Source: a virus
Virus record (IMG/VR): IMGVR_UViG_3300025674_000186
Span: 1 to 33,640 of that record
DNA: 33,640 bases
Reading direction: 5' to 3' (one strand)
In this document: positions 1-33,640 of the stretch, piece after piece
Layout: every line of letters starts with the position of its first letter
Numbering within the stretch: the stretch's first letter is position 1
Program-made: the position numbers and the translations under genes
Notes under the pieces: model-generated
What the model was told of the DNA's origin: nothing
What the model saw: only the letters and a program-made list of their open reading frames with translations
The model's database searches: none

Positions 1-11
1 TGGAGTCAGTA

Positions 12-332
12 ATGAACTATGAAGAACTTCGAGATAACTTTCTTAAAAGCGTACAAAGAAACTATATTGACTTTGAAACGTTCTTTAAGAATGAAGTGCC
101 TAACAAAGAAATAAGAGATTACTTACGTGTTGAAGCAGCATTTCTGAGTATAATAGACGCTTTTAGTTGCTTAGATAGTATCGAAGATGATGATATGTTT
201 GATGAACTTATTGGATCAAGTCATGAAAAAGCTGATGAACTAAGTCGTGAACTTGGCGATGCAGACAGAACACTCGTAAAGCTAATAGGGAAGGAAATAA
301 TTGATGAGCATTTATCAAGTATTAGTGTCTGA
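12..332 (+). CDS. Hypothetical protein, 106 aa
   Basis: Not recognised. The ATG follows a GGAG ribosome-binding site with good spacing (bases 2-5). The protein is acidic and probably helical, with an Asp/Glu cluster near residues 58-65 and no membrane segment or metal-binding motif. It is the first complete gene of the + strand block, and its 3' end overlaps the next start by 29 bases, a sign of translational coupling. The coding call is strong because frame and strand fit the tightly packed operon. The function is unknown. Confidence 0.75.
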   Translation: MNYEELRDNFLKSVQRNYIDFETFFKNEVPNKEIRDYLRVEAAFLSIIDAFSCLDSIEDDDMFDELIGSSHEKADELSRELGDADRTLVKLIGKEIIDEHLSSISV

Positions 333-477
333 AACACTATATCATTACGTAGATATTGAGGCTGAAACTGAACAAGAGGCTAGGGCAATATACTATACAG
401 GTGAGCAAGAGCCTCAACCATATGGTGATCAGACTATCGATACAGAAATAATAGAAGTAAATGTAATCGATGATTGA
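304..477 (+). CDS. Hypothetical small protein, 57 aa
   Basis: A short acidic ORF starting inside the previous gene and ending at TGA 475-477. A purine-rich stretch (GGGAAGG, about 288-294) provides a ribosome-binding site. The N-terminus (MSIYQVLVSETLYHYVDIEA) followed by a run of Glu/Ala/Arg residues resembles small beta-alpha phage proteins of unknown function. It belongs to the chain of overlapping genes in the left arm. No function can be assigned. Confidence 0.6.
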   Translation: MSIYQVLVSETLYHYVDIEAETEQEARAIYYTGEQEPQPYGDQTIDTEIIEVNVIDD

Positions 478-604
478 ATGCAGTGGATTAGATCTGCTGT
501 GGTGGCAGTGGTGGATACTCGTAATGATTACAGTAAACACTACGCTAAACCTTGTAGTATTCTTTAAACACAGATTTAGAAAGGCTAAAGATGGAAGAGA
601 ATAA
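470..604 (+). CDS. Small single-pass membrane protein, 44 aa
   Basis: This short ORF starts at ATG 470, just before the preceding stop, and ends at TAA 602-604, inside the start of the next gene. It encodes a Trp-rich hydrophobic stretch (LLWWQWWILVMITV) continuing to NLVVFF, then a basic tail (KHRFRKAKDGRE). This fits one inner-membrane helix with a positive cytoplasmic tail. Overlaps with both neighbours support translational coupling. Small membrane proteins in early phage blocks often act on the host envelope or block superinfection, but nothing here identifies the role. Confidence 0.55.
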   Translation: MIECSGLDLLWWQWWILVMITVNTTLNLVVFFKHRFRKAKDGRE

Positions 605-827
605 CGCAATTAGTCCCAAGCATTATAAAGAAATATTGCCTGGATATGAGTATATGGACATGATGGTGCATATGCTTGATGGCTTTGACGGTGTCGAAGC
701 GCATTTAATGGGTCAAATATACAAGTATCTTATGCGATACGGTAAGAAAGACTCTAAGGTACAGGAGCTAGAGAAAGTTCAATGGTATCTAATGTATCTG
801 ATAAAAGAAATGAAAGGCAGAGAATAG
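591..827 (+). CDS. DUF3310-family protein, 78 aa
   Basis: The sequence has the layout of the DUF3310 family common in phages: an N-terminal P-K-H-Y segment, then YKYLMRYGKKD (about residues 44-54), then an ELEKVQWYL helix. Such proteins are sometimes annotated as nucleotide kinase-like, but their biochemical role is not established. The ATG follows TTAGAAAGG, a ribosome-binding site form repeated in this arm. The position among nucleotide metabolism and replication genes is usual for the family. Confidence 0.8.
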   Translation: MEENNAISPKHYKEILPGYEYMDMMVHMLDGFDGVEAHLMGQIYKYLMRYGKKDSKVQELEKVQWYLMYLIKEMKGRE

Positions 828-946
828 AATGTATTCACTGTAAAAATGTGCAGTATGTTTCGGAGGCACTTAAAGAGTTGTCTTCGAGACTATACTGTTA
901 CTCTTGTAACAATGAGATTAAACTAGAGGAATATAAAAATGATTAA
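782..946 (+). CDS. Zinc-ribbon small protein, 54 aa
   Basis: An overlapping ORF from ATG 782 to TAA 944-946. It has two CxxC knuckles, C17/C20 and C39/C42, separated by about 18 residues, a typical zinc-ribbon arrangement. It overlaps the DUF3310 gene by 46 bases. Its stop lies in the ATGATTAATG overlap with the single-stranded DNA-binding protein gene. The N-terminal 14 residues lie wholly in the overlap and the true start could differ, but no better ATG precedes the first cysteine. It probably binds nucleic acid or protein. The function is unknown. Confidence 0.6.
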   Translation: MVSNVSDKRNERQRIECIHCKNVQYVSEALKELSSRLYCYSCNNEIKLEEYKND

Positions 947-1424
947 TGAAAAACGCACTGAAATTATTCGTAACGCCGAGCTTCATTGGGCAAAGCTGGT
1001 CAAGCCTGTAGAACCTTTTGGTACACTACAATGGGAGCTACAAATGCGTACTCGTGATAAAGACGAAGCAAAGAAATGGAAAGAACACTTTTATCTTAAT
1101 GTTAAAACAGAAGAAGATGATGATGGCGTGTTCTATAAAACAAACGTTAAGCGTAAAGCTCTTAAGAAAGATGGTGAACCTAATGATGCGCCTGAAGTAT
1201 TAGATGGTGCTAAGAAAAGTATGGACGGAAATAAAATAGGTAATGGTAGCATTGGTAATGTTATGTTATTTCAATATCCTTATGATGTAGGTGGACGCAA
1301 AGGTGTAGCAAGCATCTTGTCTAAAGTACAAGTAACTGAGCTTAAAGAGTATACACCAAGCAGCAGTACAGACTTTGATATCATTGATGGTGCAGCCGAG
1401 GCAGAAGCACAGGCAGACTTTTAA
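939..1424 (+). CDS. Single-stranded DNA-binding protein, T7 gp2.5-like
   Basis: At 161 aa this has the organisation of phage single-stranded DNA-binding proteins of the gp2.5 type: a beta-rich core with many Lys/Arg/aromatic residues (for example LQWELQMRTRD and VMLFQYPYDVGGRKG), then an acidic C-terminal tail ending in a terminal phenylalanine (AEAEAQADF). In T7 gp2.5 the acidic tail and final Phe contact the polymerase and primase-helicase. Length is somewhat below T7 gp2.5 (232 aa). The gene lies upstream of the DNA polymerase, exonuclease and helicase genes, the expected context. It probably coats single-stranded DNA during replication and recombination. Confidence 0.8.
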   Translation: MINEKRTEIIRNAELHWAKLVKPVEPFGTLQWELQMRTRDKDEAKKWKEHFYLNVKTEEDDDGVFYKTNVKRKALKKDGEPNDAPEVLDGAKKSMDGNKIGNGSIGNVMLFQYPYDVGGRKGVASILSKVQVTELKEYTPSSSTDFDIIDGAAEAEAQADF

Positions 1425-1762
1425 TGGGTGATATCATTGATTTTACTCGAAAAAAGAAGGAATTAAAACTCGAAGTAAAAATGAATGATGAAGATGCAGC
1501 ACAACGTATACTAGAAGTTGGTATTATTGCATTATGGGATATGTCAGGTGGTTTTGATTTACAACAGGGTTTAGAAGACCCTGTATACCATCTGATATTC
1601 CTTAGTTTTTCAGGTCTTTGCTTTGAACAAATGCAAAAAGGTAATATTATAGTTAACGAAGACGGTGATATTGCTATAGAAAGCGGATTAAAAGAGGTTT
1701 TATTTGATGCGATTAAAGACTTTAAGAGAGAGTTTACAGCCAACGATAACAACGTTGACTGA
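1424..1762 (+). CDS. Hypothetical protein, 112 aa
   Basis: Not recognised. The ATG overlaps the previous TAA by one base, so it is probably translated by reinitiation. The N-terminus is short and basic (FTRKKKELKL), followed by mixed alpha/beta sequence with a hydrophobic stretch (VYHLIFLSFSGLCF, near residues 64-77) too polar at its edges to be a clear membrane helix. It lies between the single-stranded DNA-binding protein and nucleotide-metabolism genes, in frame with a dense operon. Confidence 0.65.
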   Translation: MGDIIDFTRKKKELKLEVKMNDEDAAQRILEVGIIALWDMSGGFDLQQGLEDPVYHLIFLSFSGLCFEQMQKGNIIVNEDGDIAIESGLKEVLFDAIKDFKREFTANDNNVD

Positions 1763-1982
1763 ATGCGCAGACTATTGGTCTGAAATGCATATGCGAGGTA
1801 AAATAGGTCAAGCTCACTATTTTAAGTGTATTAAGTACATTGAAGAATTAAAGCTTTATGTTTTAGAAGAAGAAAGGAAACAACGTGCTGAAGAATTACG
1901 TGTACCTAGCAGGGCCAATGGAGGACTGCACAAAGAAACACATGACAACATGGAGGATTCGGGCGTCGAACGGTTTGGATGA
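1707..1982 (+). CDS. Hypothetical helical protein, 91 aa
   Basis: Not recognised. I chose ATG 1707 because an AGAGG sequence lies about ten bases upstream. A TTG at 1704 is possible. The middle (residues about 28-67) is Glu/Lys/Arg-rich and likely a coiled coil (IEELKLYVLEEERKQRAEEL). Both ends overlap neighbours: 56 bases with the previous gene and 98 bases with the next. The C-terminal third could therefore be only a by-product of the downstream frame. Confidence 0.5.
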   Translation: MRLKTLRESLQPTITTLTECADYWSEMHMRGKIGQAHYFKCIKYIEELKLYVLEEERKQRAEELRVPSRANGGLHKETHDNMEDSGVERFG

Positions 1983-2325
1983 TGCAGGTATTGCTAGTTT
2001 AGACCCAACTAGACGAGTAACTTTCCATGAAAACTTAACGTTAGCAGAACGAGGTGTGCCTATACAATCAACGTGTAGACGTATCTTTAAAATGGACATG
2101 CAAGATATTGCTAACAGCACTGTAGTGCTTGCTGATGTTCGCCGTAGCAGTGGTCGTGGAACAGGAACTTCTATGGAGCTTATGTTTGCTCATATGAAAA
2201 ATAAAATTATTATTTTATGGGCAAATGAAGATGATCTTATTCATCCCTTCTACGAAAGTATTTACACAGAAAAATATAACTTATTAAGTGACTGTGTTCA
2301 TGCTTGTACCTATTACTTTGATTAG
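1885..2325 (+). CDS. Nucleoside 2-deoxyribosyltransferase-like protein
   Basis: The 146-aa product begins YVYLAGPME, the opening strand and loop of the nucleoside 2-deoxyribosyltransferase / DUF4406 fold. It then shows a MDMQDIANSTVVLADV segment and GRGTGTSMELMFAH, where the Glu matches the catalytic glutamate position of the family. These enzymes exchange or remove the base of 2-deoxyribonucleosides, so a role in nucleotide salvage or modified-nucleotide metabolism is likely. The start is GTG 1885, preceded by AGAAAGGAAAC, the same ribosome-binding sequence used at 2338 and 4702, which favours this unusual codon. Confidence 0.75.
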   Translation: MLKNYVYLAGPMEDCTKKHMTTWRIRASNGLDDAGIASLDPTRRVTFHENLTLAERGVPIQSTCRRIFKMDMQDIANSTVVLADVRRSSGRGTGTSMELMFAHMKNKIIILWANEDDLIHPFYESIYTEKYNLLSDCVHACTYYFD

Positions 2326-2337
2326 AAAGGAAAACTA

Positions 2338-2613
2338 ATGCCTTATATTACTAAAGAAAACCGTACAGACTTTATGTGGATTGAAAGTGCAATCGATGAT
2401 GCACCACCTACTACAGCAGGTGAGCTTCAGTATCTTATCGCTGTTATGATACATCATTTTGTACGAGAAAAAGGTCTTAATTATCAAACTTGTAATGATG
2501 TTATGGGTGCATTAACAGGCGCTAATATGGAATTCTACAGACGATTTGTAGCTGACTATGAAGACACTAAGATAAGGGATAATGGTGATGTCTATTACGA
2601 AGTGTACGAATAA
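2338..2613 (+). CDS. Conserved phage protein of unknown function, 91 aa
   Basis: A small conserved-looking protein starting MPYITKENR with later blocks GELQYLIAVM, NYQTCNDVMGAL and EFYRRFVADYE, ending DNGDVYYEVYE. I recognise this pattern as a recurrent small phage protein family (DUF6899-like), but its function is not known. The start is set by TTAGAAAGGAAAACTA directly before the ATG. The gene shares 26 bases with the next ORF. Confidence 0.75.
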   Translation: MPYITKENRTDFMWIESAIDDAPPTTAGELQYLIAVMIHHFVREKGLNYQTCNDVMGALTGANMEFYRRFVADYEDTKIRDNGDVYYEVYE

Positions 2614-2800
2614 AGACTCTGAAGGACGCGAGTGTAATCAATATAAAATAGGAGATAAGTATTGTGGCTATCCCAACTGTAACCACTTGGCTGTCCAATA
2701 TCTTCGCAAAGGAGAAAGGATATCGAATGAAGCGAGAGAATGGATACAAGTCTGTAACCCAGAGCTTTTTCGGGATATCGAGAGCAGAGAGACATTGTGA
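2588..2800 (+). CDS. Cysteine-rich small protein, 70 aa
   Basis: Not recognised. The four N-terminal cysteines (KCTN, REC, KYCGYPNC) look like a small zinc-binding site. A helical segment (LRKGERISNEAREWI) follows. ATG 2588 is preferred over the in-frame ATG 2582 because AAGGG lies about nine bases upstream. It overlaps the gene before it, and its last 74 bases overlap the next gene in another frame, which also encodes a zinc ribbon. Coding is plausible but not certain. Confidence 0.5.
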   Translation: MSITKCTNKDSEGRECNQYKIGDKYCGYPNCNHLAVQYLRKGERISNEAREWIQVCNPELFRDIESRETL

Positions 2801-2918
2801 TAAATGTAACACAACCTATTATGAGGGAGCATTAGACTTCCTTTTAGATGAATTTAGTTGTCCAAGATGTGTCAACGGAAAGGACGAAAATGAAACTAGT
2901 ATTCGATATAGAGACTGA
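2727..2918 (+). CDS. Zinc-ribbon protein, 63 aa
   Basis: A CDKC knuckle (about residues 24-27) and a CPRC knuckle (about 46-49) flank a short helix, giving a compact zinc ribbon preceded by a basic N-terminus. I chose ATG 2727 because the purine-rich AAAGGAGAAAGG ends 6 bases upstream. A longer reading from 2664 would lie wholly inside the previous gene. Its 3' end overlaps the DNA polymerase start by 29 bases. It could be a nucleic-acid-binding accessory factor. This is inference from position only. Confidence 0.6.
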   Translation: MKRENGYKSVTQSFFGISRAERHCDKCNTTYYEGALDFLLDEFSCPRCVNGKDENETSIRYRD

Positions 2919-4689
2919 TGGTATCGATGCAACAAAAATATGGTGTATTGTAGCACAAGATGTAGACACTAAGAAGATTTATAAATGGAAGCCAAATGAT
3001 ATCGAACTTGGCTTAAGCTTCTTAGCTAATGCAGAAGCATTAATTGGTCATAACATTATTGGTTATGATATTGCTATATTAACTAAGCTATATGGCGTTA
3101 ATCTTTATGATAAACGTATATACGATACTTGGATTATGAGTCAAGTACTTAAATACAAGAGACCACACAAACATGGACTTGGTGGTTGGGGTGAACACCT
3201 CGGTTATAGCAAGTTTGAATTTGATAATTGGTCTGAATTCTCTGAGGAGATGCTTACATATTGTGTAAGAGATGTTGAACTCAATACTAAGGTCTACGAA
3301 ATCTTAATGAAAGAATTTAAAGAACAATCAACAACTAAGCCATTGATATCTAAAGGTTTAAGAGCAGAACATGATGCTGCAATATTCGAAGCCAAAGTAA
3401 GACTCAAAGGCTGGTTGTTTGATACCGATGCAGCCAACAAGCTGCACGAAGAAATGACAGCCGAGATTAAATCAATTGAATCTCGCATACATCCTCAACT
3501 ACCTGAGATGACTATTATGGTAGACAAACAACCTAAGACTGCTAAGTATACTAAGAAAGGAGACTTTACTGCTGTTACTCGTAGACTTCTAACTGAATAT
3601 CTTGGATACGAACCTGAAGTAGATGACTGGGATCCTAAACAAGAGTTTCAACGTAGCTATACTACACAAGTTACGTTAGGCAATATGGAAGAAGTTAAAG
3701 AATATCTTTATACTATAGGATGGAAACCAGATGATTGGAACTACAAGAAAGTTGGCTATGAATTCATTAAAACGAGTCCAAAACTCACAACAACAAGTCT
3801 TGAGTTACTCGGAGATGTCGGACGAGATATCGACAGATACTACACAACAAGATCGCGAAGGTCTATTCTCGAAGGCTGGCTTAAAGAGGTTAAGGGAGAT
3901 AGGCTACATGGAAGAATGTGGGTTATCGGTACGCCTACATTCAGAGCCAGACACGAAGTAATTACTAACTTACCTAGTGTAGATGCTGCATGGGGTAAAG
4001 AAATGCGTAGTCTATTTATCTGTGAAGATGGATATAAAGTAGTTGGTGCTGACTCAGCTGGTAATCAGATGAGAGCTTTATGCCACTACATTGGCGATGA
4101 TAAGTTTACTAAGGAGGTAACGGATGGGGACATTCACACTTATAACGCAAGTATTCTTGGGAGTAGCCGTGGTGATGCTAAGCGTTGGCTTTATGCCTAC
4201 TTATTCGGCGGTGGTGGCCGCAAGCTTGGCACTATTCTCACTGGTAAGCCTGATGATAAAGCTGGTAATGCCAGTAAACAAAAGTATCAATCAGCAATCC
4301 CTGGATTAGGTAAAGTAAAAGCAAAACTAGATCATATCTTTCAACAAACAAAGAATGGTTATGGTGATGCATTTATTCCAGCGCTTGATGGTCGTAGAGT
4401 TTATGTAAGTTCAGCCCATCAATCACTTAATTATCTATTACAATCAGCCGAAGCAATTACTTGTAAAGCAGCTATTGGTTATGCAATGGAAAAGATTGCT
4501 AAAGAAAAGTTAGATGCATACCCTGTTATCTTCTATCATGATGAAATGGCATGGGTAGCTAAAGAAGTTGATGCAGAACGAGTTAAAGAAATCTGTATTG
4601 AATCTTTTAGAGAAGCACCTAAACAATTTAATGTGCAGTGTATGGATGGCGATGGTGTTATCGGTAACTGTTATGCAGACGTTCATTAG
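2890..4689 (+). CDS. DNA polymerase, family A (T7 gp5-like)
   Basis: The 599-aa replicative polymerase begins with a 3'-5' exonuclease domain: FDIETDG gives D6 and E8, GHNIIGYDIAIL gives D60, and YCVRDVELN carries the third acidic site. The polymerase domain has motif A DSAGNQMRAL, GDIH, motif B KRWLYAYLFGGG and motif C FYHDE. The residue equivalent to E. coli Phe762 / T7 Tyr526 is Tyr. Motif A has Gln where nearly all family A enzymes have Glu. ATG 2890 is chosen over upstream in-frame codons because the exonuclease motif begins at residue 5 as in T7, and AAAGGA precedes it. The enzyme is shorter than T7 gp5 (704 aa). Confidence 0.95.
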   Translation: MKLVFDIETDGIDATKIWCIVAQDVDTKKIYKWKPNDIELGLSFLANAEALIGHNIIGYDIAILTKLYGVNLYDKRIYDTWIMSQVLKYKRPHKHGLGGWGEHLGYSKFEFDNWSEFSEEMLTYCVRDVELNTKVYEILMKEFKEQSTTKPLISKGLRAEHDAAIFEAKVRLKGWLFDTDAANKLHEEMTAEIKSIESRIHPQLPEMTIMVDKQPKTAKYTKKGDFTAVTRRLLTEYLGYEPEVDDWDPKQEFQRSYTTQVTLGNMEEVKEYLYTIGWKPDDWNYKKVGYEFIKTSPKLTTTSLELLGDVGRDIDRYYTTRSRRSILEGWLKEVKGDRLHGRMWVIGTPTFRARHEVITNLPSVDAAWGKEMRSLFICEDGYKVVGADSAGNQMRALCHYIGDDKFTKEVTDGDIHTYNASILGSSRGDAKRWLYAYLFGGGGRKLGTILTGKPDDKAGNASKQKYQSAIPGLGKVKAKLDHIFQQTKNGYGDAFIPALDGRRVYVSSAHQSLNYLLQSAEAITCKAAIGYAMEKIAKEKLDAYPVIFYHDEMAWVAKEVDAERVKEICIESFREAPKQFNVQCMDGDGVIGNCYADVH

Positions 4690-4701
4690 AAAGGAAACGT
4701 T

Positions 4702-4908
4702 ATGGGTAGATTAAAGAATCATCTTATAGAACTTGAAGATAAGTTTTGGAGCATTGCAGAAGAGACTGTTAGTGGTTGTGAACGCTTCGAAGACTTTGTT
4801 AGTGAAATGAGTGAACACTCACATCTCATGCCACTTGTTGCAGATGAAAATGAATTTTCAGATATGCTTAATGATGCATGGAATGATTATTGGAGTGAAT
4901 ATCAATGA
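4702..4908 (+). CDS. Hypothetical acidic protein, 68 aa
   Basis: Not recognised. A small acidic, helix-rich protein with a Trp/Tyr-rich end (LNDAWNDYWSEYQ). A TTAGAAAGGAAACGTT sequence directly before the ATG supports the start, and the stop overlaps the exonuclease ATG (ATGA). Lying between DNA polymerase and exonuclease, it may be a replication accessory protein, but there is no motif to show it. Confidence 0.7.
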   Translation: MGRLKNHLIELEDKFWSIAEETVSGCERFEDFVSEMSEHSHLMPLVADENEFSDMLNDAWNDYWSEYQ

Positions 4909-5591
4909 TTGCTATTATCGATGTAGATAGTTGTGTGTATCAATGCTCATGGGATCAGCCGAGCCTTGATGCTGCATTTGATAACTATCAGAATATATTA
5001 AATAAATATTGGATTGAGCCTGTATGGGCAGATGAAAAGATTATTTATTGTGCTGGCAAAGATAACTTTCGTTATAATCTTTGTCCTAATTATAAATCAA
5101 ATCGTAAAGATCCACCAGCTAAAGCTAAATACTTTAGGCCATTAATGGATTTAATTATTGAAAAAGAGTTAGCTATTCCGTCTCATGGTATGGAAGCTGA
5201 CGATATGGTTCGTATTAAAGCTACTGAATGCGCTAGTCTTAACCAAGACTTTACCGTAGTACATATTGATAAGGATCTTGATTGTATTCCAGGAAAGCAC
5301 TTTAATCCTAAGAAAGAAGAGTTCTATGAAATCGATGTTGATACCGCAGATCTTCTTTATTGGACTCAAATGCTTAAAGGTGATCCAACAGATAACTTGC
5401 CTGGATTACCTAAAGTTGGTCCTAAGAAAGCAGAAGCAATGCTTGCTGGTGTACCAATGAGTAGACGTAAGAAGCGTGTTATTGCAGCTTACAGAGCTAA
5501 ATATGGCGTAGTAAATTGGAAGGAGAAGTTATTAGAAACCGCAAATGGTATTCATATATTGCGGAATTCAACTGACTTCTTTGAGGTGTAA
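4905..5591 (+). CDS. 5'-3' exonuclease (FEN-like, T7 gp6-type role)
   Basis: The 228-aa protein carries the metal-binding acids of the PIN/FEN nuclease fold: D6 and D8 (IIDVDS), E97/D99/D100 (GMEADDM), D122/D124 (HIDKDLD), and D160/D163 (KGDPTDN). A helix-three-turn-helix follows (GLPKVGPKKA, residues 167-176). These enzymes remove RNA primers and degrade host DNA from 5' ends, and T7 gp6 plays this part in T7. Length is slightly below gp6 (300 aa). ATGA overlap with the preceding gene indicates coupled translation. It directly follows the DNA polymerase block, as in T7. Confidence 0.92.
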   Translation: MIAIIDVDSCVYQCSWDQPSLDAAFDNYQNILNKYWIEPVWADEKIIYCAGKDNFRYNLCPNYKSNRKDPPAKAKYFRPLMDLIIEKELAIPSHGMEADDMVRIKATECASLNQDFTVVHIDKDLDCIPGKHFNPKKEEFYEIDVDTADLLYWTQMLKGDPTDNLPGLPKVGPKKAEAMLAGVPMSRRKKRVIAAYRAKYGVVNWKEKLLETANGIHILRNSTDFFEV

Positions 5592-5592
5592 T

Positions 5593-6276
5593 ATGACTAC
5601 CAATACACAAGATCATCAACGTTATGAAGATGTTATCATAACAGAGGTAAGTAATGTTGACTCAGGAGGATGGGTCGGCATTACTACTGAAGAGCATGGT
5701 GAAATCAGATGTAAATCTAATCTTAGAACTAAACTTAAATTAAAGAAAGGCTGGGAAGGCGATTTAACTGTATGGATTAATCCTAAAAGTAATACTGTAT
5801 GCGTAGCCTTTGATCAGAAAGCTTGGCAAGCTACAGGAGCAGATGCAAAGCCGCATGGTCAATGGGAGTTAATTCCTAATATGACTGATATTAATCCATA
5901 TGAAAATGAAGGCTTTGTGTATATGATTACTGAAAAGTCTACTGGAAAGAAATATGTAGGCAAGAAATCATATTGGAATTACAGTAAAGGTAAACGTGTA
6001 AGACAATCTAATTGGAAAACATATGGTTCATCAGGCGTAGATACTTCACAAAAGGTTTCAGATAATCCTGAAGCATTTGATTACCTTATTATGGATGAAG
6101 CGCCTGACAAATCTTCACTTAATTACCTAGAAATTAAATGGCAAATAACTCTTAATGTTCTTACTGAGCTAGACGAGAACGGAGAGAAAGTTTATTATAA
6201 TAAAACACTTGGCAGTGAGAAATGGATGCTCACTAAATCATTTATAGAGGAATACAATGCGAAATCCAATGTATAA
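5593..6276 (+). CDS. GIY-YIG nuclease, 227 aa
   Basis: Residues 107-125 read GFVYMITEKSTGKKYVGKK, matching the GIY and YIG strands of GIY-YIG nucleases. Downstream are Arg/Lys (KGKRVRQ, 132-138), a candidate catalytic Glu at 180 (NYLEIKWQ) and an Asn near 203 (YYNKT), placed as in the family. The N-terminal 95 residues form a separate, probably beta-rich domain. The start at ATG 5593 follows GAGGTGTA, and an upstream in-frame extension would lie inside the exonuclease gene. It sits where a recombination or host-DNA-degrading endonuclease would be expected, and no T7 gp3-type endonuclease I was seen. A resolvase or debranching role is inference. A homing endonuclease is the main alternative. 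Confidence 0.75.
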   Translation: MTTNTQDHQRYEDVIITEVSNVDSGGWVGITTEEHGEIRCKSNLRTKLKLKKGWEGDLTVWINPKSNTVCVAFDQKAWQATGADAKPHGQWELIPNMTDINPYENEGFVYMITEKSTGKKYVGKKSYWNYSKGKRVRQSNWKTYGSSGVDTSQKVSDNPEAFDYLIMDEAPDKSSLNYLEIKWQITLNVLTELDENGEKVYYNKTLGSEKWMLTKSFIEEYNAKSNV

Positions 6277-6466
6277 TAAGATACCTAATCAACAGATAAT
6301 TGACGGAAAAAGATATGAACCTGACGTTTCTGAGTATGATGAGTTCTTATCAGATTATATTATCGGTAAAGAAGAAAGACGACAAAAAGTAACTAAGTCT
6401 AGTAAAACAAGGCAGAAGAAAAGGAATAATCGTCATGCCAAAGAAGAGCGACTATACGGAGAGTAA
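6257..6466 (+). CDS. Hypothetical basic-tailed protein, 69 aa
   Basis: Not recognised. The N-terminal half is Tyr/Asp/Glu-rich, and the C-terminal half is strongly basic (KSSKTRQKKRNNRHAKEERL), suggesting nucleic-acid binding. GAGGAA precedes the ATG. The gene overlaps the nuclease before it by 20 bases and the primase-helicase after it by 32 bases, consistent with a coupled set of replication proteins. Confidence 0.65.
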   Translation: MRNPMYNKIPNQQIIDGKRYEPDVSEYDEFLSDYIIGKEERRQKVTKSSKTRQKKRNNRHAKEERLYGE

Positions 6467-8093
6467 AGAAATAGGCAAAACTAAATGCCCTGCTTGTCCG
6501 TCATCAGATGGCTTTGCTATATACGATGATGGCCACGGTTATTGTTTTGTCTGTAATCACTATGAACGCAATGTAAATGAAGAGGAAGAGGAAATGGCGG
6601 TTGCAGCACCTCAAGTTACAAGTTTAGAATTATTTGAATCTCAACTTGGTGATTATCGTGGTTGTCAAGAACGAGGCATTACTAAAACAGTTGCTGAACA
6701 TTATGGTGTTCGTGCAACATACGATAGCGAACGTAATATTGTTGCATATAATTATCCTTACTACTGTGACAATGAGTTAACTGCTTATAAAGTAAGGACA
6801 TTACCTAAACAATTTAAAACTGTAGGAGACTTTAAAGATGTCAGGACTTTTGGTAGTCAAAGCTTTGGAGCTGGCGGTAAGCGAATCGTCATTACGGAAG
6901 GAGAATTTGACGCAATGGCAATTGCTCAAGCGTCTCTCGATCACTATAAGTGTATTTATCCTGTTGTATCTGTTGCTAGTGCTAGTAATTTAAAATCACT
7001 TTTAGTTGATCGCAACTTTCTAAGATCATTTGAAGAGGTAGTATTATTCTTTGACAATGATATAGCAGGAAAGAAAGCTATAAAAGAAGCAGCTAATATT
7101 ATTGGCATTGATAAAGTTAAAGTTGTTACAACAACAGCTAAAGATCCTTGCGAATTATATACTGCTGCAGGATATCAAGGTGTAATGCGTGTTATATGGG
7201 ATGCACAACCGTTTAGCCCTGCTGGTATTATAGTAGGCCATGACCCTGTATGGGAACAATACCTTGCAAGACGTTCTACTGAATCTGTTGCTTATCCTGC
7301 TTGTTTAACAGGTATTAATGATAAAACTAAAGGTATGCGGTTTGGTGAAATTACTTTGTTTACTTCAGGTACTGGTAGCGGTAAATCAACTGTTATTAAA
7401 GAGATTGTATTAGACCTTCTTGATAAAACAGAAGATAAAATCGGTATGATTTCACTTGAAGAGTCTGTAGGTGATACAGCTGAAAAGTTTATTCAGATGA
7501 AACTGCAACGTAATTTACAAGAGTATGATGTGGCTCTTGAAGAACAGGAGGAAGCATCTCGTGCAGTATTTGGAACAGAACAGCTTGTATTACTCGATCA
7601 TCAAGGCTCTGTTGGTGATGAGTCTCTTATTGATAAGATTGAATATATGGCTCTTATGGGCTGTAAATACCTTATCCTTGACCATATTACAATTGCTGTA
7701 TCAGAAGGCGCAGAAGGTTACACTGGTAATGAAGCCATTGATAAAGTTATGTCAGATCTTCTTAAGCTTACAAAGAAGCACAATATATGGCTTGGAGTTA
7801 TCAGTCACCTACGCAAGGTTCAAGGTGGCGGTTCGACCTTCGAGCAAGGCAAACTTCCTAGCATGGATGACATCAAAGGTTCTGGTTCAATCAAACAAAT
7901 ATCATTTGATATCATCGGATTCGCTAGAGATATGGCTAATGAAGACGAAGAGATTAGAAACACAATTAATTTCGTTGTGCTTAAAAGTCGGTTTACAGGT
8001 CGAACTGGCCCCGCTGGACACGCTAAGTACAACCACGATACAACGCGATTAGCTTATTATGATGAACATGCTATTGACTTTGAGGTAGTATAA
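6435..8093 (+). CDS. Primase-helicase (T7 gp4-like)
   Basis: At 552 aa this matches T7 gp4 (566 aa) in length and domain order. It starts with a zinc-binding primase domain with C18/C21 and C37/C40. A TOPRIM domain follows, with EGEFDA (E155) and FFDNDIAG (D207, D209). Next comes a RecA/DnaB-type helicase with Walker A GTGSGKST (about 312-319) and Walker B LILDH (D416). The C-terminus holds the DNA-binding loop region (HLRKVQGGG and GSIKQISFDIIGFAR). It synthesises primers and unwinds the fork with the family A polymerase and gp2.5-like protein encoded nearby. An in-frame Met54 just after the zinc domain has its own ribosome-binding-like sequence, suggesting a second, helicase-only product. 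Confidence 0.95.
   Translation: MPKKSDYTESKEIGKTKCPACPSSDGFAIYDDGHGYCFVCNHYERNVNEEEEEMAVAAPQVTSLELFESQLGDYRGCQERGITKTVAEHYGVRATYDSERNIVAYNYPYYCDNELTAYKVRTLPKQFKTVGDFKDVRTFGSQSFGAGGKRIVITEGEFDAMAIAQASLDHYKCIYPVVSVASASNLKSLLVDRNFLRSFEEVVLFFDNDIAGKKAIKEAANIIGIDKVKVVTTTAKDPCELYTAAGYQGVMRVIWDAQPFSPAGIIVGHDPVWEQYLARRSTESVAYPACLTGINDKTKGMRFGEITLFTSGTGSGKSTVIKEIVLDLLDKTEDKIGMISLEESVGDTAEKFIQMKLQRNLQEYDVALEEQEEASRAVFGTEQLVLLDHQGSVGDESLIDKIEYMALMGCKYLILDHITIAVSEGAEGYTGNEAIDKVMSDLLKLTKKHNIWLGVISHLRKVQGGGSTFEQGKLPSMDDIKGSGSIKQISFDIIGFARDMANEDEEIRNTINFVVLKSRFTGRTGPAGHAKYNHDTTRLAYYDEHAIDFEVV
6581..6596 (+). promoter_or_regulatory. Candidate internal ribosome-binding site and start (helicase-only form)
   Basis: AGAGGAAGAGGAA immediately precedes ATG 6594, codon 54 of the primase-helicase gene. 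Starting here would remove the four-cysteine zinc domain and leave TOPRIM plus helicase. T7 gene 4 makes a 4B form from internal codon 64 in the same way. The site also encodes a run of Glu residues, so the purine richness may be only coding. Confidence 0.5.
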
Positions 8094-8275
8094 TGGATAG
8101 CGAAATTATAAATAAACTTTGTATTGTACAACAAGAGTTAAGTATTGCTAGAAAAACAATTACAGAGTTAACTACTGAACGAAATAAATATCGCAGTCAA
8201 GCCTTAATGCGTGCTAATAAAATTGAGGAGCTTCAAAATGAATTACAAAAAATCTATTCGCCGAAAGGCAATTAA
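8093..8275 (+). CDS. Small coiled-coil protein, 60 aa
   Basis: Not recognised. Almost the whole protein (residues 1-53) shows heptad-like spacing of Leu/Ile with Glu/Lys/Arg (NKLCIVQQELSIARKTITEL and IEELQNELQKI), so it is probably an oligomeric coiled coil. Its ATG overlaps the last base of the primase-helicase stop. No catalytic or membrane features are seen. Confidence 0.65.
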   Translation: MDSEIINKLCIVQQELSIARKTITELTTERNKYRSQALMRANKIEELQNELQKIYSPKGN

Positions 8276-8372
8276 GATACAAAACACAGATTCAAAAAGT
8301 GGCCGTAAAATCAGACCTATGTCTGAAGCTATTGCGGCAGTGGAGAAGTTAAATGACGGAGAAAGAAGCTAG
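8238..8372 (+). CDS. Small basic protein, 44 aa
   Basis: A short ORF from ATG 8238 to TAG 8370-8372 filling the apparent gap before dCMP deaminase. The N-terminal half is strongly basic (MNYKKSIRRKAIKIQ). GAGG lies about nine bases upstream of the start. It overlaps its neighbours by 38 and 20 bases, the same chained layout as the rest of the arm. Probably nucleic-acid binding. No family is recognised. Confidence 0.5.
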   Translation: MNYKKSIRRKAIKIQNTDSKSGRKIRPMSEAIAAVEKLNDGERS

Positions 8373-8784
8373 ATATGACGACCTTTATATGGACATCGCT
8401 AAACGAGTTAGTCAAATGTCTTATGACACTGACACTCAAGTTGGAGCGGTACTGGTTAAAGATGGAAATATTATTTCGATGGGTTGGAATGGAACTCCTT
8501 CGGGCTTTGATAATGAGTGTAAGCATACTCATACTGGGGTTACTTTACCTACTGTTATTCATGCTGAAGCTAATGCTATCTGCAAGTTGGCTCGTACTGG
8601 CGGCAACGGATTGGGTTCCACACTCTACACTACGCTCGCGCCTTGTATGGAGTGTACTAAACTTATCTTGCAATCTGGGATCTCAGAAGTTGTCATTAAT
8701 CAAGCTGACGACAGATACATGGAAGCATATACAATCCTTAAAACGAAAGGCATGATTAGATTATGCAAGTCTATTACAAATTAG
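8353..8784 (+). CDS. Deoxycytidylate (dCMP) deaminase
   Basis: A zinc-dependent deaminase of 143 aa. HAE (H70, E72) and PCMEC (C98, C101) give the zinc ligands and the catalytic proton shuttle. The N-terminal DTQVGAVLV and GWNGTPSGFDN segments are typical of dCMP deaminases, not free cytidine deaminases. It converts dCMP to dUMP for dTMP synthesis. Together with the ribonucleotide reductase on the other arm, it supplies dNTPs for replication. No thymidylate synthase is visible in the window. The start is the first ATG, overlapping the preceding small gene. Confidence 0.93.
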   Translation: MTEKEARYDDLYMDIAKRVSQMSYDTDTQVGAVLVKDGNIISMGWNGTPSGFDNECKHTHTGVTLPTVIHAEANAICKLARTGGNGLGSTLYTTLAPCMECTKLILQSGISEVVINQADDRYMEAYTILKTKGMIRLCKSITN

Positions 8785-9017
8785 ATGATGAAATACCTAA
8801 CTACGTTGCTTGGGTTCAATGTGAACCTGAACAATTAAATGAAGTTCGACAAATGTTTCCTGTCGAAAACTATGAGATTTTAATCGGAATTAAATCTAAT
8901 TATGATCCATTAACATGTGATGTTCACACCCTTAACAACCCACCAGCCCCTACATGGGGCGTAGAAGTTTGGAAAAGAGAAACAAATGGAAGATGTGAAG
9001 GACTATCTCCTAAATAA
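8763..9017 (+). CDS. Hypothetical protein, 84 aa
   Basis: Not recognised. An acidic, probably alpha/beta protein with a Pro/Trp-rich C-terminal part (NNPPAPTWGVEVWKRE). It overlaps the dCMP deaminase gene by 22 bases and the RNA polymerase gene by 32 bases, so it is translated within the same chain. No catalytic motif is visible. Confidence 0.65.
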   Translation: MQVYYKLDDEIPNYVAWVQCEPEQLNEVRQMFPVENYEILIGIKSNYDPLTCDVHTLNNPPAPTWGVEVWKRETNGRCEGLSPK

Positions 9018-11103
9018 AATTCGTGGTGAAGACTTAGGTGTCAAACCAAGACGTAACTTACAATTAATGCGTATGATTGACACAGATGGTGTTGATATGC
9101 TTGACTTCTTAATAGAAGACATGATAACATTCGCAAGAAAAACGATACAACGCTGTTTTAAGCGTAGTAAAACTGAGGGTGAAGCAGCAATTACTCAAGC
9201 TTCAATGGCAATCGGTAAATATATTATCGAAGGCTGGGATAGCACTAATGTAAACTTTAGAGACCATGTACGAGTAGGTGATTTAGTTATCGAAGGCTTT
9301 GTTATGTGTGGTTATTTAACAATACAAGTAGGCCATATGAAAAGCCGTAAGCCCGTTACTATACATGCTACTGATAAATGGGGTGAAATGGAGGCTATTG
9401 CTGGAAGAACTCTTTGTATTAGCGAAGAACCAATTGCGCCTATTACTAGTTTAATCCAAGCCAACGGTAGAAGTGTTATTAAAACATGGGATAAATCTAA
9501 AGAGTTTAAATTTATTAAACATCGTGAAGCCCCGTTTGTTAAAGCAATAGATAAATTACAATCAACTCGTTGGCTTATTAATGCTGATGTTCATAAAGCT
9601 ATCATGCAACAGTGGGATTCATTTATTAGTAATGAAGAATTTACTGGTGAAGATGAAAAAGAAAACGATAAACTATATCAACGTCAAGCCTCAAAGAACC
9701 GTGAGGTAAAAGAAGTAATGGCTATCGCAGCGAAATGGCTGCATAAAGAATTTAGCTTTTACATTGATGCAGATTACAGAGGCCGTTTATATTATGCAGA
9801 GCCTTTCTTTAACTTTCAAGGTTCAGATATTGCAAGAGGCCAGTTGTTATTTGCTAAAGGTAAACTATTTGATAGCACTGCTAGCTTCTGGCTTGGTGTT
9901 CATACAGCTTGTTCTTACAATCAGTCTTACAACATTGACGAGATCCCTGAATGGGTCACTACAGATTATCGTAGTGTACTTGAGCAAGAAGAACTCGATA
10001 CTATTTCTGTAGACAAAATGACACTTGAAGATAGAGCAATGTGGACTCAACAAAACATAGATAGCATAATAGAGTTTGGTGAACGCAAAGTGTTTATGCA
10101 TGAAGCAGAAAAGCCTATCTCGTTTTTATCGTGCTGTATCGAATGGTATAAGTATTCTCAGTGTAAAGGAGACTTCTATACTCAGCTACCTGTACCTATT
10201 GATGGCGCTAATAATGGTTGGCAACATTTAGGTGCTATGTCTAAAGATAAAAAGACGGGCGCTCTTGTTGGTCTTGTTCCTACTGAAATACAAAACGATT
10301 TCTATGTACAAGTAGCTAAGCGACTTACTCAACGTATGCCTGAATGGTTTGAAGAACGTCAAATGCCTATGAAACATATTCGTAAAGGTATTGCTAAACG
10401 TGGTGCTATGACTCGTGCTTATAGCTGTGGCCAAAAGAAAATGTCTGAATCTATGTATAGCGATTGTTACCAATATGGTTATACCGAAGAATATAATATT
10501 TCTACTTGGGATTGTGACGAGCTAAGTAATCAAGTTATTAGAGCAATTCAAGAAGTTTGTCCAGGCCCGTTAGATACTATGCGTTACTTACAAAGATTAG
10601 CTGAACAAGAAATAACTAATTGGTTTAAAGAATATGGCACAGATAGAGGCCGTGGAATTGAATGGATAACTCCATCTGGCTTTCCTGTTATATATGAATG
10701 TTATCGTACTCGGCCTGTTAAAGTAGACTGTTATGGTTTTAATACACCAACAGGAGAAATTCGCTTTAAACATGTTATCAGAGAGAAAACAGATATCCCT
10801 GATAGGCGTGGCTTTATGTGTGGTATTAGCCCTAACTTTGTTCATAGCATGGATGCTGCTCATATGGCTCTTACTGTAGCTAATTGGGATGGTGAATTTG
10901 GCGCTGTGCATGATTCATTTAATACACATGCAAGTGATATAGAGTTACTTATGAATAAAACTCGTAATGAGTTTGTATCTATTTATGATACAGAAAACTT
11001 TTATGATAGTATTCCTTTCGGAAGAGGCTATCAAGGCATTGTGCCTACAATCGGTACGTTAGATATTAAAAACGTACAAGATTCAGATTATTTCTTCTGT
11101 TAG
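8986..11103 (+). CDS. T7-like single-subunit RNA polymerase
   Basis: The 705-aa protein contains all the core motifs of the family. DxxGR is DYRGR (D263, R267), followed by FQGSDIARGQLLFAKGK. Motif A is DGANNGWQH (D406). Motif B is K467/K471 with MTRAYS (Y479). Motif C is VHDSF (D643). A hydrophobic foot ends in FFC, like the aromatic C-terminus of T7 RNA polymerase. It is about 180 residues shorter than the T7 enzyme (883 aa). D406 corresponds to T7 D537, so most of the loss is in the N-terminal promoter-binding half. Total size is close to the two-part N4 RNA polymerase II. It lies at the end of the left arm, next to the convergent structural arm, and probably transcribes that arm. Confidence 0.95.
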   Translation: MEDVKDYLLNKIRGEDLGVKPRRNLQLMRMIDTDGVDMLDFLIEDMITFARKTIQRCFKRSKTEGEAAITQASMAIGKYIIEGWDSTNVNFRDHVRVGDLVIEGFVMCGYLTIQVGHMKSRKPVTIHATDKWGEMEAIAGRTLCISEEPIAPITSLIQANGRSVIKTWDKSKEFKFIKHREAPFVKAIDKLQSTRWLINADVHKAIMQQWDSFISNEEFTGEDEKENDKLYQRQASKNREVKEVMAIAAKWLHKEFSFYIDADYRGRLYYAEPFFNFQGSDIARGQLLFAKGKLFDSTASFWLGVHTACSYNQSYNIDEIPEWVTTDYRSVLEQEELDTISVDKMTLEDRAMWTQQNIDSIIEFGERKVFMHEAEKPISFLSCCIEWYKYSQCKGDFYTQLPVPIDGANNGWQHLGAMSKDKKTGALVGLVPTEIQNDFYVQVAKRLTQRMPEWFEERQMPMKHIRKGIAKRGAMTRAYSCGQKKMSESMYSDCYQYGYTEEYNISTWDCDELSNQVIRAIQEVCPGPLDTMRYLQRLAEQEITNWFKEYGTDRGRGIEWITPSGFPVIYECYRTRPVKVDCYGFNTPTGEIRFKHVIREKTDIPDRRGFMCGISPNFVHSMDAAHMALTVANWDGEFGAVHDSFNTHASDIELLMNKTRNEFVSIYDTENFYDSIPFGRGYQGIVPTIGTLDIKNVQDSDYFFC

Positions 11104-11112
11104 GAGGTTATT

Positions 11113-11361
11113 ATGGAAGATAAAAATTGGCTTGCACAGACAGGCAGAAACTATTCTGATATAGACTTTAAAGAACTTGGAATTCCCGATGAGCTTATCG
11201 GACAAGAAGGATTTAATCGTGCTATGTTAGATCGAATGCACGCAGAAAATATGGCTGGATATATTGAAGACGGTATGTCAGAAGCACAAGCACGGTTTGA
11301 AGCAGATAAACGTAGAAGTATGGCTTTAAAAGCCGCAAAAGCTAACGGACTTAAATTATAA
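11113..11361 (+). CDS. Hypothetical protein, 82 aa
   Basis: Not recognised. A soluble, Ala/Met/Glu-rich, mostly helical protein. TAGGAGG directly after the RNA polymerase stop is one of the best ribosome-binding sites in the left arm, suggesting strong translation. It is the last gene of the + strand block, followed within four bases by the convergent terminator hairpin. Confidence 0.75.
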   Translation: MEDKNWLAQTGRNYSDIDFKELGIPDELIGQEGFNRAMLDRMHAENMAGYIEDGMSEAQARFEADKRRSMALKAAKANGLKL

Positions 11362-11364
11362 AAT

Positions 11365-11410
11365 AAAATACCCCACAAGGTTTCCATAAGGATTCCCTGT
11401 GGGGTATTTT
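11365..11410. terminator. Bidirectional intrinsic terminator between convergent arms
   Basis: A perfect 13-bp inverted repeat, AAAATACCCCACA (11365-11377) and TGTGGGGTATTTT (11398-11410), encloses a 20-base loop. T-rich sequence follows the stem on both strands (TATTTTTATTT on +, TATTTTATTTTAT on -). It lies exactly between the last + strand gene and the last - strand gene, so it can end transcription from both arms. Confidence 0.9.
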
Positions 11411-11413
11411 TAT

Positions 11414-14400
11414 TTAAGTAAATTGTGATCTTTTACGTTCTTCTTTTTTCAATTTATTTCTTCTTGCATCAGTTTCCACAATCATCTTATCAAGATCAGG
11501 TCTAATTCTAAGAATATCTATTGTTGCAAAGAAAAGCTGTTCAAAAAATTCAGCATCTACTTTAAAAGATTTATCACCTAAACTTTGATTAGGTTTTTCT
11601 GCTGCTAAACCACGCATTTGTTGTGCTGCTCTTTTAAATAATGCATTTCTTTCGTCTGTACTAATTCCTCTTACATCTGAGCTTATTATTGTTTTATAAC
11701 GTGGCGCTCCATTACTACCAATATTATAAAAATCACCTAAAGCTTTATATTCACCTTCTGTTCCTAAATCAAACATTTCACCTGTTTCTTTAGCTTGATT
11801 TATTTTAACTGTAATACGCTTAAGCATATCTTCAAATGAATCTTTTTCAGCTTTTAACATATTATATTTTTGATTTACTTCATCAAAAGTGCTATTAGCT
11901 GTTTGTTCTAAGTCTGTAAATGAATTAGCGTCACCAATAAATGCATCATAAATTTGCATTACCGTTGCAGTTGGATCACGTTTAACTGCTCTAGCTACGA
12001 CTAATTGCGCTATTGTAGCATCAATATTTTGTGTAGCATTAACTGCAGCTTGATTACGAAGCTTACTTCCTAAATCAAAAGAAGTATATTCTCCTTCACC
12101 TAAATATTTAATTGCTGCACTTGCAGATGCTGAAGGCACTCGCTCTTTTAATGAAATATCTGCAGCAAAACGTTTAGGACTTCCAGGTCTATTGCTTTGA
12201 GTTCCTGGGCCAAAGTTAAATTTAACTTGTCCTGTTGCAGTAATAGGCATATTACGTATTCCTGCAAGCATTGGGTCTTTATCTACATATTCAAAACCGC
12301 CTGACTGAACAGGTGCGCCATTTGCGCCTACAGTTACCATAATTTCATTAGCAAAATTATGCGCCCGACCAATACGTTTAGCCATTTTAGAATGTTCTAA
12401 TGCACCGCCTAATCCTAATCGTAATCCTTGTTCAATATGTTCTCTTAATTCTTGAATAAGTGTAGCTTCTGTTACACCATTTTCAATGATAACATTTTCA
12501 AATAATTCAGGATTATCGTTAATAAATTGCCTAGCATGTTGTTTATGATGTTTAGGATCTTTACCATAAATTGAAGTCATAATAGGTAATTTCATTAATT
12601 TTTTAATTAAGATTGGATTTGCTTTTATAGCATTAAATATATCACCCCAATAAAGTTTTCCTACTTCACCTGTTTGACTTGCCATGATAATAAATACATC
12701 ATCACGAATATCACCTTCTAAAGCTTCTGCTTCTTCTTTAGATAACGTAGCTAAATCTAAATCGGTTTCATAAGTATCTCCAATTTTTTGATATAACACT
12801 CCACCTTTTCTTAACAAGTTATCAACACCCATTTGGTAGCCTTGTATTACTGCTCCATTTGAGTTGCCATCAACTTCAGCTTTAACTCTTGTTCCAAACT
12901 TACCACCATCAGGAGTAATTAAGTAACGAGCTAATTCATGCAATCCATCTAAAGCAAAAAAGAAAGTATCATTATCATGATGCTGTTTTAAAAATGCTTG
13001 CAAATCTGGTGTAACATTTAATGGACTAGCGCTTGGTATTTTTGCACCAGCAGCAATAGCTTGTTGTACCCTTGTATTATGCTGTACATTATTTTGTGTA
13101 TATCTAAGTAATTGTCTACCCCATTTAGCTAAACGCATTAAAGGTTTACCTGTATTAGGATCTATTTCAGTTAACTCATCACGCAAAGCTTTTAATTGAT
13201 CGGCACGAGTCATTTTGTCTGCGCCTAAAATAACACTTCTTGCTATAACTCTAAAGAATCCTTCTTCTCTAGTAAACTTTTGGTAGCCTTTATCTCCTGG
13301 AGCTTTATTTCCATTACTTTCTGCTTTTTTAATAGCACTATTTAACGCTCTTCTTGCACCGCTAACTCCATCTTTTCCTTGTGCTGATTTAGTAATTAAT
13401 ACAGGCTCTGCACCATGAACTAAAAATCTAGCAAGTTTATTTGCTTGATAATTTAATTCATCGTTAGTAATCATTAGCCTTGTTGAGTTATTAATTGTAG
13501 TGTAACCATAATGAAATGTGGTGTTTACACGATTAAAACCATCTGCAAGTGTTTCTTTTCTTTCTGATAAATGATTTTCAATAATTTGTCTAGTATTAAA
13601 CTCTGCTGCTTCTTCAAAAGTTCTGTAAGGTCTTTCTCTTTGACTTCTTACATCAAAATAAGAGCCTAACATTGCAGGAGTTAATAATGGGTTTCCATTA
13701 CTATCTACTTTACTTCCTTTATCTTTGTAATCTTTTAATAGCTGCGCTCTTTTCTTTTGAAAATAAGCATTACTTTGTTTTGTTATATCTGAAAAAACAT
13801 TATTTGATGTATATTGTGTTCCGCTTGCTAATACTCCAGAATAAAGAATAGCAGAATGCATTGGTACAGTATGTGTTCGGCTTGCTAATGCATCAACCCC
13901 TTCTTGTACTATGTTTACACCATTTACTTTAACTCTATTTTCTAAGGGTAATGGTCCACCTGTATCTCTTTTTTGTACAAAAGCAGCAGCACCTCTCATG
14001 CGACCGCCCTCTGTTTGGACTAATGATACAGGCTTATCTCTAGTTGCAGACATCCCTAGCTTAGCGCGAATACCTTTTCGCATTGCATTAAGCTTTGCAT
14101 CTCCTGCTCTTGTAGTTTTAAATACAATTTTAGTATTACCTTCAGGTGTAGTGATTGTTTGTTCTTGAAATAAATTATTCCAGTTTGCACTAGCAAGACC
14201 TTGTAAAACTATTTCACCTACAATTCTATGTTCATCATCAGTTAATTTTGACTTATAACCATATCTATCTGATGCACCTGTAAACAAAGCATTAGGGTCT
14301 TGCATTTCAGGATCTGTCATTAATCGTTCTGCTAAACGAGATATCCCTGCGCCTAACACACCTCTATCTAATGCATTATCGTACTCTCTATCTGTAAGTG

Positions 14401-15289
14401 TATCTGTTTCACTATTCATTAATAGTGTTTTATTAGATATTTCTAATAGAGTAGCAATCATAAATGCTGCCCCTGCTTCTTCTCTTAATCCTGAATTAGG
14501 GTCTGAATTATCTTTAAGCAAATTTAATTTACGATCATTCTTTAAGGCAAAATTAAAAGTATCTGAATTCCTAAACAAAACGCCTTGCGGATCACTATCC
14601 ATTTCACTAGCTGATATGTTTTCAGTATCAATTTTATTTCCAAAGATTGTTAAACTTCCTGCGTCTGAATCAAAACCTTTGCGAGCAAAATTAACCATAT
14701 CACTAAAGTTTACAAACCCGTCTTTCTCACCGATTTCAGCCTTAACAAAGCTATCAATTTCTTTAGCTAATTGATCTCCTCCTGTTTCTTGAGTTAAGAT
14801 AGCACGAGGAGTAGCCGCTTCTTGCGTTAATGTTGCTTCAGCTGCTGCTTGAATTTCTGGTCTATTTAATTGACTAATTCTATCTGTTTGAGGATCTGGA
14901 AACAAACCTGCTTGCTCATACTGACGCATACCTGCTGCTTCTAATTCATCTACCATTGCTTCTGGTACTTGTATATCAGGAAAAGGCTGTATGCTTTCTT
15001 GTGGTCCAAGGTCTGCACGCTGAGTTCCTACAAACGTTTCTGCGCCTGTAGGATCCCCTGTTATCATTGTGTCTTGTAATTCTTCAACTGGTGTTTGAAC
15101 AATAGTTTCAGTTGGCGTGTCTAATCTTTCTTTTAAAGCTTGCTGGTCTGCCATTTCAGCAGCCATTGCTCTTGTTTGCTCTAACTCAGATTGCATAGAC
15201 TCTTGATCACGAAGTCGTTGATCGGCTTGCCTTCTTTGACTATAGAAGTCTGTACCAGCATTTCTTGATGTTACTATTTTCTGGGCCAT
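11414..15289 (-). CDS. Putative virion RNA polymerase (N4-type, compact), 1291 aa
   Basis: The catalytic motifs of single-subunit RNA polymerases are visible. Motif A is VDGNSNG (D807, compare T7 D537). Motif B is KKLMKLPIMTSIYG with K896, K900, M904, T905, Y908, G909 at exactly the spacing of T7 R627, K631, M635, T636, Y639, G640. Motif C is QIYDAF (D1115, compare T7 H811-D812). Before motif C, NIDATIAQLVV aligns with the SMDAAHMALTV of the T7-like enzyme in this window. Around 600-630, NNSTR (R604) then NYQANKLARFLVHGAEP aligns with DxxGR and its downstream strand, though the Gly is lost. D807-K900 spacing is 93 against 94 in T7. The first 160 residues are Gln/Glu/Thr-rich and disordered-looking. 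As the last gene of the structural arm, beside an ejection-type protein, it is probably packaged and injected, as in N4 (whose vRNAP is about 3500 aa). Packaging is inferred. Length and neighbours could alternatively suggest a plain internal virion protein, but the motif set argues against that. Confidence 0.8.
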   Translation of the reverse strand: MAQKIVTSRNAGTDFYSQRRQADQRLRDQESMQSELEQTRAMAAEMADQQALKERLDTPTETIVQTPVEELQDTMITGDPTGAETFVGTQRADLGPQESIQPFPDIQVPEAMVDELEAAGMRQYEQAGLFPDPQTDRISQLNRPEIQAAAEATLTQEAATPRAILTQETGGDQLAKEIDSFVKAEIGEKDGFVNFSDMVNFARKGFDSDAGSLTIFGNKIDTENISASEMDSDPQGVLFRNSDTFNFALKNDRKLNLLKDNSDPNSGLREEAGAAFMIATLLEISNKTLLMNSETDTLTDREYDNALDRGVLGAGISRLAERLMTDPEMQDPNALFTGASDRYGYKSKLTDDEHRIVGEIVLQGLASANWNNLFQEQTITTPEGNTKIVFKTTRAGDAKLNAMRKGIRAKLGMSATRDKPVSLVQTEGGRMRGAAAFVQKRDTGGPLPLENRVKVNGVNIVQEGVDALASRTHTVPMHSAILYSGVLASGTQYTSNNVFSDITKQSNAYFQKKRAQLLKDYKDKGSKVDSNGNPLLTPAMLGSYFDVRSQRERPYRTFEEAAEFNTRQIIENHLSERKETLADGFNRVNTTFHYGYTTINNSTRLMITNDELNYQANKLARFLVHGAEPVLITKSAQGKDGVSGARRALNSAIKKAESNGNKAPGDKGYQKFTREEGFFRVIARSVILGADKMTRADQLKALRDELTEIDPNTGKPLMRLAKWGRQLLRYTQNNVQHNTRVQQAIAAGAKIPSASPLNVTPDLQAFLKQHHDNDTFFFALDGLHELARYLITPDGGKFGTRVKAEVDGNSNGAVIQGYQMGVDNLLRKGGVLYQKIGDTYETDLDLATLSKEEAEALEGDIRDDVFIIMASQTGEVGKLYWGDIFNAIKANPILIKKLMKLPIMTSIYGKDPKHHKQHARQFINDNPELFENVIIENGVTEATLIQELREHIEQGLRLGLGGALEHSKMAKRIGRAHNFANEIMVTVGANGAPVQSGGFEYVDKDPMLAGIRNMPITATGQVKFNFGPGTQSNRPGSPKRFAADISLKERVPSASASAAIKYLGEGEYTSFDLGSKLRNQAAVNATQNIDATIAQLVVARAVKRDPTATVMQIYDAFIGDANSFTDLEQTANSTFDEVNQKYNMLKAEKDSFEDMLKRITVKINQAKETGEMFDLGTEGEYKALGDFYNIGSNGAPRYKTIISSDVRGISTDERNALFKRAAQQMRGLAAEKPNQSLGDKSFKVDAEFFEQLFFATIDILRIRPDLDKMIVETDARRNKLKKEERKRSQFT

Positions 15290-15291
15290 AA

Positions 15292-18200
15292 TTATTCTCC
15301 GTCTCTAAAGGCTCTCGGTACTTTTAATTGTGCAGCATCAGTTAATATCCCTCTTAAAACTGGGCTTGCAGAAACTACAGGTGTTATCTTAGTGACATCT
15401 TTAAGGAAGCCTTCGTAATCACCTTCTGCTACCTCTGCAACTGCATCTTTAGCTGTATTTAATATTCTTAATGCTGGCGCACCGCCTACAGTTTCACCAA
15501 ACAATCTTTCTACTAAGTTTTCTCCACGATCTTGATACATAGGTGCTGCAACTTGAAGTATACGTTCACCTGTACCTAGAATACCTGATGACATTAATGC
15601 ACGTTGAACTAGCTGTGCATCATTAAGGTATGGCGTACTGCCTCCAAACTTAATATAATCTTTAAGCCATTGTGAAGCACCTGCAACCCCCATCATAGTA
15701 ACCATAAGTGCAAATGTGTTATATTTCATTTTAGGACTACCATTTTTTAAATAGTCATTCCAAAGTCGAGGAACAATATTAGCAGTAAAAGTAGAAATAA
15801 AACCATTAAACTGTACAAATAATTGAAAATGCGGATCTTGATAAAACAAAGGTCTATTGTAGGCTTGTGGATTCTGAATACGATCATTAACAAAATACCA
15901 TGTAACAGTATCTAATTGATCATTTACTTCACTTCTTAATTCTACAATATCAGGATCTTGATTTCCATCATCCATATATTTATCAAATATTGTTTGACCA
16001 TTAGCATCAACATCAGGAAACATTATTGCTCTTTGAAGTTCAATAAACCTTTCTACATCCATACCTAAGTCAACTAATTGACGATAAACATCTAATTGAT
16101 CTTGATTATATGGTTCATCTTCTTTTTTAGCCATGAGTATGCGAATACGGTCACTGACAAAACCTGAAACCGAAGCAGCTGCCATTGATCTTTGCAACTG
16201 CGTAATCCCTGCAATACCTGTCCATTTAAAGAAAGCTTTTTGAAACCATGCTTTACTAACATCAACTTCTCCTAATCCATATCGTGTTGCTACTGTAGCG
16301 TCATCAGGAAATAAACCTGCTGCAATAAGATTTTGAACAGATTGGCGATATATAGGCGCTTTAGGTGCGTTTGCTAATGTCGGATGTACTTTCATCTTAG
16401 CAATATCTTTTAATCCACCTACCATTTCACCTACAAAAGTATGTATTGCATCATTAATAGCTTTCATTCCTGTTCCTTGGTATATTAACATAATAAACTC
16501 AGGAAAAGAACTAATTGCTGCAAAAGGCAAACCAATAATTGTAGTAAAGAAAGCACCTGTTCTTTGGAATGCTGCTAGCTTTCTATTTTTAATTGATTTA
16601 AAATTACCTGTTGCTGCATCAATTATGCTTTTAGTATGATAAGCCATTTCAGCTATTTCTTCTTTAGTTAAACCGTCTGCTTCCATTTCAGCAAACAATT
16701 GATCTAAGTGTTTGCCTCCTGCCCCAAAGTATTCTGTATAAGCTGCATACTTTGCTGTTTGATTAACTGTATTCATTGCATTTTGTAATATATTAGTATT
16801 AGCAAATTGTTCATAGCCAGGTTTTTTAGATAACGACTTAAGACCGCCCTTACCTGCTCCAGGAATATATTCAATTCCTTCAACAACAGAAAAATCAGTA
16901 GCATCTTCATTATTAGAAATTTTATTATATAGCATTTCTAATTCTGCTTCAGTATACAATTGATTTCCTTTATCATCAGTTGCATTTTTACGCATCCATT
17001 TAAACCATGCATCACGATTATTTCTTACTTTAGACCAATCCCAGCTTTGTTCATTTAACCATGAATCAGGATCATACTCTAAGTTTTCTCTATTTAAACC
17101 TTGATTTACATAAATACTATTCTTTAAATTATATTCATCAAATGCAAACTCTCTTAATTCAGCTATCGTTGCTTCAATTTGATCTGCATATTTTAAAGTC
17201 TCAGGACTTAATTGATTGCGATCACCATTAACCGCTGAATATTCGCGTATCATATCTGAAATTTTTTGTGAGTTTTTAACTCTATCAGACATTCCAAATC
17301 TTTTAAATACTCTTTGAGGATTTATTTTAGTTAAAAATTCAGCCCTGTATTTACTTGTTTGCGACTCAACATCTCTTCCTGAATATAATCTACCTAAAGG
17401 TTGACCAATTAAAGCATAGAGCTTTCTAGCTGCTGCAGAGCGCCTTAATAATTCAGGTCTAAACGCTGTTGTTGCTGCAGCTCGATATAACTCAGGTACA
17501 TATTTACTAGGATCTTTTAACTTAGTCCAAAAATTACCTCTTAATTTTTCACCAGCTGCTGCACGATTGCTTGCATCTGCACCGCCTTCTTTCTTTTTTG
17601 TTTTAGTGTTAAGATCTTTTGTAATATCATATATATTACCTTGCGGCCCTATCTCCATTCCTAGTTTACCAAACTCATTAAGCCGATCTACACGACCTAA
17701 CATTAAGCCTTTTTGCATTGCAGCACGATCACCTGCTTCAATGATTTGTCCTGCTGTACCAAAAGTAGCACCTAATGTTCCACCTGCAACTGCAGCTTGA
17801 GCAAGTATATTTGAAAATTCATTTGGATTAAAGTTTTCTTTTAATCCACCTTCTGATAATATATTAGAAGCAAGATAGCCTGTACCCTCTTGTCCGACTT
17901 CAGTAGCTAATTCACCAATGCCACCACGAGCAGAGCCTCTAAATATGTTTTTAATAATTGCACTATTATTAACGTGGTCTGAAGAAAAATTACCTATGCC
18001 TTCAATAGCGCCTTTGATTACTGATTTAGTTTCTTTTTTAACTAGCTCTTTAGCTTGTGCAGTAGATAATCCTCGTTCTTGTCTTAAATATTTATATACT
18101 GCTTGACGACCATTTGCAGTTAACAAAGCTGACGGAGGCATAATTGCAGCCATACCAAGACGATCTAATACTGCCATTGCAGTACCTGCCATCATAGCTC

Positions 18201-19305
18201 CTGCCGCTTCTGGTCTACCTTTTGGGCCTTTAATATCATTCCATACATTACCTGAATGTACACCAAACATTGAGCCATAAGCAATAGGCACACTTGCACC
18301 TAATGTTACTGGAGACAATACATGCCCTGCTGTAAGTGTAATTAAATAAGGCGCTGACATTGCCATATTATTAGTCATAAATTGCCATGCATCAAATAAA
18401 CCATCAACATCACGGTAATCAATATTACGAAGTATTGGCGATCTAGATAAATCTTCTTTAGCTATTTCAACATTTTCTGCACCCCAATTTTCAAGCGTTT
18501 CACTTCCTAGTGTTACCCCTGCTAACTCTGCAAAGCCTGCTAATGCAGTTGTCATTCCTTTCCATCCAGTGTTCCATGACTCAGTCATTTGATTATAGGC
18601 AACACCTTCTCTTGTTCTATCGCCATATCTAAAATCAATAGCGCTAAAAGGAACACTACGGCTATCATACTGTCCGTCTAATGCAACATTATAAGCTTTA
18701 CGATAGCCTTCCTCTGTTGCTAAGTTATACCCCTTTTGATCTGCAACTGTTTCAACTACTGCTTGTAAATATTCTTTCTCATTTAATGCAGCTTCTTTAA
18801 ATAAAACAGGTGTTTCTTTTACTTCTTGCAGTTCTTCATTTACTATATTAGCATAATCTCGTTTGCCACGTAGCTGTTCTTTTAACCTACCAGATTCAGC
18901 TGCTCGTTGTCCTTCTTCATCTGTAAATATATTTGTATCAACAGCGCCTGAGCGATATAAGGTATTAGTTAAATCTTCACCAACTGCATTTTGAATTCTA
19001 ACAAGACGACGACCAAAACTATCTACCTCACCTGTATCTATAATTTTATTAAAGCCACCTGTGCTTGCAATTTTAGATACTGCTGATGTTGTTTCTCTGC
19101 CTCCAAGTTGACCTCTTATAAAACGAGGTACTCCATCTTCAACAATTATTTTATTTGTTTCAGGTGCGTTATAACCTACAATACGGAGGTCTTGACCGCT
19201 TCCATCAGATATTGTATCTGCATCTACCCATTTGTAAGTCTTATTATCTGCACCTTGAAACTCTGCAAACTCAACATCTACAAATGCATCATTTTTTTCA
19301 GCCAT
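15292..19305 (-). CDS. Large internal virion protein with N-terminal nuclease (SNase-like) domain
   Basis: At 1337 aa this is the size of T7 gp16 (1318 aa) and occupies a comparable late position. Residues about 20-125 look like a staphylococcal-nuclease domain. VDADT (D28, D30) and LRIVGYNAPE supply R41 and E49 at the family's eight-residue spacing, DSFGRR supplies R99 (the R87 equivalent), and GEDLTNTLYRSGAV follows as in the family. One calcium ligand (D40) is replaced by N46. Hydrophobic, Gly/Ala-rich segments near 315-350, 368-395, 485-510, 913-943 and 1198-1218 could insert into host membrane during DNA ejection. It sits two bases upstream of the putative virion polymerase gene, with AGGAGG before its ATG, downstream of a promoter-like element. 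It is probably ejected with the genome. The nuclease activity is inferred. Confidence 0.75.
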   Translation of the reverse strand: MAEKNDAFVDVEFAEFQGADNKTYKWVDADTISDGSGQDLRIVGYNAPETNKIIVEDGVPRFIRGQLGGRETTSAVSKIASTGGFNKIIDTGEVDSFGRRLVRIQNAVGEDLTNTLYRSGAVDTNIFTDEEGQRAAESGRLKEQLRGKRDYANIVNEELQEVKETPVLFKEAALNEKEYLQAVVETVADQKGYNLATEEGYRKAYNVALDGQYDSRSVPFSAIDFRYGDRTREGVAYNQMTESWNTGWKGMTTALAGFAELAGVTLGSETLENWGAENVEIAKEDLSRSPILRNIDYRDVDGLFDAWQFMTNNMAMSAPYLITLTAGHVLSPVTLGASVPIAYGSMFGVHSGNVWNDIKGPKGRPEAAGAMMAGTAMAVLDRLGMAAIMPPSALLTANGRQAVYKYLRQERGLSTAQAKELVKKETKSVIKGAIEGIGNFSSDHVNNSAIIKNIFRGSARGGIGELATEVGQEGTGYLASNILSEGGLKENFNPNEFSNILAQAAVAGGTLGATFGTAGQIIEAGDRAAMQKGLMLGRVDRLNEFGKLGMEIGPQGNIYDITKDLNTKTKKKEGGADASNRAAAGEKLRGNFWTKLKDPSKYVPELYRAAATTAFRPELLRRSAAARKLYALIGQPLGRLYSGRDVESQTSKYRAEFLTKINPQRVFKRFGMSDRVKNSQKISDMIREYSAVNGDRNQLSPETLKYADQIEATIAELREFAFDEYNLKNSIYVNQGLNRENLEYDPDSWLNEQSWDWSKVRNNRDAWFKWMRKNATDDKGNQLYTEAELEMLYNKISNNEDATDFSVVEGIEYIPGAGKGGLKSLSKKPGYEQFANTNILQNAMNTVNQTAKYAAYTEYFGAGGKHLDQLFAEMEADGLTKEEIAEMAYHTKSIIDAATGNFKSIKNRKLAAFQRTGAFFTTIIGLPFAAISSFPEFIMLIYQGTGMKAINDAIHTFVGEMVGGLKDIAKMKVHPTLANAPKAPIYRQSVQNLIAAGLFPDDATVATRYGLGEVDVSKAWFQKAFFKWTGIAGITQLQRSMAAASVSGFVSDRIRILMAKKEDEPYNQDQLDVYRQLVDLGMDVERFIELQRAIMFPDVDANGQTIFDKYMDDGNQDPDIVELRSEVNDQLDTVTWYFVNDRIQNPQAYNRPLFYQDPHFQLFVQFNGFISTFTANIVPRLWNDYLKNGSPKMKYNTFALMVTMMGVAGASQWLKDYIKFGGSTPYLNDAQLVQRALMSSGILGTGERILQVAAPMYQDRGENLVERLFGETVGGAPALRILNTAKDAVAEVAEGDYEGFLKDVTKITPVVSASPVLRGILTDAAQLKVPRAFRDGE

Positions 19306-19322
19306 TAAAACCTCCTGTAAAT

Positions 19323-19378
19323 AAAAAATCCCTAAGGGATCCTCCCTATAAGGGTGTATTATGGATCTCTTAGGGATT
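19323..19378 (-). terminator. Intrinsic terminator (minus strand) enclosing a promoter
   Basis: A 16-bp inverted repeat with one mismatch: AATCCCTAAGGGATCC at 19327-19342 and GGATCTCTTAGGGATT at 19363-19378. On the - strand it is followed by six T residues (19328-19323). It lies just after the 974-aa gene and before the 1337-aa gene, so incoming late transcripts would meet it. The loop holds the promoter-like element described separately, giving a stop-and-restart arrangement. Confidence 0.75.
19338..19367 (-). promoter_or_regulatory. Candidate promoter for the phage T7-like RNA polymerase (P2)
   Basis: Read on the - strand, the gap contains ATAATACACCCTTATA followed by GGGAGG. This resembles the T7 promoter (TAATAC near the upstream end, TATAGGGAG at the start) with a spacer two bases shorter. 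It matches the element at 31461-31490 over nearly its whole length. The predicted start at the GGG (19346) would produce a short leader ending in AGGAGG before ATG 19305, driving the SNase-like internal protein and the putative virion polymerase. Confidence 0.7.
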
Positions 19379-19381
19379 AAA

Positions 19382-22306
19382 TTATCTTATTAGATTATTT
19401 TTCTTACCTATTCCAATAAGCCTTTCTATCTCATCAGGCTCAGTTTTACTTGCCCATAGAGTAAATGCGCTCCATTGTTTTTCAGGTTCTTTTTCATCAA
19501 ATCGATTTGCTGCATCAGAATTAAATTTAGCAGCTTGTTCTGGATCTCCAAACTTAGAATTTAAAATTGCCCAAGCTTGATAAGTACCCTGCCATTGATT
19601 ATAATAATCTTGAGCATAAGTTAAATAAGTACCATCTGGTTGTTTAATTCTTTGCTTTGGACTCTTAATTGTCATACTACGTTTAATTGCGTTATCTAAT
19701 TTACGCATATTAACTGGTGAAGTTTTACCTACAATTTCCATAGGTATACCTGTTAATACTTCACGAGTTTGCATATCAATATAGTCACGAACATTACGTG
19801 GCTCAATAGAAGACTTCTTTTGACTAAATGCAATTTTAGCTTTAATAAAGTCATCAATTCCCGCTTGAACTTTTGTTGCTAATGCATCTGCATCATTAAT
19901 TGAAACTCCATTTTGCCTAAGTATTTCTCTATAACGAGTTTCTGCTCTGTCTCCAATATCTTTTTCATTAAAGTAAACACGATCATCAAATGATTTTTTA
20001 TCTTTAGTTCCTTGAAAAAGACCTGCCTCGCTATTTCTTTGTTGAGAAGCTTCTTTAGCAAAATCAGAGAAATTCTTTTGCATAGCACCACGCCCTTGAA
20101 CGGACTCATCCCATGGTTCTATAAATCCTGCAAGGCTTGCTACCGATCTTAATTTACCTTCATATTCGACATAATCTAGTTTATCATCGCCTTCAAACAC
20201 TTGCACTTTACCTATTCCAGGAAGATAAGCGTTGCCTGCAAGTCCTTTTATTTTAACTCCTGCAGGTGCTTTCTTTTGAAGAACAGTATAATCTCTTCCC
20301 CTGCCTGCTTCAAACTCTTTGCGAGACTCTTCTGTAAAGTCTAAGTAATCATCATCACGAATATCTTTTTGATATTGTGCTTCAGCTGCTTCTATCCGTC
20401 CCATATATGTTTTAGCACTATAAGCAAATGAAGCGTTATGATCATACCCCATAAGACGACTACCTGTATAAACTAATGCCATACGAGCAAGTTCTTTTGG
20501 ACTAAACAAATCACCAAATGCATCTTTAAAAGCATTTATCGCAACTTTTTTCATGTCTGGAGGAGCGTTATCACCTTTATCTTTGAGGTCATCCTCATTT
20601 CCTGGAGGTGGTTGATCTTTTGAATCAACTGAATCTGCTACAGTTTTAAGTGTACTATATTGAGTTGAATTAGTTACACCTGAATCCTCAAGTTGTTCAT
20701 CTTTTGGTTCTTTAAATTCACCTGAGTCAACATCATAAGTTTGATTTTTTGCAGCTTCTTTAATTACATCTTCATTTTCATTTGCAATTTTTTCAGCATG
20801 ATCATCTCTTATTTTAGTAACTTCTTCTACTTTTGCCAAAGCAGCTTTATGAGCATTTATTAACTCACTAGAAACAGGTAATCCTTTTGCCTGATTATCT
20901 TTAATTTTATTACCAATTTTGTCAGCTTCTGCTTGTCTAGCTTTTACTTGACCACTATTAAAATTACCTACTAATCTATCTTTATCAGGCAGCATATCTA
21001 ATAATGTTGCGTTTGGAACTCCAGGCGCATCTAATGGGACAGGTACACCAAGAAATTCTGCAGGATACATAAAGGCTCTTTTAATTTGAGTTTTTGTTTG
21101 ATCCGATGGAGTTAAATAAGATAAAAAACTTTCATCTTCTTCAGGCTTTGGTGGCATCTGATTTACAGGAGGCACACCACGAGTACCATCATCAACACGA
21201 GGTCTTGCTTGTTCTAACATTTGAGCATCTGATACATCATCACTAGCTTGTGCTTTACTAATTAAAGAAAAACCTGATCCTTGATCAGCGTCTGCAGTTG
21301 CATAAGGCGTTTTAAATAATTCCATTTCTCTAGCTCTACGTGCTTCAAGTCCTGGAAGAACTTCACCACCTGCCATACGAAATTCTGAAGCTTCTTTTTG
21401 AAAAGTGTCAAAGTCACCTGCATTAAGTGCAGCACGAGCTTTACTTACTTCAAATTGAGGACCACCAATATTAAACAACAATGATTTAACTGCTGTTTGT
21501 TGATTAGGATTTAATTCAACATCAACTAAATTATTATAATCATTTTCTACAACTGCAATATCTTTTATTAATTGTTGATTTGCCTCTGCATCAGATAATT
21601 TGTCACCCATTTTAACACCGTAAGTGCTACCATATCCTATGGTTGGAACACCTGCTGGGTCTCGATAAGCTTCATTTCGAAGGCCTTCTTCTTCTTTTAA
21701 AAATTCAGCAAGCATACCTGTATTAGCATACCTAGGTATTTTACCGCCATCTGAGTTATACAAAGAACTAAAGTCCCAAGTATTCTTACGACTACTACGG
21801 TTAGGCTTGCTTTCTTCTAGCTTACCAAGATACTTTTGACCACCGCCTGATCCTTTACGTTCAGTAAATTGACCAATAGAACCATCTTGCAATCTTCTAT
21901 AAACAATTCCTGGAGGAGCAGGCGGAAGCGTTACTGCATCAACTGCACTTTGGTACAGCCCTGAAAGACCTGAAATAAATCCACCATCGGATTCATAAGT
22001 AGGAATAGGTCCACCTTGTGCCTTTTGTATCATGCGACCTTCTTCGTTCATTTGGTCAATCATTTCTTGATTGCCTGGAATACGAGAAGCCTCCGCATTA
22101 ACTACATTTTCTCCAGGAGTTAGCCATGCAGGTACTGTATCAGTTCCTTTAGGATCTCCAGGATGATTACTAGTGTCTGCACCATTATATCCATCAGGCA
22201 TATCAGGTATCATCATCATCATTGGTACAGTAACTTCTGGCTCAAAGAACTCTATGGAGAACATGTTACCATATCGGTCTTTATTAGTAAGACTTTTTAG
22301 TTTCAT
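19382..22306 (-). CDS. Internal virion protein with embedded GH24 lysozyme domain, 974 aa
   Basis: Residues about 198-335 form a T4-type lysozyme (GH24) domain. E207, D216 and T222 in EEGLRNEAYRDPAGVPTIGYG have the spacing of T4 E11/D20/T26, and the domain ends with GLEARRAREMELF, as in many muramidases. Upstream, LTPGENVVNAEA (about 63-74) matches a motif recurrent in phage tail and minor structural proteins. The C-terminal two thirds are charged and helical without a recognised domain. It is probably a virion-associated murein hydrolase that opens a local path through peptidoglycan during entry, the role of the transglycosylase in T7 gp16. It is flanked by the CFI-box protein and by the promoter/terminator gap. 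AGGAGA precedes the ATG. Confidence 0.8.
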   Translation of the reverse strand: MKLKSLTNKDRYGNMFSIEFFEPEVTVPMMMMIPDMPDGYNGADTSNHPGDPKGTDTVPAWLTPGENVVNAEASRIPGNQEMIDQMNEEGRMIQKAQGGPIPTYESDGGFISGLSGLYQSAVDAVTLPPAPPGIVYRRLQDGSIGQFTERKGSGGGQKYLGKLEESKPNRSSRKNTWDFSSLYNSDGGKIPRYANTGMLAEFLKEEEGLRNEAYRDPAGVPTIGYGSTYGVKMGDKLSDAEANQQLIKDIAVVENDYNNLVDVELNPNQQTAVKSLLFNIGGPQFEVSKARAALNAGDFDTFQKEASEFRMAGGEVLPGLEARRAREMELFKTPYATADADQGSGFSLISKAQASDDVSDAQMLEQARPRVDDGTRGVPPVNQMPPKPEEDESFLSYLTPSDQTKTQIKRAFMYPAEFLGVPVPLDAPGVPNATLLDMLPDKDRLVGNFNSGQVKARQAEADKIGNKIKDNQAKGLPVSSELINAHKAALAKVEEVTKIRDDHAEKIANENEDVIKEAAKNQTYDVDSGEFKEPKDEQLEDSGVTNSTQYSTLKTVADSVDSKDQPPPGNEDDLKDKGDNAPPDMKKVAINAFKDAFGDLFSPKELARMALVYTGSRLMGYDHNASFAYSAKTYMGRIEAAEAQYQKDIRDDDYLDFTEESRKEFEAGRGRDYTVLQKKAPAGVKIKGLAGNAYLPGIGKVQVFEGDDKLDYVEYEGKLRSVASLAGFIEPWDESVQGRGAMQKNFSDFAKEASQQRNSEAGLFQGTKDKKSFDDRVYFNEKDIGDRAETRYREILRQNGVSINDADALATKVQAGIDDFIKAKIAFSQKKSSIEPRNVRDYIDMQTREVLTGIPMEIVGKTSPVNMRKLDNAIKRSMTIKSPKQRIKQPDGTYLTYAQDYYNQWQGTYQAWAILNSKFGDPEQAAKFNSDAANRFDEKEPEKQWSAFTLWASKTEPDEIERLIGIGKKNNLIR

Positions 22307-22316
22307 TTACTATCTC

Positions 22317-23483
22317 CTATAACCAAGTTTCTTTAAGTTTTAATACCATAGTTTTATAAATATTATAAGCATCATGCGGTTGATTGTTATCTATTTTTGC
22401 AATTGATAAATCAATTTGTTTTTCAATCCAATCCCAATCTGAATGATCTTTAGGAATAGCTTTAATAATAGCAGGTGCAATATCGTAATATTCTTTAAGG
22501 TCGTCTGACTCTTTTCCACCCATAAATGTATCTCTAAAAGATCTAAGCTTAGTTAAAGTTTCACCATCATCAGCTTCTCCTCGCCGATTAACAATAGCAG
22601 TTGTAATAAAACAAATACTATCGCTACCACCACCACCTCCACTATCAGAGCTAGTATCAGGAGTATCCCAATTTTGCCAATCAGAATTATACGCATCATC
22701 ATCATCGTCTGAAGTGCCAATGTCTATATTAGTAAAGTCAGTTCCTACACCTGAATAATCATCATCACCACCATCGTCATATTGATAATCATTATTGCTA
22801 GTAGCATTACCTGAGTCATCATCATACACAGTCATATCATCAGTATAACCAGTTCCTGAAAAATCATCTACTCCTGTGCTAGGGTCTTCCCAATCCATCC
22901 AACTGCCGCCTTCAAGATCATCAATATCATCATCTGGTGTTGAAGGGCTAGTAGTTATTTCAAATCCACCGCCAGAGTATTCATCATCAATAGGCTCATT
23001 ATTACTGTACCAAGTATTTCCACCGTCATAACTAGTAGCTCCAGGCCCAGTATTATCATCACTATCATCAGAAACAAAGTAAGAACCGCCGCCAGTACTA
23101 CCTCCTCCTGTATCAGGATCAGTAGGCGTAAAAGGAGGTATGTTGTTATCCGCTCCAGGATCATAGTTTATGTTTTGTCTAAACCCTATCATAGGTTGTA
23201 CACCAAAACTAGGGGTATCTGTTCTATCCATTATAGATTGAAACTGTGGATTATTAGCAAAAGGATCTGCCATAGTAACTGTACCAGCATTAGTAGCAGG
23301 AGGCGCTCCTGTATAAGGAACAGTACCGCCTTGTCCTGGAACTAGTTGTGCAGTTGTTGTTACTGCACCTGCTTTTGCTGAAGATGGGCTACCCTGCGCT
23401 GGAGCAAAATCATTTGTATTCATATACCTATCACCGTATTTGGGAAGGTAACTTATTCCAGGTTGATACGGGGTTTGTGTCAT
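22317..23483 (-). CDS. Acidic repeat protein with C-terminal CFI-box domain, 388 aa
   Basis: The N-terminal ~115 residues are Pro/Gly/Thr-rich. The middle (about 115-285) is a low-complexity Asp/Ser/Gly/Tyr region with repeated DDD and GGG clusters. The C-terminal ~100 residues begin CFITTAIV and continue with LTKLRSFRDTF and YYDIAPAIIKAI, the layout of the CFI-box C-terminal domain found at the end of repeat-rich proteins in bacteria and phages. Its function is unknown. The position among internal virion proteins suggests it is structural. Clustered Asp residues may bind calcium. AGGAGAG precedes the ATG. Confidence 0.7.
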   Translation of the reverse strand: MTQTPYQPGISYLPKYGDRYMNTNDFAPAQGSPSSAKAGAVTTTAQLVPGQGGTVPYTGAPPATNAGTVTMADPFANNPQFQSIMDRTDTPSFGVQPMIGFRQNINYDPGADNNIPPFTPTDPDTGGGSTGGGSYFVSDDSDDNTGPGATSYDGGNTWYSNNEPIDDEYSGGGFEITTSPSTPDDDIDDLEGGSWMDWEDPSTGVDDFSGTGYTDDMTVYDDDSGNATSNNDYQYDDGGDDDYSGVGTDFTNIDIGTSDDDDDAYNSDWQNWDTPDTSSDSGGGGGSDSICFITTAIVNRRGEADDGETLTKLRSFRDTFMGGKESDDLKEYYDIAPAIIKAIPKDHSDWDWIEKQIDLSIAKIDNNQPHDAYNIYKTMVLKLKETWL

Positions 23484-23495
23484 CCCACTCTCCTT

Positions 23496-24182
23496 TTATT
23501 TGCCGCCCATACGAGGCATATCATTTTTTCGCCGCATTGGATCTGGGCTAGGGTCTACTTGAGGTCTTGGCATATTTCTCATTGGCATATCTGAATCTAC
23601 TGATGGTCTTCTTGGAAATGTATTTGTAGGTCTATTAAACGGCCTTCTTGAAAACGGGCCTCTTTGTACTTGATTCATTTTTGTAGTATTCATAGGTGGT
23701 GTACCACGATCTCTCATCATACGATTATCACGGTTATACATATCGTCCATCATAGGGCCGCCCATGTGTTTATACATTGGGGGTACTATTCCACCTTTAT
23801 TAAACAAACCAAATGCTTTACCTGCAAGAAGACCCATGCCGACATAAGGCATTGCTGTACCTAATGCTGCCATAGCTCCACCTGTGCCTGCTCCTGCTAC
23901 TGCTTTGCCAGCGGCTGCATTTGCAAGAGAAGCATCGACTCCTGATTTCATTAAGGGAGTAGCAATAGAAGAGGTTGTTGGTGCAGACCCTGTAAGCGCA
24001 CCTGTAAGTGCAGTTTCACCAGCATTAAGTGTACCTTCCATAGCTCTATTCATAGCTAACTGACCAAATTGTTCACCTACACTTGGCTTTTGTTGAAGTG
24101 GCGCACCTTGAGGGGTCTGCATAGTTTGATTAACACCCGTCTTCATTTTCTTTTCATCATCATCACCAGCAATTTCAATCAT
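23496..24182 (-). CDS. Probable ejection/internal virion protein, 228 aa
   Basis: No family is recognised by name. A Gly/Ala-rich hydrophobic central region (about residues 88-130, including MPYVGMGLLAGKAFGLF) is followed by a Met/Arg/Pro-rich, probably disordered, basic C-terminus with repeated RRP and PM motifs. This combination is common in small podovirus pilot or core proteins that enter the host membrane with DNA. The ATG overlaps the previous stop (ATGA). The role is inferred from composition and position. Confidence 0.6.
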   Translation of the reverse strand: MIEIAGDDDEKKMKTGVNQTMQTPQGAPLQQKPSVGEQFGQLAMNRAMEGTLNAGETALTGALTGSAPTTSSIATPLMKSGVDASLANAAAGKAVAGAGTGGAMAALGTAMPYVGMGLLAGKAFGLFNKGGIVPPMYKHMGGPMMDDMYNRDNRMMRDRGTPPMNTTKMNQVQRGPFSRRPFNRPTNTFPRRPSVDSDMPMRNMPRPQVDPSPDPMRRKNDMPRMGGK

Positions 24183-24727
24183 TTGCCACCTCCACTAGAT
24201 GTAGTCGTAGTTTGCCGAGGAGCAACTCCTGTAAGACGATTAAAGAAACGATCAAGTGCTTCATCTCTAGCTTGTAACTCACGTTGACTTTGTTTTTGTC
24301 GAGTTGTTCCAGCTTGCCCTAGTTGTTTAATACCCTCTAATGCTGCTTGCTGTCTAGCTTGTTGGTATTCACCAGCACGACCTGCTAAAGCGCTTTGTAA
24401 TGCGGCTTGTGATCTTGCAGAACCAAGTGAACCACTTGCACTAGCGCCTGCAAGTCCTTGTCCTGCAATATTTTTAAGTGCCATTTCTTCTGCTGCACGA
24501 GTATTAAATATACCACGCCCTGACATCATATCTTCTGCAGCGCCTTCTTGTGCAGCTAAAGCCTTTTGTTGTTGTGTAGTTAAACCTGCAATAATAGTAT
24601 TAGGATCTGCAATTTGACCTTCTAAAAGACCTGTACTTATTCCTAATCCTTTTTCAATGTAAGGCTTAAATTCAGGATCAATTCCTGAAGTTTGTGTTTG
24701 TGAACCACCGCCACCACCTCGACTCAT
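24179..24727 (-). CDS. Probable ejection/internal virion protein (gp14-like position), 182 aa
   Basis: The N-terminus is Gly/Ser/Thr-rich (MSRGGGGGSQTQTSG), followed by GIDPEFKPYIEKGL and a long Ala/Gln-rich helical region (about 45-165) with AGASASGSLGSARSQAA near the middle. It ends in a Ser/Gly-rich tail. These features fit small DNA-ejection proteins such as T7 gp14 or P22 gp7 in composition, not in clear sequence identity. ACAGGAGG precedes the ATG, and its stop overlaps the following start. It is the first of the consecutive internal-protein genes. Confidence 0.6.
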   Translation of the reverse strand: MSRGGGGGSQTQTSGIDPEFKPYIEKGLGISTGLLEGQIADPNTIIAGLTTQQQKALAAQEGAAEDMMSGRGIFNTRAAEEMALKNIAGQGLAGASASGSLGSARSQAALQSALAGRAGEYQQARQQAALEGIKQLGQAGTTRQKQSQRELQARDEALDRFFNRLTGVAPRQTTTTSSGGGK

Positions 24728-24729
24728 AT

Positions 24730-25206
24730 TTACCTCCTGTCAATTCTTCCATGCACACCATGAAACGGAATTGCATTATATTTCTTAGCTAAGAACTCTG
24801 TATATTCAATTGCTTTGTCTCCAGCACGAATACTATCTGCTCTCCAATAAGAGCCACCATGCTTTTCAACGTGATCGATCATATAATTGAATAATCGAGT
24901 TACGGTAAATGCGTTATTATAATCGTGATTTACAATACAATCTACAACATCCATAACCCATTCTTGTGTATAAAAATTATTATATGCATTAGCAAGCATG
25001 AATCCCCGAAGAGATCCACAACTTGCATAATCGCCAATTGCTAGATACTTTGGATTGCCTAAACCTTGTTCTTGAATATGAGTAGCAAGGTGTTGCATCC
25101 AACATCTTTCATTTCTATCATAAGGCTGGTAATTATTATCTTGCATAGATTTGTGCATGAGTTGTACACACTCATACATATTGTTGTCCTCAATAAGTTT
25201 TATCAT
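24730..25206 (-). CDS. GNAT-like protein (possible internal virion protein, gp13-like)
   Basis: The 158-aa protein starts with a helix (NMYECVQLMHKSMQDN), has a strand-rich centre (YLAIGDYASCGSLRGFMLAN), and later a helix-strand segment (YTEFLAKKYNAIPFH) that together suggest a GNAT acyltransferase fold. Phages with this layout often carry such a gene just before the ejection proteins, in the position of T7 gp13. I cannot see a convincing acetyl-CoA-binding Q/RxxGxG/A loop, so catalytic activity is doubtful. ATGA overlap with the upstream 55-aa gene suggests coupling. Confidence 0.5.
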   Translation of the reverse strand: MIKLIEDNNMYECVQLMHKSMQDNNYQPYDRNERCWMQHLATHIQEQGLGNPKYLAIGDYASCGSLRGFMLANAYNNFYTQEWVMDVVDCIVNHDYNNAFTVTRLFNYMIDHVEKHGGSYWRADSIRAGDKAIEYTEFLAKKYNAIPFHGVHGRIDRR

Positions 25207-25370
25207 CGTGCATTCACCTTTGCTTGTAAGTCTGCAAAATTAGTAGCTGCTTTAATATCTTTAATTAAAGCAGTATTTTCACTTTGTAATTGATTAATTA
25301 AACTAATTAACTCAAATAGTGTAAAATTTAAAGCAGAATCTTCAGTAATTGGCGGATTTTGAATTGCCAT
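25203..25370 (-). CDS. Small hypothetical protein, 55 aa
   Basis: A short ORF between the tail-nozzle gene and the GNAT-like gene. The ATG (25370-25368) has AAAGGAGG upstream inside the end of the nozzle gene, and the TGA overlaps the next ATG by the ATGA pattern. The product is mostly helical with a leucine/isoleucine-rich segment (LFELISLINQLQ), compatible with a short coiled coil. Start and stop overlaps and the strong ribosome-binding site support coding. Function is unknown. Confidence 0.65.
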   Translation of the reverse strand: MAIQNPPITEDSALNFTLFELISLINQLQSENTALIKDIKAATNFADLQAKVNAR

Positions 25371-28300
25371 TACTTAGTACCTCCTTTCTTTACTCCTAAT
25401 TGAAAACCAGAAATATTCCAAGCTTTATCATTAGCTCCTGTATAACCTGAGCTTGTACTTGAATTAGCATCATCAATTCTATAATTTAAAAATCTACCTG
25501 TAATTCTTAAATCTGTTTTGTATGAGTCAGCAACCGTAAAAGCATTTACAGTAAGTTTATTTGCTTTTGCATTTGACTGTGTATTATCTTCTTCTGCAGT
25601 TAAATAAGCGAGTTCACCTGAATTATTAGTTGCCCTTGCTCTAATTTGCAAAGTTGCTCTTTGTGGTTCGCCACCTACTGTAGTAATAGTTCCACCATCA
25701 GCCCATACTGCCATGCTATTCAATGTTTCAGTATCAAAATTAGGTGTAATACTTAGCTGTTGACGTTCTACATAAGATACATACGGTGTTCCTGCAAAAT
25801 CATATCCAAGATCTGCTGCTCTAATACGATTAAATAACACTCCATTTGTAAACCCACTTTGTGCAAAAATAGGAAATAATTTATTAGGGTTAGTTTGATT
25901 ACTAGCCCAAGATCTTACGATATCAAATGTAGTACTAATTGTAGTTCCTGTTGTGCTTTGAGTAGGGCTACTAGCTGCTACTGTAACGCCTTCGGCAGAA
26001 GCAGTTAAAGTTGCTGTATCAGGTGCAACACTTGCTGGTATTACTTCTGTAGCAGGACTAAATGCAGTTACATAATTAGCACTAGAACTAAATTGACTAG
26101 GACTAATTGTAATTGTTGTAGGCGCAGAAGCACTATCTGGTGTTACAAGCAATGCATTATTTGTACTAATTTCAGCTAGTGCTGCTAATAAAGCACTCTG
26201 CATTGTAGATTCAGTGCCATTAGGCTTTGCTAATTCTGTTGCATCTTGTGTTTTACTAGGATCATAATACGCATTAAGATAATCTGCTGCAGTTGTATGG
26301 CTAGTATCACCATACGTACTATCATTAGCTGCAGGAGTAAAGTTAGGATCTAATAATCGTCCTGGACCTTCTCCATAATGTCTATCAAACAAAACACTAG
26401 TTCCTGTTCCTGTATTTACAGTAATTGTAACTCGTGTTAATTTAGCAAAAATAGCATCAACACCATCAGTTACTGAAATGTCACTACCAGTAGAATCTGT
26501 TATTAATGGCGTAACTGTTGTTCCTGTTCTAGAATCGCCTTGCGCTACTGTATAAGCAAATGCACCAGTTATTGCTTCTCGATTTACTGAAGTAAAAGTT
26601 AATACTTCATTTGTACGAGATACAGTAAAATAAGTTGTATCTGTCCAAGCAGTTTCTAACGCTGTTGCTATTTCAGTAGCAGTTATTTCTTCTACATTAG
26701 TAGGCGAAGAACCAGAGTCAGGATCAAATGCTGCAGTGCTATTAAAGTTAACAGATATTGCATTACCTACAGGAGGCGTTAATGTAATAGTATCAGTTGT
26801 ATTATGTGCTGCTCTACCTGCTCTTGTTTGAGTAGAAGTAAATGTACTTGTGTTAAATCCAGTTGGTAACGTACCAGAACTACTTATTGCAATTGCAAAA
26901 TTATTATTATTTATTCCAACTGCAGCAGCAGTAAAAGTTGTAATTCCTGTACTTGTATCTGCTACTCCTACAAAATCACTTGTATTTGCATTAATGTGAT
27001 CTTTAATACTAGTTTGAATACTTGCTCTAGTTAACGGTGTTGATGCATCTGGACTTACTAACTCTAAAGTTGTAGTTGAAGTATCAGGATAAGTTATTGT
27101 AACTAAAGGAAAAGGAATAGAATTATCTATTCCTGCTTGAATTACAGATTGCCCACTAGCAAGATTTCCACCAAATTGAGTTTCAGAATAATTTGTACCT
27201 TGATATGTTGTTGAAAACGTAACAGTTATAGGGCTATGGTTGCCACCTTTTACTGAAGTAAGTTGTGTTCTATATGCAAAAGGAGAAGGATCTTCTATTC
27301 TTACTTGATAGATTTGATCAGCATGTCCATCTTTAAAAACATTAAGTTGTTGTAATTTAGAAACAACATCTGTTTGAATTTGATTAGTGTTTGTAAGATT
27401 TTTTGCAACAGTAATTGTTTCACTAAATGCTGGATGAATTCCGCTTGCTGCTGGTGCTGACAATGTAATTGAAATTGCTGGGCTAAGCGCTGCTGTAATT
27501 CCAAATACACCTATTCCTGTAACTGTAGATGCAATAGTAATATTACTTGTTGAACCACTTCCTGATACTGCAAAAGTAGAAGCACTAAATGCACGAGGCC
27601 CAGGAACATCTGATGTTAATGTAAGTACATTAGATGACGCTGTTGCTGTAAAATCAGCTAATGCATTATTTGCATTAATGTAATCACGAACTGCAGCTAC
27701 AAATTGTGTCATTGTAATTGTAGCACCATCTGCATAACTTGTTCCAAGTATAGCACTAGCAGGAAAACTAACACTACCAATACTGCTATCACCGTTAATA
27801 ATTGCACTAGCACCACCATCAAGGTGTGTAGTTTTATTACGATCATAAGTAAATGTAGTAGAAGATGGAAAAGTTAACGTACTTGCTGCATTAACAGTAT
27901 TAGGCCCACTATCTCCAACAAATTGAAAATTAACAATTTCTTTAATATCAGTTGTAAAATTACTAAAAGTTGACATTGATATTGTTTTAATAGCTTTAGT
28001 GCCTATTGTTTTCTTTGGTGTTTTACCATTAATAGTTACTGCTTGTATTTCATGTTTACCACGATTAGTATAACCTGCATTTCCACTATTACCTGTTGCT
28101 GCAATAGTTGCTGTAGGAATACCGCCACCTTTAATTGGCCCAACATCTCCTGCTGCAACTGCATCAAGGTCTCTTATTGTCCAAGTGTTATCTCTATAAT
28201 TCCAAATAAGTGCTTCATCACATTCACCTCCAGTAGAAGCTAGTGTTGGATAACAAATCCATATTTCTTCTTCTTGGTGGTTTTGGAGCGTAAACAATTG

Positions 28301-29668
28301 TCTTTCATGGATAGGATTTAAGTTATTATAAAAATAACGATTAATTCTTTTATGAGATAAAGATTTAATATTACTTGCACTTCCTGCAAAGCTATAAATA
28401 TCATCAGAGCCTACTACAAAATGTTTGCCATCATACTCTACTACTGCACCCGTTGTAAGACAACCATATTCGTCTGTATTAGGAGAAAATGAAACAGGCG
28501 CTGCAAGATTACCTGTAAGACGCATAACGTGTATACTATCTGTACTGTAAATATACATGTTACCTTGTAATGATTTCATTTCTTGAATAACATTTGTTTC
28601 TGACAAGGTAAATTCATCAGCTGTACTTACTCCTGCTGCAAATGGATTCCAATTATTTGGTACAGAGCCTGGAACTGCAACATCTGAAGTACGAACTACA
28701 CCTGAAAGTCTACGAATAATTTTATTTGCGTTAGTTGAATCAATTTCTGTTAAATCACCTGCAATAAGCAAATCACCAAATGATTCAAGAATTCCACAAC
28801 GAACATTAACAGGGTTTCTTGATTCAATTGTTACAGTAACTTCATCACCAATAGATAAACCACCAATTGCAATAACTGTTGTATTAGTTGCTGTATCTGT
28901 ATAAATTTGAAAACTATTTCCTGTAACTGATGGTAATGTAGAAGGATAATCCCCAGGCACAAAATCTGTATCATTAGGTGTACCTGTTCCTGCAGGGTTT
29001 CCTGCTTGTACTGATTTATTATTTGTACCTGTAACAACAATTTGATTAACAGAAAAATCTACTTTTTGTCCAAGATCAAAAATAGAATCATCTCCTGCTG
29101 CAAAAGTATCATTGTGAACTAATTGTTCAACTAAATAACTATCCCATCCAGGAAGTTCTGCAAGAACAAGATCATTAATATTATTATTACCTGCAGTATC
29201 TAATATATAATGCGGTTTATTAATCCCGTTATTAATAATAAAAGTAAAACCACCACTAAATAAAGTATGTTGCCAACCATTTGTTGTAAAACCAAAACCA
29301 TCAGTTAATGTAGAAGGTGTTATGTCTCGTTTATTTCCTTCATGATCTTGAATATAAATTTTTTGACCTACAATAATATCATTTCGTACATAATCAACAA
29401 CCCAAATATAATAACAACCAGTTGGTGCAAGATTAGGATTCTCCCATACTGCAAAATATCTTACTTTACCAAATGTTTCTCCTGATGCAGTAAGATCACT
29501 TGTAATATTATTTAATAATAGCTCGCCTTGTATTTTTCTAACTGCACCATCTTGAAATCTTACATTTTTAACATCTGTAAAAACATTAGATGATAGCGCA
29601 ATAGGAGGGGTGTCAATAACAACCCCTGCTGCTGCAATGTCGGTAACAGAAATAATATCTTCTGCCAT
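25370..29668 (-). CDS. Tail nozzle / DNA stabilisation protein (T7 gp12 / P22 gp10-like), enlarged
   Basis: The N-terminal ~510 residues resemble tail-tube B or packaged-DNA stabilisation proteins: an opening segment with NVRFQDGAVRKIQGE (about 35-49), then beta-rich repeats with blade-like ends (GNMYIYSTDSIHVMRL, GKHFVVGSDDIYSFAG, ALIWNYRDNTWTIRD). The total length, 1432 aa, far exceeds T7 gp12 (794 aa). The added central region (about 560-1190) is Thr/Ser-rich and contains several related helix-plus-beta modules. The C-terminal ~200 residues return to tail-type beta sequence (YVERQQLSI, LQIRARATN, KTDLRITGRFLNYRI). It probably forms the tail nozzle below the portal and the first tail-tube protein, both presumably encoded off the right edge. 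GGAGGGG precedes the ATG. Confidence 0.75.
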   Translation of the reverse strand: MAEDIISVTDIAAAGVVIDTPPIALSSNVFTDVKNVRFQDGAVRKIQGELLLNNITSDLTASGETFGKVRYFAVWENPNLAPTGCYYIWVVDYVRNDIIVGQKIYIQDHEGNKRDITPSTLTDGFGFTTNGWQHTLFSGGFTFIINNGINKPHYILDTAGNNNINDLVLAELPGWDSYLVEQLVHNDTFAAGDDSIFDLGQKVDFSVNQIVVTGTNNKSVQAGNPAGTGTPNDTDFVPGDYPSTLPSVTGNSFQIYTDTATNTTVIAIGGLSIGDEVTVTIESRNPVNVRCGILESFGDLLIAGDLTEIDSTNANKIIRRLSGVVRTSDVAVPGSVPNNWNPFAAGVSTADEFTLSETNVIQEMKSLQGNMYIYSTDSIHVMRLTGNLAAPVSFSPNTDEYGCLTTGAVVEYDGKHFVVGSDDIYSFAGSASNIKSLSHKRINRYFYNNLNPIHERQLFTLQNHQEEEIWICYPTLASTGGECDEALIWNYRDNTWTIRDLDAVAAGDVGPIKGGGIPTATIAATGNSGNAGYTNRGKHEIQAVTINGKTPKKTIGTKAIKTISMSTFSNFTTDIKEIVNFQFVGDSGPNTVNAASTLTFPSSTTFTYDRNKTTHLDGGASAIINGDSSIGSVSFPASAILGTSYADGATITMTQFVAAVRDYINANNALADFTATASSNVLTLTSDVPGPRAFSASTFAVSGSGSTSNITIASTVTGIGVFGITAALSPAISITLSAPAASGIHPAFSETITVAKNLTNTNQIQTDVVSKLQQLNVFKDGHADQIYQVRIEDPSPFAYRTQLTSVKGGNHSPITVTFSTTYQGTNYSETQFGGNLASGQSVIQAGIDNSIPFPLVTITYPDTSTTTLELVSPDASTPLTRASIQTSIKDHINANTSDFVGVADTSTGITTFTAAAVGINNNNFAIAISSSGTLPTGFNTSTFTSTQTRAGRAAHNTTDTITLTPPVGNAISVNFNSTAAFDPDSGSSPTNVEEITATEIATALETAWTDTTYFTVSRTNEVLTFTSVNREAITGAFAYTVAQGDSRTGTTVTPLITDSTGSDISVTDGVDAIFAKLTRVTITVNTGTGTSVLFDRHYGEGPGRLLDPNFTPAANDSTYGDTSHTTAADYLNAYYDPSKTQDATELAKPNGTESTMQSALLAALAEISTNNALLVTPDSASAPTTITISPSQFSSSANYVTAFSPATEVIPASVAPDTATLTASAEGVTVAASSPTQSTTGTTISTTFDIVRSWASNQTNPNKLFPIFAQSGFTNGVLFNRIRAADLGYDFAGTPYVSYVERQQLSITPNFDTETLNSMAVWADGGTITTVGGEPQRATLQIRARATNNSGELAYLTAEEDNTQSNAKANKLTVNAFTVADSYKTDLRITGRFLNYRIDDANSSTSSGYTGANDKAWNISGFQLGVKKGGTK

Positions 29669-29691
29669 ATTACCCCTCCATTAAATTATTA

Positions 29692-31431
29692 TTAAGCGCA
29701 CTCTTTTTGGCCAGTTGTCGGGTCGAAAAAGCAAGCCTCTGCCGTTCCTTCTTCTTTAACCAACGGCGTAACCGTGCTAGATACCGTCTCTTTTTCTTCC
29801 ACGGTTTCGTTAAGGATACCGTATCTTTTACCACTAAGTCTAAACGTTGTACATCCCTTCGCCCTGCCTTTCCAGGCATCAACATAAACCTGTTTGAACT
29901 CATCATAAGTAACATCATCTCCTACATTGCAAGTTTTAGAACACGCTGAATCAATGTATTCTTGTGCAAGTAATAGTACTTTAAGATGTTCTTGTACGTT
30001 TGTTTCGTTAGCTGTTTTACCTTTAACTCCCATTGAGTAAGCATAATCTTCAACTCGTTCAACTTTTGGTCCTTCAAAAGTCTGGATAGTTCTATCGTAG
30101 TAATGACTAAAGACAGGTTCAATTCCTCCTGATACGTTATCTGCGCATAGGCTAATCGTGCCTGTAGGCGCAATTGAAGTTAAGTGGCTGTTTCTAATTC
30201 CGTTTGTTTTAATAGACGCATACACATCATGACTAAGTGATTTAATAAATTCGCCTTCTAAATATTGTTCATTATAGAGTGGAAAAGCTCCTTTTTCTGC
30301 TGCAAGTTCAGATGAGGTTCTATATGTTTCGTCTCTGAGAGTTTTGAAGACGGTAGCCATCCAAGCAAGGAAGTCATCTGAAGCATACGGGTATCCCAAT
30401 AATTCGCCAGCATTGGCAAGTCCTGTGACTCCAAGCCCCATTCTTCGTTTATTTTTTGCTTCATCCTCTTGCTCCTTTAATGGATAAATAGTTCTATCAA
30501 TAACATTATCCATAGCTCTTACTACGTGTTTAATATCTTGTTTAAAGTGTTCATAATCAAACTCATCTGATTCTACATATTGAGTTAAATTAAATGAACC
30601 AAGAAGACAAGCACCAAAAGCAGGGAGTGGTTGTTCACCACAAGGATTAGTAGCTTCTATTGTTTCACAATACCATAAATTATTATTGTCGTTTATTCTA
30701 TCAATAAACAATACCCCAGGCTCTGCCCAGTCCCATGTTGATTCCATAATTTCAGACCACAGTTCCCTCGCAGATATTCGTGAGTAAGTAGTACCGTCAA
30801 AAGTAAGATCAAAGCCATCATCATCTTCATTTAATATGGCCTCCATAAACTTATCAGTAATTCCCACTGAGATGTTAAAGCCAGTAAGCTTATCACTATT
30901 ACGCTTAGCTCGAATAAAATCAAAAATATCAGGGTGATCGACACGCAATACGCCCATTTGCGCTCCACGGCGATGGCCACTTGACGCGATAGTTTGACAG
31001 ATAGAATCAAAAATGCCCATAAAACTGACAGGGCCGCTAGATTTAGAATCAAGAGATTTAATAAGATCGCCCCTAGGACGAATACGAGAAAAATCGTACC
31101 CAATGCCGCCTCCTCGTCTCATTGTTTCTGCAGCATTACAAGCTCTTTCCATAATACTATTCATAGAGTCTTCAATAACTCCTGATACAAAACAATTGTA
31201 AGCAGTAGTAATTCGAGGACTACCCATAGCGTTTTGAACACGACCAGCAGGAAGAAAACGCATATTGCCTAAGATATCTTCCAAATGATATTGATGTTCT
31301 ATTCCGTCTGATAATGCCCTTGCTATGCGTTTAATTTTACCGTCAAAATCCTCATCTTGTAATCGGTATTTCATCTGATCGATTTCTTCTGAAATAGGCA
31401 TCGATGGACCTACATATGCTGTGTTTCTCAT
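29692..31431 (-). CDS. nrdJ: Ribonucleoside-diphosphate/triphosphate reductase, class II (B12-dependent)
   Basis: The 579-aa enzyme has the class II signatures. LPAGRVQNAMGS leads into NCFVSG (first redox Cys) and RRGGGIGYDFS. NPCGEQPLP carries the radical Cys and Glu, followed by GACLLGSFNLTQYV. SIAPTGTISL is the phosphate-binding loop. The C-terminus ends with two cysteines at 567 and 578 that can re-reduce the active site. It is at the short end for NrdJ. No small subunit gene is nearby, as expected for a cobalamin enzyme. It makes deoxyribonucleotides for phage replication. Unusually, it sits inside the late arm between lysozyme and tail nozzle, directly after candidate promoter P1. Confidence 0.9.
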   Translation of the reverse strand: MRNTAYVGPSMPISEEIDQMKYRLQDEDFDGKIKRIARALSDGIEHQYHLEDILGNMRFLPAGRVQNAMGSPRITTAYNCFVSGVIEDSMNSIMERACNAAETMRRGGGIGYDFSRIRPRGDLIKSLDSKSSGPVSFMGIFDSICQTIASSGHRRGAQMGVLRVDHPDIFDFIRAKRNSDKLTGFNISVGITDKFMEAILNEDDDGFDLTFDGTTYSRISARELWSEIMESTWDWAEPGVLFIDRINDNNNLWYCETIEATNPCGEQPLPAFGACLLGSFNLTQYVESDEFDYEHFKQDIKHVVRAMDNVIDRTIYPLKEQEDEAKNKRRMGLGVTGLANAGELLGYPYASDDFLAWMATVFKTLRDETYRTSSELAAEKGAFPLYNEQYLEGEFIKSLSHDVYASIKTNGIRNSHLTSIAPTGTISLCADNVSGGIEPVFSHYYDRTIQTFEGPKVERVEDYAYSMGVKGKTANETNVQEHLKVLLLAQEYIDSACSKTCNVGDDVTYDEFKQVYVDAWKGRAKGCTTFRLSGKRYGILNETVEEKETVSSTVTPLVKEEGTAEACFFDPTTGQKECA

Positions 31432-31445
31432 TTGGTTAACCTCTT

Positions 31446-31490
31446 AATATATAAATACGTTTCTCCCCGTATAAGGGCGTTTTATATATT
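31446..31490. repeat. Inverted repeat around candidate promoter P1
   Basis: Perfect 10-bp arms AATATATAAA (31446-31455) and TTTATATATT (31481-31490) are extended by ACG/CGT after a single unpaired base, with a short CCC/GGG inner pairing. The right arm includes the stop of the lysozyme gene. No T-run follows on the - strand, so it is a weaker terminator candidate than the one at 19323-19378. The promoter-like sequence occupies the loop and right arm. Confidence 0.6.
31461..31490 (-). promoter_or_regulatory. Candidate promoter for the phage T7-like RNA polymerase (P1)
   Basis: Read on the - strand, the gap contains ATAAAACGCCCTTATAC followed by GGGGAGA. It matches P2 (19338-19367) as ATAA, A or T, AC, G or A, CCCTTATA, an extra C, then GGGAG. 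Such near-identity between two intergenic gaps 12 kb apart, both upstream of late genes, supports a specific promoter. Predicted transcription begins in the G-run (about 31468) and leads to AAGAGG and ATG 31431 of ribonucleotide reductase. Confidence 0.7.
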
Positions 31491-31922
31491 ACGCATACGC
31501 TTAACCAAACGCTCTGCTCTATTAGTAACTTGATTATACCACCGACTATCAACCATCTCATCTGCAGCACGATTCCAATCACGAGAATCTACACCTGCTT
31601 TCATACCTTTAAATTTACTGAGTCGCGGATAACCCATATTAAACATCATATTAGCAATTATATGTTGTACTTCTTCGGGTAATTCGTAGAAGTCATCATA
31701 AAGTTTATTACATTCATCCAACACTGTTTGTATGTCTGTTTCAAAGCAGCTATTTACCCTCTCTGTTGATACTGATGTTCCAACTGGTTGACCGTATTCA
31801 GGATCACTTTCTTTAATTAAATGTCCAATCCCAAAAGTAGGTAGACCAAGATGATCAAGATAAATACAATATTCTACACCTTCATCATCTGTTATTTCTT
31901 TTCTAAGTGTATCTATATTCAT
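31482..31922 (-). CDS. Endolysin, T4-type lysozyme (GH24)
   Basis: The 146-aa protein has catalytic E14, D23 and T29 (DEGVEYCIYLDHLGLPTFGIGH) with the same spacing as T4 lysozyme E11/D20/T26, plus the downstream MMFNMG helix and a C-terminal RAERLVKRMR helix. It hydrolyses the glycan strands of peptidoglycan to release progeny. No signal peptide is present, so it needs a holin. The GTA-type holin gene overlaps its start (ATGA). It is a second GH24 domain in the window, distinct from the virion-associated copy in the 974-aa protein. Confidence 0.92.
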   Translation of the reverse strand: MNIDTLRKEITDDEGVEYCIYLDHLGLPTFGIGHLIKESDPEYGQPVGTSVSTERVNSCFETDIQTVLDECNKLYDDFYELPEEVQHIIANMMFNMGYPRLSKFKGMKAGVDSRDWNRAADEMVDSRWYNQVTNRAERLVKRMRNI

Positions 31923-32314
31923 TTTGTTTTACCTTTTACTTTTTCAAATGTTCTAAGACCACCAAGACCAAGCATACCCATAAGTACAGTCATAAGTGTT
32001 TCCATCTCAAAAGCAGGTAACGTAGGAATTTCTACAGCAAACCAACTTACAAAGAAAAGAGTAATAGGTAAACCTACAAAATGCCAAAACAAAGCAATAC
32101 CACATGTCCACCCAATAAAAGGTCTCCAACCAGCTATGAATATATTACGGCTTTGTGCTTCTGCTTTATTAACTTCTAGTTGTCCTTTAGCAAGTTCATG
32201 CGCATGACGTTCTGACATTGTAGCTAATTCATGTGCAATTCTAGCTTTTTCATCTGCATCAGGAATAAATTTATCTAATAGACCTGTTACAGGCCCAATT
32301 AATGCTTGTATCAT
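31919..32314 (-). CDS. Holin, GTA/3TM type (PF11351-like)
   Basis: I place the start at ATG 32314, which overlaps the preceding stop by ATGA and follows GGAG. The longer in-frame reading would extend inside the upstream gene. The 131-aa protein has an N-terminal helix (MIQALIGPVTGLLDKFIPD), a charged helix (AHELATMSERHAHELAKGQ), then NIFIAGWRPFIGWTCGIALFWHF, a second hydrophobic span (LPITLFFVSW), and a third (TLMTVLMGMLGLGGLRTFEK). The AGWRPFIGW motif is typical of the 3TM holin of gene-transfer agents and marine phages. It lies immediately before lysozyme, forming the lysis pair. Confidence 0.85.
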   Translation of the reverse strand: MIQALIGPVTGLLDKFIPDADEKARIAHELATMSERHAHELAKGQLEVNKAEAQSRNIFIAGWRPFIGWTCGIALFWHFVGLPITLFFVSWFAVEIPTLPAFEMETLMTVLMGMLGLGGLRTFEKVKGKTK

Positions 32315-32526
32315 GTTCTTAAATACTCCTTTTCTTTTATTTCTGTGCAACGAAAAGCAGCTGGTTGATAAGGCAATTGAGTTTTTATAAAACCATCTAT
32401 CATCTCATTTACTCTTTTAAAACACTCTTCTTGCGTTTTATATGGCCCTTCTGTGTCTACTGCTTCTAAACATTTTTTTGTTTCAATATCTCCCATTAGG
32501 CAAACTAATACAAATGCTTCAAACAT
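32311..32526 (-). CDS. Small cysteine-containing protein, possibly exported, 71 aa
   Basis: The N-terminus is short and hydrophobic (MFEAFVLVCLMG), followed by a soluble region with C19, C35 and C60 and the segments DTEGPYKTQEEC and RVNEMIDGF. Similar small proteins occur in lysis regions of marine phages, but I do not know their function. The hydrophobic start is too short for a sure signal peptide. AGGAGG precedes the ATG, and the stop overlaps the holin start. It could be an outer-membrane spanin or a secreted lysis accessory. That is speculation. Confidence 0.65.
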   Translation of the reverse strand: MFEAFVLVCLMGDIETKKCLEAVDTEGPYKTQEECFKRVNEMIDGFIKTQLPYQPAAFRCTEIKEKEYLRT

Positions 32527-32535
32527 AATGTCCTC

Positions 32536-33024
32536 CTATGAAATAGAAAGCGCTCTAGCTACTGAAATTAAAGTAAAAATTACTATACTAATCATACCGC
32601 CAATTACTAAAAATGCAATTGCTGCTTGTTTAATTGTATTTTCAAATTCTTTTTGTTGTTTAATTCTAAGCCGTTTTGCTTCTAATTCTTTTTCTTTTTG
32701 TTCTCTTAATCGTTTAGCTCTTTCATCTACAATACTTTTCCAAGTTCCAGGCCCAAATCTTAAGTCTACAAGAGTAGCTACCTCACGCATTTTTTCTTGT
32801 GCTATTTTTGCATCTATTATTTCAGTTGCAACTCCTGCATACTCACCAAAATTATTATAACCTGCTTGTTTATTTCTTTTTTGTTGTACTTGTTTTTCGC
32901 CCTCAAACAATTTATCAATATAACCAGCTATATCGCTAACATCATTAGCGGTGTTAATAGCACTTTTAATGCCATCAACAGCGCCTTTGACTAAAGCTAT
33001 ACCTGCCATTGTTTCTGCGATCAT
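32536..33024 (-). CDS. Coiled-coil protein with C-terminal membrane anchor, 162 aa
   Basis: Residues 1-45 are hydrophobic/helical (MAGIALVKGAVDGIKSAI). A long Lys/Glu/Arg-rich coiled coil spans about 98-132 (DERAKRLREQKEKELEAKRL). A strong membrane segment follows near 135-155 (AIAFLVIGGMISIVIFTLI) with a short tail. The gene lies within the lysis group. A spanin-like or lysis-regulating role is possible, although classic inner-membrane spanins have an N-terminal anchor. No named family is recognised with confidence. Confidence 0.7.
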   Translation of the reverse strand: MIAETMAGIALVKGAVDGIKSAINTANDVSDIAGYIDKLFEGEKQVQQKRNKQAGYNNFGEYAGVATEIIDAKIAQEKMREVATLVDLRFGPGTWKSIVDERAKRLREQKEKELEAKRLRIKQQKEFENTIKQAAIAFLVIGGMISIVIFTLISVARALSIS

Positions 33025-33025
33025 T

Positions 33026-33172
33026 TTACTTCCACCACAAGGTATAAATTTTTATTCCTAAATAAATTATAGAAAGTACTCCTACTGTTAATGCTACCCA
33101 TTCATTTAGTGCAGGTAGCCACAGGGGTGCTGATATGCCACCAGCTGCTATTGCTATATCATTTTGATTCAT
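33026..33172 (-). CDS. Small membrane protein, candidate second holin, 48 aa
   Basis: A short ORF between the fibre-like gene and the coiled-coil gene. The start overlaps the previous stop by ATGA, and the stop ends one base before the next start. The product has a soluble N-terminus, a short apolar segment (GGISAPLWLPAL) and one strong membrane helix (WVALTVGVLSIIYLGIKIYT), ending with a basic WWK. Size, topology and place in the lysis group resemble small phage holins or pinholins. Two hydrophobic spans are possible. Confidence 0.65.
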   Translation of the reverse strand: MNQNDIAIAAGGISAPLWLPALNEWVALTVGVLSIIYLGIKIYTLWWK

Positions 33173-33627
33173 CCTGCAATCTCCATAACAATTATTTCGC
33201 CTGAAGAAATATAATATTCAGAACTGCTATGGCTTGTAGATGCTCGTATTTTATAAGTTACAGCACTTGTTGTTCCTGGAGTATCTAATTCAACAAAAGC
33301 TATACTATCTCTTATTCGCAATCCACCAGAACTAGTGTGACAGCCACAAACCATAGTAGCTAAAACTGTGCTGTCTCGTAAAAGTTGTACATTCATATTT
33401 GTATTTGTTGATGTTACTATATCATTAAACCCATACATACTTGCAGATACATAAATTTTACTAGATGTACTCGTAGGAGTTATTGTTACAGTAAAATCTG
33501 GAACATCTTCATAGCTTGTATTTGTTTTATTTGAAGCTACGCCAGTAGAAGAATTTGTAATTGTTTGAATTACAGAGCCGCTAGGTAAAGAGGAAGGCTT
33601 TATATTTGTTATTCGTGTTAGTGCCAT
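33169..33627 (-). CDS. Tail fibre/appendage-like beta-rich protein, 152 aa
   Basis: Thr/Ser/Val-rich sequence with the layout of phage fibre or receptor-binding tip domains: GSVIQT near the N-terminus, SYEDVPDFTVTITPTSTSSK (about 38-57), alternating strand-like segments and a hydrophobic end (GEIIVMEIAG). These small proteins typically form a C-terminal beta-sandwich of fibres or attach to one. No catalytic motif. The ATG is preceded by AGGAGA. The gene's 5' neighbours lie off the window edge. Confidence 0.65.
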   Translation of the reverse strand: MALTRITNIKPSSLPSGSVIQTITNSSTGVASNKTNTSYEDVPDFTVTITPTSTSSKIYVSASMYGFNDIVTSTNTNMNVQLLRDSTVLATMVCGCHTSSGGLRIRDSIAFVELDTPGTTSAVTYKIRASTSHSSSEYYISSGEIIVMEIAG

Positions 33628-33640
33628 GTCAGTCTCCTAT

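Follow-up and report, generated by a model that had tools for sequence, protein, structure and literature searches.

The final gene of the structural arm of this phage fragment, whose product has 1291 amino acids (aa), probably encodes a core-only virion RNA polymerase (RNAP) that would be packaged and then ejected to start early transcription; both packaging and activity are inferred. In this reading, the protein would belong to the T7 superfamily of single-subunit, right-hand RNAPs, with the N4-type catalytic core as its closest counterpart, and would do without the N-terminal (~1000 aa) and C-terminal (~1400 aa) domains of the N4 enzyme. The single-subunit virion RNAPs known so far are giant proteins, and the role of their huge flanking domains and their passage through the tail remain open questions. 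From a natural enzyme barely larger than the mini-vRNAP core, one could learn which parts are needed for packaging, ejection, and early transcription. The enzyme class is already known; its compact form was not described in the literature that we searched.

A preliminary description of this DNA, made from sequence alone, had proposed that the product is an RNAP and a nearly core-only version of the N4 virion enzyme. The RNAP identity is supported by the predicted fold, by conservation among homologs, and by the profile register with T7 and N4 polymerases. The second claim is also supported, the N4-type vRNAPs rather than the T7 types being the likely nearest family by profile.

Organization of the Locus

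The window, i.e., the whole stretch of DNA analyzed, is a 33,640-bp linear phage fragment from IMG/VR in which the early genome end is missing. Its rightward arm encodes SSB, DNA polymerase, exonuclease, primase/helicase, dCMP deaminase, and a T7-like RNAP, and its leftward arm contains virion structural proteins, ribonucleotide reductase, lysis genes, and one tail gene (table 1). The T7-like RNAP, an ordinary enzyme of its type that adjoins the 1291-aa gene, was absent from the preliminary description. Where the arms converge, a perfect 12-bp stem (11366–11377 and 11398–11409) is flanked by T-rich tails on both strands, and this element is a likely bidirectional terminator. The 1291-aa open reading frame (ORF) begins with ATG, and a GGAGAA site upstream of it overlaps the stop of the preceding 1337-aa gene.

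The large-subunit gene of ribonucleotide reductase (29692–31431) sits within the structural arm; the corresponding arm of Roseobacter phage CRP-7 also contains reductase genes. In a separate observation, approximately residues 25–105 of the 1337-aa protein (DADT...RIVGYNAPE...DSFGRRLVRI) resemble staphylococcal-nuclease-like motifs by eye, without a Pfam call.

Table 1. Features of the RNAP Locus, with Positions in the Window
Feature	Position	Strand	Evidence
T7-like RNAP, 705 aa, presumed middle/late RNAP	8986..11103	+	Pfam RNA_pol E 6.6e-59; PHROG 414 E 5.5e-103
Likely bidirectional terminator where arms converge	11360..11415	both	read from sequence
Putative virion-type single-subunit RNAP gene, 1291 aa	11414..15289	-	conservation, profile match, predicted fold
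Motif C, Y1114-D1115-A1116	11942..11950	-	
Stretch confidently aligned with N4 mini-vRNAP 195–699 (residues 301–928)	12506..14389	-	hhalign E 7.9e-21
Motif B, K896...K900...M904...Y908-G909	12563..12604	-	
Motif A, E805-V-D807-G-N-S-N-G812 (N4 signature ExDGxxxG)	12854..12877	-	
R604–R621, matching the GR region and N4 K437/R440 (K618 and R621 here)	13427..13480	-	
Presumed ejection protein, 1337 aa, Cys-free, translationally coupled to RNAP gene	15292..19305	-	
Presumed ejection protein with lysozyme domain, 974 aa, Cys-free	19382..22306	-	Pfam Phage_lysozyme E 3e-34

Homologous Family and Conserved Residues

Single-sequence searches with the 1291-aa protein (Pfam, PDB sequences, tblastn of 50,697 phage records, and patterns in viral contigs) returned nothing, and a family profile found no RNAP among PDB sequences. 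The case therefore rests on profile–profile and structure comparison. The family itself could be reached only via the adjoining T7-like RNAP, which gave 61 related loci, and further scans enlarged this set. Wherever a related locus was long enough, a gene for ~1150–1320 aa was found on the opposite strand directly after the T7-like RNAP gene.

Fifty family members were gathered, some with identity to the 1291-aa protein as low as 15%, and the mean column identity of their alignment was 19%. Only 11 columns were invariant: R604, R621, D807, G812, R862, Y908, G991, G1074, D1090, D1115, and N1132. The position of K900 is occupied by Lys in 43 members and by Arg in the other seven, while K618 and M904 are each kept in 49 of the 50 and G909 in 48. 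Given such invariance across diverged homologs, the motifs occur more than chance would allow. The residues claimed in the preliminary description (R604, D807, K896/K900/M904/Y908/G909, and D1115) are all present in the ORF, the claimed D807–K900 spacing of 93 (94 in T7) held, and its proposed check of conservation among homologs was passed, R604, D807, Y908, and D1115 being among the invariant columns.

The motif ExDGxxxG, characteristic of N4-type vRNAPs (PMC10654107), is present in the 1291-aa protein, and its Glu is present in 17/50 family members. Two divergences had been feared as weaknesses, namely the missing Gly of the GR region and a Tyr in place of the motif C His. Because genuine schitovirus vRNAPs show both, these features are N4-like and not weaknesses: the GR Gly is replaced in Zuri (VAR), Ea9-2 (VNR), ZX86 (TNR), EcP1 (NYR), and PAP02 (PQR), and many of these enzymes have FDG, YDG, or WDG as motif C. 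In addition, a sister clade carries the textbook SSVGR and HDA forms.

Among 30 scanned members, ten matched PHROG 414 (RNA polymerase) and three matched PHROG 2206 (virion RNA polymerase). A family HMM built without any T7-like RNAPs weakly found the T7-like RNAPs of the relatives (E 2e-4 to 1e-3) in the GR and motif C regions. A scan of genome contigs gave a single match, to a MAG contig labelled Bacteroidetes, which is too little to name a host.

Profile Comparison with N4 and T7 Polymerases

Using hhalign, we compared the family with 13 Schitoviridae vRNAP cores (Prob 99.3, E 7.9e-21) and with 17 diverse T7-type RNAPs (Prob 98.3, E 1.4e-14); the N4 and T7 types matched each other at E 5.4e-12. 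The 1337-aa neighbor and its homologs served as the negative control and gave E ~0.3 against both sets. All of these E-values refer to single comparisons. In a low-confidence full alignment, the ends of N4 mini-vRNAP fall at residues 135 and 1283. A search of N4 mini-vRNAP against eight relatives gave no match.

Each cited residue lands on its T7 and N4 counterpart in these alignments. In the order 1291-aa protein, T7, and N4, the register is R604 = R425 = R424, R621 = K441 = R440, and D807 = D537 = D559; K896 = R627 = R666, K900 = K631 = K670, and Y908 = Y639 = Y678 in motif B; and D1115 = D812 = D951 in motif C. The N4 match of motif C comes from a forced alignment and a separate run with the C-terminal part (E 1.1e-5). 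K618 corresponds to N4 K437, a position held by Asp in all T7 types but one. In N4, K437, R440, and E557 have been described as lying around the phosphates of the initiating NTP (PMC4496689).

Predicted Structure

An AF2 model of residues 130–1291 reached a pLDDT of 83.4 and a pTM of 0.86. The best PDB matches found by Foldseek were yeast mitochondrial RNAP (8atv, 5.5e-15), T7 RNAP (1cez, 1.4e-13), and N4 mini-vRNAP (3c3l, 1.4e-12), the best structural matches having TM-scores of ~0.4–0.57, and named virion RNAPs were among the viral matches. In the model, D807 lies just after a strand, K900 is in a helix that ends right before Y908, and D1115 lies between two strands. These predicted settings are those that palm and fingers should have in this superfamily. 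The check for a single-subunit RNAP fold in a model, also proposed beforehand, was thus passed at the level of prediction and without measured inter-residue distances. Homology and a right-hand single-subunit RNAP fold are very likely and well supported by the model; RNA synthesis is inferred.

A Cysteine-Free Gene Cassette

None of the three cassette proteins (1291, 1337, and 974 aa; 3602 aa in total) contains a cysteine (Cys). At the rate of the other large proteins of the window, ~15 Cys would be expected in the 1291-aa protein alone. Only four Cys occur in 59,438 residues across the 50 family members, compared with 18.9 per 1000 in related T7-like RNAPs (n = 112, a set with repeated loci) and 15 in the co-encoded 705-aa enzyme. 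Similarly, N4 gp50, gp51, and gp52 and T7 gp15 and gp16 have no Cys, and T7 RNAP has 12. Authors working on N4-like phages have linked the absence of Cys to ejection through the tail and periplasm (PMC3715699, PMC3915230), and in DEV (PMC10925440) and N4 (PMC12633501) the schitovirus vRNAP is one of the ejection proteins. Other virion proteins, such as the N4 major head protein and CRP-7 gp51, likewise lack Cys, so this property supports packaging but does not prove it.

The preliminary description had also claimed that the protein is packaged and injected, from its position beside a "gp16-sized" protein. The size is right, but the 1337-aa protein has no detectable similarity to T7 gp16, and no link was found to T7 gp15, N4 gp51, or the N4 N- and C-terminal domains. 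Packaging and ejection remain an inference, backed by gene location and now by the Cys-free cassette, in the absence of virion proteomics.

Relationship to the Adjoining RNAP

In a quick tree, all T7-like RNAPs, including that of the window phage, formed one clade on a long branch, and hence the 1291-aa gene did not arise recently by copying of its neighbor. The T7 and N4 clades were firm, and the position of the 1291-aa family relative to N4 was unresolved.

Identity of the T7-like RNAP among close relatives is 75–92%, whereas that of the virion-type gene drops to 22–28% in some of them, and that of the 1337-aa gene declines in parallel. For example, the T7-like RNAP, virion-type, and 1337-aa proteins share 89%, 24%, and 30% identity with those of locus L006 and 86%, 22%, and 28% with those of L010. 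Compared with L006, L010, L036, and L042, the whole cassette (11414–22306) shows far greater divergence than the T7-like RNAP, and its genes diverge jointly. This pattern suggests that the ejection cassette was swapped as a block or that change there has been much faster.

Comparison with Known Systems

The 1291-aa protein resembles the vRNAP of N4 and other Schitoviridae (gp50, with residues 998–2103 as the mini-vRNAP core) in its catalytic core by profile and fold, in the ExDGxxxG motif, in the K437/R440 pair, in having an aromatic residue that precedes the Asp of motif C, and in the lack of Cys. Like that of gp50, its gene closes the structural arm, next to Cys-free ejection genes and convergent with the early arm. 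However, it has 1291 aa rather than 2842–3820 aa, about one third the length of the N4 enzyme, N4-sized N- and C-terminal domains are absent, and the partner RNAP is a one-chain T7-like enzyme, not the RNAPII heterodimer. By inference the protein would function as an N4 vRNAP does, but since both the giant size with flanking domains and the RNAPII partner are missing, we file it apart from the schitovirus vRNAPs. T7 gp1 and other Autographiviridae RNAPs share the fold and the residues R425, K441, D537, R627, K631, M635, Y639, G640, and D812, but they are Cys-rich, have ~800–900 aa, are encoded outside the structural arm, and carry Asp at the K618 position.

The only annotated relative is CRP-7, which has the same gene order. 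Its gp33 is a hypothetical protein of 1235 aa without Cys, in which look-alikes of motifs A, B, and C are readable; as judged by eye, Arg replaces the catalytic Lys. The pairwise similarity of gp33 to the 1291-aa protein is marginal (E 0.035), whereas gp34, the product of the next gene, and the 1337-aa protein are clear homologs (E 1e-32). The CRP-7 paper noted only the T7-like RNAP, did not recognize gp33 as an RNAP, and described the phage as non-N4-like (PMC6918029). As CRP-7 is a cultured isolate with FZCC0042 as its laboratory host, the present claim is directly testable.

A large Cys-free protein of podophage StenR_269 was proposed as a putative vRNAP on the basis of size, helices, and lack of Cys, without motif or fold support (PMC10747016). 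Reference vRNAPs have 2842–3820 aa, and an IMG/VR survey of N4-like viruses dropped hits shorter than 2500 aa (PMC10654107), a cutoff by which a compact class would be discarded by design. The vRNAP of R22Y was reported at 2083 aa (PMC11705849).

Proposed Role and Alternative Explanations

Computation shows an RNAP fold with conserved catalytic residues, and the sequence shows that the gene closes the structural arm and is coupled to a cassette encoding large proteins without Cys. The remaining steps are inferred. The protein would be carried inside the capsid and would leave it together with the other cassette proteins, through the tail and periplasm; on entry, it would transcribe the early genes from unknown promoters, and may help to draw the DNA in, before the T7-like RNAP is made. 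The latter may then take over in the role of N4 RNAPII. Several points weigh against a core-only virion RNAP: no N4-type hairpin promoters turned up in early regions of the relatives; Arg takes the place of the catalytic Lys in 7/50 members and, by eye, in CRP-7 gp33; virion proteins of other kinds can be free of Cys as well; the tree leaves a sister relationship to the N4 vRNAPs unresolved; and the reading has neither virion proteomics nor activity data behind it.

The protein might instead be an active single-subunit RNAP that stays out of the virion and acts only late in infection, in the cytoplasm. Its gene does lie in the late arm, packaging has no direct proof, and T7-like promoter candidates occur on both arms of CRP-7. 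We consider this explanation unlikely in view of the absence of Cys in the protein and its near absence in the family, against the Cys-rich cytoplasmic-type RNAP of the same phage, the coupling of the gene to presumed ejection proteins, and a gene position identical to that of N4 gp50. It is similarly improbable that a structural ejection protein descended from an RNAP and lost polymerase activity. The very divergent sequence and the Lys-to-Arg change at K900 in some members would fit such a history, but D807, Y908, D1115, R604, and R621 are invariant in 50/50 members despite 15–20% identity, which argues for selection for catalysis.

Two other explanations can be all but excluded. Since both enzymes are single-subunit RNAPs with adjoining genes, a recent duplication of the phage's own T7-like RNAP could be imagined; it was rejected because that RNAP falls within the separate T7-like clade on its long branch and the family profile matches N4 better than the T7 types. 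The failure of Pfam and PDB sequence searches to find an RNAP would agree with an ordinary internal virion protein in which the motifs arose by chance; this explanation was rejected on the basis of conservation, the profile–profile matches with their negative control, and the predicted fold.

A bolder version of the virion RNAP reading is slightly easier to doubt than to accept. CRP-7-type phages might harbor a widespread and distinct lineage of core-only virion RNAPs, the N4 giant being a later elaboration of such an enzyme fused to membrane and regulatory domains, and an injected RNAP of ~1200 aa would begin transcription in these phages before a one-chain T7-like RNAP takes its place. If this were true, two single-subunit RNAPs would run the phage program.

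Promoter Candidates

Early regions of seven relatives showed no excess of N4-type hairpins with 3-nt loops; the window itself lacks the early end. No promoter-like repeat family was found in the window. In CRP-7, five intergenic copies of a TATAGTCCnnTATTAAAAGGA-like sequence, a T7-like promoter candidate, are each directed along their arm: three rightward (2027 +, 7148 +, and 14765 +, the last just before the RNAP gene) and two leftward (38279 - and, in record coordinates, 57229 -). This sequence is likely a phage-type promoter, and the enzyme using it is unknown.

Five tandem hairpins were observed in an early intergenic region of ~125 bp in one relative (L150, 3313–3439) and at matching sites in G002, G003, and G006. 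Most have loops of 3–5 nt, and the stems differ between genomes yet stay paired; no Rfam family reached its gathering score. As a promoter of the whole family this array was rejected, being confined to one sub-clade. Another promoter candidate is present in the early region of G004 (L149, reverse strand), where five copies are centered around TTCTATAAGGGGTATA, two of them arranged as a divergent pair.

Follow-up and report, generated by a model that had tools for sequence, protein, structure and literature searches.

A divergent staphylococcal nuclease domain fused to a LUZ24-type body in a putative phage entry protein

A large protein encoded in a 33.6 kb virus record (IMG/VR record IMGVR_UViG_3300025674_000186, positions 1 to 33,640, analysed in full and hereafter the window) carries in its N-terminal ~150 residues what is, judged from profile comparison and a predicted structure, a genuine, divergent staphylococcal nuclease (SNase) domain. 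Our best explanation, to which we give about an even chance, is that of a virion entry (ejection) protein with a competent SNase in front of a LUZ24-type body, which would probably cut host nucleic acid at entry; as part of this explanation the window is read as coming from a marine phage that is podovirus-like and broadly of CRP-7 type. Two convergent blocks make up the window and meet near 11.4 kb, the rightward one devoted to replication (T7-like RNA polymerase (RNAP), DNA polymerase A and primase-helicase) and the leftward one to structural genes, amongst which the SNase-fusion gene sits between the genes for a peptidoglycan hydrolase and a single-subunit RNAP. The open-reading frame marked out in the preliminary description of this DNA exists, on the minus strand and with 1337 amino acids counted from its ATG, and its full-length relatives in viral contigs share 45–68% identity with it. 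The gene, its two parts and its neighbours lie as follows:

15292..19305, minus strand: predicted virion (ejection-type) protein of 1337 aa with an N-terminal SNase domain (open-reading frame from ATG; relatives; PHROG 6958)
18859..19251, minus strand: SNase-type domain, residues about 19–149 (AlphaFold model with PDB matches; profile-profile match to cellular SNases)
15295..18798, minus strand: body, about residues 170–1337, homologous to LUZ24/tf-type particle proteins without SNase (profile matches to Pseudomonas phage tf_51, Vibrio VpJYP1, CRP-7 gp34 and phiA008)
19382..22306, minus strand: upstream phage lysozyme-domain protein (peptidoglycan hydrolase), 974 aa (PF00959, 118.5 bits at residues 204–327)
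11414..15289, minus strand: downstream protein of 1291 aa, predicted divergent single-subunit RNAP (fold matches; conserved catalytic motifs)

The SNase domain was seen only through wider relatives and profile-profile comparison, as the direct searches gave no SNase match: this was the case for scans of the window protein alone against Pfam and against PHROG, and for searches of Pfam, PHROG and PDB sequences with the window domain and a first profile of six sequences, whilst whole-protein profile searches of PDB returned nothing. A domain profile of 28 sequences, compared with 33 aligned SNase domains from cellular genomes, reached an hhalign probability of 98.7 and a score of 82.6, where 55 column-shuffled decoys scored at most 9.8 and the reversed profile 3.6. 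Against an HMM of the cellular SNases the window protein alone scored 26.8 bits over residues 23–129. Assignment to PF00565, the family named in the preliminary description, fails for the window protein on its own and succeeds for a distant member (L047, 21.2 bits against a Pfam cut-off of 21) and for the domain of Aeromonas phage phiA008 (36.3 bits).

The AlphaFold model of the domain (pLDDT 84.5) found only SNases among the 50 matches listed by Foldseek (E about 1e-4) and matched an SNase in VIA (Z 9.3, 111 residues aligned, rmsd 3.5), which agrees with the SNase OB-fold claimed earlier from the letters. TM-scores of the model against SNases were moderate, at about 0.4 to 0.57, as is expected from 19% identity and loop insertions. 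In a BFVD search with the same model the best match was a 1368-residue protein, the same length as CRP-7 gp34, and the third a 1342-residue uncultured-phage protein bearing the automatic name ‘Staphylococcal nuclease (SNase-like)’, so the fusion had already been spotted by software. That the window protein drew no SNase match from Pfam or PHROG is what one would expect were the resemblance a chance motif on an unrelated fold, yet the distance between the profile score and the best decoy, the SNase fold matches and the two relatives above the Pfam cut-off rule this out with near certainty.

In the hhalign alignment with the cellular SNases, the catalytic positions are taken by D28/D30, R41, N46, E49 and R99, and D30, R41, N46, E49 and R99 are all found where they had previously been placed:

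19216..19224, minus strand: D28-A29-D30, corresponding to SNase D19-G20-D21 (Ca2+ site); D28 and D30 invariant in 39/39 relatives
19183..19185, minus strand: R41, corresponding to SNase R35; invariant in 39/39
19159..19170, minus strand: N46-A47-P48-E49, corresponding to SNase D40-T41-P42-E43; E49 in 39/39, position 46 with 36 N and 3 D
19009..19011, minus strand: R99, corresponding to SNase R87; invariant in 39/39

The preliminary description had staked its reading on the conservation of the catalytic residues in homologues. In 39 non-redundant relatives with a mean pairwise identity of 32% (minimum 11%), just five of the 141 columns show no variation at all, and these five are D28, D30, R41, E49 and R99. 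On alignment evidence this invariance, despite the low mean identity, is the pattern of selection for catalysis, and a catalytically competent domain is accordingly predicted as a component of our best explanation. The same description had suspected that N46 weakens activity; the alignments do not support this, as Asn, the usual residue in the phage relatives, is also present at the equivalent site in 15 of the 33 cellular domains, one of which has the top Pfam score of them all. Inactivation of the SNase by N46 was set aside as unlikely, since Asn at the SNase D40 site lies within the variation of the family. SNase folds do act as binding modules in some proteins, and to have a nuclease lying against packaged DNA seems hazardous, both of which would suit a domain that has lost catalysis and, within the internal core, binds nucleic acid or plays a structural part; we regard this as distinctly unlikely, as E49 would drift if catalysis were lost, whereas it and the four other catalytic residues are the sole fully invariant columns in these diverged relatives. 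Set beside the SNase family (PF00565, thermonuclease), the phage domain shares the fold, the catalytic set D19/D21/R35/E43/R87 and significant profile homology, and has Asn at the D40 position like many cellular members, but the family enzyme is a secreted, single-domain protein, whereas here the domain is fused to a phage virion protein of ~1170 residues.

The body points to a particle protein. PHROG 6958 (‘virion structural protein’) matches body residues 180–446 (E 3e-21), and the body also matches particle proteins from LUZ24-type phages and from phages of Vibrio, with profile hits to tf_51 (E 2e-13) and VpJYP1 (E 9e-10). Mass spectrometry of LUZ24 virions identified nine proteins, seven of them with homologues in phage tf (PMC3517423). 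The LUZ24/tf-type gene (tf_51, LUZ24 gp50; PHROG 6958) has a homologous body and a matching position, being a large structural gene of the late set that precedes a convergent early block. Homology and conserved neighbourhood together argue for the virion and entry assignment made earlier. Unlike the window protein, tf_51 has no SNase domain and starts almost directly with the body (its residue 55 aligns at profile position 235), so the domain is a module gained by, or lost from, a common body.

Other parts of the earlier characterisation fared less well. The ‘membrane-like segments’ ascribed to the protein are only weakly present (the best 21-residue window reaches 1.61 on the Kyte–Doolittle scale), and of the comparison with the T7 ejection protein gp16 the size stands, whilst sequence homology is not detectable (hhalign probability 0.2). 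T7 gp16 is likewise the last in a series of core genes and likewise carries its enzymatic domain at the N terminus, but that domain is a different enzyme, a transglycosylase; as only size and position fit, we did not adopt the body as a gp16 homologue.

Relatives in viral contigs were found first at 5 and then at 14 full-protein loci, and at 31 domain loci, several on the same contigs. A body-only search, run to remove the bias of searching with the domain, recovered 34 relatives; the SNase domain is present in every one of the 31 whose N terminus is intact, and the other three are cut by the contig end. The position of the domain is fixed at the N terminus across dozens of phages. Scanning genome contigs for prophage copies gave none, and only two alphaproteobacterial SNase proteins turned up. 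Two isolated phages, Roseobacter phage CRP-7 (gp34, about 24–28% identity) and phiA008, encode the same SNase-plus-body architecture in proteins annotated only as ‘hypothetical’. In phiA008 the 2050-aa protein (L123:1048-7200) has, in contrast to the window protein, a long stretch between the SNase domain and the conserved, homologous C-terminal body, and its SNase is more canonical (GIDTEE). In another, distant relative (L045:5881-10134), body residues 311–586 match PHROG 2206 (virion RNA polymerase) in its N-terminal part (E 1e-8), suggesting that the body and the N-terminal part of the N4 virion RNAP (vRNAP) may share ancestry.

In the slot upstream of the SNase-fusion gene, relatives encode transglycosylase or pesticin-type domains instead of the lysozyme; the wall-cutting domain varies between the 19382–22306 protein and its equivalents in L016, L045 and L050, which indicates that it is swapped whilst the SNase and the RNAP stay. 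CRP-7 gp35, upstream of gp34, is a pesticin-type hydrolase, and gp33, downstream, is a large protein with an IHDALI motif.

The downstream protein is, by its motifs and its model, a divergent single-subunit RNAP, unannotated and newly recognised here. Its model matched only single-subunit RNAPs among the PDB matches listed, with VIA Z-scores of 21.8 for T7 RNAP and 20.9 for the N4 mini-vRNAP, the latter giving the longest alignment (685 residues) among the matches listed. The catalytic motifs are:

12845..12883, minus strand: RNAP motif A, KAEVDGNSNGAVI, with D807 (hhalign alignment to N4 vRNAP EADG at 1554–1557)
12563..12604, minus strand: RNAP motif B, K896..K900..MT..Y908-G909 (motif conservation)
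11933..11959, minus strand: RNAP motif C, MQIYDAFIG, with D1115 (HDS/HDA in distant relatives)

A pattern-based search for close relatives of this open-reading frame found none; in 12 relatives chosen via synteny, motifs A (D807-G), B (K896/K900/Y908-G) and C (Y-D1115) are invariant. hhalign independently pairs motif A with E1554-A-D1556-G of N4 vRNAP, where we take D1556, in the published numbering, to be the catalytic Asp. A more distant group encodes a homologue in the same slot, mostly with the canonical HDS/HDA form of motif C, to which the IHDALI motif of CRP-7 gp33 corresponds. Its location in the structural block and its similarity to N4 vRNAP suggest that the protein is probably a virion RNAP. 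The same phage encodes a second, ordinary T7-like RNAP, and this two-polymerase set-up resembles that of N4. The N4 virion RNA polymerase (gp50) is alike in fold and motifs; it is, however, a single protein of 3500 residues, whereas here RNAP and body are in separate genes and an SNase is added.

An intact catalytic SNase, together with the adjoining wall-cutting and RNAP genes, suggests that the phage probably delivers a nucleic-acid-cutting tool with its DNA. In the mechanism we propose, the hydrolase, the SNase-fusion protein and the RNAP would share the particle and be released from it on infection, in the manner of T7 gp14–16 and N4 vRNAP; the hydrolase would open the wall, the RNAP would start early transcription, and the SNase domain would cut nucleic acid where the phage enters, either within the envelope or immediately inside the cell. 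Like other SNases, it should need millimolar Ca2+, a requirement that would hold it inactive while virions assemble in the cytoplasm, where Ca2+ is low. The main objection is that a nonspecific nuclease in a Ca2+-permeable capsid in seawater should be a threat to the packaged genome.

The most likely target would be host nucleic acid rather than the phage’s own DNA. SNases are not sequence-specific, which fits poorly with genome processing, and we give a low probability to an active virion nuclease that trims, nicks or frees the phage genome during packaging or exit. The catalytic conservation would serve such a role equally well, the protein would adjoin the packaged DNA, and the virion DNA of the related phage tf contains site-specific nicks (PMC3517423). 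Tf is nicked, however, although its homologous protein lacks the SNase domain, so nicking does not need the domain; this, with the lack of specificity, favours host nucleic acid. A little less probable again is that the active domain does its work in the envelope or outside the cell, for instance by removing extracellular DNA from the cell surface, instead of attacking the cell interior. Seawater and periplasm are rich in Ca2+ and the cytoplasm is poor in it, and in T7 gp16 the peptidoglycan-cutting domain likewise sits at the N terminus, both of which would agree with action there, but the adjacent lysozyme and RNAP proteins point to an internal, delivered complex and not to a surface-exposed part. 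Returning to attack on host nucleic acid at entry, we tentatively extend it, with clearly less confidence than the basic proposal, to a widespread phage group whose particles may hold a three-protein entry kit (wall-cutting enzyme, nuclease and RNA polymerase), with a nuclease that might attack host nucleic acid or competing genetic elements and be controlled by the difference in Ca2+ between outside and inside.

In ejection proteins, domains that cut peptidoglycan are already familiar, as is the RNA polymerase of N4. A conserved nuclease on such a protein would be a third type of enzyme to be delivered ahead of phage gene expression, and raises the testable puzzle of what it cuts and how the packaged genome is spared. 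Each part is known already; the combination of an SNase with a virion-protein body is a new variation on them. The preliminary description knew of no described podovirus ejection protein with this fusion, and we found no published description in the open-access literature, the automatic name in BFVD aside: a search for SNase or thermonuclease with ejection or internal virion proteins, in an open-access library with few subscription journals or preprints, gave nothing relevant, and the paper describing CRP-7 does not mention the nuclease domain of gp34 (it has no word beginning ‘nuclease’). CRP-7-type phages are described as widespread in the ocean (PMC6918029), and the present assignments would give a function to their ‘hypothetical’ proteins and suggest that the group has a virion-type RNA polymerase so far without annotation.

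Elsewhere in the window, as in CRP-7, a B12-dependent ribonucleotide reductase and a T7-like RNAP are encoded nearby, and the ribonucleotide reductase gene (29692–31431, minus strand, barrel domain) lies, again as in CRP-7, inside the structural/late block and not among the replication genes. A 388-aa low-complexity protein (22317–23483, minus strand), rich in Asp, Gly and Ser and with a CFITTAIV segment near its end, has no Pfam match. Among the replication genes, a gene for a SegE-type GIY-YIG endonuclease (5545–6276, plus strand) overlaps the end of the preceding 228-aa open-reading frame by 47 bases.

Follow-up and report, generated by a model that had tools for sequence, protein, structure and literature searches.

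A phage-polymerase promoter in the loop of a conserved hairpin: a candidate terminator-promoter cassette ahead of two late phage genes

In the late region of an uncultured phage, a promoter for a phage single-subunit RNA polymerase lies in the loop of a long hairpin, in the gap before an SNase-like gene and a virion-RNA-polymerase-like gene. The promoter and the surrounding hairpin are both real and conserved. We interpret the gap as a compact terminator-promoter cassette, in which a late promoter for the phage's 705-aa RNA polymerase would sit within the loop of an intrinsic terminator, and put the probability of this reading at roughly 0.6. It draws on the sequence, its conservation, the covariation of the hairpin arms, the promoter family and the gene context, from which we infer the polymerase that reads the promoter, the termination, the start site and the effect on the genes downstream.

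Under this reading, polymerases that had started further upstream, for instance at the sister promoter at 31469, would copy both arms of the hairpin; their RNA would fold into a stem of mostly 12–16 pairs ahead of a U-rich stretch, where most of them would stop. A polymerase starting at 19346 would produce RNA without the 5′ arm, in which only weaker hairpins could form, either between the first bases and the start of the 3′ arm or by folding of the 3′ arm on itself. Since this RNA forms only weaker hairpins, most polymerases that start at the promoter would pass the U-rich stretch and continue into the SNase-like and virion-RNA-polymerase-like genes, which would in this way obtain a separate transcript whose 5′ end is defined.

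The gap and its neighbouring genes

The window, meaning the whole stretch of DNA analysed, corresponds to a linear phage record in IMG/VR, 33,640 bases long and probably a fragment. Early genes, including those for a DNA polymerase, a primase/helicase-like protein and the 705-aa T7-type RNA polymerase, occupy the + strand as far as 11361; the late genes are on the − strand and extend from the right end down to 11414. The relevant features are as follows.

8986–11103, + strand: gene for the 705-aa T7-type RNA polymerase, the presumed reader of the promoter (PF00940, E 6.6e-59)
11359–11416, no strand assigned: hairpin at the convergent early/late junction, T-rich on both strands, a presumed terminator used as a comparison case
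11414–15289, − strand: gene for the 1291-aa single-subunit RNA polymerase, virion-RNA-polymerase-like (assigned from homologue matches and motifs)
15292–19305, − strand: gene for a 1337-aa protein of a virion protein family with an SNase-like N-terminus, the first gene after the element
19311–19316, − strand: ribosome-binding site AGGAGG of the SNase-like gene, outside the hairpin, as read from the sequence
19319–19328, − strand: T-rich tail TTTTTTATTT, immediately 3′ of the stem, its first two T shared with the arm
19327–19342, − strand: 3′ arm of the outer hairpin, GGATCCCTTAGGGATT, defined by its pairing with the 5′ arm
19341–19346, − strand: predicted start (+1 G at 19346) with initial GGGAGG, from alignment with related promoters; overlaps the 3′ arm by two bases
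19347–19362, − strand: promoter ATAATACACCCTTATA, up to −1, for a phage single-subunit RNA polymerase; motif score 31.5, the best in the window
19363–19378, − strand: 5′ arm of the outer hairpin, AATCCCTAAGAGATCC, beginning 3 nt past the stop codon of the upstream gene
19382–22306, − strand: gene for a 974-aa protein with a phage lysozyme domain (PF00959, E 3e-34), adjoining the element on its upstream side
31464–31485, − strand: second late promoter of the same family, score 29.5, before a ribonucleotide reductase gene and 12.1 kb upstream of the element

The element lies in a gap of 76 bp that separates the lysozyme-domain gene from the 1337-aa gene and reads, on the − strand, AATCCCTAAGAGATCC-ATAATACACCCTTATA-GGGA-GGATCCCTTAGGGATT-TTTTATTT, followed by AGGAGG and the ATG. 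An earlier note on this DNA had placed a 16-bp hairpin with six T on the − strand at 19323–19378. Read on the − strand these coordinates are right, and the six T are present at 19328–19323, followed by ATTT, but the stem is not perfect: 15 of its 16 pairs are Watson-Crick and one is an A·C mismatch. The 20-nt loop of the outer hairpin contains an inner 4-bp hairpin (CCCT-TAT-AGGG). As RNA the element folds at −26 kcal/mol (z −3.24), and 1 of 200 shuffles folded equally well. Three inverted repeats of like quality were found in the window (in the SNase gap, at the convergent junction 11359–11416, and within a gene at 19712–19769), and at least one was present in 24 of 100 Markov-shuffled windows. 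The inverted repeat alone therefore proves little; the element stands above chance because it is conserved in nested form before the same gene in 15 other records.

A standard terminator scan, which permits loops of 3–8 nt only, did not list the element, nor did a promoter scan list a sigma-70 promoter in the gap, and no Rfam family matched in the window at the gathering threshold. Control of translation by the hairpin was considered and rejected, as the ribosome-binding site of the window lies outside the stem.

The 1337-aa protein matches phrog_6958, a virion structural protein family (E 3.4e-21), and this copy has no Pfam match. Its SNase domain is visible as a motif, with a weak Pfam match (E 0.005) in 1 of 12 homologues. 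The copy of the 1291-aa protein in the window is also without a Pfam match; it matches only phrog_414, weakly (E 2.4e-4), and tblastn returned no match for it in the phage collection. Among 25 homologues, three match phrog_2206, 'virion RNA polymerase' (best E 3.9e-11), and six match phrog_414. On the strength of these matches and of the conserved motifs DGxQNG, KxPLMExSYGK and VHDA, read by eye in the family alignment, we assign the protein as a single-subunit RNA polymerase. Profile searches against solved structures gave eight hits for the polymerase-like family (E 0.048–0.55), none of them a polymerase and all taken as chance, and no hits for the SNase-like family. Profile matches and homologues bear out the earlier identification of the downstream pair as an SNase and a polymerase gene, the latter being virion-RNA-polymerase-like. 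Both genes probably encode virion proteins, and both products would be injected. They had also been called the two largest injected proteins, which needs correcting: the largest late ORF, at 25370–29668 (1432 aa), is neither of the two. The phage seems to possess two single-subunit RNA polymerases, the 705-aa enzyme among its early genes and the virion-type 1291-aa enzyme among its late genes.

The promoter and its family

A promoter matrix was built from related sites and used to scan both strands of the window. Two sites scored 31.5 (19362, − strand) and 29.5 (31485, − strand), both in late-strand gaps; the next best site scored 9.4, and the best score in 40 shuffles was 10.7. Four related records (G004, G015, G016 and G017) have a family site with the same orientation as the nested one, 11.3–11.9 kb upstream of it and ahead of a gene with a similar N-terminus. 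Across the relatives, family sites are found before an early gene, a 541-aa gene, and reductase-like, SNase-like and polymerase genes. Exact copies of ACRCCCTTATAGGGGNG were sought in IMG/VR, with 43 hits; judged by their flanks, 13 were nested elements of the SNase gap, 16 were phage promoters without nesting, and the remaining 14 were taken as chance or other elements.

The site has the layout of a T7-type promoter, with an A/T-rich stretch at −17 to −13, a T/A-rich stretch at −4 to −1 and a G-rich start (CATAATACACCCTTATA GGGAGG), and its short motif recurs at the starts of transcription units in a genome that encodes a polymerase of this type. By analogy with T7-type promoters, transcription would start at 19346. 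The earlier description of a T7-like promoter in the loop holds in so far as the site is conserved and belongs to a family used elsewhere, but the motif is that of a clade and not the T7 consensus. A simple T7 promoter was accordingly rejected as a candidate, since the element has 2 bp fewer separating TAATAC from TATAGGG and the clade has a consensus of its own. The core is probably read by the 705-aa polymerase. In 17 of 18 related records, some of them distant, this enzyme is 75–92% identical, which fits with the hardly varying promoter core.

The promoter might conceivably serve the other polymerase. The promoter of the N4 virion RNA polymerase is a conserved small DNA hairpin with a 5–7 bp stem and a 3-nt loop, and an N4-type promoter for the 1291-aa virion-type polymerase would use the CCCT-TAT-AGGG dyad as a hairpin in single-stranded DNA. 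A virion-RNA-polymerase-like gene is indeed present, and CCCT/AGGG can form with a 3-nt loop. However, the inner stem has 4 bp and does not persist through the family: the second promoter of the window (CCCTTATACGGG) has it broken, and the ...CCCTTATAGGAA/GGAG sites have only a shortened version. Family sites are found on the late strand too, the A-rich upstream stretch and G-rich start suit T7-type promoters, and conservation is high in both the 705-aa polymerase and the promoter core. We regard an N4-type promoter as very improbable.

Nesting in a hairpin is peculiar to the SNase gap. The flanks of the 15 SNase-gap sites form arm duplexes of −19.1 to −26.2 kcal/mol, compared with −3.0 to −13.9 for 44 other family sites, the latter being those that score at least 23; 11 of the 55 sites outside the SNase gap scored below 23 and were set aside after inspection. 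At the 31485 site of the window the duplex is only −9.8. Family promoters at other genes are therefore not nested in a hairpin, and a general rule that promoters of this phage lie in inverted repeats was rejected, as arm duplexes elsewhere are weak. Duplex values of −18.0 to −37.6 were found at five of the set-aside sites: four lie in GC-rich repeats of iteron-like type (L034, L056, L022 and L035) and the fifth in L021; another, the L053 site before the 541-aa gene (−3.4), is probably a real promoter.

Two further observations concern the family. The second late promoter (window 31446–31490) is flanked by AATATATAAA and TTTATATATT, probably by chance in AT-rich DNA; the AT-rich repeat around the 31469 site is absent at four related sites. 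In addition, the 17-base promoter pattern matches the GC-rich contigs L017, L020, L022, L034, L035, L045 and L056, where it belongs to a different element, with a core ACACCCTTATAGGGG and contig-specific flanking repeats (GTGACG, TGTCCG and GTCCCC types). In L034 and L035 this element lies near ORFs that by eye resemble a helicase or primase, and it is perhaps a prophage replication origin.

Conservation of the nesting and covariation of the arms

A relative of the 1337-aa protein is encoded at 36 loci, of which 34 were examined; L109 and L124, which begin inside the gene, were omitted. The nested element is present at 15 loci, a short terminator-like hairpin alone at three, and neither at 15, with one locus having no upstream DNA. 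The 15 nested loci are on 15 contigs and the window is additional, making 16 phage records. At L094, L095 and L098 the gap had at first been ended at an alternative start codon, and the promoter-site scan revealed the full element. In all 14 nested elements tested, the window included, the SNase-like ORF is the next long ORF. The earlier note had staked its proposal on conservation in related genomes, and the nested element was found in these 15 other records. The loci that have it are the closer relatives, at 44–68% identity in the best segment against 27–32% for the others; the exception is L123, which at 48% identity in the best segment is nevertheless without the element. The 15 loci with neither hairpin nor promoter have a short gap and belong to distant relatives.

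The arms were compared in 14 elements, L003 and L099 being omitted since their arms duplicate those of L002 and L089. They pair in every element, over 12–16 pairs in all except L015, which has 10, and the stem contains an internal mismatch or bulge in 10 of the 14. Between genomes the arms vary in sequence and length, and within each genome they pair, a pattern of compensatory changes. The mean arm duplex was −20.25 kcal/mol with the arms' own partners and −14.4 (sd 0.9) when the 3′ arms were re-dealt among the elements; none of 100,000 permutations was as good, and in 10 of 14 cases the arms had no better partner than their own. The stem is thus stable (−26 kcal/mol in the window) and, by its covariation, selected as a stem, as would be expected of a terminator.

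This covariation also bears on the idea that the promoter is real and the outer hairpin is a 3′-end or mRNA-stability structure, or the remnant of an old terminator, with little effect on the passage of polymerase. The poor U-tract in 8 of 14 elements would suit that idea, as would the fact that distant relatives do without the hairpin. Set against it are the strength of the arm covariation (0 of 100,000 permutations) and the finding that other promoters of the family have no hairpin, and we consider it improbable.

At L102, L103 and L104, the three distant relatives with a hairpin alone, a short terminator-like hairpin with a T-rich tail, judged by eye, precedes the SNase-like gene. A promoter-like site of the family, ACCCCCTTAAAGGGG, lies instead within the last part of that gene, some 100 nt ahead of the polymerase gene (L102 10145, L103 9225, L104 8776). 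It is as if the terminator and promoter functions were placed apart in these genomes.

Transcript folds, termination and the T7 precedent

RNA arriving from upstream was predicted to fold at −23.6 to −28.5 kcal/mol and RNA started at the promoter at −4.6 to −9.7 (14 elements). In the former, arm-arm pairing is the best fold in 13 of 14 elements, L015 preferring another. In the latter, when pieces cut one base after AGGG were folded up to the tail, the first bases paired with the start of the 3′ arm at 15 of 15 loci (−2.3 to −5.4 kcal/mol). Once the tail and leader were included, that fold was best in 6 of 14 elements, folding of the 3′ arm on itself in another six (the window, L005, L028, L038, L039 and L050), and other folds in two. 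Because the 3′ arm folded on itself adjoins the tail, promoter-started RNA might be partly stopped as well in these six. The earlier note had supposed that a new transcript would not form the hairpin: the long one is indeed not formed, but a short one is possible.

These folds suggest a more elaborate form of the cassette, which we put forward tentatively and think doubtful: a self-insulating promoter cassette of about 60 bp, present in 16 records, in which transcripts would be sorted by their 5′ history through a mutually exclusive terminator/anti-terminator pair. RNA from outside would have the 5′ arm and terminate; RNA born inside would lack it, and its first bases, GGGGA, would pair with the beginning of the 3′ arm sooner than the arm could fold on itself, and so confer protection. 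In this position the cassette would provide a separate late transcript for the virion-type polymerase and its neighbour. The protecting hairpin is the best fold up to the tail at 15 of 15 loci, but with tail and leader in only 6 of 14.

The tail contains TTATTT in all 14 elements and takes the form ATAC(T/C)TTATTT, a poor U-tract, in eight of them; in the window it is TTTTTTATTT. It resembles the tail of the convergent-junction hairpin, which matched a fixed pattern at 13 of 14 loci, all 13 with a TTT[AG]TTT tail; statistically, the comparison draws on how seldom TTT[AG]TTT occurs (31 times on the late strand). L093 gave no match to the fixed pattern, and L001/L093 lacks that hairpin though the nested element is present. 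Unlike the varying arms of the nested element, those of the convergent junction are constant in sequence (CACAGGGAATCC..GGAAACCTTGTGGGG), and that sequence may itself be recognised by something.

For termination we count the T-rich tail placed right at the stem, as at the convergent junction, and the short terminator-like hairpins that stand alone in the SNase gap of three distant relatives. Against it we count the poor U-tract in 8 of 14 elements, the loop of 20 nt where intrinsic terminators have small loops of 3–8 nt, the weaker hairpins that promoter-started RNA can form, the other fold preferred by upstream RNA at L015, the 15 distant relatives with neither hairpin nor promoter in the gap, the absence of the convergent hairpin from L001/L093, the insensitivity of some phage polymerases to class I terminators, and the existence in phage T7 of nested promoters associated with RNase III sites.

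The last point makes processing by RNase III a serious alternative, since T7 phi6.5/R6.5 and phi13/R13 share the nested geometry. On that view the hairpin would be a processing site around the promoter; transcripts from upstream would be cut in the stem and not ended there, those from the nested promoter would lack the stem and stay uncut, and the downstream genes would then be carried on both kinds of transcript. As in the nested element, a phage-polymerase promoter lies between complementary arms at phi6.5 and phi13, and upstream transcripts carry the hairpin while new ones do not. The T7 arm duplexes (−22.9 at phi6.5, −19.0 at phi13) are about as strong as those of the nested family (−19.1 to −26.2), compared with only −4.5 to −16.2 at the 15 remaining T7 promoters. 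The legend to Figure 1 of PMC5592923 gives both R6.5 (strong) and R13 (weak) as sites of RNase cleavage. In a comparable position, phi13 precedes the T7 internal virion protein genes 13–16, and TTTTCTTA comes after its downstream arm as well. An internal mismatch or bulge, as seen in 10 of 14 stems, would likewise suit RNase III.

The likeness has limits. The best fold at phi6.5 is the nested hairpin, but R6.5 consists of two helices around an internal loop, whereas the nested element is a single helix of mostly 12–16 pairs, disturbed by no more than a mismatch or small bulge, and has a T-rich tail; the promoter sequences also differ. The likeness to phi13 is looser because its 5′ arm folds best with the promoter start region and not with the downstream arm. 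The two points counted above for termination, the tail of convergent-junction type and the hairpins of the three distant relatives, likewise argue against processing. We judge RNase III processing to be rather unlikely, though it is the main rival to the terminator-promoter cassette.

Other known phages offer partial parallels to the cassette. Apart from these sites, PMC5592923 describes a single T7 terminator that acts on the phage's own polymerase, T-phi. There a T run directly follows the hairpin, as in our element, but the loop is small and without a promoter, in contrast to the 20-nt loop with a promoter found here. The arm duplexes are −6.7 to −13.1 at nine SP6 sites and −12.7 and −13.8 at two Syn5 sites, and the Syn5 sites do not lie between strong arms. 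The promoters given for the Syn5 polymerase, ATTGGGCACCCGTAAGGG (PMC3950665), and the VSW-3 polymerase, within TTAATTGGGCCACCTATAGTA (PMC9624206), resemble the nested one, as far as those excerpts go, in having a C-rich block followed by a T/A-rich stretch at the start, and differ from it in its A-rich upstream region and its core, ACRCCCTTATAGGGG. An excerpt of the VSW-3 report describes the Syn5 polymerase as insensitive to class I terminators and the VSW-3 polymerase as stopped at a class I-like stem-loop (PMC9624206). Roseobacter phage CRP-7 (MK613349), the best-placed named phage in the polymerase search at 32% identity, has a similar gene order, but the corresponding gap (gp35/gp34) is 16 nt long, and no match to the promoter pattern with up to two mismatches was found. 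The words promoter and terminator are absent from the main text of the CRP-7 paper (PMC6918029).

Overall, the interpretation offered in the earlier note is partly supported. Among the literature matches listed, in which subscription journals are thinly covered, there was no description of a promoter inside a terminator loop. If the terminator-promoter cassette is as we propose, it would be a natural and very short part, made for a phage single-subunit polymerase, that both halts transcription arriving from upstream and initiates a new RNA whose 5′ end is known. It would represent a second way, beside the RNase III sites of T7, of separating virion genes from upstream transcripts, and would provide a promoter motif and a candidate polymerase for a group of uncultured phages.
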